Shown in pieces: positions 1 to 64,000 of a stretch of 64,000 bases of DNA. Under the pieces are notes generated by a model that saw only the letters and a list, made by a program, of their open reading frames with translations, did not search any database and had not been told where the DNA came from. Where the stretch lies: NCBI RefSeq assembly GCF_036250065.1, contig NZ_CP109199.1, positions 5,704,001-5,768,000 on the forward strand, in the 5' to 3' direction. This DNA is from Micromonospora sp. NBC_01699 (GTDB lineage Bacteria; Actinomycetota; Actinomycetes; Mycobacteriales; Micromonosporaceae). Numbering within the stretch: position 1 is the first letter of the stretch; every line of letters begins with the position of its first letter. The position numbers and the translations under genes were made by a program.

Positions 1-2039
<2,039 letters not shown>

Positions 2040-3020
2040 TCACACGGCCAGCATGTCCGGCGTGACCGCCGCCTCGGTGTCCGGGATGCCCAGGTCCCGC
2101 GCCCGTTTGTCGGCCAACGCCAGCAGCCGCCGGATCCGCCCCGCGATCGCGTCCTTGGTCAGCGGCGGGTCGGCCAGCGCACCCAGCTCCTCCAGGGACG
2201 CCTGACGGTGCTCCAGCCGCAACTGCCCGGCCGACGTCAGGTGGTTGGGCGCCTCCTCGGCGAGGATCTCCAGCGCCCGGGTCACCCGGGCGGCGGCCGC
2301 CACCGCCGCCCGCGCCGAGCGGCGCAGGTTGGCGTCGTCGAAGTTGGCCAGTCGGTTGGCGGTGGCCCGCACCTCGCGCCGGACCCGGCGCTCCTCCCAG
2401 GCCAGCACGCTGGAGTGGGCGCCGATCCGGGTCAGCAGGGCGGCGATCGCGTCGCCGTCCTTGACCACCACCCGGTCGACCCCGCGCACCTCGCGGGCCT
2501 TCGCGGTGATCCCGATCCGGCGGGCCGCGCCGACCAGCGCCAGCGCCGACTCCGGGCCGGGGCAGGTGATCTCCAGCGCGCAGGAGCGGCCCGGCTCGGT
2601 CAGCGAGCCGTGCGCCATGAACGCACCCCGCCAGGCCGCGACCGCGCAGCAGACGTTCGCCGCCACCACGTGCGGGGGCAGTCCGCGTACGGGTCGACCC
2701 CGGACGTCGAGCAGCCCGGTCTGTCGGGCCAGCGCCTCACCGTCCTTGACCACCCGGACGATGTAGTGGCTGCCCTTGCGCAGCCCACCGGAGGCGAGTA
2801 CGTGAATCTCGCTCGGGTAGCCGTACACCTCGGCCACCTCGCGGCGCAGTCGCCGGGCAACCGCCCCGGTGTCCAGCTCCGCCTCCACCACCACCCGTCC
2901 GGAGACGATGTGCAGGCCGCCCGCAAACCGCAGCAGGGCGGCCATCTCCGCCCGGCGGCAGCAGGGTTTGGGCACGTCGACCCGGCTCAGCTCGTCCTTG
3001 ACCGCAGCCGTCATCGCCAT
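2040..3020 (-). CDS. whiA: WhiA sporulation transcriptional regulator
   Basis: WhiA-family DNA-binding protein: an N-terminal LAGLIDADG-like domain plus a C-terminal helix-turn-helix. In Streptomyces WhiA acts with WhiB in developmental gene control. Seen here: the family N-terminus [32 protein letters not shown], and near the C-terminus [20 protein letters not shown] followed by [20 protein letters not shown] chose the ATG at 3020 because GAGGTG sits six bases upstream; a GTG at 3029 would lie inside that ribosome binding site. It follows yvcK by about 50 bases in the conserved rapZ-yvcK-whiA order. Confidence 0.95.
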
Positions 3021-3071
3021 TGTCGTCACCTCGTGGCCGGTTCCGGCGTGATGCCGGTGATTCGTACGTGC

Positions 3072-4049
3072 TTAACGATCGGCGCCCAGGACAGGCACCA
3101 GTGCGGCTCCCAAAGCGGTGGGATCGTGTCGTGGGCTGCCGTCCTGGACGGCCACCGGAGCGAGCACCAGCCGCGCACCCAGCGATTCTGCCGCACGATC
3201 GACCGGTTCGGGGTCACCTACCGCTTTCCCGTCCGCGAGAACCAGGTCGACCCGCAGTTCCGGCAGGTACCACCGGAGCGCGGCCAGGTGGTCCGCGACC
3301 GACAGCCCGAGCGTCTCCTGCTCGGTGGCCAGGTTGAGGGTAACCAGGCGACGGGCCCGGCTCGCCACGATCGCGGCGGCCAGCTCCGGCACCAGCAGGT
3401 GCGGGATCACGCTGGTGTACCAGCTTCCCGGACCGAAGATCAACCAGTCGGCCTCGCCGACCGCGACGACCGCCTCCCGGCAGGCCCGGGGACCGGACGG
3501 GGTCAACCGTAGCGACTCCACCCGCCCCTGGGTCACCGCCACCGCGTGCTGGCCGCGTACGGTCTGCACCGCCTCCGGCCGGGCCGGGTCGGCGCCGCGT
3601 ACCCGGGCCTCGATGCCTATCTGCTGGCAGGACATCGGCAGCACCCGCCCGATCGCGCCGAGCATCGCCCCGGCGTGGTCGAGCGCGGCCACCGGGTCGC
3701 CGAGCTGCTCCATCAGGCCGAGCAGGACCAGGTTGCCGACGGCGTGGCCGGCCAGCGGATCCTCGCCGGGCGACCGGGCGCCGCCGCCCGCGAACCGGTG
3801 CTGGAACAGCTCGGCGCTGCGCCGGGTGGCGGGTCGCTCGTCGGCCAGGGCGACCAGCGCCTGGCGCAGGTCACCGGGGGGCAGCGCGCCGCGCTCGGCG
3901 CGCAGCCGGCCGCTGGAGCCGCCGTCGTCGCCGACCGTCACCACCGCGGTGATGTCGAGTTCGAGGTCGGGCGCGCAGCGGCGCAGGGCCCGCAGGGACG
4001 CCGAAAGGCCGTGTCCGCCACCGAACGCGACGATCTTGATCGCCGTCAC
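3072..4049 (-). CDS. yvcK: YvcK/CofD-family gluconeogenesis factor
   Basis: About 325 residues of the YvcK (uridine diphosphate-sugar binding, CofD-like) family, implicated in carbon metabolism and cell-wall homeostasis. The N-terminus IKIVAFGGGHGLSASLRALR and VTVGDDGGSSGRLR are the nucleotide-binding signatures; LPPGDLRQALVALAD and GPGSWYTSVIPHLL follow. The start is a GTG at 4049 that overlaps the rapZ stop in a GTGA junction. A longer upstream reading frame exists but only reads through the rapZ coding region. Confidence 0.93.
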   Translation of the reverse strand: MTAIKIVAFGGGHGLSASLRALRRCAPDLELDITAVVTVGDDGGSSGRLRAERGALPPGDLRQALVALADERPATRRSAELFQHRFAGGGARSPGEDPLAGHAVGNLVLLGLMEQLGDPVAALDHAGAMLGAIGRVLPMSCQQIGIEARVRGADPARPEAVQTVRGQHAVAVTQGRVESLRLTPSGPRACREAVVAVGEADWLIFGPGSWYTSVIPHLLVPELAAAIVASRARRLVTLNLATEQETLGLSVADHLAALRWYLPELRVDLVLADGKAVGDPEPVDRAAESLGARLVLAPVAVQDGSPRHDPTALGAALVPVLGADR

Positions 4050-4975
4050 TCGCGGCCCAGGTCGCGGTGCTGGGCGTTGGCGGCCAGCCGGGCCTGACGC
4101 AGCCGGCTGGCGAGTTCCTCCGCGATCGCCACGCTCCGGTGCTTGCCGCCGGTACAACCCACGGCCACGGTCAGGTAGCGCTTGCCCTCGCGTTCGAAGC
4201 CGGGCGCGGTCGCGTTGATCAGCCGGGCGTACGTCTCGACGAAGGTGACCGCCCCGTGCTGGCCCAGCACGTACCGGCTCACGGCTTCCTCCCGGCCATT
4301 GTGCTCACGCAGCTCCGGTACCCAGTACGGGTTCGGCAGGAACCGGGCGTCGAGCACGAAGTCGGCGTCCGGCGGCAGCCCGTACTTGAAGCCGAAGGAG
4401 AGCACGGTGACCTTGAGCCGCCGGGCGTCCTCGCCACCGAAGAGCTCCTCGATCCGGCTGCGGAGCTGGTTGACGTTGAGGTGACTGGTGTCGATGATCA
4501 CGTCGGCCTGCTCGCGGGCCTCTTCGAGCAGGCCGCGCTCGACCGCTATGCCGTCGGCGAGCCGGCCGTCGCCCTGGAGCGGGTGCGAGCGCCGGACGCT
4601 CTCGAACCGGCGGATCAGCACCTCGTCGTCGGCGTCGACGAAGACCACCCGGGGCTGGAAGCCGCGTTCCTTGAGGGCCCGGATCGCGCCGGACAGGTCG
4701 GTGGAGAAGGCGCGGCTGCGTACGTCCAGCACCATCGCCGTCTGCCGGGTGGTGCCGCCGGCCTGGAAGGCCAGCTCGGCCATGTCGAGCATCAGCGCCT
4801 GCGGCAGGTTGTCCACCACGTAGAAGCCGACGTTCTCCAGGGCTCGGGCGACCGTGCTGCGACCGCCGCCGGAGACCCCGGTGACCACGACCAGATCGGT
4901 CTCGGACCGGCTCGGCGCCGCGTCGGCCGCGGTGTCGTCCGAGCGTGATCCGTGCGCGCCGCCGCGCTCGCTCAC
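4046..4975 (-). CDS. rapZ: RapZ/YvcJ family nucleotide-binding protein
   Basis: 309-residue P-loop protein of the RapZ (RNase adapter) family. The Walker A is GVSGGGRST (about residues 33-41), then ALENVGFYVVDNLPQALM. The C-terminal domain motif is VAVGCTGGKHRSVAIAEELA. In Gram-negatives RapZ directs RNase E to a small RNA; its role in actinobacteria is less clear, although the rapZ-yvcK-whiA order is strongly conserved. It normally follows uvrC directly. Here uvrC lies at 33009-34949 on the same strand, with about 28 kb of other DNA between them. Confidence 0.95.
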   Translation of the reverse strand: MSERGGAHGSRSDDTAADAAPSRSETDLVVVTGVSGGGRSTVARALENVGFYVVDNLPQALMLDMAELAFQAGGTTRQTAMVLDVRSRAFSTDLSGAIRALKERGFQPRVVFVDADDEVLIRRFESVRRSHPLQGDGRLADGIAVERGLLEEAREQADVIIDTSHLNVNQLRSRIEELFGGEDARRLKVTVLSFGFKYGLPPDADFVLDARFLPNPYWVPELREHNGREEAVSRYVLGQHGAVTFVETYARLINATAPGFEREGKRYLTVAVGCTGGKHRSVAIAEELASRLRQARLAANAQHRDLGRE

Positions 4976-5579
4976 CTGTTACCCCCATAGCCGCGCGGTT
5001 CGGCGACCGCCGATCGTCGGCCGGCACCGTACGCGCGGGATCGATGTGTCGTCACCGGCCACCGTCCCGGCCCGCCGAGCCCCCGTTCGCGGGGTGTGCC
5101 CGCAGTACTCTATCCGGCCGGTCGGCCCCGTTCCCGCACCGGGTTGGCAGCGGGCCGGGGTCGGCAGCGGCCGGGCGACCCGGCCGCCCGGCCGGACGAG
5201 GTGGGGACCGGTCCGGGTCGGCGAAAACGGCCGACCACCTGCGCATGATCAATTTTTCGAGCGGTGGGCGGGCGCCGCGATTGTTCGGGCCGCCCGCTTT
5301 TGTCTGCCACGACTGGTTTGAGCAAGGCGCCCGCGATGCACCTTGGATCCGTACGGGATGCATTAATTTTCTTTTGCTTTTGCGACGAATGAGTTCGACG
5401 GACAGGGTGCCGCCAGCCGGAATGGGAAGCTCGACGCCGGCACGGTGCGATGAATGTGTGGCACCAACACGGACAGGACCGGGTAACGACAACTTCGTGG
5501 CTTTTTGTCATAGAGAATGTGGTCAAATCGGCTCCTATCGCCCCACCTGACGCCGCGCTGTCCGGCTCCCGCCCCAGTG

Positions 5580-5608
5580 TTGACAGATCTGAATGGCTCT
5601 CGTATTTT
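5580..5608 (+). promoter_or_regulatory. Probable housekeeping-type promoter of the NRPS operon
   Basis: A perfect -35 hexamer TTGACA (5580-5585), a 17-base spacer and a -10-like TATTTT (5603-5608). A transcript starting near 5614 would have a leader of about 150 bases before the GTG at 5763. It is the best sigma-70-type match I found in the leader region; use in vivo is inferred. Confidence 0.55.
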
Positions 5609-5744
5609 TTTGGGCACCCCGAGCGCAGCGCGAAATCTTCCATCTTTCCGACCGCCTGGCCATGCCACCGTGCGCTCCGAACGGGCGCCGGCGTGCATTA
5701 ACCGGCGACATTTCATGGTGTGCCGACAAAGCAGGCCCACCACT

Positions 5745-5752
5745 AAAGGAGG
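5745..5752 (+). promoter_or_regulatory. Strong ribosome binding site fixing the start of the first NRPS gene
   Basis: AAAGGAGG ten bases upstream of the GTG at 5763. The frame stays open upstream to 5517, but the added residues are low-complexity, so this site decides the start. Confidence 0.8.
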
Positions 5753-5762
5753 AAAGCGGACC

Positions 5763-8700
5763 GTGCGGTCGACCAGCAGTAGCACAGCCGAGGTCGATGA
5801 CGACCAGCCGAACGCGGCCGAGCCGGACGGTGAGAGCTACGACCTACTGGCACTCCAGCAGGGTCTGCTGTTCCACAACCACTTCGAACCCGGCTCCGGC
5901 GTCGACATCCTCCAGGTCGTGGTCGACTGGCCGGAACCGCTCGACCCGGTCGCGATGACCGCCGCCTGGCAGGCCGCGACCCGGCGACACCCGGTCCTGC
6001 GGACCGCGTTCAGCTGGCTCGGCCAGGACCGGGCCACCCAGCGGGTGTACGCCGAGGTGACCATACCGGTCCACCGGTACGACTGGCGGACCGAGGGCCC
6101 CGGCGACCCGGCGGCCCGACAGGCCCGACTGGACGACTTCCTCGCCACCGACCGGTCCCGCGAGTTCGACCCGTCGACCGCTCCCCTGGTCCGGGTCGGG
6201 CTGATCCAGCACGCGGCCGACCGGCACACCATCGTGTTCAGCCTGCACCACGTGATCCTCGACGGGCGCTCGGTGCACCTGCTGCTCAGCGAGGTGTTCA
6301 ACGAGTACGCCGCGACCGTCGCGGGCCACTCGCACACGCCCCCGGCCCGCCGGTCGTTCCAGGAGTTCGCGGCCTGGGCCGGGCAGCACCCGCTCGCCGC
6401 CGACCAGCACTTCTGGCGTACCCGGCTGAGCGGGCTCACGTTGCCAACACCGCTGCCGCTGCGGCCGGCCGCCGACACGCCGCCGCGCGAGCCGGACTCC
6501 GTACGGGAACTCGCCCTCACCCTCGACGAGAGCGACAGCACGGCGCTGAACCGGACCGCGCGGGCCGTCGGCGTACCGCTGAGCACATTGGTCAACGCCG
6601 CCTGGGCGGTGCTGCTGCACCGCTACAGCGGTGAGCGGGACGTCGTCTTCGGCGCCGTCCGCAGTTGCCGCCGGGGCAGCATCGACGGCGCCGACACGAT
6701 CATCGGCATGTTGATCAATACCGTGCCGCTGCGGATCGACGTCCGTCCGCAGGCGACCGTGCGCGACTGGCTGGTCGAGGTACGGGCCCAGATCGACGCG
6801 GTCCGGGCGCACCAGGTCGCGCCGCTCACCGCCGTACAGGGCTGGAGCGAGCTGCCGCCGAGCGCACCGCTGTTCGAGAGCCTGCTCATGTACGAGCACC
6901 GCGAACTAGGGACCGCGCTACGCGGCTCGGTCCCGGACTGGAACGGGCGCAGCGCGCGGGTGCACCGGCACCCCGGCCCGCCGGTGACCGTCTGCGTCTT
7001 CGGTGAGCCGACGTTGCGGGTGCTGCTCTACCACGACCGGCGCCGGTGCACCGACGCCGCCGCCGACAGCATGCTGCGCCACTTCACCAACCTGCTGGTC
7101 GGACTCGCCACCGGGCTGGACGCGCCGGTGGCCGAACTGCCGCTGTTCGACCCGGCCGAACACCACCTGCTCACCCACGAGTGGGCCGGGCACGACCGGC
7201 CCGACGGCACCACCGGCGAGCCGACCTTCGACACCATCGGCGAACGCTTCGCCGAGCAGGTGCGGCGGCGGCCCGACACGGTGGCGGTGACCGGGGTGGA
7301 CGGCACGCTCAGCTACGCCGAACTCGACGCGCGGGCCAACCGGCTCGCCCACCTGCTGATCCGGCACGGGGTCGCCCCGGACCAGCCGGTGGCGGTCGTC
7401 CTGCCCCGGTCGGTGCGGCTGGTCTCCACCCTGCTGGCCGTGGTTCGGGCCGGTGCGGCGTACCTGCCGCTGGACCCGGCGAACCCGCCGGCCAGGACCG
7501 CCGACCTGCTGGCCGCCGCCGGTAACCCGGTGGTGCTGACCGCGAGCGGGTCCGACCCGACCGGCACCGGGATCGCCCCGCCGCTGCCGGACGGAACCCG
7601 GACGATCGACCTCGACCGGATCGGCGCCGAACTGGACGCACTGCCGACCACCGCGCCGCAGCGACCGACCCGGCCGGAGAGCCTGGCCTACGTCAACTAC
7701 ACCTCGGGCTCCACCGGGACCCCCAAGGGCGTCGGGGTGCCGCACCGGGCCGTACTCCGGCTGGTGCACGAACCCGGCTACCTGCGGCTCGGTCCCGACC
7801 AGACGGTCCTGCACCTCGCCTCGGCCGCCTTCGACGCGGCCACCCTCGAAATCTGGGGCAGCCTGCTCAACGGCGCCCGGCTGGTCGTCGCCCCACCCGA
7901 CCCGCTCGGACCGGCGGAGATCGCCCGGCTGCTGCGGGCCGAGCGGATCAGCGTGCTCTGGCTGACCGCCGGACTGTTCCACCAGGTCGTCGAGCAGGAC
8001 CCCGGCGCACTGGCCGGAGTGGACCAGCTCCTGGCCGGCGGCGACGTGCTCGACCCCGGCGCGGTCCGCGCCGCGCTGCGGGTCCGCGCCGGTCGACCCC
8101 TGATCAACGGGTACGGGCCGACCGAGAACACCACCTTCACCTGCTGCCACCGGATGACCGACCCGGCGGTCGTACCCGCGCCGGTGCCGATCGGCCGGCC
8201 GGTGCCCCGGAGCACCGTCTACGTACTGGACCGGCTGCTGCGGCCGGTGCCGGTCGGTGCGCCCGGTGAGCTGTACACCGGCGGCGACGGCCTGGCTCGG
8301 GGCTACCTGGGCGATCCCGGCCGGACCGCCGAGCGGTTCCTGCCCGACCCGTTCGACCACCGGCCCGGCGCCAGGATGTACCGCACCGGGGACCGGGTCC
8401 GCTGGCTGCCGGACGGGACGCTGGAGTTCCTCGGCCGGATCGACCGACAGGTCAAGATCAGAGGCTTCCGGGTCGAGCCGGCCGAGGCGGAGGCGGTCCT
8501 GCGGGCCCACCCGCTGGTCGGCGAGGTCGCCGTGGCCGTGCACGGCGAGGGCGAACGGCGCCGGCTGGTCGCCTACGTCAGCCCCGGCGCGATCGGCGCG
8601 GCAAGGCTGGACGAGCGGGAACTCGACGCGTACGCGGTCGCCCACCTGCCGGTTTACCTGCGCCCGGCCGGGTACGTGCTGCTGCCGAAGCTGCCGCTGA

Positions 8701-11700
8701 ACCGCAACGGCAAGGTGGACCGGGCCGCGCTGCCCGCCCCGACCTCGGCTGCCCGCCCGGCCCCGGAACGGCCGTTGACCGATCCCACCCAGATCCGGCT
8801 CGCCGCGCTCTGGGTCGAGCTGCTCGGCGCCGAGGTGGGCCGGGCCGAGGACGACTTCTTCGCCCTCGGCGGCAACTCGCTGCTCGCCACCCGGCTGGCC
8901 TTCCTCGCCGCCGAACGGTTCGGCGTCGAACTGCCGGTACGCACCGTCTACGACCAGCACGACCTGGCCGGGCTGGCGGCCGAGATCGACCGCCGACGCG
9001 CCACCCCCGAACCCGCGCCGGTACGGATCACCGCCCGCGACCGTGGCGCGTACCGCAGTGCCGTCGCCACCACCGGCCCGCAGCCGGCGCCCCCCGCCAA
9101 CGGCGCGTCGACCGCCGGCCCGGTCCCGGTGCCCGCCGCCGATCCGGTGCCCGCCGCCGATCCGGATCCCCCCGCCGATCCGGAGCCGTCGGCCGGTGTG
9201 GACCACCTGGTGCGGCCCGGTGCCGGACCGTGGGCGATGTGGCGCTGGGTCGGGCTGCGCGCCGCCGGCTTCCCGGTCGGGCCGCTCACCCGGCTCGGCG
9301 ACCCCGAACTCGTGCACAGCACCGATGCCGTGCTGGCCGGCGAGGAGCGGCTGACGGAGCTGCGCCGGGCGATGGCCGACAACCTGCACCGGGCCCGCCG
9401 GGCCGCCCCGACCGAGCAGCGGTCCCGGTGGAACCGGGCCGACCGGCAGGTCCGCCAGGGTACGGTGCCGGACGAACTGCCGGCGGTGGCCGATCCCGCG
9501 CTGGCCGCCCTGCTGGCCGAGAACCGGGCCGCGCTCGCCGACGCCGTCGAGCGGGTACGGGCCGACCGGCTGGCCTTCGTCCACTCCCACGAACGGGCCA
9601 GCGCCCGGCGTAGCGCCGCACTGCGCGCCGCCGCCGCCGACCCGCTCCTGCGCGAGGCGGTGACCTGGCAGAACCGGCAGGCGCTGCGGACCGGCCTCGA
9701 TCCGCTGCTGCACCGGGCCGGGCCGGCACAGGGCGAGCCACCGACGGCCCGCGACTCCAAGCACCGGCAGCACGAGGCGCTGGTCGCCACCTACCTCCAG
9801 CGGTACTGCGTCAAGAACGACACCATCGGCTTCTTCGGCCCGGTCGGCTGGGCCACCGTCGCCCCCGGCGGGACCGGGCTGCGGATCGAGCACGGCGCGA
9901 CCCGGCTGGCCGCCCGTACGGTCTACTTCGAGAACTGGGCCATGGCCGGGCTGGCCGACGCGCTCACCGCACGGGATCCCGGCCTGGCGCCGTGGCTGAT
10001 CCCGCGCCGGCTGCCGTTCCTCAGCGTGCTCGACGACCACCTGCTGCTGCCGCTCACCCCGCCGGCACCGCTGCCACCGGCAACGGCCCGGCTGCTCGCC
10101 GCCGCCGACGGGACGCGCACCGCGTACGAGATCGCGGTCGAGCTGGTGGCCGACCCGAGCAGCGGGCTCACCTCCCCGGAGGAGGTCTACCGGCTGCTGG
10201 CCGAGCTGCGCGACGCGCACCGGGTGACCTGGTCGCTGGAGGTGCCGAAGGAGGACCTGTTCCCGGAGCGGTCGGTCCGAAACCGGCTGAACGCGGTCAC
10301 CGACCCCGCCGTACGCGAACCGGCGCTGCACGCCCTGGACGACCTGGTCCGGGCCCGCGACGCGGTCGCCGCGGCGGCCGGCGACGCCGACCGGCTCGGT
10401 GCCGCGCTGGCCGACCTGGAGACGACGTTCACCGACCTCACCGGTGCCGCGCCGACCCGCCGGGCAGGCAGGGTGTACGCCGGCCGCACGCTGGTGTACG
10501 AGGACTGCCGGGCGAGCGACCGGGTGACCCTCTCCACCGACCTGGTCGGCACCCTCTGGCCGGCGCTGAGCCTGCTGTTGGAGAGCGCCCGCTGGTTCAC
10601 CTTTGCCGGCACCGCCCTGTTCGGCCGCGCCTGCCGGGAGCGGTACACCGAACTGGTCGGCCGCACCGGCAACGCGCAGACCACCGTGCCGTTCGCCGAC
10701 TTCTGGCTGTGGGCCAACGACCTGCTGTTCGACCTGCCGGAACGACTGATCGCCCCGGTGATCCGAGGGTTGCAGGACCGGTGGAGCCGGATCCTGCCGG
10801 ACCTCGACGGGCAGCGCCGGATCCAGCTCGACTCGGCCAGCATCGCCGACCGGGTGGCCGCCGCGTTCGCCGCACCCCGTCCCGGCTGGATCGGCGCGTA
10901 CCAGCACTCGCCGGACGTGATGCTGGTCGCCGACGGGACCGAGGCGATCGCCCGGGGCGACTTCCAGTGGGTGGTGGGCGAGGTCCACCCCGGCGTGAAC
11001 ACGCTGCGGGCGGCCCTGTTCATGGCCCAGCACCCGGAGCCGGAGGAGCTGGTCAGCGCGATGCGGGCGGACCTGCCCGGTCCCCGGGTGGTGCTGGCCG
11101 CGACCGGCGAGGAGGGCGGGGCACCGTCCCGGCTGACCGACAAGCTGATCGTCGAACGGGATCTGCGCCTGGTCTTCGGGCACGACAGCTGCGGTCTGGA
11201 CCCGCGAACCGCGGTGGCGGTGGCCGACTGCGTACTGGAGTCGCGCGACGGGACGCTGACCGTACGGACCCGGGACGGGAAGTTCGCGCTGCCGCTGACC
11301 GAGGTGGTCGGCGAGGCCCTGATGCTCCAGGTGATCCAGCGGTTCGACCTGCTCCCGCCGGCCGACCACCGGCCCCGGATCACCGTCGACAACGTGGTGA
11401 TCTCCCGGGAGAACTGGCGGTTCGGCGCGGCCGGACTGGACTTCGCCCGGACCGTCGACGAGGCGGAACGCTTCCGTGAGGTACGCCGCTGGCAGTGCGA
11501 ATCCGGCCTGCCCCGGTACGTCTTCGTGAAGACACCGGTGGAGAAGAAGCCGTTCTTCCTCGACTTCGCCAGCCTGGCGTCGGTCGACGGCTTCGCCCGC
11601 GCGGTGCGACGCACGGTCGAGGGCGCCGGCCCGGACGCGACCCTGCGACTGAGCGAGATGCTGCCCACCCCCGAGCAGCTCTGGCTGACCGACCCGGACG

Positions 11701-11786
11701 GTGGCCGGCGTACCGCCGAGTTCCGTCTGGTCGCGGTGGACACCCGCCGGCCGGACGCCGGAACCCGGACCGGGAGCGTGACATGA
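5763..11786 (+). CDS. NRPS (C-A-T) fused to a LanB-type lantibiotic dehydratase domain
   Basis: A protein of 2007 residues. The condensation domain spans about residues 25-460, with its catalytic motif HHVILDG at 162-168. The adenylation domain (about 490-1000) has [11 protein letters not shown] near 646, NGYGPTEN near 782 and NRNGKVDR near 980. The carrier domain has GGNS with the pantetheine serine at about 1039. A repeated Pro/Ala/Asp linker (about 1110-1145) follows. The last 860 residues match the LanB N-terminal (tRNA-dependent glutamylation) family: [47 protein letters not shown] (KNDT at about 1351), ending in [20 protein letters not shown] and [13 protein letters not shown]. No C-terminal elimination domain is visible. 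By GrsA alignment I read a specificity code DALWLGGTFK, which I cannot assign to an amino acid. It is first in the operon and overlaps a tiny frame leading into the next NRPS. Confidence 0.9.
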
Positions 11787-11829
11787 GCACGGGTGACCGC
11801 CTCCCGAGCACAGGCACCGAGGAGACCTG

Positions 11830-14800
11830 ATGACCGCTGAGACCTTCGTTCTGCCCGCCTCGTCGACCCAGCGTCGGCTGTGGATGCTGGACCAGCTGAA
11901 CCCCGACTCGGCGGCGTACAACATCGCCTGGTCGGTGCGGCTGACCGGCGAACTGCGGGTGGACGCGCTGGAGTTGGCGCTGAGCTGGCTGGTCGACCGG
12001 CACGAGGTGCTGCGTACGACCTTCACCTCGGTGGACGGCGAACCGGCACAGCTGGTCAGTCCGCCGTGGGCGGTACAGCTGCCGGTCACCGAGCCGGCCG
12101 GCGACCCCGCGGCCGAGGCGGTGCAGGTGCTGGCGGCGGAGAGCCGGGCGCCGTTCGACCTGAGCCGGGGACCGCTGCTGCGGGCCCGGCTGGTCCGGTC
12201 GGCGCCGGACGAACACCTGCTCGTCCTCGTGGTGCACCACATCATCGCCGACGGCTGGTCGTTCGAGACCGTCTTCCGGGAGCTGGCGCACGGCTACCGG
12301 GCCGCGCTCGCCGGAACGACGCCGGACCTGCCGCCGCCGCCGATCCAGTACGCCGACTTCGCGGTCTGGCAACGCGAACAGGCCGCCCGGGACGCCTTCG
12401 CCGACGACCTCGCCTTCTGGCACGACGAGTTGGACGGTGCGCCGACCCTGCTCGACCTGCCCGCCGACCGGCCCCGCCCGGCGGAGCAGTCATCGGCCGG
12501 CGACGTGGTCACGTTCGACCTGCCGGCGGCACTGACCACCGGCGTACGCGGACTCGCCCGGGACGCCGACACCACCGAGTTCGCCGTGCTGCTCGGCGGG
12601 TTCCAGGCACTGCTGCACCGGCTCAGCGGCCAGCAGGACCTGCTGGTCGCCGTACCGGTGGCGGGGCGGAGCCGGCCGGAGACCCGGGGTGTGGTCGGCT
12701 TCTTCGCCAACACGTTGGCGTTGCGGGGGAGGTTCGAGGAGCGGACCACCTTCACCGAGGTGCTGCGCGGGGCCCGGAGCAGCGCCATCGCCGCCCAGTC
12801 CCACCAGGACGTGCCGTTCGAGGAACTGGTCGACCTGCTCGCCCCGCGGCGCAGCCTGGCCTACTCGCCCGTGGTGCAGGTCATGTTCGCGCTGGAGGAG
12901 ACGCCGCCGCCGGTCGAGGTGGCGGGGCTGCGGATCGCCCCGGAACTGCACGAGAACGGCAGCGTCAAGTTCGACCTCACGCTCACCATCGAGCAGCGTC
13001 CGGACGGGTTCCGGGGGCGGTTGACGTACCGGACCGAGCTGTTCGACGCCGACCGGATCGAGCGGCTCGCGAGCGCGTACCTGGCGCTGCTGGCGGCGGG
13101 GGTGGCCCAGCCCGCTACCCGGATCGCCGAGCTGCCGCTGCTCGGCCCGGCCGCCCGCGACGAGATCGTCGCCGGTTGGCGGGCGCAGGAGTCGACCCCG
13201 CCGCCGTACGCCTCGGTCGCGGAACTGCTCGACCGGCACCCGTCGGTCGACCCGGACGCGGTGGCGGTGGCCTCGGCGGACGGCATGCTGACGTACGGGC
13301 AGCTCGCGGTCGACCGCAACCGCCTCGCCCACCTGCTCCGCGAGTACGGCGTCGACCTCGACGTACCGGTCGGGCTCTGCCTGTCCCGGGGCGCCTCGAT
13401 GCTGACCGCGATGCTCGCGGTCTGGCAGGCCGGCGGCGGTTACCTGCCGCTGGACCCGGAACTGCCGGTCGCCCGGCTGACCGCGATGGCCACCGGTGCC
13501 GGCACCCCGGTCGTGCTCACCGACCTGGCCAGCGCCGCCCGGACCGGTGACTGCTGGCCGACCGGAACCAGGGTGATCCACCTCGACGGGGCCGAGATCT
13601 TCGCGCGGCTGCGGACCCTGCCGGACACCGCGCCGGAGCTCGCCGGTCACCCGGACAGCCTCGCCTACCTGCTCTACACCTCCGGCTCGACCGGGGTGCC
13701 GAAGGGCGTGGCGGTCACCCACGGTTCGGTGGTCAACCTGCTGGTCGGCTTCGACGGGCTGCTCCGCCTCACCCCGGCCGACCGGGTCGCCGCGATCACC
13801 ACCATCGCCTTCGACATCTCCGTGGTCGAGCTGATCCTGCCGCTGCTCGCCGGTGCCCGGATCGAACTGCTCGACAGCGGGCTCGCCGTCGACGCCGCCG
13901 CGCTGCGGGCCGAACTGGCCGACCGGGCGGTCACCGTCGTGCAGGCCACCCCGGCGAGCTGGCGGATGCTGCTCGCCGCGGGCGGGGTGCCGGCCGGCGT
14001 ACGGCTGCGGGTCAGCGGCGGCGAGGCGCTCACCCGCGACCTCGCCGACGCGCTGCTGACCGACGGCGCCGTGCTGTTCAACGGCTACGGCCCGTCGGAG
14101 ACGAGCATCTACTCCACCGCCGGTCCGGTCGACGCGCACGGCCCGGTCGACCTCGGGGACCCGGTCGCCAACACCCGCCTCTACCTGCTCGACCCGGCCG
14201 GGCAGCCGGTGCCGGTGGGTGCGGTCGGCGAGCTGCACCTCGGCGGCCCCGGAGTGGCCCGCGGCTACCACGGCAGTGCCGCGCGCACCGCCGCGAGCTT
14301 CCGCCCCGACCCGTGGGGCGCCCGGCCCGGTGCCCGCCTCTACGCCACCGGTGACCTGGCCCGCTGGCTACCCAACGGCCGGCTGGAATACCTCGGCCGG
14401 GCCGACCAGCAGGTCAAACTCCGGGGCTACCGAATCGAGCTCGGCGAGATCGAGGCCGCGCTGCGGGCCCAGGACGAGATCCGGGACGCGGTCGTGGTCA
14501 CCTGGCAGGCCAGCGCCGAGGACGTCCGGCTGGTCGGGTACGTGGTGCCGACCGAGCCCGAGGCCGATCCGGCGGCGCTCTGGTCCCGGCTGCGCCCCGC
14601 GCTCGCCGGTCAACTGCCGGAGTACATGCTGCCGGCGACGCTGGTGCCGATGGACCGGTTCCCGCGTACCGGCAGCGGCAAGATCAACCGGCGGGCGCTG
14701 CCGGAGCCGGTGTGGCGGGAAACCGTCGGCGCCGGGTCGGTCGCCCCGCGTACCCAGACCGAGGAGGGCCTGGCGCTGCTCTGGCGCGAGGTGCTCGGGC

Positions 14801-15117
14801 TGGCCGAGGTCGGCGTACACGACAACTTCTTCGCCCTCGGCGGCCACTCGCTCACCGCCACCCGACTGATCGCCCGGATCCGCGCCACCTTCGGCGTCGA
14901 CCTACCGCTGCGCCTGCTCTTCGCCGCACCGACCATCGCCGAACTCGCGCCCCTGGTCGCCGACCCGGCCACCGCCGGACCCCACCCCAACGGTACGGCC
15001 GACCGGGTCGCCACCGGGGGACCGAGCGCCCAGGACCTGCTCGCATCGCTCGACGACCTCTCCGACCGGGAGATCGACGAGCTGTTGGACACCCTGATCG
15101 CCGAGGAGGGCTCATGA
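11830..15117 (+). CDS. NRPS module (C-A-T)
   Basis: Single-module nonribosomal peptide synthetase of 1095 residues. The condensation domain carries HHIIADG (from H136). The adenylation domain has YTSGSTGVPKG near 616 and FNGYGPSET. The carrier domain has GGHS with the pantetheine serine near 1007. My manual specificity code is DIVQVGGIYK, related in its first half to glycine-type codes but not assignable. A short helical acidic tail (LDDLSDREIDELLDTL) at the C-terminus resembles a docking segment. The ATG at 11830 overlaps the stop of a 15-codon frame, and its own stop overlaps the start of the flavoenzyme gene by ATGA. Confidence 0.93.
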   Translation: MTAETFVLPASSTQRRLWMLDQLNPDSAAYNIAWSVRLTGELRVDALELALSWLVDRHEVLRTTFTSVDGEPAQLVSPPWAVQLPVTEPAGDPAAEAVQVLAAESRAPFDLSRGPLLRARLVRSAPDEHLLVLVVHHIIADGWSFETVFRELAHGYRAALAGTTPDLPPPPIQYADFAVWQREQAARDAFADDLAFWHDELDGAPTLLDLPADRPRPAEQSSAGDVVTFDLPAALTTGVRGLARDADTTEFAVLLGGFQALLHRLSGQQDLLVAVPVAGRSRPETRGVVGFFANTLALRGRFEERTTFTEVLRGARSSAIAAQSHQDVPFEELVDLLAPRRSLAYSPVVQVMFALEETPPPVEVAGLRIAPELHENGSVKFDLTLTIEQRPDGFRGRLTYRTELFDADRIERLASAYLALLAAGVAQPATRIAELPLLGPAARDEIVAGWRAQESTPPPYASVAELLDRHPSVDPDAVAVASADGMLTYGQLAVDRNRLAHLLREYGVDLDVPVGLCLSRGASMLTAMLAVWQAGGGYLPLDPELPVARLTAMATGAGTPVVLTDLASAARTGDCWPTGTRVIHLDGAEIFARLRTLPDTAPELAGHPDSLAYLLYTSGSTGVPKGVAVTHGSVVNLLVGFDGLLRLTPADRVAAITTIAFDISVVELILPLLAGARIELLDSGLAVDAAALRAELADRAVTVVQATPASWRMLLAAGGVPAGVRLRVSGGEALTRDLADALLTDGAVLFNGYGPSETSIYSTAGPVDAHGPVDLGDPVANTRLYLLDPAGQPVPVGAVGELHLGGPGVARGYHGSAARTAASFRPDPWGARPGARLYATGDLARWLPNGRLEYLGRADQQVKLRGYRIELGEIEAALRAQDEIRDAVVVTWQASAEDVRLVGYVVPTEPEADPAALWSRLRPALAGQLPEYMLPATLVPMDRFPRTGSGKINRRALPEPVWRETVGAGSVAPRTQTEEGLALLWREVLGLAEVGVHDNFFALGGHSLTATRLIARIRATFGVDLPLRLLFAAPTIAELAPLVADPATAGPHPNGTADRVATGGPSAQDLLASLDDLSDREIDELLDTLIAEEGS

Positions 15118-16496
15118 CGGCCACGCCGTCCCCGACCGAACGCCGGGACCGTGCCGTGATCATCGGTGCCGGCCTGGCCGGCTCACTCGCCGCCGTCTAC
15201 CTGGCCCGCCGAGGCTTCGAGGTGGACGTCTACGAACGGCGCGACGACCCCCGGCTGGCCCCGGCCGGCGCCGCCGGACGCTCGATCAACCTGGGCCTGT
15301 CCGCCCGTGGCATGCGGGCGTTGCAGGAGGTGGGCCTGCTCGCCGACGTACTCAAACGAAGTGTGCCGATGCGCGGCCGGGTGGTCCACGCCCCCGACGG
15401 CACCGTCGGCTTCCAGCCGTACGGGGTGCACGGCCACCAGATCCTGCACTCGGTGCTGCGCGACGAGCTGATCGCCGTACTCGTCGACGCGGCCGAGGCA
15501 CAGCCCGGCGTGCGGTTCCACTTCGGCTGGCGGCTGCACGGCCTCTACCGGGAGGTGCCCAGCGTCGCCGTGACCCGGCTGACCGACGGCACCACCGAGG
15601 AGGTGAGCGCCGACCTGGTCGTCGGCGCCGACGGCGCGTTCTCCACCGTACGCCAGCACCTGCACCACGGGCAGCGGGCCAACCACGCCCAGGAGTTCCT
15701 GGACTGGGGCTACAAGGAGCTGACCATCCCGGTCGGCGACGACGGCCAGCCCCGGGTACGCCTGGAGGCGCTGCACGTCTGGCCCGGCGAGAACGGCCTG
15801 ATGGTCGCCCACCCCAACGTGGACGGCTCGCTGACCTGCACCCTGTTCCTGCCGTTCGAGGGCCCGCACAGCTTCGCCACGCTCACCACCCCGGACGCGG
15901 TCCGCGCCTTCTTCCGGGCCAACTTCCCCGACGCCGAGGAGCTGATGCCCCGGCTGGTCGAGGAGGTGCTCGACCACCCGACCGGCCAGATGGTGACCGT
16001 CCGGACCAGCCCGTGGCGGCACACCGACCGGGTGGTGCTGGTCGGTGACGCGGCCCACGCCGTCTACCCGTTCTACGGGCAGGGCATGAACGCCTCCTTC
16101 GAGGACTGCCTGGTGCTGGACGAGTGCCTGGACCGGCACGCCGACCGGGGCGAGGCGCTGGCCGCGTACGAGGCGGCCCGTCGACCGCACACCGACGTGC
16201 TGGCCGACCTGTCCACCCGCAACTTCGTGGAGCTGCGCGACCGGGTGCACCGCCCGGCGTACGCGCTGCGGGCCGGCGCCGACCGGCTGCTCAGCCGCCT
16301 GCTGCCGGACCACTGGACGCCGCTCTACACGATGGTCGCGCACACCACCACCCCGTACGCCGAGGCACTGGCCCGGTCCGGCCGGCAGGACCGGCTGCTG
16401 CGTGCCGCCGCGACCGGCGGCGCGCTGGCGCTCGGCACCGCGCTGGCGTACGCGGCGAACCGCTCGGTACGCGCCCGACGTGGCTCGGGGCGGTGA
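15114..16496 (+). CDS. Kynurenine 3-monooxygenase-like FAD-dependent hydroxylase
   Basis: About 460 residues of a group A flavoprotein aromatic hydroxylase. The FAD-binding motif is VIIGAGLAGSLAAVYLARRG near the N-terminus. GRSINLGLSARGMRAL and DWGYKELTIP are typical of kynurenine 3-monooxygenases, and GDAAHAVYPFYGQGMN (about residue 311) is the second flavin motif. A hydrophobic stretch near the C-terminus (GGALALGTALAYAANRSV) recalls the membrane-associated tail of KMO. The ATG overlaps the preceding NRPS stop by four bases, so it is part of the pathway. The substrate could be free kynurenine, another aromatic amino acid or a carrier-bound residue. No kynureninase or tryptophan dioxygenase gene is in the window. 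Confidence 0.85.
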   Translation: MTATPSPTERRDRAVIIGAGLAGSLAAVYLARRGFEVDVYERRDDPRLAPAGAAGRSINLGLSARGMRALQEVGLLADVLKRSVPMRGRVVHAPDGTVGFQPYGVHGHQILHSVLRDELIAVLVDAAEAQPGVRFHFGWRLHGLYREVPSVAVTRLTDGTTEEVSADLVVGADGAFSTVRQHLHHGQRANHAQEFLDWGYKELTIPVGDDGQPRVRLEALHVWPGENGLMVAHPNVDGSLTCTLFLPFEGPHSFATLTTPDAVRAFFRANFPDAEELMPRLVEEVLDHPTGQMVTVRTSPWRHTDRVVLVGDAAHAVYPFYGQGMNASFEDCLVLDECLDRHADRGEALAAYEAARRPHTDVLADLSTRNFVELRDRVHRPAYALRAGADRLLSRLLPDHWTPLYTMVAHTTTPYAEALARSGRQDRLLRAAATGGALALGTALAYAANRSVRARRGSGR

Positions 16497-16503
16497 CCCG
16501 GCC

Positions 16504-17253
16504 GTGCTCATCCACCCCGAACAACCGGACTGCGTGCTGGTGGAACAGTTCGACCTGACCGCCGAGGCGGTGCACCCGCTGCTGGACGGCGTCGAGGAGA
16601 AGCTGCTCAGCGTGCTCCGCTGGGGCCGCGAGTATCTCTGCCGGCCGCACCCGGACCTGGGGCGCAAGGGACCGGTCTGCCCGTTCGCCCAGGCGTCCCT
16701 GGACCGGGGCATGTTCTACCTGGCCGTGCACCGGGGCGAGACGGTGGAACCGGACGCGCTCGACCGGCTGCTGATGACCTACCGCGACTGGTTCCGCCAA
16801 CTGCCGCCGACCACCGGTCCGGCCGCCCAGTTCAAGACCATCCTGCTCACCCTGCCGGACGTGCCGTCGGAAGAGGCGAACGCCGCCGTCGACGCCACCC
16901 AGGGACGACTGAAACCACAGTACGTCTCGGAGGGGCTGATGATCGGCGAGTTCCACAGCGGCCCACCGGACAAGGGCGGGCTGTGGAACCTCGACTTCCG
17001 GCCGCTGTACAGCCCGGTGCCGCTGCTCGCGATCCGGCACATGGTCCCGTCGGACTTCCCGTTCCTGGCCGACGACCCCGGCTCGGTCGCCACCTACCTG
17101 CGCCTGTTCGGCGCCAACACGCCGTCGGCCCTGCGCGGCCGGGTCACCGCCGCCGCGAACCAGTTCGGCCTGTCCGTGCCGCACCCGGCACCGGTGCCCC
17201 CACGCGCGCCAGTGCCCCAACTGGCCGAACAGCAAGGAGCAGCAGCGTCATGA
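16504..17253 (+). CDS. DUF6875-like conserved protein of the NRPS cluster
   Basis: About 249 residues with no assigned activity. The segment GRKGPVCPFAQASLDRGMFY and later LMIGEFHSGPP, RHMVPSDFPFL suggest the DUF6875 family from memory; the motif GPVCPF is its hallmark. The C-terminal 30 residues are Pro/Ala-rich. I place the start at GTG 16504, eight bases after the flavoenzyme stop and behind GGGGCGG; a GTG at 16480 inside the previous gene is the alternative. Its position between a KMO-like enzyme and NRPS genes suggests a tailoring or precursor role, but this is inference. Confidence 0.7.
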   Translation: MLIHPEQPDCVLVEQFDLTAEAVHPLLDGVEEKLLSVLRWGREYLCRPHPDLGRKGPVCPFAQASLDRGMFYLAVHRGETVEPDALDRLLMTYRDWFRQLPPTTGPAAQFKTILLTLPDVPSEEANAAVDATQGRLKPQYVSEGLMIGEFHSGPPDKGGLWNLDFRPLYSPVPLLAIRHMVPSDFPFLADDPGSVATYLRLFGANTPSALRGRVTAAANQFGLSVPHPAPVPPRAPVPQLAEQQGAAAS

Positions 17254-17320
17254 CCGGGCGGAGCGAGGTCACCAGCCGACCTCCTCGCGGTCGTGACGAC
17301 GAGCGGAGCAAGGAGAAGTC

Positions 17321-20640
<3,320 letters not shown>

Positions 20641-20644
<4 letters not shown>

Positions 20645-23600
20645 CCGAGGTCGACTCCGCCGCCCGGGAGCGGCTGATCCGGGAACTGCTCGCCCGGCGG
20701 GGGGTTGTTTCCGCCCGCCGGCCGAACACGATCCCGCCCCGGTCGCCCGGTGCCCGGATCCCGCTCTCCCCGCTCCAGGAGGGACTCTGGTTCCTCGACC
20801 GGCTCGACCCCGGCAGCGGCGCGTACACGATGGCCGTCGCGGCCCGGATCACCGGCCCGCTGGACGCCGCCGCGCTGCGCCGCTCGGTCGACGCCGTCCA
20901 GGACCGGCACGAGGCGCTGCGTACGGTCTTCGAACTCCGGGACGGCCGGACCGAGCAGGTGGTGCTGCCGCCCGGTGACCCGCGGATCCGGATCCCGATC
21001 GAGGTCAACGACGTGTCCGCCGAGCCCGGTGACCGGGAGGCGCTGGCTGACGCCCTCGCCCGGCGGTGTATCGACCTGGGCTTCGACCTGGAACGCGGGC
21101 CGCTGGTCCGGGTCCAGTCGACCCGGATCGAGCCGGACGGACACCTCGTCGTGCTGAGCCTGCACCACATAGTCGCGGACGAGCGGTCGTTGTCGATCGT
21201 CTTCGGCGAGGTGGTGGACGGGCTGCTCGACGGCCCGGCCGCGGATCCGCCGCCGGTGCAGTACCCGGACTACGTACTCTGGCGGCAGCAGGCGCTCGAC
21301 GCCGGGGAGACGCGGCGGCAGCGCGAGTTCTGGGCCGGGCAGCTCGCCGGTGCCTCGGGCGCGCTGGAGCTGCCCACCGACCGGCCGCGTCCGGCGGTGC
21401 AGACGTTCGCCGGGGCGACCCACCCGTTCGAGCTGCCGGCGGAGCTGACCGCCGCGCTCGACGGGCTGGCCCGGCGTACCGGTTCCACCCGGTTCATGCT
21501 GCTGCTGACCGCGCTCCAGGTGCTGTTGCAGCGGTGGACCGGCGAGGACGACATCTGTGTCGGTTCACCCGTCACGACCCGGTCCAACCCGGACCTGGAG
21601 TCCGTGGTCGGGCTGATGGTAAACAGCCTGGCGCTGCGTACGGACCTGTCCGGCGACCCGACCCTGGCGGTCGCCGCGCAACGGGTACGGCGTACCTGCG
21701 TCGACTCGCTCGACCACGCCGACCTGCCGCTGCACCAGGTGGTCGAGCTGGCCGAACTGCCCCGCGACCCGAGCCGGAACCCGCTGTTCCAGGTGATGTG
21801 CGTGGTCAACCCGCCGGTCGAGGAGCGGGAGTCGTCGGCGCTCACGGTTCGGCCGCTGGTCTTCGGCCGGGACACCGCGCGGATGGACCTCACCGTCCTG
21901 TTCTACGAGACCTCACCGAGCATGTCCGGGTTGGTCGACTACAACACCGACCTGTTCGACGCCGCGACCGTCCGCCGGTTCACCGACCGGCTTCAGCTCG
22001 TCCTCCGAGCGCTGACCGGCGACCCGGACCGCCGGCTGTCCGAGCTGGACCTGCTCGGCCCGGACGACCGGCGGGACCTGGCCGGGTGGAACGACACCGG
22101 GGACGAGCCGTCCGGTGCCTGCCTGGCCGAGCTGATCCGGGCGCGGGCCCTGATCGCCCCGGACGCGCCGGCGGTGGTCGACGGCGAGCACGTGCTGAGC
22201 TACGGCGAGTTGAATCGGCGGGCCGGGCGGCTGGCCCGCCGGCTGCGCCGGGCCGGGGTGGGGCCGGAGGTCCCGGTCGGTCTGGTCCTGCCCGCCGGTA
22301 CGGCGGCGGTCGTCGGCATCCTCGGCATCCTCCGGGCCGGCGGGGCGTACCTGCCGCTGGATCCGGGGCACCCGCCGGCCCGGCTGCTGGCCCTGCTCGC
22401 CGACGCGGGCGCACCGGTGGTCCTGGTCGATCCGGCCGACGCGCCGCGCTTCGCCGACCACCCCGGCACCGTGCTGTCCATCGACGACACCGACGTCACC
22501 GACTCCGACGTCACCGACTCCGACGACGGCCCGCTGCCGGTGACCCGGCCGGACCAGCTCGCGTACGTCATCTACACCTCCGGCTCCACCGGTACGCCGA
22601 AGGGTGTGATGGTCACCCACCGGACGGCGGTCAACCTGACCCGCGCCTTCGTGGACCTGCACGGCATCGGCCCCGACGACCGGCTGCTGATGCTGCCGCC
22701 GTTGAGCTTCGACGCCTCGGTCGGCGACCTGTTCCCGGCCCTGGTCGCCGGTGCCGCCCTGGTGGTGCACCGGCGACCGGCCGAACTCACCGGGCCGGAT
22801 CTGCTCACGTTCTGCGCCGAGCAGGGGATCACGCTGGTGGACACCGCCGCCGCGCTCTGGGTCCGCTGGGTGGCGGACCTGGCCGACGCGGCACCGCGTA
22901 CGGACACCGGGTTGCGGGCGCTGATGATCGGCGGCGAGGCGGCCCCGACCGGGGCGGTACGCGGCTGGGCGGACGCCACCGGCGGCACGGTACGGATCTA
23001 CAACCACTACGGTCCGACCGAGGCGACCGTCTGCGCCACCACGTACGCCACCGTGGACGCCGGTGAGCTGCCCGGACTCGGCCAGTTGCCGATCGGGCGC
23101 CCGGTTGCCGGGGTCCGGGTGCACCTGCTCGACGCCCGGCTGCGCCCGGTGCCGGTCGGCTTCACCGGCGAGGTCTACGTCGGCGGCACCGCCCCGGCCC
23201 GGGGTTACCTGGGTGCGCCGGGGTTGACCGCGCAACGGTTCGTGGCCGACCCGTACGGGCCGCAGGGTTCGCGGCTGTACCGGACCGGGGACCTGGCCCG
23301 GCACCGGTCGGACGGGACGCTGGAGTTCCTCGGCCGCACCGACCGGCAGGTGAAGATCCGGGGGCACCGGATCGACCTGGGCGAGGTGGAGGTCGCCTGC
23401 GCGGCGCAACCGGGGGTGGCGCGGGCGGCGGTGACGGTCCGCGACGACGGGACCGGGCCGCGCCTGGTCGCGTACCTGGTGGCGGCCGTCGAGGCGGCGC
23501 CGACGCCGGCCGTGGTCCGGGCCGGGCTGCGTGAGCGGCTGCCGGACTACCTGGTGCCCGCGCACGTGGTGCTGCTGCCCGAGTTGCCGCTGAACTCGCA

Positions 23601-25116
23601 CGGCAAACTCGATTTGGCGGCCCTGCCGGCGCCGGCCGACCGGCCGGCCGACGCCGACCACGTACCGCCCCGGACGCCGACCGAACGGGCGCTCGCCGGC
23701 ATCTGGGCCGGGCTGCTCGACTCCGACCGGGTCGGTGCCCGGGACAACTTCTTCGACCTCGGTGGACACTCGCTGCTCGCCGGCCCGCTGGCCGCCCGGA
23801 TCACCGCCGAACTCGGTGTCGACGTGCCGCTGCGGGCCCTGTTCGAGACCGCCGACCTGGCCGGTCTGGCCGAGCGGATCGACCGGGCCCGCGCCGGGCA
23901 CGCCGGGGGCAGGCTCGACCCCGATCGGGTACGCGACGACGCCCGACTGCCGGACGACGTCGCCGCCGGGCTGCCGGCGGAACAACCGGCGGCGGTACCG
24001 GAGACGGTGCTGGTCACCGGGGCCACCGGCTTCCTCGGCGCGCACCTGCTCGCCGACTGGCTCGCCCACAGCCGGGCCGAACTGCACTGCCTGGTCCGGG
24101 CCGGCACCCCGCAGGCCGCCTTCGACCGGGTACGCGACAACCTGCTCCGCTACGGCCTCTGGCGCGACGAGTACGCGGGCCGCCTGGTCGGCGTACCGGG
24201 TGATCTCGGTGAGCCGGGGCTCGGGCTGGACCGGCGGGACTTCGACGCGCTGGCCGACCGGACCGATCTGGTGCTGCACAACGGTGGGCTGGTCAACTTC
24301 CTGATGCCGTACGACCGGCTGCGGCCGGCGAACGTCAACGGCACCCTGGAGGTGCTGCGGCTGGCCACAGCCGGGCGCCCGACCGCCGTACAGGTCGTCT
24401 CCACCCTCGGGGTGTTCCTCACCCCGGACCGGGTCGGCGGCACCGTACTCGAAACCGACAACCCGGACGACCCGACCGGGCTCGGCGACGGCTACAACGC
24501 CACCAAGTGGGCGGCGGACGCGCTGGTCCGGGCGGCACGGGCGCGCGGGCTGACGGTGGGTGTGCACCGGCCGGCGCGGATCACCGGCCACGCCGGCACC
24601 GGGGTCGGCAACGCCGACGACTACTTCAGCCGACTGTTGAAGACGTTCGTGCAGCTCGGCGCGGTGCCGGAGATCCCGGACGACCACGCCGACCTGGCCC
24701 CGGTCGACTACGTGGGCCGGGCGATCGGGCACCTGTCCCGACAACCGGGGCACCGCAACGACGACTTCCACTACTACAACAACCACACGATCTCCTTCGC
24801 CGACCTGACCGGTGCGCTGCACGGTTTCGGCTACCCGGTCGAGCCGGTGCCGTACGACCGTTGGCGGGCCGCCCTGCTGGCCCGGCCGGACGTGGCACTG
24901 GCACCGTTCACCCCTCTGTTCGGCGAGCAGGCGCCCCGGCGTACCCAGCCGTTTTTCGACTGTGCCCGGACCGAGGCGGCGCTGGCACCGGCCGGCATCA
25001 CCTGCCCGCCCGCGGACCCGGCGCTGCTGCACACCTACCTGGCCTGGTACGTCCGCACCGGGTTCCTCGACCCGCCGCAGGCCGGCACAACCGATCTCGG
25101 GAGTACGCATGGCTGA
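20641..25116 (+). CDS. Terminal NRPS module with thioester reductase (C-A-T-TD)
   Basis: Final synthetase of 1491 residues. The condensation domain motif is HHIVADE (from H175), where the last position is Glu instead of Gly. The adenylation domain has [11 protein letters not shown] near 645 and YNHYGPTEATVCATT; my manual code is DAGDMGHVCK, which I cannot assign. The carrier serine is in GGHS near 1044. The C-terminal 370 residues form an NAD(P)-dependent thioester reductase: VTGATGFLGAHLLADWL near 1125 and the YxxxK motif in YNATKW (Y at about 1285). Release is therefore expected to be reductive, giving an aldehyde or alcohol. The GTG start overlaps the upstream stop by four bases, and the stop overlaps the transporter start by eight bases. 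Confidence 0.93.
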
Positions 25117-26461
25117 ACGGATCCGCGCCCGGCTGCTGATAGCGGTCTGGGTCGGTCAGCTCGTCTCCCTGATCGGGTCCAGCCTGACCGGGTTCGTGCT
25201 CGGCGTCTGGGTCTACCAGCGGACCGGCTCGGTCACCCAGTTCTCGCTGATCTTCCTGGCCAGCAGCCTGCCGGCGGTGCTGGCCGCCCCGTTCGCCGGG
25301 GTGATCGCGGACCGCTGGGACCGACGCAGGGTGATGCTGGTCAGCGACCTCGGCGCGGCGATCGGCACCGCCGCGCTCGCCCTGCTGGTGGCGAACGACA
25401 GCCTTGAGGTCTGGCACATCTACCTGGCCACCGCGCTCAGCGCCGCCGCCTCGACCGTGCACCAGGTCAGCTACCAGGCGATGACACCGGCGCTGGTCGG
25501 CAAGGCGCACCTGGCCCGGTTCAACGGGCTGATGCAGGTCACCCGGGCCGCCCAGATCGCCGCCCCGCTGGTCGCCGGGGTGCTGGTGGTGACGATCGGG
25601 ATCGAGGGGGTGCTCGCGGTCGACCTGGGCAGCTTCGCGGTGGCGTCGCTGACCCTGCTGCTGGTCCGGTTGCCCGCCGAGGCGACCCGGCCGGCGGCCG
25701 AACGGACCCGTGAGCCGGTGCTGCGGGACGCCGCCGCCGGCTGGCACTACCTGCGGGCGCACACCGGGCTGTGGCAGCTGATGGTGCTCTTCGGCGCGTA
25801 CAACTTCCTGTTCGGTTTCGCGGGTGTGCTGGTCCAGCCGCTGATCCTGTCGTTCGCCTCGGCGGACACCCTCGGCGTGCTGATGTTCGCCGGTGGCGCG
25901 GGACTCTTCGCCGGCAGCCTGGTGATGACCGCCTGGGGTGGCCCGGCCCGGAAGATCCACGCCGTCTTCGGTGGGCTGGCGCTCGGCGGGGTGGCGCTGG
26001 TACTGCACTCGCTGAGCCCGTCGGCGTGGCTGATCGCCGTGGTGGCGCCGCTGTTCCTGTTCACCCTGCCGATCGTGAACAGCTCCACCATGACCCTGAT
26101 CCAGACCAAGACCGAGCCGAAGGTGCTCGGCCGGGTGCTGGCCGCCGCCCGGGTGGTCGGCGACGCCAGCATCCCGGTGTCGTACCTGCTCGCCGGTCCG
26201 CTCGCGGACCAGGTCTTCGAGCCGCTGTTGCGCCCCGACGGCGCGCTGGCCGGCAACGTCGGCACGGTCGTCGGCACCGGCGACGGCCGGGGAACGGCCC
26301 TCGTCTTCGCGGTTGTCGGCACGCTCATGGTGCTGCTGGTGGCGTTCGCCTGGTCCCGCCGCTCGCTGCGGGACGTGGACGACCTGCCCGACGCCCTGGA
26401 GCCGGCCGAGCCGACGCCCCCCGCCACGGCTGACCCGGCCGCCGAGCCGGTACGCGGCTGA
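25109..26461 (+). CDS. MFS transporter of the NRPS cluster
   Basis: About 450 residues of an integral membrane protein of the MFS drug/siderophore exporter type. It has roughly twelve hydrophobic segments and the inter-helix motif GVIADRWDRRRVMLVSD. It starts inside the 3' end of the reductase-containing NRPS (eight-base overlap), so it is co-translated with the assembly line. Export of or self-resistance to the peptide product is the likely role. A Pro/Glu/Ala-rich cytoplasmic tail ends the protein. Confidence 0.9.
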   Translation: MAERIRARLLIAVWVGQLVSLIGSSLTGFVLGVWVYQRTGSVTQFSLIFLASSLPAVLAAPFAGVIADRWDRRRVMLVSDLGAAIGTAALALLVANDSLEVWHIYLATALSAAASTVHQVSYQAMTPALVGKAHLARFNGLMQVTRAAQIAAPLVAGVLVVTIGIEGVLAVDLGSFAVASLTLLLVRLPAEATRPAAERTREPVLRDAAAGWHYLRAHTGLWQLMVLFGAYNFLFGFAGVLVQPLILSFASADTLGVLMFAGGAGLFAGSLVMTAWGGPARKIHAVFGGLALGGVALVLHSLSPSAWLIAVVAPLFLFTLPIVNSSTMTLIQTKTEPKVLGRVLAAARVVGDASIPVSYLLAGPLADQVFEPLLRPDGALAGNVGTVVGTGDGRGTALVFAVVGTLMVLLVAFAWSRRSLRDVDDLPDALEPAEPTPPATADPAAEPVRG

Positions 26462-26516
26462 GCGCGCTTCCGATCCCCCGTCGTTGCACTGCGAAGCCAA
26501 GTCAAGGAGAAGCAGC

Positions 26517-27569
26517 ATGCCGGTGCCGTTGCCGCCCGAGGTCGTCCGCGCGTTCATGGAGACGGACGAGGCCCCCTCGGCCCACCTCGACATGCTGAAC
26601 GCGATCTCGTTCCGGACCGTCGGAGCGGGTCTGCGGCTCGGCGTGTTCGAGGAACTGGCCGATGGCCCCCTACCGGTCGCGTCGCTGGCCGAGCGGGTCG
26701 GCGCCGACCCGCTCGGGCTGCGCCTGCTGCTCGACGCGCTGGTCGGCTTCGGCTACCTCGTCCAGCCCGGCGGCGCATACGCCAACAGCGAGAACACCGC
26801 CCGTTGGCTGCTGCGCTCCACCCCGGACAGTTTCGCCCCGGTGCTGTCGTTCTGGACCACCGTGCTCTCCGAACTCTGGGGCGACCTGGAGACCTCGGTG
26901 CGCCAGGGCGGGCCGACCGGTGACTTCTACGCCTGGCTGGAGCGACGCCCGGAGACCCTGGCCGACTTCCAGACCATGCTGCGCCGGCTCGCCGGCTGGC
27001 TCGCCGAGGAGGTCATCACCCTGGTCCCGGCCCCGCCCGCCGGGGGCCGGCTGCTGGACCTCGGTGGCGGGCACGCCGGTTACACGGCGGCGTTCTGCCA
27101 GGCGTACCCGGAGCTGACCGGCACGGTGGTCGACCTGCCCGGCGCCCTGTCCCAGGGCCGGGCCGTGGTCGACGGTGCCGGCTTGGCCGACCGGGTCGAG
27201 CTGCGCCCCGGCGACCTGCTCACCGCCGACCTCGGCACCGGCTACGACCTGGTCCTGCTTTTCAACATCGTGCACGGGTACGACGACCGCCAGGTGGCCG
27301 CACTGCTCGACCGGGTCGCCGCCGCGCTCAACCCCGGTGGCCGGGTAGTGCTGCTGGAGCCGCTCGCCGAGGTCCCCGAGCGCGAACCGGGCGTCGCCGA
27401 CGCGTTCGTACGCGCCTTCAGCCTCAACCTGTTCCACACCCAGGGCGGCAGGGCGTACGCCTTCGACGAGCTGGCGAAGCTGCTCACCGCGGCCGGTTTC
27501 GGCGAGCCGGAGGAGCGGATGCTGACCCGCTCCGACGCCGACCACCTGGTCATCGCCACCCGCGCCTGA
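26517..27569 (+). CDS. SAM-dependent O-methyltransferase of the NRPS cluster
   Basis: 350 residues of the acetylserotonin/plant-type O-methyltransferase family. The N-terminal winged-helix dimerisation domain includes LADGPLPVASLAERVGADP. The SAM-binding motif LLDLGGGHAGYTAAF lies near residue 179, followed by LLFNIVHGYDD and LNPGGRVVLLEPL. AAGGAGAAG lies just upstream of the ATG at 26517. It follows the transporter by 55 bases on the same strand. With the flavin hydroxylase encoded upstream, it plausibly methylates a newly introduced phenol. Confidence 0.9.
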   Translation: MPVPLPPEVVRAFMETDEAPSAHLDMLNAISFRTVGAGLRLGVFEELADGPLPVASLAERVGADPLGLRLLLDALVGFGYLVQPGGAYANSENTARWLLRSTPDSFAPVLSFWTTVLSELWGDLETSVRQGGPTGDFYAWLERRPETLADFQTMLRRLAGWLAEEVITLVPAPPAGGRLLDLGGGHAGYTAAFCQAYPELTGTVVDLPGALSQGRAVVDGAGLADRVELRPGDLLTADLGTGYDLVLLFNIVHGYDDRQVAALLDRVAAALNPGGRVVLLEPLAEVPEREPGVADAFVRAFSLNLFHTQGGRAYAFDELAKLLTAAGFGEPEERMLTRSDADHLVIATRA

Positions 27570-27582
27570 GCGGTTGGTTGTC

Positions 27583-28194
27583 CTAGTTGGTGCCGTGGTA
27601 GGCGGTCCACTCCTCGGCGAGCATCGCGAAGTCGAGTTCCGTGCTCCATTCCCCCTTGAAGAGCTCGTTGTGTACGAGTCGGGCCTCCTGCCGCATCCCC
27701 AACCGTCGCGCGACCTGCGCCGACGGTTCGTTGCGTTCGTCTATCCGGGCGACTATGCGGTGCAGCCCGAGTTGCTCGAAGCCCAGGCCCAGCAGGGCGC
27801 TCGCCGCCTCGGTGGCGTAGCCGTGACCGGTGTGGTCCGGGTGCAGGACGTAGCCGATCTCGCCGGCGCCGTGCAGTCGGCTGTGCCAGAAGAGAACCGC
27901 GTCGCCGATCAGTCGACCGGTCCCGGCGATCTCGATGCCGAGGGTCAGGGCCTGCCCCTCGTCGGTGAGCCCGTGGTTCGCCCACAGGGTGGCCAGCCGC
28001 TCGTTCACCGCCTCGCGGGTCATCGGTTCGAACGGCACGTACCGGCAGACATCGGGCCGGCTCCGGTACGCGAGCAACGCGTCGACGTCGCTCGCGGTGA
28101 GCGGGCGCAGCAACAGCCGTGGGGTCCGGACGGGGTAGACGGGATGCAGAGCGGGTTGTGAGAGGACGGGCACCGGACCATCCTGCCAGGTCAC
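27583..28194 (-). CDS. GNAT N-acetyltransferase, RimJ/RimL type
   Basis: 203 residues of a GNAT acetyltransferase. TPRLLLRPLTASDVDALLAY is the RimJ-like N-terminus, HPDHTGHGYATEAASALL is the acetyl-CoA loop, and LGLHRIVARIDERNEPS follows. It is convergent with the methyltransferase gene, which marks the likely end of the NRPS operon. It is divergent from the next GNAT gene with 53 bases between them. The substrate is unknown. Confidence 0.9.
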   Translation of the reverse strand: MTWQDGPVPVLSQPALHPVYPVRTPRLLLRPLTASDVDALLAYRSRPDVCRYVPFEPMTREAVNERLATLWANHGLTDEGQALTLGIEIAGTGRLIGDAVLFWHSRLHGAGEIGYVLHPDHTGHGYATEAASALLGLGFEQLGLHRIVARIDERNEPSAQVARRLGMRQEARLVHNELFKGEWSTELDFAMLAEEWTAYHGTN

Positions 28195-28247
28195 GGCTCA
28201 GCCGGTCCGCGTCCCGGTCGGGCGCCCCGATCTGAGATCATCTCCAG

Positions 28248-28769
28248 GTGATCACCACCCGACTCGTCCAGCTCGACGACGTCCCGGTCCTGGCCGAACT
28301 GGCACGGGTCAACCGTGACTTCCTCGCCCCGTGGGAGCCGATCCGGGACGAGGACTACTTCACCGTCGAGGGCCACCGCCCGGTGATCGAAACCGTGCTC
28401 GAACAACACCAGCGAGGCGCCGCCCTTCCGCACGTGATCCTCGACTCGGGGCGGGTGGTCGGTCGGATCACCCTCAACACGATCGTGCGGGGCCCGTTCC
28501 AGTCGTGCAGCCTCGGCTACTGGGTCGGCGCCGCCGACAACGGCCGGGGCGTCGCGAGCGCCGCCGTACGCACCATCATCGGGGTCGCCTTCGAGGAGTT
28601 GGGGCTGCACCGGATCGAGGCTTCCGTCCTGCTGCACAACGCCGCTTCGCAGCGGGTGTTGGAACGCGCCGGGTTCGTCCGCTTCGGCGTCGCCCCGAAC
28701 TACCTCAAGATCGCCGGATCATGGCAGGACCACGCGATCTACCAGTTGCTGGCGCCCTCACCCGACTGA
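28248..28769 (+). CDS. GNAT N-acetyltransferase, RimJ type
   Basis: 173 residues. VIETVLEQHQRGAALPHVIL, SLGYWVGAADNGRGVASAA (acetyl-CoA binding), LGLHRIEASVLLHNAASQRV and LERAGFVRFG identify the RimJ-like GNAT family. The start is the GTG at 28248; the frame has no better ATG. It is transcribed away from the neighbouring GNAT gene, and the two probably share a small promoter region. The target may be a ribosomal-protein or antibiotic amine, but nothing in the sequence decides this. Confidence 0.88.
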   Translation: MITTRLVQLDDVPVLAELARVNRDFLAPWEPIRDEDYFTVEGHRPVIETVLEQHQRGAALPHVILDSGRVVGRITLNTIVRGPFQSCSLGYWVGAADNGRGVASAAVRTIIGVAFEELGLHRIEASVLLHNAASQRVLERAGFVRFGVAPNYLKIAGSWQDHAIYQLLAPSPD

Positions 28770-28860
28770 TCCTCAGAACGGTCGGCCCCTCGTACCGTCC
28801 TCGCCGGGTGGTCCCGTGCACGGGCAGCCACAACGACAACGATATGGCAGCCTTCCTCCG

Positions 28861-29312
28861 ATGACGACCGAGCGGACCAGCTACGGCGCCGGGCCGGGAC
28901 CGATCACTCCCGATGGCTGCGCCGTCAACGTCTACGCGCAACTGCCCCCGAACGGTGAGCCGGAAGTCATCCACCGCGCGGTTCCACCGGGTACGCGAAT
29001 CCTGGAACTCGGCTGCGGAACCGGACGGCTCAGCAACCCGCTCGCCGAGCTTGGTCATCGGGTGGTTGGCGTTGACGAATCGGCGACCATGCTCGCTCAC
29101 CGACGGTCAACTGGTGGCACAGTGGCACCCACCGGAGTGGTTCGACGCCCTTCGGGTCGGGGCCACCTCTCGGCCCCGTCATCGGGCGCCTGGATGTTCT
29201 GAACATCGCCGGTGGGCTGCTCACCGCCGAGACCTCGTACCGGATCCGCGACGATGTGTGGATCCAGCGTTTCACCGCACGCCGTCTCACCGATTGCCCG
29301 GTCGGGCGATGA
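28861..29312 (+). pseudogene. Decayed class I SAM methyltransferase
   Basis: The ATG at 28861 opens a frame with the methyltransferase motif I (ILELGCGTGRLSNPLAELGH, then VVGVDESATMLAH). It then leaves the expected sequence. The downstream part of the family reappears in other frames: DGQLVAQWHPPEWFDALR around 29105-29155, and GRLDVLNIAGGLLTAET with IQRFTARRLTD from about 29180 to the stop at 29312. The middle of the protein, roughly 50 or more residues, is missing, and at least two frameshifts are needed to join the pieces. It is a broken gene at the downstream side of the insert. Confidence 0.8.
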
Positions 29313-29376
29313 AGCCGTCGTCTCGTACACACCTGAGTGTGTGGCTACACGAAATTCGATGTAGAGGTTCGACGCG

Positions 29377-30666
29377 TCATATGTCTCGGCCGGCGGCGAC
29401 CGGATCCTGGTCCGGCGAGCGCTCCGGGTCGGGCTGGGGCACAGCCGTCGTCGTCGGGCTGGCGGCGGCCTTCGACGGCGGGTTACCGATCCGGCGTACG
29501 CCGGGGACGGCGGCGGTGCCGAGGCAGGCGAGCGCGACGATGACCGCGGCCGCCACCAGGGGTGTCTCGGCCGACCACAGGCTGGCGCCGAGCGGGGCGA
29601 GGGCGTAGCCGACCGGCATCGCGGCGAGCGAGAGCAGCCAGTCGTAGGAGGTGACCCGGGCCAGGGCGTGCGGCGGCATCTCGGTCTGGACCACGGTTTC
29701 CCAGACCGGGTTGAGGAAGCCGAGCGCGGCCAGCGCGAGCCCGTACGAGACGATGATGGCCGGTGCGGGGGCGGCGACCGCGAGCAGGACCAGCGGGATC
29801 GCGTACGTGGCCAGGCCGACGTTCGCCACCAGGATCGGCCGGCGCAGCCGGGCCCGGCCGGCGAGCAGCGAGCCGAGCAGGAGCCCGACCGCTCCCGCCT
29901 CCAGCATCAGCACCCAGACGCCCTCGCCGCCGAGTTGGTCGACCGCCACCGCCGGGCCGAGGGTGACCAGGACCGCCGCGCCACCGTTCCAGGCCGCGTG
30001 GGCGAGCAGGCTGGTCCAGTACCAGTCGCGGGACCGTACCTCGGTCCAGCCTTCGGCCAGGTCGGCGCGGAGTGACCGGCGTTCGATCGGGGTGCGGCGT
30101 ACCCGGATCATCGTGAGCAGCGCGGCGCTGGCGGCAAACGACGCGCCGTCGAGGATGAAGGCCCAGCCCGGTCCGGCGGTCCAGATCAGCAGCCCGGCGA
30201 GCGCCGGCCCACCCAGACGGGTGGCGCTGGACGCGACCCCCATCAGGGCGTTGGCCTGTTGCCGGGCGGGACCGTCGACGGTACCGGCGACCAGCGGCGA
30301 CGCCGTCGGCATGGCGAACGCGGAGGCGACGCCGGTGACCGCCGAGGCGGCGGCGATGTGGGTCAGCGTCGGGTCGGCGCCGAGCAGTTCGAGGCCGACG
30401 AACAGCTGGGCGGCGCCGCGGACGAGGTCGGTGGTCAGCGCCACCCGGCGGGCGTCGAACCGGTCGGCGACCACGCCGCCGAGCGGCAGGAACAGCAGCT
30501 TGGGGACCAGGGCGCAGCCGAGGACGAGGGCCAGCGCCGAGGTCGAGCCGGTGACCCGGAGTACGGCGAGCGCGAGCGCCGCGGGCACCACGGCGTCGCC
30601 GAGCGCGGAGAGCGTACGGCCGACGAAGAGCAGCCGGAAGGCACGGAGCCGGAGGGGATGGTTCAC
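29377..30666 (-). CDS. MFS efflux transporter under MarR control
   Basis: 429-residue integral membrane protein of the MFS family. RLLFVGRTLSALGDAVVPAA begins the first helix, and GGVVADRFDARRVALTTD is the conserved cytoplasmic loop. About ten to twelve hydrophobic helices follow, then a Pro/Ser-rich tail. It is divergent from a marR-type gene, with palindromes in the 69-base gap, a typical arrangement for a repressed drug exporter. It is unlikely to be part of the NRPS operon, which has its own transporter. Confidence 0.88.
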   Translation of the reverse strand: MNHPLRLRAFRLLFVGRTLSALGDAVVPAALALAVLRVTGSTSALALVLGCALVPKLLFLPLGGVVADRFDARRVALTTDLVRGAAQLFVGLELLGADPTLTHIAAASAVTGVASAFAMPTASPLVAGTVDGPARQQANALMGVASSATRLGGPALAGLLIWTAGPGWAFILDGASFAASAALLTMIRVRRTPIERRSLRADLAEGWTEVRSRDWYWTSLLAHAAWNGGAAVLVTLGPAVAVDQLGGEGVWVLMLEAGAVGLLLGSLLAGRARLRRPILVANVGLATYAIPLVLLAVAAPAPAIIVSYGLALAALGFLNPVWETVVQTEMPPHALARVTSYDWLLSLAAMPVGYALAPLGASLWSAETPLVAAAVIVALACLGTAAVPGVRRIGNPPSKAAASPTTTAVPQPDPERSPDQDPVAAGRDI

Positions 30667-30680
30667 GGTCGAAAATTTAG

Positions 30681-30707
30681 TTCGACGTCGAATCTTTCGT
30701 CAACGAA
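30681..30707. promoter_or_regulatory. Two palindromic operators between MFS and marR-type genes
   Basis: TTCGACGTCGAA (30681-30692) is a perfect 12-base palindrome. TTCGTCAACGAA (30696-30707) is a second with TTCGT/ACGAA arms. Their centres are 15 bases apart in an AT-rich gap between the divergent genes. They are good candidates for binding by the adjacent MarR-family protein. Confidence 0.65.
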
Positions 30708-30735
30708 TAATTTGATGGTGACGTAGAGTACGGCG

Positions 30736-31263
30736 ATGGAACAGCGCGACTGGACCGACGACCACGTCGACCGGTGGATGCCGGTCCTGCCCGGTCTCGA
30801 CCCGGACGTCGAGGGCGTGGTCACCCGCGCGGCCCGGCTGGCCCGGCACCTGCGCCGAGTCAAGGAGCGCTACCTGGTCGACTTCGACTTCCAGCGGCAC
30901 GAGTTCGACACCCTGCACGCCCTGGCCGGCCGCCGCAGCCGGGCCACCCCGTCCGAACTCGCCGCCGACCTCGGCCTGGCCCCGCCCTCGGTGACCGCCC
31001 GACTCGACGCGCTGGAGCGGCGCGGCTTCGTCCGCCGGATCCCGTCGGCCGTCGACCGTCGCCGGGTGGACATCCAGCTCACCGAGGACGGCCATGCCGC
31101 CTGGCTCGGGGCGATGGAGGTGCTCGGCCACGAGGACCACCGACTGCTCGACGCCCTCGAACCGGCCGAGCGCCGGACCCTGGCCGACCTCCTGCGCCGA
31201 GTCATGCTCGTCGCCGAACAACCCCACCCCGCCCCGGACCGAGGAGCCGACCATGAGCGCTGA
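30736..31263 (+). CDS. MarR-family transcriptional regulator
   Basis: 175 residues with a central winged helix-turn-helix. FDTLHALAGRRSRATPSELA, LGLAPPSVTARLDALERRGF and IPSAVDRRRVDIQLTEDG (the wing) are typical of MarR proteins that bind palindromic operators and lose affinity when small phenolic or drug ligands bind. Two palindromes lie just upstream, suggesting autoregulation and control of the divergent MFS gene. The 3' end overlaps the next gene by eleven bases. Confidence 0.92.
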   Translation: MEQRDWTDDHVDRWMPVLPGLDPDVEGVVTRAARLARHLRRVKERYLVDFDFQRHEFDTLHALAGRRSRATPSELAADLGLAPPSVTARLDALERRGFVRRIPSAVDRRRVDIQLTEDGHAAWLGAMEVLGHEDHRLLDALEPAERRTLADLLRRVMLVAEQPHPAPDRGADHER

Positions 31264-31852
31264 GCAGCCCGAACTGACCGTCACCGACCAGGACGCGTGG
31301 CGGGAATGGCTCGACGCGCACCACGGCGACTCGGACGGGGTCTGGCTGCTGCTGGCCAAGCAGGGCAGCACCGACCCCACCAGCCTCACCTACGCCCAGG
31401 CGCTGGAGGAGGCGCTCTGCCACGGCTGGATCGACAGCCAGGCACGTCGTCGCGACGAGACGACGTACCACCAGCGCTTCACTCCGCGCCGGTCGACCAG
31501 TCCGTGGTCGGCGCGGAACGTCACCCTCGTCGCCGACCTGATCGCGACGGGCCGGATGCGTTCCGGCGGACACGCCGAGATCGAGCGGGCCAAGGCCGAC
31601 GGTCGCTGGGACGCCGCGTACGCCGGACCGGCCACCGCCGAGGTCCCGGCCGACCTGGCCGCCGCGCTGGATGCCGAGCCACGGGCACGGGCGATGTTCG
31701 AGATCCTCACCAAGCAGAACCGTTTCGCCGTGATCTACCGGGTCGGCAACGCCAAACGGGCCGAGACGCGGGCTCGCCGGATCGCCCAGTTCGTCGAGAT
31801 GCTCACCCGAGGCGAGACGGTCTACCCGCAGAAACGCCGCCTGGAAGACTGA
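31253..31852 (+). CDS. YdeI/OmpD-associated family protein
   Basis: 199 residues. The segments YAQALEEALCHGWIDSQARR, YHQRFTPRRSTSPWSARN and FEILTKQNRFAVIYRVGNAK are characteristic of the YdeI/OmpD-associated family, whose biochemical role is poorly defined (stress and polymyxin-resistance links in enterobacteria). The ATG at 31253 lies inside the end of the marR-type gene, so the two form an operon. Confidence 0.85.
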   Translation: MSAEQPELTVTDQDAWREWLDAHHGDSDGVWLLLAKQGSTDPTSLTYAQALEEALCHGWIDSQARRRDETTYHQRFTPRRSTSPWSARNVTLVADLIATGRMRSGGHAEIERAKADGRWDAAYAGPATAEVPADLAAALDAEPRARAMFEILTKQNRFAVIYRVGNAKRAETRARRIAQFVEMLTRGETVYPQKRRLED

Positions 31853-32097
31853 GCCGACCGGCGAGCCGGGCATATCGGATTCGGCCCCTGATATCCGTGG
31901 ATTCTGCACGAGGGCCGGCGGCACCTGCGACCACGGAGTCGTAGACGCATTGACAAGAGACTGTGGACCCATTGCCAACGACATTCTTCCAACGCTTCGG
32001 CATCGTTGAATCGAGCCGGTCGTAATCGGAAATCCTCCCGATCGGCCGACCGATGCCCGGCAACAGCGCCGGGTCACGATCCAGGAAGGAAAGTGGC

Positions 32098-32565
32098 ATG
32101 ATCCAACCAGTGCACCGACTCGCGAGACGATTTCTCGCCGGCACAACCCTCGTCGCCATCGCACTGGCGGCAACCCTCGCCATGACCACCGCTCCGGCAG
32201 CCGCACACAGCAAACTCAACCCTCAGCCGAGTTGCGGCGCCGGCGAACTCCCGCACTTCGACGTATTCAGTGGCCAGGTCTCCGTGTTCGTCTACTACAG
32301 CAGCGCCAATGGCGGGACCAATTGTGCGTGGGCACAGAAGAACGTCAACCGAACCACGGCAGAACCGCTCGGCATCGCACTCTACCGGTGCGCCACGGGC
32401 AACCCGAACGCTGCTTGCAACCCCACGGCGGTCGACACCGATTCCGGCAATTTCCAGTACTACGCCGGCCCGGTACGGGTCACCGGCACGGCCGGGGGTT
32501 GCATCCTGATCCAGGTCATCTATCGGAGTTCGAGAGCGGAGATCGGGCCGGTCTATTGCAGCTAG
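32098..32565 (+). CDS. Secreted spore-associated protein A-like
   Basis: 155 residues with a Sec signal peptide (basic start, then LAGTTLVAIALAATLAM, with cleavage predicted near APAAA/H at residue 36). The mature part is small and cysteine-containing. VFVYYSSANGGTNCAW and DTDSGNFQYYAGPVRVTG match from memory the pattern of Streptomyces spore-associated protein SapA. The ATG has AGGAAGGAAAG upstream. About 245 bases precede it, with TTGACA at 31950-31955 but no clear -10. Confidence 0.7.
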   Translation: MIQPVHRLARRFLAGTTLVAIALAATLAMTTAPAAAHSKLNPQPSCGAGELPHFDVFSGQVSVFVYYSSANGGTNCAWAQKNVNRTTAEPLGIALYRCATGNPNAACNPTAVDTDSGNFQYYAGPVRVTGTAGGCILIQVIYRSSRAEIGPVYCS

Positions 32566-32628
32566 CCAGCGCGCTGGGCGGGTGTGCCGGAGACATTCGC
32601 CCAGTCCGGCTGTTGACCTCGCGACCCG

Positions 32629-32977
32629 TCAGAGGCGCAGTGCCTGATGCCGATAGTCCCTCGACGAAAGACCGTAGGCGTGACGGAAGGCGCGACGGAA
32701 GGCGCGACGGAACGCCGCCTGGTCGATGAACCCCCAGCGCGCCGCGACCCGATGGATGGGAGCGGCGCGCTGGGTGGGATCGGCCAGGTCCAGGCGGACC
32801 CGTTTCATGCGCTGGTGGCGAATCCACGCCGAGACCGTGAGCTGCTCCTCCTGAAAGAGTCGGTGCAGGTAGCTGGTCTTGAATACGCAGGGCGAGGGTT
32901 CGCCGGCGGGACTCCGCCGAAAAACTGCTCTCCGCGTCGAGTACGTTGGCAAACAGCGCCGACACGAGATCGGGCAC
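32629..32977 (-). pseudogene. Truncated, frameshifted AraC-family regulator remnant
   Basis: Two pieces of an AraC-type C-terminal region in different frames. An upstream piece reads LVSALFANVLDAESSF and SAESRRRTLALRIQ. After about 32880 a shifted frame reads TSYLHRLFQEEQLTVSAWIR, RMKRVRLDLADP and VAARWGFIDQAAFRRAFR. The segment normally joining them, containing the first helix-turn-helix, is deleted. The N-terminal sensor domain, about 200 residues, is absent because uvrC begins 31 bases upstream. A 12-base tandem repeat adds residues inside the second helix-turn-helix. It is non-functional. Confidence 0.8.
32681..32716. repeat. 12-base tandem repeat inside the AraC remnant
   Basis: Three consecutive copies of a unit reading (T/C)GACGGAAGGCG, the last degenerate. 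On the minus strand it encodes the stutter FRRAFRRAFRHAYG where family members have a single FRxAFG-type segment, which points to slipped-strand duplication in a decaying gene. Confidence 0.75.
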
Positions 32978-33008
32978 GGTGGATCTCGGAGAGATGCCGG
33001 GGCGCGAC

Positions 33009-34949
33009 TCAGGTCGGTGGGGCCGGCGTACGGTCCGGGTTCAGCGCGGCGATGATCGCCTCGGCGGTGCGACGCCCGATGCCGGGCACCTCGACGATCT
33101 CGTCCACTCCGGCGGCGGCGAGCCGCTTGACCGAGCCGAAGTGCCGCAGCAGCGCCTTGCGGCGTACCTCGCCGAGGCCGGGCACGTTGTCCAGGCCGGA
33201 GACGATCATCCGTTTCGACCGCCGCTCCCGGTGGAACGCGATGGCGAACCGGTGCGCCTCGTCGCGTACGCGTTGCAGCAGGTAGAGGCCCTCGGAGGTG
33301 CGCGGCAGGATGACCGGGAACTCGTCGTCGGGCAGCCATACCTCCTCCAGCCGCTTGGCCAGGCCGCAGAGCGCGATGTCGTCTATGCCCAACTCGGCCA
33401 GCGCCGCCGAGGCCGCCGCCACCTGCGGCTGACCACCGTCGACCACCACCAACTGCGGCGGGTACGCGAACCGGCGCGGCCGCCCGGTGGTCGGATCGAT
33501 GCCGGGGCGGTCCGGGTCGAGGGTGGTCTCCTCGCCCAGCTCACCGGTCTCCGCCCGAGCCTCCAGGTAGCGGGCGAACCGCCGCCGCAGCACCTCGGAC
33601 ATGGCGGACAGGTCGTCGGTGGCGCCGCGGACCACGAACCGGCGATATTCGCTCTTGCGGGGCAGCCCGTCCTCGAAGACGACCATGCTGGCGACGACGT
33701 CGGTGCCCTGGATCTGGGAGATGTCGTAACACTCGATCCGCAGCGGTGACGTACGCAGCCCGAGCGCCTCGGTGATCTCGTCCAGGGCCTTGCTGCGGGT
33801 GGTCAGATCGCCGGAGCGGCGCAGCTTGTGCCGGGTCAACGCCTCGCCCGCGTTGCGCCCGACCGTCTCCAGCAGCGACCGCTTGTCGCCGCGCTGCGGC
33901 ACCCGCAGGCTCACCCGGCTCCCCCGCTTGTCCGACAGCCAGTCGGCGAGCGCGTCGGCGTCCGGCGGCAGCGCCGGCACCAGCAGCTCGCGGGGCACGT
34001 CGGACTCGCCCTGCTCGCCGCCGTAGACCTGGGTGCAGAAGTGGTGCACCAGGTCACCGGTGGTCAGGTCCTCGACCTTCTCGACCACCCAGCCGCGCTG
34101 GCCGCGAACCCGGCCGTCGCGGACGTGGAAGACCTGCACGGCCGCCTCCAGGGGGTCCTCGGCGAACGCGACCACGTCGGCGTCGGTGCCGTCGCCGAGC
34201 ACCACGGTCTGCTTCTCCATCGCCCGGCGCAGCGCGGCGACGTCGTCGCGCAGCCGCGCGGCCAGCTCGAACTCCAGTTGCTCGCTGGCGTCGAGCATCT
34301 CCCGTTCGAGGCGGCGGACCATGCCGTCGGTCTTACCGGCCATGAAGTCGCAGAAGTTGTCCACTATCTGCCGGTGCTCGTCGGCGGAGACCCGGCCCAC
34401 GCAGGGCGCCGAGCACTTGCCGATGTCGCCGAGCAGGCACGGCCGACCGATCTGGCCGGCCCGCTTGAACACCCCGGCGGAGCAGGTACGCGACGGGAAG
34501 ACGCGCAACAGCAGGTCGAGCGTCTCGCGGATCGCCCAGGCGTGCGAGTACGGGCCGAAGTAGCGCACCCCCTTGCGCTTGGCGCCGCGCATCACCTGGA
34601 GTCTCGGATACTCCTCGTCCAGCGTCACCGCCAGGTACGGGTACGACTTGTCGTCCCGGTAGCGGACGTTGAACCGGGGGTCGTACTGCTTGATCCAGGA
34701 GTATTCGAGCTGGAGCGCCTCGACCTCGGTGCCGACGGTGACCCAGTCGACGGAGGCGGCGGTGGTGACCATCTGCTGGGTGCGCTGGTGCAGGTTCCAG
34801 GTGTCGCCGAAGTAGGAGTTGAGCCGGCTGCGCAGGCTTTTCGCCTTGCCGACGTAGATCACCCGGCCGGTCGGGTCGCGGAAGCGGTAAACCCCCGGAG
34901 CCTCCGGGATCGTGCCCGGGGCGGGACGGTAGGTCGAGGGGTCAGCCAC
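33009..34949 (-). CDS. uvrC: Excinuclease ABC subunit C
   Basis: About 646 residues, the family's normal size. The GIY-YIG nuclease domain starts with [20 protein letters not shown]. The UvrB-interacting UVR motif follows ([20 protein letters not shown]), then the RNase H-like nuclease domain ([31 protein letters not shown]). It ends with two helix-hairpin-helix motifs ([32 protein letters not shown]). I chose the GTG at 34949 ([15 protein letters not shown]), the conserved N-terminus, over an ATG at 34979. It makes the 3' incision in nucleotide excision repair with UvrA and UvrB. Its usual downstream neighbour rapZ is displaced by the insert. Confidence 0.95.
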
Positions 34950-35085
34950 GCCAGCAAGCCTAGTCCGCACCCCTGTCATTCCCGGCCGAGCCCAACCGGG
35001 GCCGGAGCGGGACTCGGCCGAGGTCCAGCGGGTGGCCCGGATCCGGGCCCGGCGCGGTGTGCTCCGCGCCGGGCCGGCCGGTGGA

Positions 35086-35553
35086 TCAGGCGAGGGTGAT
35101 GTTCTCGCCGTCGACCTTGACTTCCTTGGCCGGCAGCGGCCGGGTGGCCGGTCCGGACTTCACCGAACCGTCGGTGATGGAGAACTTGCTGCCGTGGCAG
35201 GAGCAGTTGATCGTGCCGCCATCGACGTTGGTCACCGGGCAGTTCTGGTGGGTGCAGATAGCGCCGAACGCCTTGAACTCGCCCTGGCTCGGCTGGGTCA
35301 CCACCACGTCCTTGGCCGCGAAGATCAGCCCACCGCCGACCGGGACCTCACCGGTCTTGGTCAGCACGTCGGCTCCGGTGTTGGGCTCCGCCGCCTCGCC
35401 GCTGGCGGGCGGCGCGGCCGGCCCGGTCGAATCATCGGTGGAGTTGTCGGTGCCGCAGGCGGCGAGTACCACGGTCGCGCCGACGGCACCCGCACCCAAC
35501 AGCAGGGCGCGGCGGGTCTGCACCTGACCGGTCACGATCTGGTCGTCACTCAT
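35086..35553 (-). CDS. Rieske [2Fe-2S] lipoprotein
   Basis: 155 residues. The N-terminus has a twin-arginine-like signal ([21 protein letters not shown]) with a lipobox cysteine at residue 33, so the protein should be exported folded and anchored outside the membrane. The cluster-binding motifs are CTH (100-102) and CSCH (117-120), with C105 and C119 as the probable stabilising disulfide. An Asp/Thr/Pro-rich linker joins anchor and domain. It lies between uvrA and uvrC with no cytochrome b or oxygenase partner nearby, so its electron partner is unknown. Confidence 0.92.
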
Positions 35554-35654
35554 GCCTAGCCTTTCCTCTCGACTGTGGCGACCGCGACGGACTGGTGCCG
35601 CGGCCACGACAGTAGACACGCAAGATCGCCGGCATTGGTTCAGTTGGGCACGAT

Positions 35655-38717
<3,063 letters not shown>

Positions 38718-39011
38718 TGTCCGTGTACTCCCGGGAGAAGAAAGCGAGAACCCGTCCGTTCGGGACAGGTTACTGCGACTAAAAAGTTCTGTTATGTCGA
38801 GCTTCTGTGGTTCTGCCCAGCTTCGGCAGCAACACACCGTTTCGGCGATCTTGCCGCCGAGGTTCGCTGGCCGTGCAGACGCCAAGAATGCGCCTCGGCA
38901 ACTTTAGCCCCGGGGTACGACACTTTCTCCCGGCCGCCCATCCGCCCTGCTCAACGGGGTGGGCTGCCCGGGTCCGGCCCGGCACCGACCGGGCCGGGCC
39001 GAGCCCTCAGC

Positions 39012-40064
39012 CTACGGCCGGATCCGCCGATCCGTCCGGCCGCGCCGCCGCCCGCCGCGCGCCTCGGCCGCCAGCCGGGCGTCCCGGCGCCGGGTCTCGA
39101 ACGCCACCTCGCGTTGCAGCTTGCACCAGCTCTCCCAGCGGCGCGGGCTGAGCCCGCCGTCCTCCAGCGCGGCCCGGACCGCGCAGCCGGGCTCGACCCG
39201 GTGCGCGCAGTCGTCGAACCGGCAGGCAGCGGCCAGCTCCGCCACGTCGACGAAGGCGTGGTCCAGGCCACCGGCCGCGTCGAGCAGCCCCACCGCGCGG
39301 ATCCCCGGCGTGTCCAGCACCGCTCCCCCGCCGGGAATCGGGATCAACGCCCGGTACGTGGTGGTGTGCCGGCCCTTGCCGTCCACCCCCCGGATCCCCT
39401 GGGTGACCATCACGGGCGCCCCCGCCAGCGCGTTGACCAGCGTCGACTTGCCCGCACCGGACGGGCCGAGCAGCGCCAGCGTAAGGCCGGCGGCGACCCG
39501 TGGCCGCAGCTGCGCCAGCCCGGCGCCGGTCTGCGCGCTCACCGCCAGCACCGGTACGCCGGGCGCCACCTCGGCCACCTGGGCGGCCACCGCCGCCGGA
39601 TCGGGCACCAGGTCACACTTGGTCAGCACCACCAGCGGCTCGGCGCCGGACGCCCAGGCCAGGGCGAGCATCCGTTCGATCCGCGCCATGTCCGGCGTCG
39701 GGTGCATCGGCTCGACCACCGCGGCGGCGTCGAGGTTGGCGGCCAGCACCTGACCGGTGGCGGCCTTGCCGGCGGTCCGGCGCACGATCGCCGTACGCCG
39801 GGGCAGCACCACCTCGGCGGTGACCCGGTCATCCGGCCAGACCCGAACCAGCACCCAGTCACCGGCACACGGCAGGCGGGCCGGATCGGCGGCGGCACCG
39901 GCCAGGATCGCCCCGGCCAGACTGGCCCGGTACGTCCCGTCGGCGCAGAGTACGACGCACACCCCGCGATCCACCCGGACCACCCGGCCCGGACGCAGGT
40001 CGTGCCTGGAATACGCGCTGCCCAGCGCGGCGTCCCAGCCCAGGGACGCGAGATCGAACCTCAT
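39012..40064 (-). CDS. rsgA: Ribosome small-subunit-dependent GTPase A
   Basis: 350 residues of the circularly permuted GTPase RsgA (YjeQ), which assists 30S subunit maturation. An N-terminal OB-fold-like region comes first. The G4 motif TKCD (148-151) precedes the P-loop GPSGAGKST (200-208), which is the permuted order. DTPG follows at about 251. The C-terminal zinc knuckle is C281, C286, H288 and C294 (CRFDDCAHRVEPGC). The ATG at 40064 begins MRFDLASLGWD. A basic tail ends the protein. Confidence 0.95.
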   Translation of the reverse strand: MRFDLASLGWDAALGSAYSRHDLRPGRVVRVDRGVCVVLCADGTYRASLAGAILAGAAADPARLPCAGDWVLVRVWPDDRVTAEVVLPRRTAIVRRTAGKAATGQVLAANLDAAAVVEPMHPTPDMARIERMLALAWASGAEPLVVLTKCDLVPDPAAVAAQVAEVAPGVPVLAVSAQTGAGLAQLRPRVAAGLTLALLGPSGAGKSTLVNALAGAPVMVTQGIRGVDGKGRHTTTYRALIPIPGGGAVLDTPGIRAVGLLDAAGGLDHAFVDVAELAAACRFDDCAHRVEPGCAVRAALEDGGLSPRRWESWCKLQREVAFETRRRDARLAAEARGGRRRGRTDRRIRP

Positions 40065-40260
40065 GTCAGCCCTCGTCAGAAGTGGTGAACAGGGATGCGG
40101 GAGACGCGCACGACGACCGGCATGGTCCCCACCTCCCCTCCGACTCCCGGGTGACGCGTTCACCTCGAACGGTAAGGGCTGCCGACGATCCACCGAAAGC
40201 CATTTCCGGGTACGGCCCGCCGATGACCACCGGCGGGGCCGGGACGGCTAGGGTCGGAAT

Positions 40261-40977
40261 GTGACCGTTGACCCCCTGGTTCTGATCGCCGAGGTGGACC
40301 GCGCCACGGAGCGGCTGCTCCGTACCGCCGGCACGCTCGACCAAACCACCCTGGCCGAACCGTCGCGACTGCCCGGCTGGAGCCGCGGGCATGTGTTGAC
40401 CCACCTCGCCCGCAGCGCCGACGCGCTGGTGAACCTGCTCACCGGTGCCCGGACCGGCCGCAACATCCCGCCGTACGCCAGCGTGCAGGCCCGCAACGCC
40501 GACATCGACGCGGGCGCCGGCCGCCCGATCGCGGAGCAGCTGGACGACCTGCGCGCCGGCGCCAAGCGGTTCGCCGAGGCGGTTGCCGCGATGCCCGTGG
40601 ACGCCTGGGCGGCGGTGGTGCGGTCGCACCGCGGTGACCGGGTGGCGGCGGTGCTGGTCTGGACCCGGCTGCGTGAGCTTGAGGTGCACCACGTCGACCT
40701 CGCCGTCGGCTACGAGCCGGTCGACTGGCCCGAGGGCTTCGCCCAGCGGCTGCTCAACGAGGCGGCCGGCGACCTGGCCGGCCGCGACGACGTACCGCCG
40801 CTGGTGCTGGAGCCGACCGACGCCGGCCGCACCCTGACCGTCGGCCCGGCCGATGCCGGACCCACCGTCGCCGGCCCGGCGCACCTGCTCGCCGGCTGGC
40901 TGATCGGCCGGTCCACCGGTGCCGGGCTCACCGTCACCCCGAGCGGCCCCTTGCCCACCCCACCGGACTGGATGTAG
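40261..40977 (+). CDS. Maleylpyruvate isomerase-family mycothiol-dependent enzyme
   Basis: About 238 residues of the DinB-like mycothiol-dependent maleylpyruvate isomerase family. LIAEVDRATERLLRTAGTLD starts the helical bundle. The metal-binding histidines are in SRGHVLTHLARSADALVNLL and RELEVHHVDLAVGY. The start is the GTG at 40261. It is followed nine bases later by a metallo-hydrolase gene. Mycothiol is the actinobacterial thiol, so the pair probably handles a thiol conjugate; the substrate is unknown. Confidence 0.88.
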   Translation: MTVDPLVLIAEVDRATERLLRTAGTLDQTTLAEPSRLPGWSRGHVLTHLARSADALVNLLTGARTGRNIPPYASVQARNADIDAGAGRPIAEQLDDLRAGAKRFAEAVAAMPVDAWAAVVRSHRGDRVAAVLVWTRLRELEVHHVDLAVGYEPVDWPEGFAQRLLNEAAGDLAGRDDVPPLVLEPTDAGRTLTVGPADAGPTVAGPAHLLAGWLIGRSTGAGLTVTPSGPLPTPPDWM

Positions 40978-40986
40978 AGGTACGAG

Positions 40987-41637
40987 ATGAGTTACCGCGG
41001 AGATGTCTCGCCCGGGGGCGCGCCCGACGTACGCGACCTGGACGATCTCACCATCACCAAGGTGTCGGTCGGGCCGATGGAGAACAACGCCTACCTGGTC
41101 CGCTGCCGCTCCACCGGCGACCAGGTGCTGATCGACGCGGCCAACGAGGCGCCCCGGCTGCTGGAGCTGGCCGGCGAGACCGGGCTCAGCCACGTGATCA
41201 CCACGCACCGGCACATGGACCACTGGGTGGCGTTGGAGGAGGTGGTGGCGGCCACCGGCGCGATCAGCCTGGCCCACACCGCCGACGCCGAGGGCCTGCC
41301 GATCGACTCGGAGACGCTGGTCGACGGCGACACCGTACGGGTCGGTGGCTGCGCGCTGGAGGTGATCCACCTGGTCGGACACACGCCGGGCTCGATCGCG
41401 CTGCTCTACAGCGATCCGGCCGGCGTCCCGCACCTGTTCACCGGCGACAGTTTGTTTCCCGGTGGACCAGGCAAAACGACCGATCCGGCACATTTCGACA
41501 GCATCATGAACGACCTGGAGAGCAAGGTCTTCGACCGGCTGCCGGACGAAACCTGGTTCTACCCCGGTCACGGCCGCGACTCGACCCTCGGCGCGGAGCG
41601 CCCGTCGCTCGGGGAGTGGCGGGCCCGCGGCTGGTAG
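40987..41637 (+). CDS. MBL-fold metallo-hydrolase (glyoxalase II-like)
   Basis: 216 residues of the metallo-beta-lactamase fold. The metal-binding motif is THRHMDHW (H74, H76, D78, H79), followed by HLVGHTPGSIAL, LFTGDSLFPGGPG and the last histidine in YPGHGRDSTLG. The fold and motif spacing are those of hydroxyacylglutathione hydrolase-like thioesterases. It is operonic with the mycothiol-type enzyme upstream, which suggests hydrolysis of a mycothiol thioester, by inference. Confidence 0.9.
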   Translation: MSYRGDVSPGGAPDVRDLDDLTITKVSVGPMENNAYLVRCRSTGDQVLIDAANEAPRLLELAGETGLSHVITTHRHMDHWVALEEVVAATGAISLAHTADAEGLPIDSETLVDGDTVRVGGCALEVIHLVGHTPGSIALLYSDPAGVPHLFTGDSLFPGGPGKTTDPAHFDSIMNDLESKVFDRLPDETWFYPGHGRDSTLGAERPSLGEWRARGW

Positions 41638-41715
41638 TCCGGCCACCCGTACCGGGCACTCGGTCGGCCGTCCGACTCGGCGGCCGTCCGACCGACACCC
41701 CGGGCGGGACGTCGG

Positions 41716-42030
41716 TCAGAGTTCGAAGAGGTCCTTCAACGCCTCGCCGATCCGGGACATGCTCGCCCCGGTGGCCATGCCGACCCGCTCGACACCGGCG
41801 ACGGCCGGCACCCGGCGCATCCGGTTGACCACCACCACCCCGGTCATCGGGTCGGGCTCGGCCAGCGGTACGACAAACGGCGGCAGTTCCGCAGAGCCGC
41901 GCTGGCGGACGATCGGCGCGCAGTACGGCGACGCGCTCGGCCGATCGTTGTGCGCGTCACCGGAGAGCACGATCACCCGGTAGCGCACCTGACTGGGATC
42001 ACCCACGGTCCAGATCTCACCGCGGTTCAC
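41716..42030 (-). CDS. MazF/PemK-like toxin
   Basis: 104 residues. MNRGEIWTVGDPSQVRYRVI is the standard MazF-like opening (the RGEIW motif), and PFVVPLAEPDPMTGVVVVNR is the second conserved strand region. Family members are sequence-specific endoribonucleases that inhibit translation and growth. The ATG overlaps the stop of the upstream antitoxin-like gene by four bases, the usual two-gene toxin-antitoxin layout. The RNA target is unknown. Confidence 0.85.
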   Translation of the reverse strand: MNRGEIWTVGDPSQVRYRVIVLSGDAHNDRPSASPYCAPIVRQRGSAELPPFVVPLAEPDPMTGVVVVNRMRRVPAVAGVERVGMATGASMSRIGEALKDLFEL

Positions 42031-42278
42031 GCCGCCTCGGCCAGGTCATTCCAACCCGCTTCGAGGTTGTCGGCGAGCCGGTCGAACCCGTCGAGCTCAT
42101 CGCGTACGTCCGGGTTGGCGGCCAGCCACTCGTCCTGCCGGCGGGCGGCGTCGCGCATCGCCTCCCGACGAGCGGCCCGGTCGATCCAGGCGGACAGCGA
42201 CATGCCCTCCTGGCCGGCGGCGGCGCGGGCGCGGGCGAGTGTGTCGGGGTTCAGACTCAGCGTGACCTTGTCTGCCAT
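42027..42278 (-). CDS. MazE-like ribbon-helix-helix antitoxin
   Basis: About 83 residues. MADKVTLSLNPDTLARARAA followed by GMSLSAWIDRAARREA is a ribbon-helix-helix DNA-binding domain, and the acidic C-terminal half (LDGFDRLADNLEAGWNDLAEAA) is likely the toxin-binding part. I prefer the ATG at 42278; an ATG at 42290 would add four residues. It is translationally coupled to the MazF-like gene. Short repeated motifs upstream suggest autoregulation. Confidence 0.82.
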   Translation of the reverse strand: MADKVTLSLNPDTLARARAAAGQEGMSLSAWIDRAARREAMRDAARRQDEWLAANPDVRDELDGFDRLADNLEAGWNDLAEAA

Positions 42279-42305
42279 ACGGAGCACCATACTCGTGGTG
42301 GTATG
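42275..42305. promoter_or_regulatory. Candidate autoregulatory repeats of the toxin-antitoxin operon
   Basis: CCATAC occurs at 42275-42280 and again at 42287-42292, and its inverted form GTATG at 42301-42305. The spacing is about one DNA turn (12-13 bases). Closely spaced short repeats at the promoter and start region are what ribbon-helix-helix antitoxins usually bind. Confidence 0.4.
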
Positions 42306-42477
42306 CCCGGCGGTACATTCCGCCGGACGACCGCACCTTCGCGCGTGTCAGCGCTCCGGCCCCGACAGCGCCGACCGGCGCAGGTAACCGGCCACGGCCG
42401 GCGGCACCAGGTGCTCCCAGCCCACCATCGGTGTCCGAATTTGGGCAGCCCGGCCGACCAGGGGCTAACCTCGCCGG

Positions 42478-43131
42478 GTGAATTGGCTGGACATCATCGG
42501 TTGGCTCGGCTCCGCAGTGCTGGTCTGGTCCCTGTTGCAGACCCGGGTACTGCGGCTGCGCGCACTGAACCTGGTCGGCTCCCTGGTGCTGATCGGCTAC
42601 AACGCCGCCCTACAGGTCTGGCCGGGGGTCGGGCTGAACGTGGTGATCGCGGTGATCAACATCTGGTACCTGCGCCGGATGCTCGCCACCCGGCACGACG
42701 AGCGGACCTACGAGGTGGTCGAGGTCGGCACCGGCGACGGCTTCCTGGCCCACACGCTGCGCGTACACGGCGCCGACATCGCCCGGTTCAACCCGGGCTT
42801 CGAGTGGCACGGCACCGAGCCGGACCGGACGGCCTTCCTGGTCGTACGCGCCGACGAGGTGGTCGGCGTGGTCCTGGTCGACGGACGGGAGAGCGGCGTG
42901 GCCCGAATCGAGCTGGACTACGTGACCCAGCGGTTCCGGGACTTCACCCCCGGCGAGTTCGTCTACCGACGCAGCCGGCTGTTCACCGACCGGGGCTTCC
43001 GCCGGGTGGTCAGCCCGCCCGCGATGGTGGCGCCGTACTACGACCGGCTCGGCTTCCGGCGCGACGGCGACTCGTGGGTCCTCGACCTGCCACCGGTCAA
43101 CTCAGCAGCTGGAGCACGTCCATCCGACTGA
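42478..43131 (+). CDS. Membrane protein with C-terminal acetyltransferase-like domain
   Basis: 217 residues in two parts. Residues 1-65 form two to three hydrophobic segments (DIIGWLGSAVLVWSLLQTRV, GSLVLIGYNAAL, LNVVIAVINIWYL), reminiscent of YgjV-type small membrane proteins. The rest is soluble and contains FLVVRADEVVGVVLVDGR and a GNAT-like end (PPAMVAPYYDRLGFRRDGDS). The start is a GTG at 42478. The 3' end overlaps a convergent methyltransferase gene by 35 bases. The function is unknown. Confidence 0.75.
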   Translation: MNWLDIIGWLGSAVLVWSLLQTRVLRLRALNLVGSLVLIGYNAALQVWPGVGLNVVIAVINIWYLRRMLATRHDERTYEVVEVGTGDGFLAHTLRVHGADIARFNPGFEWHGTEPDRTAFLVVRADEVVGVVLVDGRESGVARIELDYVTQRFRDFTPGEFVYRRSRLFTDRGFRRVVSPPAMVAPYYDRLGFRRDGDSWVLDLPPVNSAAGARPSD

Positions 43132-43786
43132 TCTCCGCGTCCTCGACCGAGTCGCTGGCCGAACCGTGGTAGCTGGCCAGCACCCGGAACCGGTCCGCCG
43201 GTAGGTAGACCCGACCGGGATCGCCGACCAGCACCCTGGCCCCCCGCGCGGCGGCCCGCTCCAGGAACGGCAGCATCCGGTCGGCCAGGGCCCGGCGGTA
43301 GAAGACGTCACCGGCCAGGACCAGGTCCGCCGCGAAGCCGTCGCCGTCGAGCAGATCGCCGTCGGCCTGGTCCACCTCGACCTCGTTCGCCCGCGCGTTC
43401 ATCCCGATCACAGCCAGCGCGTACGGGTCGATGTCGTTGGCGATCACCGTCGCCGCCCCGGCCAGCCCGGCGGCGATCGCGGCGAGCCCGGACCCGGCCG
43501 CCAGGTCGAGTACGCGCAGACCGGTGACCGCCTCGGGATGGTCCAGCACGTACCGGGCCAGGGCCTGCCCACCCGGCCACGCCGACGCCCAGTACGGCGG
43601 CGCCAGCACCGCCCCGGCCTCGGCCTCCATCCTGGCCCACCAGACGATGGCGTCCTCGGCCAGGTGCAGGCGTACCTCGGGCACGAACGGAACCTCGACC
43701 AGCCGGAGCCGGTCCAGGCCATCGGCACCGGTCGCGGAGATCTTGGTTTCGAGATCGGCTAGCGGTCCCGCCGTCCGTCTCGTCAC
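43097..43786 (-). CDS. Class I SAM-dependent methyltransferase (PrmA/nicotinamide methylase-like)
   Basis: About 229 residues. [20 protein letters not shown] followed by [19 protein letters not shown] (motif I) and [19 protein letters not shown] (motif II) match the predicted protein or nicotinamide N-methyltransferase group. [20 protein letters not shown] is the post-II region. The start is a GTG at 43786. The substrate cannot be read from the sequence. Confidence 0.85.
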
Positions 43787-43937
43787 CGGTCCAGCATGCC
43801 CCAGACGGGGCCCTCGGGCGCCGGATTTCGGCCGGGTGTCGCCTAGCCGCGACTTCGCGCCGCATCAACCGGGTCGGAACGCTAGTGTCGGTGAGGTGTG
43901 GGACGACCACCGTCGCACACCCGTTAAGGAGATTTGG

Positions 43938-44141
43938 ATGGCAACCGGCACCGTGAAGTGGTTCAACTCAGAAAAGGGCTTCGGCTTCATCGAGCAGGAC
44001 GGCGGAGGACCGGACGTCTTCGTCCACTACTCCGCCATCGACAGCCAGGGCTACCGGGAGCTCAACGAGGGTCAGCAGGTCGAGTTCGAGGTGACCCAGG
44101 GGCAGAAGGGTCCGCAGGCGGCGAATGTCCGGCCGCGCTGA
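43938..44141 (+). CDS. cspA: Cold shock protein, CspA family
   Basis: 67-residue single-strand nucleic-acid chaperone with one cold shock domain. RNP1 KGFGFIE (13-19) and RNP2 DVFVH (26-30) are intact. AAGGAG lies seven bases upstream of the ATG. Transcribed alone. The last 80 bases overlap, tail to tail, the convergent DedA gene. Confidence 0.95.
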
Positions 44142-44733
44142 GCCAACGGCGGCGGGCACCGTACAGCACCACCCAGCCGACGGTCAGGCCGATTCCGACC
44201 GTCGCGATCATCGTGAACGACTCTCCGGGCAACAGTCCACCGAGTGAGTTCGCCGCTGTGCCCAGCAGCACGTACAGCCCGGCCCAGAGCGCGGCACCGA
44301 GTGCCGCACAGGAGACGAAGCGGCGGTAGGACATTCGTAGACCGCCGGCGGCCAGTGGCAGCAACGCGTTGAACACCGGCAGGAACGGGGCCACCATCAC
44401 CATCCGGCCGCCACCGCGGTGCAGGATGCCCTCGGCGGCGGCCCACCTCGCCTCGCCGATCCAGGCTCCGATCCGGCCGTGCCGGATCCGGTCGCCGAAC
44501 AGCCGGCCGGCGAGGAAGCTCAACGACCAGCCGACCACGCAGCCGGCAATCACGCTGAGGTAGGCACCGGCGGGTCCGCCCGGTCGGCCGGTGCCCACCA
44601 CGGCGAGCACCGCGATGTCGCCGGGCACCAGCACGCCCACCAGCGGGATCGTGTCCAGCAACATGATCACGCCGAGCCCCGCCAGGTACAGCGCGGCCGG
44701 CAGCTCACCGAGCTGCGTCAACCAGTCCGCCAT
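44062..44733 (-). CDS. DedA-family membrane protein
   Basis: About 223 residues with several hydrophobic helices. [20 protein letters not shown] and [19 protein letters not shown], with later [20 protein letters not shown], match the DedA/SNARE-associated family implicated in lipid carrier flipping and membrane homeostasis. I chose the ATG at 44733 ([16 protein letters not shown]). The last 25 residues are Pro/Ser-rich and are encoded opposite the end of cspA. Confidence 0.88.
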
Positions 44734-44922
44734 GCCCACACCCCCGCTGTGCCATGACCCCACCGTAGGCGGATCGGCCAACAAAAACCTCCGGGACAGA
44801 CCCCTCGATCACCACCGGAAACCCCTGAATCCACTCAGGGGAGTCCCCGATTTCCCGATCACACCCGAAACTGTCTCGGCATCGATTGCCGTCCCCGCCC
44901 CGACCGGCTACGGTCAGCGGCC

Positions 44923-46032
44923 GTGGACGCTGACTTCCTCATCATCGGCGGTGGGATAGCCGGCGCCAGCGCGGGCTACCATCTGGCCGCGTACGGGCGG
45001 GTGGTCCTGCTGGAGATGGAGCAGGTCACCGGCTACCACGCGACCGGGCGTTCGGCCGCGTTGTTCTCCGAGTACTACGGCGGTCCGGTGGTGCGGGCGT
45101 TGGCCTCGGCCAGCCGGTCCTTCCTGGATGGTCCGCCGCCGGGCTTCTGCGCTGCCCCGCTGCTCACCCCGCGCGGGATGCTGGCGCTCTGCCCGGCCGG
45201 TGGGGACGCCAGCTTCGACGCGGCACTGGCCGACGAACTCGCCGCGCCGACCCCGGCCCGCGAGATCGACCCGGCCGAGGTGCGGTCGTACTGTCCGATC
45301 ATCCGGCCCGGCCGCTACCACCGGGCGATGGTCCGCCCGGCCACGCAGGACATCGACGTGGACGCGCTGCACCAGGGCTTCCTGCGGGGCATCCGGGCGG
45401 GCGGCGGGCGGGTGGTGCGGTCGGCCCGGGTCCGGGAGCTGGGCCCGGTGGTCGGCGGCTGGCGGGCGGAGACGGACGCCGGGCCTTTCACCGGTGGGCA
45501 GGTGGTCAACGCCGCCGGTGCCTGGGCCGACCAGGTGGCCGAGCTGGCCGGGGTACGCCCGGTCGGCCTGACCCCGCTGCGGCGGACCGCGTTCCTGGTG
45601 GACCTGCCGGACGGGGTCAGCGCGCACCGGTGGCCGATGGTGTCGGACGTGGCGGAGACGTTCTACTTCAAGCCGGAGTCGGGCCGGCTGCTGATCTCGC
45701 CGGCCGACGCCACCCCGACCCCGGCGGGTGACGTCCGCCCCGACGACCTCGACGTCGCGGTCGGCGCGGCCAGGGTGGAGGAGGCCACCACCCTGACCAT
45801 CCGGCGGGTGCACCGCGCCTGGGCCGGGCTGCGCACGGCGGCCGCCGACGACGTGCCGGTGGTCGGCCGGTCCGCGGACGCGGAGGGTTTTCTCTGGCTG
45901 GCCGGCCTGAGCGGGTACGGCATGCAGATCGCCCCGAGCGTCGGCCGCCTGCTCGCGGCCCTGGCCACCGGGGCCACCCCGCCCGACCCGGGCATCGACC
46001 CGGCCCTCGTCGCACCCGACCGCCTGCACTGA
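44923..46032 (+). CDS. FAD-dependent oxidoreductase, glycine/D-amino acid oxidase (DAO) family
   Basis: 369 residues. The dinucleotide-binding N-terminus is FLIIGGGIAGASAGYHLAAY. GYHATGRSAALFSEYYGG, VVNAAGAWADQVAELAG and the C-terminal GLSGYGMQIAPSVGRLLA are typical DAO-fold segments. The start is a GTG at 44923. Likely oxidises an amine or an N-alkyl or D-amino acid; the substrate is unknown. Transcribed alone and followed by tandem repeats. Confidence 0.9.
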   Translation: MDADFLIIGGGIAGASAGYHLAAYGRVVLLEMEQVTGYHATGRSAALFSEYYGGPVVRALASASRSFLDGPPPGFCAAPLLTPRGMLALCPAGGDASFDAALADELAAPTPAREIDPAEVRSYCPIIRPGRYHRAMVRPATQDIDVDALHQGFLRGIRAGGGRVVRSARVRELGPVVGGWRAETDAGPFTGGQVVNAAGAWADQVAELAGVRPVGLTPLRRTAFLVDLPDGVSAHRWPMVSDVAETFYFKPESGRLLISPADATPTPAGDVRPDDLDVAVGAARVEEATTLTIRRVHRAWAGLRTAAADDVPVVGRSADAEGFLWLAGLSGYGMQIAPSVGRLLAALATGATPPDPGIDPALVAPDRLH

Positions 46033-46250
46033 CCCGACCGCCGGGGTCGAACCGTTCGTCGTGTCCACCCGACCCGACCGCCGGGGTCGAACCGTTCGTC
46101 GTGTCCACCCGACCCGGCCACCGGGGTCGAACCGTTCGTCGTGTCCACCCGACCCGGCCACCGCGGGTTGAGCCGTCGGCGCGTTCCGCCTGACCCGACC
46201 GCTGCCACCGACCCGGCCGCCGAGGGTCGCGTTGTCGGCGTATTCGCCGT
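46031..46250. repeat. 40-base tandem repeats downstream of the oxidase gene
   Basis: Units begin with CCGGGGTCGA at 46041, 46081 and 46121, an exact 40-base period. The first three copies are nearly identical, and at least one or two degenerate copies follow (46161-46250). Each unit includes GTTCGTCGTGTCCACC and an inverted pair CGACC/GGTCG across the unit junction that can form a GC hairpin. The array starts immediately after the stop codon. Confidence 0.9.
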
Positions 46251-46297
46251 GAGCAGAAGCGGTGTCGGCCGGCGCCGGGCCCGCCTAGCGTGGGCGC

Positions 46298-47323
46298 ATG
46301 GAGAGGACTGCGTTGGTCATCGGAGCGACCGGCCAGGTCGGCCGGGCGACCGTACGAGCGTTGGTGCGGGACGGGTGGCAGGTGCGGGCCGGGTCCCGGG
46401 GCGGCCGCGGCGGGCCACTGTGGCCGCTCGACTGGCACGTGCACCCGGTCCCGCTCGACCGGGAGAACGACGACGAGTTGGCCGAGGCGGTCGGCGACGG
46501 TTGTGACCTGGTGGTCGACACGGTCGCGTACGGTGCCCGGCACGCCCGGCAACTGATCGGGCTGTCCGACCGGATCGGCTCGGCGGTGGTGGTCTCCAGC
46601 GCCGCGGTCTACCTCGACGACCGGGGGCTGGGGTTCGGTGCCGACGGGGTGACCTTCCCCGTGCCGATCGCCGAGACCCAGCCGACCGTCGTCGCGGAGA
46701 CCGGCGACTACGCGGCCGAGAAGGCCGCGCTGGAGCGGGAACTGCTCGCCGCCGGGGCGATCCTGCCCACCACCCTGCTGCGCGCCGGGGCCATCCACGG
46801 CCCGCACAGCGTGCACCCGCGCGAGTGGCACTTCGTCAAGCGGGCGCTGGACCGTCGGCCAGCCAGGGTGCTCGCGTACGGCGGGGAGAGCCGGTTCCAC
46901 CCGGTCTCGACCGCCAACCTGGCCGAGCTGGTCCGGCTGGCCGCGGCCGAGCCGGGGGCCAGGGTGCTCAACGCCGCCGATCCGGAGGCGCCGACCGTAC
47001 GGGAGATCGGCGCCGCCATCCACTCCGTGCTCGACCACTCGGCCGACGAGGTGCTGATCGACGGGCCCTCGCCGGCACCGCCGGTGGGCGAGACGCCCTG
47101 GTCGACGGCGAACCCGGTGGTGCTGGACATGAGCGTGGCCCAGCGGCAGCTCGGCTACCGCCCGGTCACCGACTACCTCGGGTCGCTGCCGGAGACGGTG
47201 AGCTGGCTGGTGGACGCCGCCCGGGAGCGGGACTGGCGCACGGTGTTCACCGACCTGCTGGAGTACCGGACCGACTACTTCGACTACGCCGCCGAGGACG
47301 CCTGGCTGGCCCGGCACCGCTGA
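46298..47323 (+). CDS. NAD(P)-dependent epimerase/dehydratase-like protein
   Basis: 341 residues of the extended short-chain dehydrogenase family. The nucleotide-binding motif is LVIGATGQVGRATVRALV. VVVSSAAVYLDD and YAAEKAALERELL supply the catalytic Ser and Tyr/Lys. LRAGAIHGPHSVHPREW and FHPVSTANLAELV follow. No sugar-nucleotide genes are adjacent, so its substrate is not indicated. The ATG at 46298 lies just after the tandem repeats. Confidence 0.88.
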   Translation: MERTALVIGATGQVGRATVRALVRDGWQVRAGSRGGRGGPLWPLDWHVHPVPLDRENDDELAEAVGDGCDLVVDTVAYGARHARQLIGLSDRIGSAVVVSSAAVYLDDRGLGFGADGVTFPVPIAETQPTVVAETGDYAAEKAALERELLAAGAILPTTLLRAGAIHGPHSVHPREWHFVKRALDRRPARVLAYGGESRFHPVSTANLAELVRLAAAEPGARVLNAADPEAPTVREIGAAIHSVLDHSADEVLIDGPSPAPPVGETPWSTANPVVLDMSVAQRQLGYRPVTDYLGSLPETVSWLVDAARERDWRTVFTDLLEYRTDYFDYAAEDAWLARHR

Positions 47324-47376
47324 GCTGGCCCGGCACCGCTGGCCGGCGGGCTCGTACGCTACCCGCCGGTCACGGT

Positions 47377-47589
47377 TCAGTTCTGTAGGTAGCCCTGCGA
47401 GACGCGGGCCTCGGCGAGCAGCCGGGAGAAGGCGTCCGCGTCCGACTCCACCAGCAGCGGCACGGTCGCGCCGCCGCCCAGGGAGCGCAGGTAGTTGAAC
47501 TCGACCGGGCCGATGTGCCGGACCTTGCCGCTGTCGTGCACGAGGAAGATCGGGCTGGGGTTCTGCGTGGTGCTCTGGATGAGATACAT
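47377..47589 (-). CDS. Small conserved protein downstream of an amidase
   Basis: 70 residues beginning MYLIQSTTQNPSPIFLVHD and ending ARVSQGYLQN, with no signal peptide or membrane segment. A ribosome-binding-like AGAAAGG precedes the ATG. It lies 28 bases downstream of the peptidoglycan amidase gene on the same strand, so the two form a small operon. I do not recognise a function; the pair has a phage-lysis-module flavour. Confidence 0.65.
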   Translation of the reverse strand: MYLIQSTTQNPSPIFLVHDSGKVRHIGPVEFNYLRSLGGGATVPLLVESDADAFSRLLAEARVSQGYLQN

Positions 47590-47617
47590 GAGACGTACCT
47601 TTCTGGTCGTCGATCTC

Positions 47618-48232
47618 CTAGGGTTCGATGATCCATCTGGGGCGACGCCGTTCCGGTACCGGAACCGGCGCCGGCTCGGAGCCGGAGCCGGAGCCGGAGC
47701 CGCACAGTTCCTGCGCCCGCGAGACGATCTCCGGCTTCTGGGCGATGATGGCGTGGCCGGGGCACTGCGGATGCCCCCAGTTGACGCCGCTCTCCGCCCC
47801 CATGCTGTGGTGGCCGAGGCCCCGGCCGGACGGACTGGTAGCGATCTGTAGTGGGATGTCGTAGATCTGGTGGGCGCGTACCAGAAGGCGGGCATTCGCC
47901 TCGATCTGCTGCGCGGTGAGTCCGCCCGGGACGAAGCCCTCGTTCTCGACACTGAGCCAGGTGGGGTTCCCGGACCGTTGGGCCCAGGACCGGATGTCGG
48001 TGTCCACCATCTGTGCGATCCGTCCGTCCTTCGCGATCACGAAGTGTGACGAGACCCGGGCGGTGGGATTCTTCTGCCAGGCGATGGTGCCGTCGAAGTA
48101 GCCCTCGGCGATGTGCAGCACGATGCCGCGGTGTTCGACCATCCGGTCGCTGGCCTCATTGGGGTTCCTGTCACCGTCACCGGAGTTGACGGTCGGGCCA
48201 CGCCAGGTGGCGAGATCGGTCCAGAGTGCCAT
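47618..48232 (-). CDS. N-acetylmuramoyl-L-alanine amidase (Amidase_2/PGRP type)
   Basis: 204 residues. The zinc ligands are seen in GIVLHIAEGYFDG, LGHHSMGAESGVNWGHPQCPG (histidine and the HxxCPG cysteine), with WLSVENEGFVPGG between. This is the endolysin/peptidoglycan-recognition fold that cleaves between muramic acid and L-alanine. No signal peptide is visible, as in phage-type enzymes. The C-terminus is a GSGSGSEPAPVPVPERRRP linker with no attached domain. GGAG lies upstream of the ATG. Confidence 0.85.
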   Translation of the reverse strand: MALWTDLATWRGPTVNSGDGDRNPNEASDRMVEHRGIVLHIAEGYFDGTIAWQKNPTARVSSHFVIAKDGRIAQMVDTDIRSWAQRSGNPTWLSVENEGFVPGGLTAQQIEANARLLVRAHQIYDIPLQIATSPSGRGLGHHSMGAESGVNWGHPQCPGHAIIAQKPEIVSRAQELCGSGSGSGSEPAPVPVPERRRPRWIIEP

Positions 48233-48454
48233 TGCATTTCTCCTATCGGCGCGTCTTACCCGAAATGGATTGACAGTGCCGATCGTCCAACCTGTCCGAC
48301 TTGAGAGTATCGTCGCCTACACGCCACTGACCAGGGGAAACGTGTGTCAGTTTCCGTCAGGCGCACGTCGGATCGACCGCCGACACACTGCCGGCAGTCG
48401 ATCTACCAACGGCTCGATCACCAAAGACGGTGGACCACGGAGAAGCCGTACGAC

Positions 48455-49327
48455 TCAGAAACCGAGGCACTCACACTCGGTCATCAACGTACGCACGTTG
48501 TCGGTGTACCTGATGTTCGAGACCCTCAGGTCGTACGTCCCGTCGGGCCGTTCCACCAACACCGTCCCCGGCCCCATGTTGTACGCCGAGATCACCGCGT
48601 TGAGCATGCACGGATCGACATGATCGACACAGTCCGTAACCTTCACGTCGTAACCCAACCCGCTCAGGTCACCCAAGTACTTGATCAACCAGGCCAGGTA
48701 GTTGGCCCCGAGTTTCGCGTTGTCCCGGTACTCGCGGATGTCGTACGACTGGCCGAACCGGTTGTTGACCTGCTCCGCCGTACCCGGCATCACCTGCATC
48801 AGCCCGACGCCGCCGTCGCACGCCTCGATGTTGGACTGCCACCCGCTCTCCTGCCAGGCGACCGCCTTGACCAGGTTCAGCGGCACCCTGATCTCCGGTG
48901 CCGAACCGGGCCAGTAGGTCACGTTCGCGGCGGCGGTCAACGCCGCCTTGGCCTCGGCCCGGCTCGCCTGCTCACCCACGTACTTCGGACCGGTACAGCC
49001 CGGCGGAGCGGGTCGGACCGCCGGTGGCGGCGGGATGTCCTTCTTCGGCACCTGCTTCGGCGGTGCCTTCGGCTTCGTCGGCTTGGGCTTGGCGCCGGTC
49101 CTGCTCGGGGTCGGGGACGCCGAGCCCGTCGGGCCGGTGCCCAGACCCTCGGCGAGCGGCGCGGTCGGCGGGACGCTCGGCGTACCGCCGGCCGACGGGT
49201 CGGTGGTCGCCCCGACCGGCGCCGCCACCGGATCGGCCACCGGCCGATCACCACCACACCCGGCCATCAACAGCGCGAGCGTCAACACCCCCGCGACCAT
49301 CCCGATCCGGCGCGTCCGTGCAGTCAT
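48455..49327 (-). CDS. Lytic transglycosylase (SLT) lipoprotein
   Basis: 290 residues. The signal peptide MVAGVLTLALLMAGC ends in a lipobox with cysteine at 24. A long Pro/Lys/Thr-rich spacer spans the wall (about 30-110). The SLT domain carries the catalytic glutamate E160 in VKAVAWQESGW, then GGVGLMQVMPGTAEQ and NAVISAYNMGPGTV. It cuts the glycan strand of peptidoglycan outside the cell membrane. Four cysteines in the catalytic part could form disulfides. Confidence 0.9.
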   Translation of the reverse strand: MTARTRRIGMVAGVLTLALLMAGCGGDRPVADPVAAPVGATTDPSAGGTPSVPPTAPLAEGLGTGPTGSASPTPSRTGAKPKPTKPKAPPKQVPKKDIPPPPAVRPAPPGCTGPKYVGEQASRAEAKAALTAAANVTYWPGSAPEIRVPLNLVKAVAWQESGWQSNIEACDGGVGLMQVMPGTAEQVNNRFGQSYDIREYRDNAKLGANYLAWLIKYLGDLSGLGYDVKVTDCVDHVDPCMLNAVISAYNMGPGTVLVERPDGTYDLRVSNIRYTDNVRTLMTECECLGF

Positions 49328-49462
49328 CGCAGCCCTCCCCCGTCGAGTCCGCTCCGGCCGGCACCACCGCCCGGCGATGCGTCAGCCGAGCCGGACCCTA
49401 ACAAGCACCAACGGTCGCCCGGTGCCCCGACCGGCACCGATCGCCGATCCAACGGGAACGGA

Positions 49463-50866
49463 TCATGACCCGGTCGGCTGAGACTTCGGTGGTGCGGCGC
49501 CGTGTACGGCCCGGTCCCGGGTGGCCCAGGCGACCATGAACACCGCCGTCCAGAGCACCCCGAGCAGGATCGACGTGGCCGTCTCGCTGGCCGAACTCCA
49601 GCCCACGTAGAGCCGCGCCGCCCCGACCGTCACCACTCCGACCGCCGCACCGGTCCAGGCCGCCACCGCGACCGGCCAGTGGCCGTGCCGGGCCAACAGC
49701 CAGGCGAGCGTGCAGAGGCCGGCGGTGACGATCGCGTTCTGGTTCGGGAAGGCCGCCACCGCCGCACCCGCCCCGTCCGGTGTGCGCTGCCCCGGCTGGG
49801 TCAGGTCCGCGACCAGGGCCAGCAGCACCAACGGCAGCGACGCCCCGACCGTGCCGACCACGCTGACCAGGTCGGCCTGCCACGGCCGGGACCGCCAACC
49901 GACCAGCAGCGCGACCAGGGCCACCGCGATGATCAGGAACGAACCGCGGAAGACGTTCAGTACGGTGATCGCCGCGTCGGCCGTACCGGCGGCCCGCTGC
50001 TCGGCGAACCACTGCGCGATCGCGTGGTCGACCACGTACAGGCCGCTCTGGTGGATCACCAGGTCGACCAGGTACGCCAGCCCCAGACCGGTGGCGAAGA
50101 GCAGACCGAGCCCGGTGAGCAGGTTGATCAACAGGGTCCAGCCGGGACCGATGTGCATGGCGAGCAGGAAGAACAGCACCCCGTAGCGGCCGGCCAACCA
50201 ACGCACCGGCGGCAGCGCGCGGGCCCGGCCCAGCAGTGCGCGTACCGGATCGGGGTTGCGGCCCAGCCACCGCCCGCCGAGCACGATCGCCAGCACCGCG
50301 ACCAGCAGCACCAGCACCGCCGTGGTCGCCTTGCCGAGATAGCTGGACACCGTCTCGTACGACTCGCCGGCCAGGTAACCGACCGTCACCGAGCCGCCGA
50401 CCCAACTCAGCACCCCGGCCAGGTTCCACGGGGCGAACCGCCGGTACGGCATCCCGGAACTGCCCGCCAGCCGGGGCACCAGCGTCCGCGCGTACGCGAT
50501 CCACCGGGCCACCAGCACCGCGCGCCCCGCGCGGCGGGCGAGCAGCTCGTCGGCCTTGGCCCAGCGTTTCGCCCCGATCCGCCGCCCCCACTTGCTGGCC
50601 CGGATCCGGGGCCCGTGTCGCCGGCCGCTGTGGAACGCCACCGAGTCGCCGACCAGCGCCGAGGAGATCATCACCACCAGCGCGGTGCCGAGGTCCAGGG
50701 TGCCGGTGAAGGACAGGAACCCGACCAGCAGCAGGGTCGCCTCGCTGGGCACCAGCAACCCCAGCACCAGGAACCCCGTCTCGCCCCCGACCAGCGCCGC
50801 CGCGACCAGGTAGACCAGCAGCGGCGGCAACTGCTCAAGCAGGCTCACCACCGAATGCATTTCCAC
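49463..50866 (-). CDS. DedA-PAP2 fusion membrane protein, PAP2 active site degenerate
   Basis: 467 residues. The N-terminal DedA domain (1-200) has LVPSEATLLLVGFLSF, ALVGDSVAFHSGRRHGPRIR and ARTLVPRLAGSSGMPYRRFA. The C-terminal half (about 225-450) has the layout of a PAP2 phosphatase with six hydrophobic helices. Motif 2, normally FPSGH, reads FPNQN (374-378), and motif 3, normally SRxYLGxHxxxD, reads ARLYVGWSSASET. The catalytic histidines are therefore absent, and the domain probably does not hydrolyse phosphate. The ATG at 50866 starts MEMHSVVSLLEQ. Confidence 0.85.
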   Translation of the reverse strand: MEMHSVVSLLEQLPPLLVYLVAAALVGGETGFLVLGLLVPSEATLLLVGFLSFTGTLDLGTALVVMISSALVGDSVAFHSGRRHGPRIRASKWGRRIGAKRWAKADELLARRAGRAVLVARWIAYARTLVPRLAGSSGMPYRRFAPWNLAGVLSWVGGSVTVGYLAGESYETVSSYLGKATTAVLVLLVAVLAIVLGGRWLGRNPDPVRALLGRARALPPVRWLAGRYGVLFFLLAMHIGPGWTLLINLLTGLGLLFATGLGLAYLVDLVIHQSGLYVVDHAIAQWFAEQRAAGTADAAITVLNVFRGSFLIIAVALVALLVGWRSRPWQADLVSVVGTVGASLPLVLLALVADLTQPGQRTPDGAGAAVAAFPNQNAIVTAGLCTLAWLLARHGHWPVAVAAWTGAAVGVVTVGAARLYVGWSSASETATSILLGVLWTAVFMVAWATRDRAVHGAAPPKSQPTGS

Positions 50867-50991
50867 CCCCGGACCACGCCGGCCAGCATGCCAGTCCGGA
50901 ACAACCCCATGACAGCGGTTTGGGGGAGATCCCGACCACCTCCGGGGTGACCCCGACGCAACCGCAGCGAAGGAGGAGGGAGGATAGTGTC

Positions 50992-52860
<1,869 letters not shown>

Positions 52861-52908
52861 CCGGCGCCGTACCCCCGGAAGATCCGCCGATCGACTACGG
52901 TCGGCGGC

Positions 52909-53778
52909 ATGACCTGGGACAGGCTCGACCGTGAGCTGGCCACCACGGCCGGCACGGTTTCGGTGTACGCGGGCCGGCTCGACGCCGCGCCCGCGTACAC
53001 CCGCCTGCCGGCGCGCACCCACTACGCGGCCAGCACGATGAAGGTCGCCGTACTCGGCGCGCTCTACCGGGCGGCCGACACCGGCGCCCTCGACCCGGAC
53101 ACCCCGGTGCCGGTCGAAAACGACTTCGACTCCGCCGCTCCCGGCGCACCCCGCTTCCGGTGCAACCCCGGCTACGACAGCGACCCGGCCGTCTGGGCCC
53201 ATGTCGGCGGCCGAGCCTCCCTCCGCTGGCTCGCCGAACGCATGATCGTCCGATCCAGCAACCTGGCCACCAACCTGGTCATCGGCCACGTCGGCCTGCC
53301 CGCGGTCAACGCCGTCTGGGCCCTGGCCGGCGCCCGACACAGCCACACCGGACGCGGCATCGAGGACTTCGCCGCCCGCGACGCCGGCATCGACAACCCG
53401 ATCACCGCCGCCGACCTAGCCGCCGTCCTCGGCACCATCGCCCGCGGCACCGACACAACCGGCCCACTGGGCACCCCGGCGGCCTGCACCGCCATGCTCC
53501 GGGTCCTGTTCGACCAGGAACACCGGGACGACCTCGCCGCCGGACTGCCCCCCGACACCCGGGTCGCACACAAGAACGGCTGGGTACGCGGCATCCGGCA
53601 CGCCGCCGGGGTGGTCTTCCCCGACGACGCGCCCCCGTACACGGTGGTGGTCTGCACCAGCGGCGACCCGGACGGCGGCGGCACCGACCCGGACGCGGCG
53701 GCCCGCCGTCTGATCGCGCGCGTCTCCGCCACGGTCTGGGCCAGCCGGCACGACCTCACCCCGGGCGAACCCGCCTGA
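52909..53778 (+). CDS. Class A beta-lactamase-like serine hydrolase
   Basis: 289 residues with the SxxK motif STMK (S42, K45), SSN (116-118) in place of SDN, and KNG (222-224) in place of KTG. These mark the serine beta-lactamase/penicillin-binding fold. No signal peptide is visible, so it should be cytoplasmic, unlike true beta-lactamases. It stands 32 bases before a dipeptide epimerase gene and upstream of an NlpC/P60 peptidase, so a murein-peptide peptidase role fits better than antibiotic resistance. The context reading is inference. Confidence 0.85.
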   Translation: MTWDRLDRELATTAGTVSVYAGRLDAAPAYTRLPARTHYAASTMKVAVLGALYRAADTGALDPDTPVPVENDFDSAAPGAPRFRCNPGYDSDPAVWAHVGGRASLRWLAERMIVRSSNLATNLVIGHVGLPAVNAVWALAGARHSHTGRGIEDFAARDAGIDNPITAADLAAVLGTIARGTDTTGPLGTPAACTAMLRVLFDQEHRDDLAAGLPPDTRVAHKNGWVRGIRHAAGVVFPDDAPPYTVVVCTSGDPDGGGTDPDAAARRLIARVSATVWASRHDLTPGEPA

Positions 53779-53810
53779 GCCGGTGATCGCCGGCCGATAG
53801 GGTGCCGGAC

Positions 53811-54884
53811 ATGGCCATCGCCTCGGTCCGCACCCACCGGCTCACCGCCCCGCTGCACACCCCGTTCGTCACCGCGCTGCGCCGGACGACCACCGTCGAG
53901 ACGCTGGTGGTGGAGATCGTCGACACCGACGGGCGGTCCGGTTTCGGCGAGGCGCCACAGGTCTGGCAGGTCACCGGCTCCTCGATCGCCGGGGCACAGG
54001 CATGCGTGGCCGAGCTGCTCGCCCCGCTGCTGGTCGGCCGGAACCCCGACGACCTGGTCGCCCGCTGTACCGAGATACGCCGGGCGGTCGCCGGCAACGA
54101 GGCCGCCCTCGCCGCCACCGACACCGCCCTGCACGACCTGGCCGCGCGCCGGCTCGGCGTACCCCTGGTCCGGCTGCTCGGCGGCACGACCCTGCGCGTA
54201 CCCACCGACGTGACCCTCGCTGCCGGCGAGGCCGGCGCCCTCTCCGCCGCCGCCACCCGGCGGGTGGCCGAGGGCTTCACCGTCCTGAAGATCAAGGTGG
54301 GCGCGGACGCCGCCGGTGACCTGGCCCGGGTCCGGGCGGTCCGGGCCGCGGCCGGACCGGACGCCCGGATCCGGCTCGACGCCAACCAGGGCTGGACCCC
54401 ACGGGAGGCGGTCCGGGTCATCCGGGGAATCGAGGACGCCGGCCTGGACGTGGAACTGGTCGAACAACCCGTGTCCCGCTGGGACCTGGACGGGCTCGCC
54501 TGGGTCAGTGACCGGGTCACCGTCCCGATCCTCGCCGACGAGTCCGTCTTCGGGCTGCGCGACCTGGTCGCCGTGATCCAGCGGCGGGCCGCCGACCTGG
54601 TCAACGTGAAGCTGGCCAAGTGCGGCGGCCTCGGCGTCGCCCGTGGCCTGCTCGAACTCGCCGCAGCACACGGGATCGGCACCATCGTCGGCTCGATGAT
54701 GGAGAGCCAGATCGGCGTCGGCGCCGCCGCCAGCCTGGTCGCCGCCTACGGCACCACCGCCGTCTCCGACCTGGACGCCGCCTGGTGGCTCGCCTCCTCG
54801 CCGGTACAGGGCGGCATCCGGTACGAGGACGCCTGCGTCCTGCTGCCCGACGCGCCCGGACTGGGCGTCAGCGGACTGCGCTGA
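53811..54884 (+). CDS. Dipeptide epimerase (L-Ala-D/L-Glu epimerase, enolase superfamily)
   Basis: About 357 residues of the muconate-lactonising/mandelate racemase subgroup. The catalytic lysines are K160 and K162 (LKIKVG) and K267 (NVKLAK). The metal ligands are D190 (RLDANQG), E218 (VEQP) and D243 (ADES). The motif SMMESQIGVGAAASL near the C-terminus is typical of Ala-Glu epimerases. I chose the ATG at 53811. The enzyme converts L-Ala-D-Glu from peptidoglycan to L-Ala-L-Glu for reuse. Confidence 0.92.
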   Translation: MAIASVRTHRLTAPLHTPFVTALRRTTTVETLVVEIVDTDGRSGFGEAPQVWQVTGSSIAGAQACVAELLAPLLVGRNPDDLVARCTEIRRAVAGNEAALAATDTALHDLAARRLGVPLVRLLGGTTLRVPTDVTLAAGEAGALSAAATRRVAEGFTVLKIKVGADAAGDLARVRAVRAAAGPDARIRLDANQGWTPREAVRVIRGIEDAGLDVELVEQPVSRWDLDGLAWVSDRVTVPILADESVFGLRDLVAVIQRRAADLVNVKLAKCGGLGVARGLLELAAAHGIGTIVGSMMESQIGVGAAASLVAAYGTTAVSDLDAAWWLASSPVQGGIRYEDACVLLPDAPGLGVSGLR

Positions 54885-55012
54885 GTACCGCCGCGCCAAT
54901 CCGGATCGCGACGCCGTCGGTCGTCCACGAGAGCGCACATGGACGTGTTGCCGCCCGTCAGGGTGTTCCGTAGGGTCGGCCGGGAAGACCGGGAGAAGGT
55001 GGGTCCCCGCTG

Positions 55013-55966
55013 ATGTTGCAACCTGGAGTGGCATTGCAGGCCGGCCAGGAGGCCGTGGTCCGGGTCGCCGTCGCGACCCTCTGGGCCGGCCCGGAGGCGG
55101 TCCGACCGGTGGACGAGCCGGCCCTCGCGCCCCGGACCACGGACATTCCGGCCTGGATCTCCGCGATGACCGCGGACCAACAGGTCGGCGACTGTGTGCT
55201 CAGCCAGTTGCTGCTCGGAGAACGGGTGCTGATCGAGGAGATCCGGCCGGACGGCTGGGCCCGCCTGATCGCAACCGAACAACCCGCCGCCAAACTCGAC
55301 CCACGCGGCTATCCCGGCTGGTTGCCGGTGGAACAGCTCGCCGCCGCACCGAGCGCCCCGGCCGGCACCCAGCCGGTTGTGGTCGACGCCACGGCCACCG
55401 CGCTGCACGCCGCACCGGACGGCGACGTGGTGCTGCCCGACGTCATTCTCGGCACCCGGCTGACCCTGGCAGGCCCGACCCGCGACGGCTGGAGCCCGGT
55501 GTACGCCCCCGGCCACGACCACCCGCTCTGGCTGCCGGCCGACCACCTCGCCCCGATCCCGAACCGGCCGCCGAGCGCGGTCGAGGTGCTCGCGGTGGCG
55601 ACCCGCCTGCTCGACGTCGTCTACCTGTGGGGCGGGGTGTCCGCGTACGGGATCGACTGCTCCGGGCTGGTGCACCTGGCCTGGCGCCGGTTCGGGGTAC
55701 GGCTACCGCGCGACGCCGACGACCAGGCGAACGCCACCACACCCGTACCGCTGGGTGCGGAGCGCCCCGGCGACCTCTATCTCTTCGCCCGCCCCGGCCG
55801 CAACATCCACCACATAGGCATCGTCACCGCCGAACCCGGGTACGGCGACAACCGGCGGATGTTGCACGCCTCGTCCAGCCAGCGGCGGGTGCTGGAGGAG
55901 TCGCTCACCGAGGACCGGCGGGCCACCCTGGTCGGGGTGCACCGGGTCGGCCCCTGCGCCGAGTGA
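55013..55966 (+). CDS. NlpC/P60 murein peptide endopeptidase with SH3 domains
   Basis: 317 residues. Two bacterial SH3-like regions (about 15-110 and 118-180) precede an NlpC/P60 domain. The catalytic cysteine is C216 in YGIDCSGLVHLAWRRFG, and the histidine is H267 in NIHHIGIVTA. The arrangement resembles Bacillus YkfC, a gamma-D-glutamyl-L-diamino acid endopeptidase acting on free murein peptides. No signal peptide is evident, so it is probably intracellular. It follows the dipeptide epimerase gene by about 130 bases. Confidence 0.9.
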   Translation: MLQPGVALQAGQEAVVRVAVATLWAGPEAVRPVDEPALAPRTTDIPAWISAMTADQQVGDCVLSQLLLGERVLIEEIRPDGWARLIATEQPAAKLDPRGYPGWLPVEQLAAAPSAPAGTQPVVVDATATALHAAPDGDVVLPDVILGTRLTLAGPTRDGWSPVYAPGHDHPLWLPADHLAPIPNRPPSAVEVLAVATRLLDVVYLWGGVSAYGIDCSGLVHLAWRRFGVRLPRDADDQANATTPVPLGAERPGDLYLFARPGRNIHHIGIVTAEPGYGDNRRMLHASSSQRRVLEESLTEDRRATLVGVHRVGPCAE

Positions 55967-55982
55967 CCCACCGCCGCTGGCG

Positions 55983-56981
55983 CTAGTGACCCGCCTCGGC
56001 GAGTTGCTTGCGCCGGTCGCTGGCCGACTTGATCAGGCTGGCCACGGTGGCCACGCCCAGCGTGCCCAGGATGACCACCAGGGAGAGCCAGATCGGTACG
56101 TGCGGCGCCCAGCCGACGTGCTCGCCGCCGTTGATGAACGGCAGGTTGTTGTCGGCCAGCGCCTCCAGCACCAGCTTGACCCCGATGAAGCCGAGCACCA
56201 CCGCGAGGCCGATGTTGAGGTAGACCAGCCGGTCGAGCAGCCCCCCGAGCAGGAAGTAGAGCTGCCGCAGCCCCATCAGCGCGAACACGTTCGCGGTGAA
56301 CACCAGGTACGGATTCTGGGTGATCCCGAAGATCGCCGGGATGGAGTCGAGCGCGAAGATCAGGTCTGTGGTGCCGATCGCGATCATCACGATCAGCAAC
56401 GGCGTGAACATGCGCCGCCCGTTCTCCCGCACGGTCAGCTTGCCGCCGGCGAAGTCCGAGGTGATCGGCAGCGCCCGGCGGCTCCACCGGATCAGCACGT
56501 TCTCCTTGAACTCCTCCTCGTCCGGCTCGCCCTGGCGGAAGAAGTTGATCGCCGTGTAGACCAGGAACGCGCCGAAGATGTAGAAGACCCAGGAGAACTG
56601 GGAAATCAGGGCCGCGCCGGCCGCGATGAAGCCGCCCCGCATCACCAGCGCCAGCACGATGCCGATGAGCAGCACCTTCTGCTGATACTGCCGGGGTACG
56701 GCGAAGCGGCCCATGATGATCACGAAGACGAAGAGGTTGTCGACCGAGAGGCTGTACTCGGTCAGCCAGCCGGTGTAGAACTCGCCGGCCGTGGAGAGAT
56801 CCGTGGTCAGCCAGAGCCCCACGCCGAACAGCAGGGCCAGGGCGACGTAGAAGCCGACCCAGAGACTGGACTCGCGGATGCTCGGCTCGTGCGGCCGACG
56901 CCCGATGATCAGCAGATCAACTGCCAGCACCACGCCCAGCGCGACCAGCGTTACGACCCACACCCAGGTGGACACGTTCAA
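55983..56981 (-). CDS. TerC-family membrane protein (probable Mn2+ exporter)
   Basis: About 332 residues with eight to nine hydrophobic helices. EYSLSVDNLFVFVIIMGRFA and GTTDLIFALDSIPAIFGITQ carry the paired acidic residues of the TerC family. The start is a TTG at 56981 (reading LNVSTWVWVV) close behind GGAGGA; a GTG at 56975 is the alternative. TerC/Alx/YkoY proteins export manganese, partly to metallate secreted enzymes. An RNA element resembling the manganese riboswitch lies upstream. Confidence 0.9.
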   Translation of the reverse strand: MNVSTWVWVVTLVALGVVLAVDLLIIGRRPHEPSIRESSLWVGFYVALALLFGVGLWLTTDLSTAGEFYTGWLTEYSLSVDNLFVFVIIMGRFAVPRQYQQKVLLIGIVLALVMRGGFIAAGAALISQFSWVFYIFGAFLVYTAINFFRQGEPDEEEFKENVLIRWSRRALPITSDFAGGKLTVRENGRRMFTPLLIVMIAIGTTDLIFALDSIPAIFGITQNPYLVFTANVFALMGLRQLYFLLGGLLDRLVYLNIGLAVVLGFIGVKLVLEALADNNLPFINGGEHVGWAPHVPIWLSLVVILGTLGVATVASLIKSASDRRKQLAEAGH

Positions 56982-57063
56982 ATCATTCCTCCGGCAGACA
57001 CTCGGCACACCCGAAACGGCACACCCGTACGGGCGTGCCGTGGCTGGTGCTGCCGAACCTGGG

Positions 57064-57205
57064 TGACTGTCGGAGGTCTCTTCCACCAGCGGCACCCGGA
57101 ACACCGCTCCGACAGCCACTGACCGACGGGCCGGGTCGACCTCCGGACCAGCCGGGGAAGACCGTGTTGACGACGCCGCCGCGAGGGAATACTCCCCTCC
57201 TTGCC
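57064..57205 (-). ncRNA. Probable yybP-ykoY manganese riboswitch upstream of terC
   Basis: Read on the minus strand, the region contains GGGGAGTA (57190-57197), then CGTCAACACGG (57162-57172), a GC-rich variable stem, and AAGAGACC in a GG-CC stem (about 57075-57084). GGGGAGUA, CGUCAACA and a hairpin loop with AAGACC-like sequence are the conserved elements of the yybP-ykoY family from memory. These riboswitches sense Mn2+ and commonly precede terC-like genes. The 3' edge is about 80 bases before the terC start. Confidence 0.7.
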
Positions 57206-57318
57206 GCCATCATCCCCCATCCCGAACCCATCAGGCACCTCGACCGGATGCGTTCTTCCCCACCCCCACCCCCCACGTGCCCCACACCACAACCCCAACC
57301 CATCCTAGGAGGCTAGGT

Positions 57319-57400
57319 GCCCTGCCCCTGCCCCTGCCCCTGCCCCTGCCCCTGCCCCTGCCCCTGCCCCTGCCCCTGCCCCTGCCCCTGCCCCTGCCCC
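57319..57400. repeat. Hexanucleotide repeat (CCCCTG)n
   Basis: About thirteen uninterrupted copies of CCCCTG on the plus strand (GGGGCA runs on the minus strand). The minus strand could form a G-quadruplex. It lies between the terC leader and an inverted repeat; frames through it are noise. Confidence 0.95.
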
Positions 57401-57402
57401 GT

Positions 57403-57473
57403 CGATCTTGCACTTGTGGCTGTTGACGTATGCGAACAAGCTGCCTAATCCGGGCGCCACAACTGCAAGATCG
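57403..57473. repeat. 18-base inverted repeat with 35-base loop
   Basis: The arm CGATCTTGCACTTGTGGC (57403-57420) is matched by GCCACAACTGCAAGATCG (57456-57473) with one mismatch. The loop contains TTGACGTATGCGAACAAG. From memory, near-identical hairpins recur in Micromonospora genomes, which would make it a REP/MITE-like dispersed element; this is not verified. It could also act as a bidirectional terminator. Confidence 0.85.
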
Positions 57474-57616
57474 GTGGGGCGGGGGCGGACGGGGCGGGGC
57501 GGGCGGGGCGGGGCGGGGCGGACGGGGCGGGACGGACGGGGCGGGACGGGCGGGGCGGGACGGGCGGGGCGGGGGCGGGTGGGGTGGGGGGAGGGGGGGC
57601 GTGGGAGGGTGGGGGG
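57474..57616. repeat. G-rich low-complexity tract
   Basis: About 140 bases of GGGGCGGGAC- and GGGGCGG-type units, nearly pure G plus C with strong strand asymmetry. It ends directly at the ATG of the next gene, so that gene's ribosome binding site (GGGTGGGGGG) lies within it. No protein is encoded. Confidence 0.9.
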
Positions 57617-57910
57617 ATGGTGCTTGAGGTTGCGTTGATTGAGGTCGTCCCGGGGCGGGAGGACGAGTTTGCCGTCGCGTACGCCGAGGGCCACAAGGTT
57701 CTCGCCAGCACGCCCGGCGTCCGCTCGGTACGGATGACCCGGGGCGTGGAGTCGCCCTCCCGGTTCGTCCTGCTGGTCGAGTGGGACTCGGTGGCGGCGC
57801 ACGAGGAGAACTTCCGCGGCACCGAACGATTCACCATCTGGCGCGGACTCATCGGCCCGTTCTTCGCCGCGCCCCCGGTGGTCGAGCACTTCACCGACGT
57901 ACCGGCCTGA
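57617..57910 (+). CDS. Antibiotic biosynthesis monooxygenase (ABM) domain protein
   Basis: 97 residues of the dimeric ferredoxin-like ABM fold. LEVALIEVVPGREDEFAVAY, LASTPGVRSVRMTRG and RFVLLVEWDSVAAHEENF are the expected strands and helix; the final FFAAPPVVEHFTDV is typical. Members include quinone monooxygenases and heme-degrading enzymes, but many are uncharacterised. The start is ATG 57617 (GTG 57620 possible), immediately after a G-rich tract. Confidence 0.85.
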   Translation: MVLEVALIEVVPGREDEFAVAYAEGHKVLASTPGVRSVRMTRGVESPSRFVLLVEWDSVAAHEENFRGTERFTIWRGLIGPFFAAPPVVEHFTDVPA

Positions 57911-57980
57911 GCGGACGAGTTTCTGTCGTACCGCACGGCTAGCCTCTCGTCGTCCACACGCGACCCGAGGGAGCCGACGC

Positions 57981-58301
57981 ATGTACCGACAGGGCGACGT
58001 CCTCGTCCATCCGATCGACCCGGCCGAGGTCCCGATCGGGCTGGTTCCCGCCGGCCGGGACGCGCGGGGCCGGTTGGTGCTGGCCCGGGGTGAGGCGACC
58101 GGGCACGCCCACGTGGTCAGCGGTGCCGGCGTCACCCTGTGGACCCTGCCCGACCAAACCGAGCCGACGATCCTGCTGATCGAGGGCTACGGCCGGCTCG
58201 GCCACGAGGAGCACGGACCGATCCCGCTGCCCGCCGGTGTCTACCGGGTGGTCCGCCAGCGGGAATACCTGCCCGGCACCTGGCGACCGGTGGCCGACTG
58301 A
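57981..58301 (+). CDS. Small conserved protein paired with a DUF6745 protein
   Basis: 106 residues. MYRQGDVLVHPIDPAEVP opens it; LARGEATGHAHVVSG, HEEHGPIPLPAGVYRVVRQR and EYLPGTWRPVAD follow. The His-rich pattern GHAH...HEEHGPI could bind metal or form a small beta-barrel. The stop shares one base with the start of the DUF6745 gene, so the products are made together. I know no function for it. Confidence 0.8.
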   Translation: MYRQGDVLVHPIDPAEVPIGLVPAGRDARGRLVLARGEATGHAHVVSGAGVTLWTLPDQTEPTILLIEGYGRLGHEEHGPIPLPAGVYRVVRQREYLPGTWRPVAD

Positions 58302-59794
58302 TGACCACCGTGACACCGCAGGCCACCCCCGCGCCGCACATCGCCCCCGCGCCACACACCGCCCCCGCGCCGCAGACGACCCCGGCGCCACACACCGCCC
58401 CCGCGCCGCAGACGACCCCGGCGCCACACACCGCCCCCGTATCGCAGACCGCCCCCGTATCGCAGACCGCCGCTGCATCGCGGACCGCCGCCGGGCGGCC
58501 GGCCGCCTCGGCAGCACCGGCGACACCGGACCCGGCGCCGCCGCGAGTCGCCGGGCAGTCCGACGAGAGCGCCGCCCGGCTGGCCCGCGCTGCCGACGAC
58601 TGGCTGGCCCGTGGCCTGGCCACCGAGCCGGCGGACCGGCCGGCCGCCGAGGCCGCCGTCCGGGAGGCGTACGCCGCAGCCAGCCTGGCCGCGCCCGAAA
58701 CGGTGCTCTGGCTGGGCTCCCCGTACGCCGGGGCGCTCGCGGCGGCCCTCCTGACCCAATCTTCCTCCGGCACCGCCGGACCCGGCGGGTTCGGGGCCGC
58801 CGGGTCCGGCGGGCCCTCCCCCTCCAACGATCCGCTGGCCGAGGTCGGCGACACCGCGACCCGCCCAACCCTGCCCGAGGTCGGCGACACCGCGACCCGC
58901 CGAGCCCTGGCCGAGGTGGTGGCGGCGCTGCGGGCACAGGGATACGAGCCCCGCCCGGACGCCGCCGGGCGCTCGGTGCGGGCCCGGCTGCGTACGGCAC
59001 CCTGGGCGGCGGCGCGGGCCGACGCGGTCGCCCGGCTCGGCGCGACCGGCTGGGCGACCCACTGGGCGGCCGGCGGGCAACGCACCTGGCACCTGCTCAG
59101 CGACCGGGTGGTCACCCCGCTACGCACCCGGCTCACCGACGAGCTGACCGACGGGGTGCCGGCCCCGTTCGCCCGCCGCACTCGGGCCGCCCTGCTCGAC
59201 GTGGTGTTCGGCCAGCACGACGCGGCCTGGCTGAGTGCGTTCGACAACGAGCCGGTGCTGACCTCGCTGGCCTCGGTGGCCGGCGCGGCCGGCTGGTGGT
59301 GGCCGTACGAGCGGGTGGTGATCCTGACCGAGCGGCCGGTGCGGGTCGAACGGGACAACCTCGGCCGGCTGCACCACGGGGACGGGCCGGCGCTGCTCTA
59401 CCCGGACGGTTTCGGCCTGCACGCCTGGCGGGGCATGCCGATCCCGGCCGACGTCGCCGCCGAGCTACCCCGGCTGACCGTGGAGCGGATCCGGGCCGAG
59501 GGCAACGCCGAGGTACGGCGGGTGATGCTGGAGCACTTCGGCTACGACCGCTACCTGCGCGACAGCTTCGCGAAGGCGATCCACCGCGACGAGTTCGGGG
59601 TGCTGTGGCGGATCGAGCTGCCGCAGGACGAGCCGTTGGTGATGGTCGAGGTGGTCAACGCGACCCCGGAGCCGGACGGCACCAGCCGCACCTACTGGCT
59701 GCGGGTGCCGCCGCAGACGCGTACGGCGCGGGGCGGGGTGGCGTGGACCTTCGGTCTGACCGAGCAGGAGTACGCCCCGCTCACCCAGACCTGA
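58301..59794 (+). CDS. DUF6745-like protein with repetitive Pro/Ala/Thr N-terminus
   Basis: 497 residues. The first 60 or so are a repeated Pro/Ala/Thr/His segment (units such as PAPHTAPAPQTT), predicted to be disordered. An all-alpha Ala-rich region follows, with a duplicated EVGDTATR segment near residue 185. The conserved C-terminal part has WPYERVVILTERP, LHHGDGPALLYPDGFGLHAW, and VMLEHFGYDRYLRDS. The latter segments suggest DUF6745 from memory. Function unknown; it is strictly coupled to the 106-residue gene upstream. Confidence 0.78.
   Translation: MTTVTPQATPAPHIAPAPHTAPAPQTTPAPHTAPAPQTTPAPHTAPVSQTAPVSQTAAASRTAAGRPAASAAPATPDPAPPRVAGQSDESAARLARAADDWLARGLATEPADRPAAEAAVREAYAAASLAAPETVLWLGSPYAGALAAALLTQSSSGTAGPGGFGAAGSGGPSPSNDPLAEVGDTATRPTLPEVGDTATRRALAEVVAALRAQGYEPRPDAAGRSVRARLRTAPWAAARADAVARLGATGWATHWAAGGQRTWHLLSDRVVTPLRTRLTDELTDGVPAPFARRTRAALLDVVFGQHDAAWLSAFDNEPVLTSLASVAGAAGWWWPYERVVILTERPVRVERDNLGRLHHGDGPALLYPDGFGLHAWRGMPIPADVAAELPRLTVERIRAEGNAEVRRVMLEHFGYDRYLRDSFAKAIHRDEFGVLWRIELPQDEPLVMVEVVNATPEPDGTSRTYWLRVPPQTRTARGGVAWTFGLTEQEYAPLTQT
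58325..58490. repeat. Tandem repeat encoding the N-terminus of the DUF6745-like protein
   Basis: Alternating units CCGCGCCACACACC and CCGCGCCGCAGACGA recur with an 18/36-base period. Late copies change to GCCCCCGTATCGCAGACC (58434-58470). Every variant keeps the reading frame, so length changes would leave the protein intact. Confidence 0.85.
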
Positions 59795-59805
59795 ACAGCG
59801 GCGGC

Positions 59806-60696
59806 TCAGCGCAGGGCGCCGGCCGGTACGCCCCACCGGGCACCGGCCGCGCCCGGCGCGGGGATCCGCTCCAACACCCCACCGGCGAACACCTCGTACA
59901 GCGGCAGTGTCCGCAGGTGGACGTAGCCGATGTGGCAGTCGCAGGCCGCGTTCGGGCACGGGCGCGGCCCCAACGCCGGGCGGTACGAGCCGTCGTAGAG
60001 GTTGCCGAGCGGGGTGTCCACGAAGTGGCAGCGGCGCACCTCGCCGTCGCCGCGGACGGAGATGACGCTCTCGCCGGCCCGGCACGGCGCTCCGGCCGAC
60101 GGGTGCGGCCGGACGCTGTAACCGAACAGCGGGTCGATCGCCGTCCAGTCGGCCTCCTCGGCCGCGGTGTAGTGCAGACCGTCGGCGGCGTTCACCCAGA
60201 GATAGACCTCGTCGGGCAGGGCGGCGCGCAGCGCCCGCGCCTCGTCCAGGTGGGCCGGCAGCCCGACCACCCCGACCGAGTAGCGCACCCCCAGCTCACG
60301 CAGGCGCTCGCAGCGGCCGAGGAAGGTCGCTCGGCGTACCTGGTCGGGGTGGTACGTCGCCCAGAGCGCCACCGAGCGCCGGTCGGCGTCGGCCAGCCAC
60401 TCCACCCGGCCGGCGAGGTTGGTCTGGATCGCCACCCGGTCCACCTGGTCCAGCCGGGACAGCTCCACCATCGCCTCGCGGTACCAGGACCGGGTCAGCC
60501 CCTCGCCCCACGGGGTGAACAGCACCGAGATCCGGTCGTCGTCCGGGTTGCGGACCACCCAGTCGACGAACCGGCGCAGCCCCGCCCGGTCCGCACGCAA
60601 CTGCGCCGGGCTGTCGCGGCGCTTGGCGAACGGGCAGTACGGGCAGTCGTAGTTGCAGCTTGCCAGCGGGCCACGGTAGAGGACGGAGAGGTTCAC
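59806..60696 (-). CDS. STM4011-family radical SAM protein
   Basis: About 296 residues. The [4Fe-4S] motif is C14, C18, C21 in LASCNYDCPYCPF, close to the N-terminus. ISVLFTPWGEGLTRSWYREA and VAIQTNLAGRVEWL continue the barrel, and a cysteine group (CRAGESVISVRGDGEVRRC, CPNAACDC) near the end could bind a further cluster. The GTG overlaps the STM4012-type stop (GTGA). It is the last gene of a four-gene operon of unknown role found in diverse bacteria. Confidence 0.88.
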   Translation of the reverse strand: MNLSVLYRGPLASCNYDCPYCPFAKRRDSPAQLRADRAGLRRFVDWVVRNPDDDRISVLFTPWGEGLTRSWYREAMVELSRLDQVDRVAIQTNLAGRVEWLADADRRSVALWATYHPDQVRRATFLGRCERLRELGVRYSVGVVGLPAHLDEARALRAALPDEVYLWVNAADGLHYTAAEEADWTAIDPLFGYSVRPHPSAGAPCRAGESVISVRGDGEVRRCHFVDTPLGNLYDGSYRPALGPRPCPNAACDCHIGYVHLRTLPLYEVFAGGVLERIPAPGAAGARWGVPAGALR

Positions 60697-62150
60697 CGGA
60701 GTGCGTACTCGGCCATCGCGGTGCGTACCGGACCGGAGACCAGCCACGGGCCGATCGCGTCGGCCCGTTCCAGCCCGGCGTCGGTCAACGCCAGCCGGCC
60801 GGGCCCGCCCGGATCGCCGCCCAGCCAACCCCGGTCGGCGAGCTGGCCGAGCTGCGGGAAGTCCTCGTCGACCCCGGTGCCGAACCGGTCCCGGTACGCC
60901 GCCGGGGCGAAGCCCTCGGCCCGCAGCAGCGACTTCACCAGCCAGCGCCGCCGCTGCTCCACCCCGTCGAGCCGGAAGCCCACCTCGGCCACCTCGAAGT
61001 CGCTCGCCGGGCGGCGCAGGTAGTCGTCGATGATGGCCCGGACCTGCCCGATGCCGACCGCGTAGTCGAAGGAGTAGTGCAGGTCGGTGGTGTACGAGCG
61101 GGCACCGCAGCCGAGCCCGACCATGCCGTCGTCCTGGCAGCAGTAGTCGGGACGCTCGCCGGCCGAACCGGGATCCGTCCCGTCCTCGGGCAGGTCGCCC
61201 CGACGGAAGTGACGCAGCGACAGTTGCCGGTAGCCGGCCGCCCGGAGCGTGTCCCGGCCCTGCCGGAACAGGTCGAGCCGCTGGTTGTCCCAGCTCTCGT
61301 CGCGGGCGCCCGGTGCGTCGTCGAGCGGCACAGGGCCGCCCTGCACGCCGTCGAGCGGCACCCGGTTGCCTGCCGTGCCTGCCAGCGGCACGTTCCCGGC
61401 CGCGCCGCCGCGCCGGCCCAGGCCGGTGAGCGGGCGGACGTAGAGCGGGTAGAGGAAGATCTCCTCCGGTCGCCAGTGCAGCGCCGCGGTCAGCGACTGC
61501 GCCCAGGTCCGGGCCGTCTGCCCCGGTATCCCGTAGATCAGGTCGAGGTTCAGCTCCACGGTGGAGTGGGCCCGGATGGTGTCCAACGCCCGTTCCACCT
61601 CGTCGCGCCGCTGCGGGCGGCCGGCCGCGTGCGCCTCGGCGTCGAGGAAGCTCTGCACCCCGATGCTGATCCGGGTGGTGCCGCGCTCGGCCAGCACCCC
61701 GATCCGGTCCGGGGTGGCGGTCGCCGGGGACGTCTCGACCGCCATCGGCACCGCACCGAGCCGGGCCCCGAACCCGGCGAGCAGGTCGAACATCTCGGTC
61801 AGCTCGGCGGCGGTCAGGTACGTCGGGGTGCCGCCGCCGATCGCCAGCCGGGCGAAGTCGGCGTCGGCGCCGAGCGCGTCGCGTACCCGGGTGGCCTGGC
61901 GGCCGAGCTGGTCGAGGTAGGCGCGCACCTGCTCGGCCGGCGGGTTGGCGCGGGTGAACAGGTTGCAGAAGCCGCACCGCATCTCGCAGAACGGCAGGTG
62001 CAGGTAGAGGAAGAGGGCGTCGGTCCGTTCACCGGCCCAGACGTCGCGCAGCGCCGGCCGGGGCCGCAACGGCCGGTACGCCGTCTTGTGCGGGTAGGCG
62101 TACAGGTAACCCTGGTACGGCGAGCCGTCCAGCCCGTCCACCCCGTTCAC
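60693..62150 (-). CDS. STM4012-family radical SAM protein (HemN/HemW-like)
   Basis: About 485 residues. The radical SAM motif is C55, C59, C62 in YLHLPFCEMRCGFCNLF. The HemN-like features are IGGGTPTYLTAAELTEMF, ISIGVQSFLDAEAHAAGR, LNLDLIYGIPGQTARTWAQS and the C-terminal domain with YCCQDDGMVGLGCGARSY. A variable insertion (about 255-300) contains a repeated PLDG/PLAGTAG pattern. The GTG at 62150 overlaps the previous gene's stop. It is annotated in many genomes near HemN-like proteins but should not be assumed to make heme. Confidence 0.88.
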   Translation of the reverse strand: MNGVDGLDGSPYQGYLYAYPHKTAYRPLRPRPALRDVWAGERTDALFLYLHLPFCEMRCGFCNLFTRANPPAEQVRAYLDQLGRQATRVRDALGADADFARLAIGGGTPTYLTAAELTEMFDLLAGFGARLGAVPMAVETSPATATPDRIGVLAERGTTRISIGVQSFLDAEAHAAGRPQRRDEVERALDTIRAHSTVELNLDLIYGIPGQTARTWAQSLTAALHWRPEEIFLYPLYVRPLTGLGRRGGAAGNVPLAGTAGNRVPLDGVQGGPVPLDDAPGARDESWDNQRLDLFRQGRDTLRAAGYRQLSLRHFRRGDLPEDGTDPGSAGERPDYCCQDDGMVGLGCGARSYTTDLHYSFDYAVGIGQVRAIIDDYLRRPASDFEVAEVGFRLDGVEQRRRWLVKSLLRAEGFAPAAYRDRFGTGVDEDFPQLGQLADRGWLGGDPGGPGRLALTDAGLERADAIGPWLVSGPVRTAMAEYALR

Positions 62151-62968
62151 TCCCAGTCCCCCGGTTTCCCCCACGCGCCCGGCTCCAGCACGAACTGCCC
62201 GTACGGCACCGTCCACACCACCTCGTGGCCGAGCCGGTGTCCACTGTGGCCGTCCTCGCCATACGCGGTGCCGTGGTCGGCGCAGAGCACCACCAGGCAG
62301 TTGCGGTCGCGGGAGCCGGCCAGGGCGAAGAGCCGGCCGATGTGCCGGTCGACGTACTCCAGGGCGGCGGCGTGACTGTCCCGGCTGTCCCGCTCGGCGC
62401 CGGGCAGGTAGTGCCGGTTGGGCTGGTGCATGGCGGCGACGTTGACGAAGAGAAACAGCGGCTGTTCCTCCGGGACGGTCGGTACGACGGTGGCGATCCG
62501 GTCGAGCTGCGCCTCGAAGCAGCCCGGTGCGGCCACCCCGAACTCGGGTTCCCAGTGCGCCTCGGCGAACAGCCCCGGCAGCACCGCGCCGAGCGGTGGC
62601 TTGCGGTTGAAGAAGCCGACCCCGCCGACGCAGACGGTGTGGTAGCCGGCGGCGGTCAGCCCGGTCACCACGTCCGGGGCGTCGAAGACCCAGGTGTCGT
62701 CGCCAGTGCTCTCGCTGCCGGGGAAGGCCGCCGCGAACAGCCGGGGGTGCGGGCCGGGGGTGGTCGGGGTCGGCAGGAAACCGGCGAAGAACGCCTGGTG
62801 TGCGGCGTAGGTGAAGCTGGCCGGGCTGTGCCGGCGTTCCCATCCGCCGGGCAGCGCGCGGTGAAGGTTCGGGGTCCGGCCGGTCGCGGCGAGCTCGGTG
62901 GCCACGTCGTAGCGCAGCGTGTCCAGGGTGACGAACAGCAGGTCGTGGTTGCCGATCAGGTCCCTCAT
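62147..62968 (-). CDS. STM4013/SEN3800-family sulfatase-like hydrolase
   Basis: 273 residues with an alkaline phosphatase-like fold. LLFVTLDTLRYDVATELA supplies the metal-binding Asp/Asp-Thr start. SPASFTYAAHQAFFAGFLPT lies where sulfatases carry their catalytic Cys/Ser. LVVLCADHGTAYGEDGHSGH gives the second metal site. The ATG overlaps the STM4014-type stop by four bases. It belongs to the same co-translated operon as two radical SAM proteins. Confidence 0.88.
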   Translation of the reverse strand: MRDLIGNHDLLFVTLDTLRYDVATELAATGRTPNLHRALPGGWERRHSPASFTYAAHQAFFAGFLPTPTTPGPHPRLFAAAFPGSESTGDDTWVFDAPDVVTGLTAAGYHTVCVGGVGFFNRKPPLGAVLPGLFAEAHWEPEFGVAAPGCFEAQLDRIATVVPTVPEEQPLFLFVNVAAMHQPNRHYLPGAERDSRDSHAAALEYVDRHIGRLFALAGSRDRNCLVVLCADHGTAYGEDGHSGHRLGHEVVWTVPYGQFVLEPGAWGKPGDWE

Positions 62969-64000
62969 CCGACCTGCCCCCTTCCGCCGGTGGCCGACAC
63001 CAGCGGCCGCCGCACCGTCCCGGTCGCCGCCGTCTCTGCCGCCGGGGTGGAACCGATCGGCGTCCGTGGCCGGTCGGTGGACCGTCCGGCCCGCCAGCGG
63101 TCGAAGCGACCACTGGTCAGCGCGTGCAGTTGGGCGGCGTAACTGTCCCGGCCCGCCGGGTCGAGCAGGTTGGGCAGCAGGTCGCCGAACGCGTTCACCT
63201 CGGCCACCATATGCCGCCGCCAGTCGGTGCCGACCATCAGGTCGACCCCGGCGTGCAGGCTGCCGGGAAAGCGGGCGGCCACGCGTACGCAGGTGGAGAG
63301 CACGGCCTCGTACGCCGGTTCTCCCATCGCCGCCCGGACCTCGGCCAGGTCGCCGCGGTCGTTGCCCAGGTGCAGGTTGGTCAGCGGACCGCGACCGGAC
63401 CGGACCACCACGTGCCCCGGCTGCCCGGCCACCACCAGCACCCGCAGGTCGAGGGTCCGCCCGCCCAGCCCGGCCTTGGGAAACCACCGCTCGACCTGGA
63501 GTCCGTCCGGGGCGAGCCGGTCGACGATCGCGGCGACCTCCCGTTCGGTCCGGTAGCGACGCACCCGCAACGAGTTGAACAGCCGACCGTCGGCGGCCAG
63601 CTCGACCGAGGTGGTCGCCTGGACCCGCCCCGGCGCCGTCTCCAGGGCCAGTACGCCGGACGCGGACGACCCGTGCGCCGGCTTCACGAACACCCGCGCC
63701 CAGCCGGCGCCACGCAGCATCGCGCGCAGCTCGCCGTAGTCGCCCGGCGACACCGGCAGGGCCGCCGGCACCGGTACGCCGAACCGGGTCAGCCGGGCGT
63801 GGCAGGCGCGCTTGTCGAACATGACCGCGACATCGGCGGGATCGTTGACCAGGGTCGCGTGCGCGTCCCGTACGGCGGTGGTGAGCCGGTCGAGCGCGGC
63901 CCGCAGGCCGGCGTACCAGGCCGCGGAACCGCCGATCTCGCCGTGCTCGGCCGGGCGGTCGGCGCCGCGCAGCAGCCGGTCGACCTCGGCGTCCTCGCCG
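62965..64000 (-). CDS. STM4014-family ATP-grasp-like protein, 5' end beyond window
   Basis: About 344 C-terminal residues are present; the start lies right of the window. MFDKRACHARLTRFGVPVP and VFVKPAHGSSASGVLALE resemble the ATP-grasp nucleotide-binding part. LDLRVLVVAGQPGHVVVRSG and HAGVDLMVG with MVAEVNAFGDLLPNLL resemble the metal-binding catalytic end. The frame is open to the last base. It is the upstream-most visible gene of the STM4011-STM4014 operon, in which all junctions overlap by four bases. Confidence 0.85.
   Translation of the reverse strand, partial: GEDAEVDRLLRGADRPAEHGEIGGSAAWYAGLRAALDRLTTAVRDAHATLVNDPADVAVMFDKRACHARLTRFGVPVPAALPVSPGDYGELRAMLRGAGWARVFVKPAHGSSASGVLALETAPGRVQATTSVELAADGRLFNSLRVRRYRTEREVAAIVDRLAPDGLQVERWFPKAGLGGRTLDLRVLVVAGQPGHVVVRSGRGPLTNLHLGNDRGDLAEVRAAMGEPAYEAVLSTCVRVAARFPGSLHAGVDLMVGTDWRRHMVAEVNAFGDLLPNLLDPAGRDSYAAQLHALTSGRFDRWRAGRSTDRPRTPIGSTPAAETAATGTVRRPLVSATGGRGQVG

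What the first reader, a model, noticed from the sequence alone, without database searches (positions are those of the whole stretch)
5763..11786. NRPS module covalently fused to a LanB (lantibiotic dehydratase) domain
A complete C-A-T module continues in frame, through a repetitive Pro/Ala/Asp linker, into about 860 residues with LanB-family motifs such as [13 protein letters not shown]. LanB enzymes normally act on ribosomally made peptides using glutamyl-tRNA. Direct fusion to a carrier protein suggests a LanB-type reaction on a thioester-bound nonribosomal intermediate, joining two biosynthetic logics in one polypeptide. I do not know of a characterised example.
Basis: partly seen in the sequence, partly recalled or inferred. 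Interest (0 to 1): 0.92.

Follow-up and report, generated by a model that had tools for sequence, protein, structure and literature searches.

The report
Peptide-making enzyme fused to tRNA-dependent ligase
A bacterial enzyme that builds small peptides without the ribosome carries, in the same protein, a second enzyme that probably adds one more amino acid taken from a transfer RNA; the second enzyme looks like a ligase and not like the dehydratase that its name suggests.

Summary
The fusion is real: one intact 2007-residue gene (GTG 5763, behind AAAGGAGG) encodes C-A-T, a variable linker and a LanB-fold domain. Ten genomes of the family, the window's included, carry it in the same eight-gene cluster; Saccharothrix, Actinophytocola, Salinispora and Micromonospora contigs carry it too. 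The domain is not dehydratase-like: no elimination domain, and the positions matched by motif to ATP-dependent PEARL ligases (D1718, E1740-x-H1742, E1986-x-R1988) are kept in 75 of 75 genes aligned (35 fused, 40 stand-alone); the glutamylation-type LanB of the same genome has F, Q, Y, E, A there. A stand-alone PEARL-like NRPS partner (SnaE) is characterised and T-domain fusions were mentioned in the same paper, so the kind is known. New here: a starter condensation clade that goes with the LanB domain, and three relatives with A-T-C(urea)-A-T-LanB in one chain (EHHF[V/I]HDG), SnaA plus SnaE logic in one protein. Most likely the domain uses aminoacyl-tRNA and ATP to extend a free carboxylate of the T1-bound intermediate before module 2. 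What C1 attaches, and which amino acid is added, are unknown.

The parts
5763..11786 (+). NRPS-LanB fusion gene, 2007 aa (C-A-T-linker-LanB)
5745..5752 (+). ribosome-binding site AAAGGAGG
   Evidence: read; AAGGAGG before the homologous start in G001, G002, G037
5835..7172 (+). C1 condensation domain, motif LHHVILDG, member of the LanB-associated C1 clade
7248..8714 (+). A1 adenylation domain, code DALWLGGTFK (position scheme recalled; Val-like by recall)
8796..8984 (+). T1 carrier domain, GGNSLLA intact
9000..9230 (+). low-complexity Pro/Ala/Asp linker, length-variable between species
9231..11783 (+). LanB-fold, PEARL-like domain (R1166, Y1344, R1347, D1718, E1740, H1742, E1986, R1988)
11830..15117 (+). 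NRPS module 2, C-A-T; its C domain belongs to the clade of C domains that follow LanB-carrying modules
15114..16496 (+). FAD-dependent monooxygenase (FAD_binding_3)
16480..17253 (+). DUF6875 protein (start approximate); the family includes heme-binding Trp oxidases per passages of PMC13307353
17321..20644 (+). NRPS module 3, C-A-T
20641..25116 (+). NRPS module 4, C-A-T-thioester reductase (C motif HHIVADE instead of DG)
25109..26461 (+). MFS transporter
26517..27569 (+). O-methyltransferase

Best explanation
The C-terminal domain is a PEARL-type ligase working in cis on the first carrier. C1-A1-T1 makes an N-capped aminoacyl thioester (A1 probably loads Val) that exposes a free carboxylate. 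The LanB domain phosphorylates this carboxylate with ATP and joins it to the amine of an aminoacyl-tRNA; hydrolysis of the tRNA ester leaves a chain that is one residue longer at the 'wrong' end. C2 then takes the T1-bound intermediate, modules 3 and 4 extend it in the normal direction, and the terminal reductase releases an aldehyde or alcohol. Shown: the domain order, the predicted fold, presence of the matched active-site positions, absence of an elimination domain, conservation. Inferred: PEARL chemistry (by analogy with SnaE and BhaBC), action on the T1-bound intermediate, and that C1 leaves a carboxylate. Unknown: the C1 donor and the tRNA used.
For: PF04738 without PF14028 in the protein; in the ten genomes no PF14028 match lies within 600 kb of the fusion (against the places). 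D1718, E1740, H1742, E1986, R1988 and R1347 are kept in 76 of 76 rows = 75 genes, 35 fused and 40 stand-alone (L014 and L015 are one gene). The same-genome glutamylation-type LanB L009, best PDB match TbtB, has F, Q, Y, E, A at D/E/H/E/R. The positions match by motif and approximate spacing the BhaBC(Trp) residues D558, E575, H577, E813, R815, Y205, R208. Predicted fold of TbtB/GodF/NisB. Three relatives of the fused domain sit in A-T-C-A-T-LanB chains with the published C(urea) signature EHHxxHDG, the arrangement of SnaA plus SnaE, and their LanB domains nest inside the fused clade. C domains of the gene after the LanB-carrying one form one clade for both types, support 0.987, which fits action before C2. 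The A code of the LanB-carrying module is D[ALT][LW]W[LV]GGTFK in both types wherever coded, except L105. Closest pair G000/G002, dN/dS: LanB 0.18, A 0.19, linker 0.50.
Against: The window's C1 motif is LHHVILDG, not EHHxxHDG, so urea formation, and hence a source of a free carboxylate, is not shown. No BhaBC or SnaE sequence was in hand: residue matching rests on motifs and spacing, and one spacing (D558 to E575, 17 against 22) differs. E1986 and Y1344-xx-R1347 are also present in L009 and do not discriminate. SnaE itself may act on or off the carrier (PMC11212132). A C1-type domain also occurs without LanB in the 20 kb seen (L125). L105 has another A code (DAWFLGATMK). In more distant pairs LanB dN/dS rises to 0.27-0.58 and is not always below that of the linker. 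The tRNA and the product are unknown.
Confidence: 0.5

Rival explanations
1. PEARL-type ligase, but acting off the carrier: the domain is fused only for co-expression or co-localisation and extends the released product or a small acid.
For: The SnaE paper leaves on- versus off-carrier action open. Stand-alone relatives exist, one nested inside the fused clade in this very genome.
Against: In the fused loci read at length the domain follows the T of the first condensing module and another C-A-T gene comes next, so it is not at the releasing end; the clade of following C domains suggests that C2 sees the LanB-modified chain.
Confidence: 0.25
2. LanB glutamylation: Glu-tRNA esterifies a T-bound Ser/Thr for dehydration.
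For: Same family and fold as TbtB and NisB.
Against: No PF14028 domain in the protein or near the cluster; ATP-site positions that the glutamylation-type LanB L009 lacks are invariant; A1 code does not look like Ser/Thr (recalled codes).
Confidence: 0.07
3. C1 takes an acyl-aminoacyl-tRNA made by the LanB domain as its donor, so that chain initiation itself is tRNA-dependent.
For: The C1 clade travels with LanB; no starter ligase or loading module is encoded in the eight-gene operon.
Against: No precedent known to me; in SnaA-type relatives the urea domain gives a simpler explanation.
Confidence: 0.1
4. The domain is a non-catalytic relic or docking module.
For: Nothing specific; possible in principle for any fused domain.
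Against: 35 of 35 fused copies keep the matched residues; dN/dS about that of the A domain in the closest pair.
Confidence: 0.05

Closest known systems
SnaE with SnaA (threopeptin, Stackebrandtia nassauensis; PMC11212132)
   Same: LanB-annotated, PEARL-like protein in an NRPS cluster, without RiPP precursor or elimination domain per that paper; amide bond formation to a free carboxylate; relatives L106-L108 repeat A-T-C(urea)-A-T plus LanB in one chain.
   Different: SnaE is stand-alone; the window has C1-A-T-LanB with a C domain lacking the urea signature, a terminal reductase instead of a PKS, and FMO/DUF6875/O-MT tailoring. I had no SnaE sequence to compare.
PEARLs BhaBC(Trp), TglB, AmmB (RiPP-type; PMC11962472, PMC12945691)
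   Same: LanB-type homology; tRNA- and ATP-site positions matched by motif.
   Different: They act on ribosomal scaffold peptides; the gaps inside this operon leave no room for a scaffold gene, and the domain is fused to a carrier protein.
TbtB / GodF / NisB / MibB / MadB glutamylation domains
   Same: Fold; Y-x-x-R and R1166 positions, shared with L009.
   Different: No PF14028 partner; D/E/H/R ATP-site positions present here and absent in the same-genome representative L009.
SylC-type ureido NRPS (syringolin; single-module layout recalled, urea signature from PMC11212132)
   Same: Possible single C-A-T module that makes a chain-reversed unit.
   Different: Published C(urea) signature EHHxxHDG is not met by C1.

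Membership tests
PEARL (peptide aminoacyl-tRNA ligase) | Homology to the LanB glutamylation domain (PF04738) | tested here: met
   (95.5 bits, cut-off 28); fold
PEARL (peptide aminoacyl-tRNA ligase) | No elimination domain PF14028 in the protein or neighbourhood | tested here: met
   the one PF14028 match of G000 is at 4554336, the cluster starts at 5709763
PEARL (peptide aminoacyl-tRNA ligase) | ATP-grasp-like residues D558, E575, H577, E813, R815 (BhaBC(Trp) numbering) | tested here: met
   by motif and spacing only; no direct alignment to BhaBC(Trp) was possible, and one spacing differs (17 against 22)
PEARL (peptide aminoacyl-tRNA ligase) | CCA-binding Tyr205-x-x-Arg208 | tested here: met
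   Y 75 of 76 rows, R 76 of 76; also present in L009, so not discriminating
PEARL (peptide aminoacyl-tRNA ligase) | Ribosomal scaffold peptide gene | tested here: inconclusive
   gaps inside the operon are 43, 67 and 55 bases or overlaps (coordinates); the 787 bases upstream hold several mechanical ORFs, not examined further
PEARL (peptide aminoacyl-tRNA ligase) | ATP- and aa-tRNA-dependent amide formation | not testable with these tools
   needs biochemistry
NRPS C(urea)-PEARL system (SnaA/SnaE type) | C domain signature EHHxxHDG | tested here: not met
   window C1 is LHHVILDG; met in relatives L106, L107, L108
Class I lantibiotic dehydratase | Elimination domain PF14028 | tested here: not met

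The most novel reading that the evidence does not exclude
The C1 clade is an undescribed class of condensation domain that makes a carboxylate-exposing (chain-reversed) unit without the known urea signature, dedicated to a PEARL domain in the same chain, so that one carrier protein holds a peptide that grows in both directions: from tRNA at one end, from NRPS modules at the other.
Probability: 0.3. Interest if true: 0.8.

Novelty: new variant of a known kind. Interest (0 to 1): 0.6.

Why it matters
About two thousand NRPS/PKS clusters are said to hold 'lantibiotic dehydratases' (PMC11212132), but among the papers found here only one case has been worked out, and there it is open whether the ligase works on the carrier or on the released product. 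A covalent C-A-T-LanB protein makes this directly testable by intact-protein mass spectrometry, and the two interchangeable heads (C1, or A-T-C(urea)) in front of a conserved A-T-LanB core give natural parts for bidirectional peptide assembly. Full-length Pfam scans did not report the LanB domain in 3 of 4 fused relatives, so such fusions may be under-counted.

Tried and rejected
Lantibiotic dehydratase reading: rejected for lack of PF14028 and because of the residue pattern. Assembly or frameshift artefact: rejected. Sequence search of the PDB with the domain or a 9-row profile found nothing; only the structure search linked it to solved LanB folds. C1 as a urea domain: signature not met. A DNA pattern for the urea signature in 300 genomes: 124 of 300 have it, against 19 for the reversed control pattern by my count; sites were not checked for lying in C domains. 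I compared by eye the listed sites with the LanB places (both lists cut): sites inside LanB genes only in G003, G285 and G182, already known; one G297 site lies about 29 kb from its stand-alone LanB and was not examined; no SnaE-like pair was recognised. No tRNA gene in the window. Product not identified; A-domain codes use the GrsA position scheme and code meanings recalled from memory.

Bias and limits: the C and LanB trees use loci chosen because they hold LanB relatives or C1-type domains. The genome searches score only a few candidates per genome (3, 2), so their counts are lower bounds. In the C1 search (300 genomes, 39 with a hit at E<=1e-60) the cut between 'C1-type' and ordinary C domains was set after looking: of the best 16 hits (253 bits and more; ten are the window-type clusters) 14 are fused to LanB, 1 runs off a contig end (L126), 1 has no LanB in 20 kb (L125); the next hit, at 250 bits (G074), and all weaker ones were not examined in this respect. 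'Stand-alone' means no T-like stretch in frame in the locus held; 20 of the 41 stand-alone rows have more than 60 further residues in frame upstream. L009 was left out of the row counts and shown apart; six rows shorter than 731 aa were dropped.

Full report
OBSERVATION. The open frame 5763-11786 encodes 2007 residues. Pfam orders it as Condensation, AMP-binding, AMP-binding_C, PP-binding, Lant_dehydr_N (PF04738, E=3e-27). The linker is low-complexity, with an 18-base repeat, and differs in length from species to species between conserved flanks.

SURROUNDINGS. The gene opens a tight operon: C-A-T (11830-15117), FAD monooxygenase (15114-16496), DUF6875 (about 16480-17253), C-A-T (17321-20644), C-A-T-thioester reductase (20641-25116; TIGR01746 at 284 bits, cut-off 213), MFS (25109-26461), O-methyltransferase (26517-27569). 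Upstream lie rapZ, cofD and whiA, downstream GNATs, MFS, MarR, then uvrC and uvrA. There is no tRNA gene in the window. [quoted passage not shown] part 1 of 3 and passages seen).

CONSERVATION. In 300 genomes of the family, 128 have a relative of the LanB domain at E<=0.001. Ten, the window's own included, carry the near full-length fusion; the other nine are 63-93% identical in the LanB part. All eight genes are present in the same order in 10 of 10 (tblastn; the simple gene caller had missed some). A scan of GTDB contigs gave 14 named loci: Micromonospora echinofusca, Salinispora pacifica, ten Saccharothrix, Actinophytocola gossypii and a Ktedonobacteraceae MAG. Twelve of the 14 read the fusion in one frame; L099 (S. 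luteola) shows a frame change between A1 and T1 and in the MAG, L101, the LanB is a separate gene. In 11 of 11 Saccharothrix/Actinophytocola loci the order LanB, C2, FMO, DUF6875, C3 is kept. An MbtH gene precedes the fusion in L095 and L127 by Pfam and by eye in L098, L100, L105, L114, L115, L120 and L128; none was noticed in the window operon. FMO and DUF6875 gave no match in the stretches held of L105, L114, L115, L120 and L106-L108. In the order search 57 of 397 genomes have a relative at E<=1e-40, in a phylum sample 2 of 396 at E<=1e-60, the window's own included.

WHAT THE DOMAIN IS. A model from 61 sequences has mean pLDDT 93.6 and matches TbtB best (Foldseek E=1.1e-24, TM 0.65/0.70), then GodF, MibB, MadB and NisB. 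Published work on PEARLs names residues for ATP (D558, E575, H577, E813, R815 in BhaBC(Trp)) and for the tRNA CCA end (Y205, R208) (PMC11962472, abstract and three sections; PMC12945691, passages and one section; both rest largely on AlphaFold3 models with mutants). By motif and approximate spacing these correspond to D1718, E1740, H1742, E1986, R1988, Y1344, R1347. All but Y1344 (75 of 76) are kept in 76 of 76 rows; R1166 is kept in 69 of 69 rows without a gap there. The 76 rows are 75 genes, since L014 and L015 are two offsets of one: 35 fused, 40 stand-alone. L009, the LanB of the same genome that lies beside PF14028 and is closest to TbtB in the PDB, has F, Q, Y, E, A at the five ATP positions. 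This separates the fused domain from that glutamylation domain. I had no BhaBC or SnaE sequence, so the mapping is indirect.

CLOSE RELATIVES. Hits first taken for stand-alone proved to be further fusions: C1-A-T-LanB in L105, L114, L115, L120 and, later, L127 and L128; A-T-C-A-T-LanB in L106, L107 and L108, whose C domains read EHHF[VI]HDG, the published signature of urea-forming C domains (PMC11212132). Among 80 C domains from 30 loci or clusters in the tree only these three carry it. In that tree the C domains at the head of C-A-T-LanB proteins form one clade (support 0.965) together with C domains of L101 and L109, where a LanB is a neighbouring separate gene, and with L125 and L126, which show no LanB; C domains of the gene after the LanB-carrying one form another clade (0.987). 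In the LanB tree the fused domains fall in one clade (0.998) that also holds stand-alone copies, among them the second LanB of the window's genome, and the domains from the urea-type chains nest inside it. Weak inner supports (0.24 inside the fused clade, 0.12 for its nearest neighbours) mean that a single fusion event is likely but not proven. C1 search in 300 genomes: of the 16 best hits 14 are fused to LanB (cut chosen afterwards).

SELECTION. Rough pairwise dN/dS against five relatives: LanB 0.18, 0.27, 0.32, 0.52, 0.58; A 0.19, 0.28, 0.28, 0.51, 0.39; linker 0.50, 0.26, 0.74, 0.74, 0.54 (few codons). The LanB part is about as constrained as the A domain in the closer pairs; the linker is poorly alignable.

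MECHANISM. Yu and van der Donk reported in 2024, from gene inactivations in a heterologous host, that SnaE, annotated as a lantibiotic dehydratase, is needed to add Thr at the free carboxylate left by urea formation in SnaA; [quoted passage not shown] The fused proteins fit the same chemistry placed directly after T1. In the urea-type relatives the source of the carboxylate is clear if the signature holds; in the window it is not, because C1 lacks the signature and the operon encodes no loading module or acyl ligase. Among the upstream genes that I scanned, L114 has an AMP-ligase gene, and L115 a gene of like size and place. I therefore give the PEARL assignment about 0.8 and the complete on-carrier scheme 0.5.

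NOVELTY. The family, the chemistry and the existence of T-domain fusions are in print. Searches listed no paper that by title or abstract start describes a characterised fused example; I opened four papers only, and the open library lacks most subscription journals. New here, as far as these searches go, are the defined C1-A-T-LanB architecture with its own condensation clade, its conserved eight-gene cluster, and single-chain A-T-C(urea)-A-T-LanB proteins. I call it a new variant of a known kind.

Noticed in passing
G000:C1:2203204-2205381 (L003/L007): A stand-alone LanB-like gene of the same genome, 51% identical to the fused domain and nested in the fused clade; no match to the window's NRPS domains among the genes called in 32 kb around it, though the simple caller missed the LanB gene itself there.
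   Followed up: partly
L056:7910-10441 and L057:5008-7455: In G297 and G291 a second, stand-alone LanB gene follows the O-methyltransferase of the same cluster, so two tRNA-dependent additions are possible.
   Followed up: partly
L107:168-3555: Genes before the A-T-C(urea)-A-T-LanB protein encode transketolase-type, semialdehyde dehydrogenase and amino-acid kinase proteins, which recall (from memory) carrier-protein azabicycle amino acid pathways.
   Followed up: no
window 20758-22080: The C4 domain has HHxxxDE or HHxxxDD in place of HHxxxDG in 10 of 10 genomes; C3 has DA in 9 of 10.
   Followed up: no
L009:4897-12537: A glutamylation-type LanB with PF14028, a nitroreductase-family gene and an ABC transporter in the same genome.
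   Followed up: partly
L116, L122, L123: Two LanB-like genes lie close together near NRPS-like genes; closely spaced pairs of LanB matches recur in several genomes of genus g4.
   Followed up: no
window 46031-46202 and 57320-57616: A 40-base tandem repeat (4.3 copies), a perfect CCCTGC repeat (13.5 copies) and a G-rich tract.
   Followed up: no
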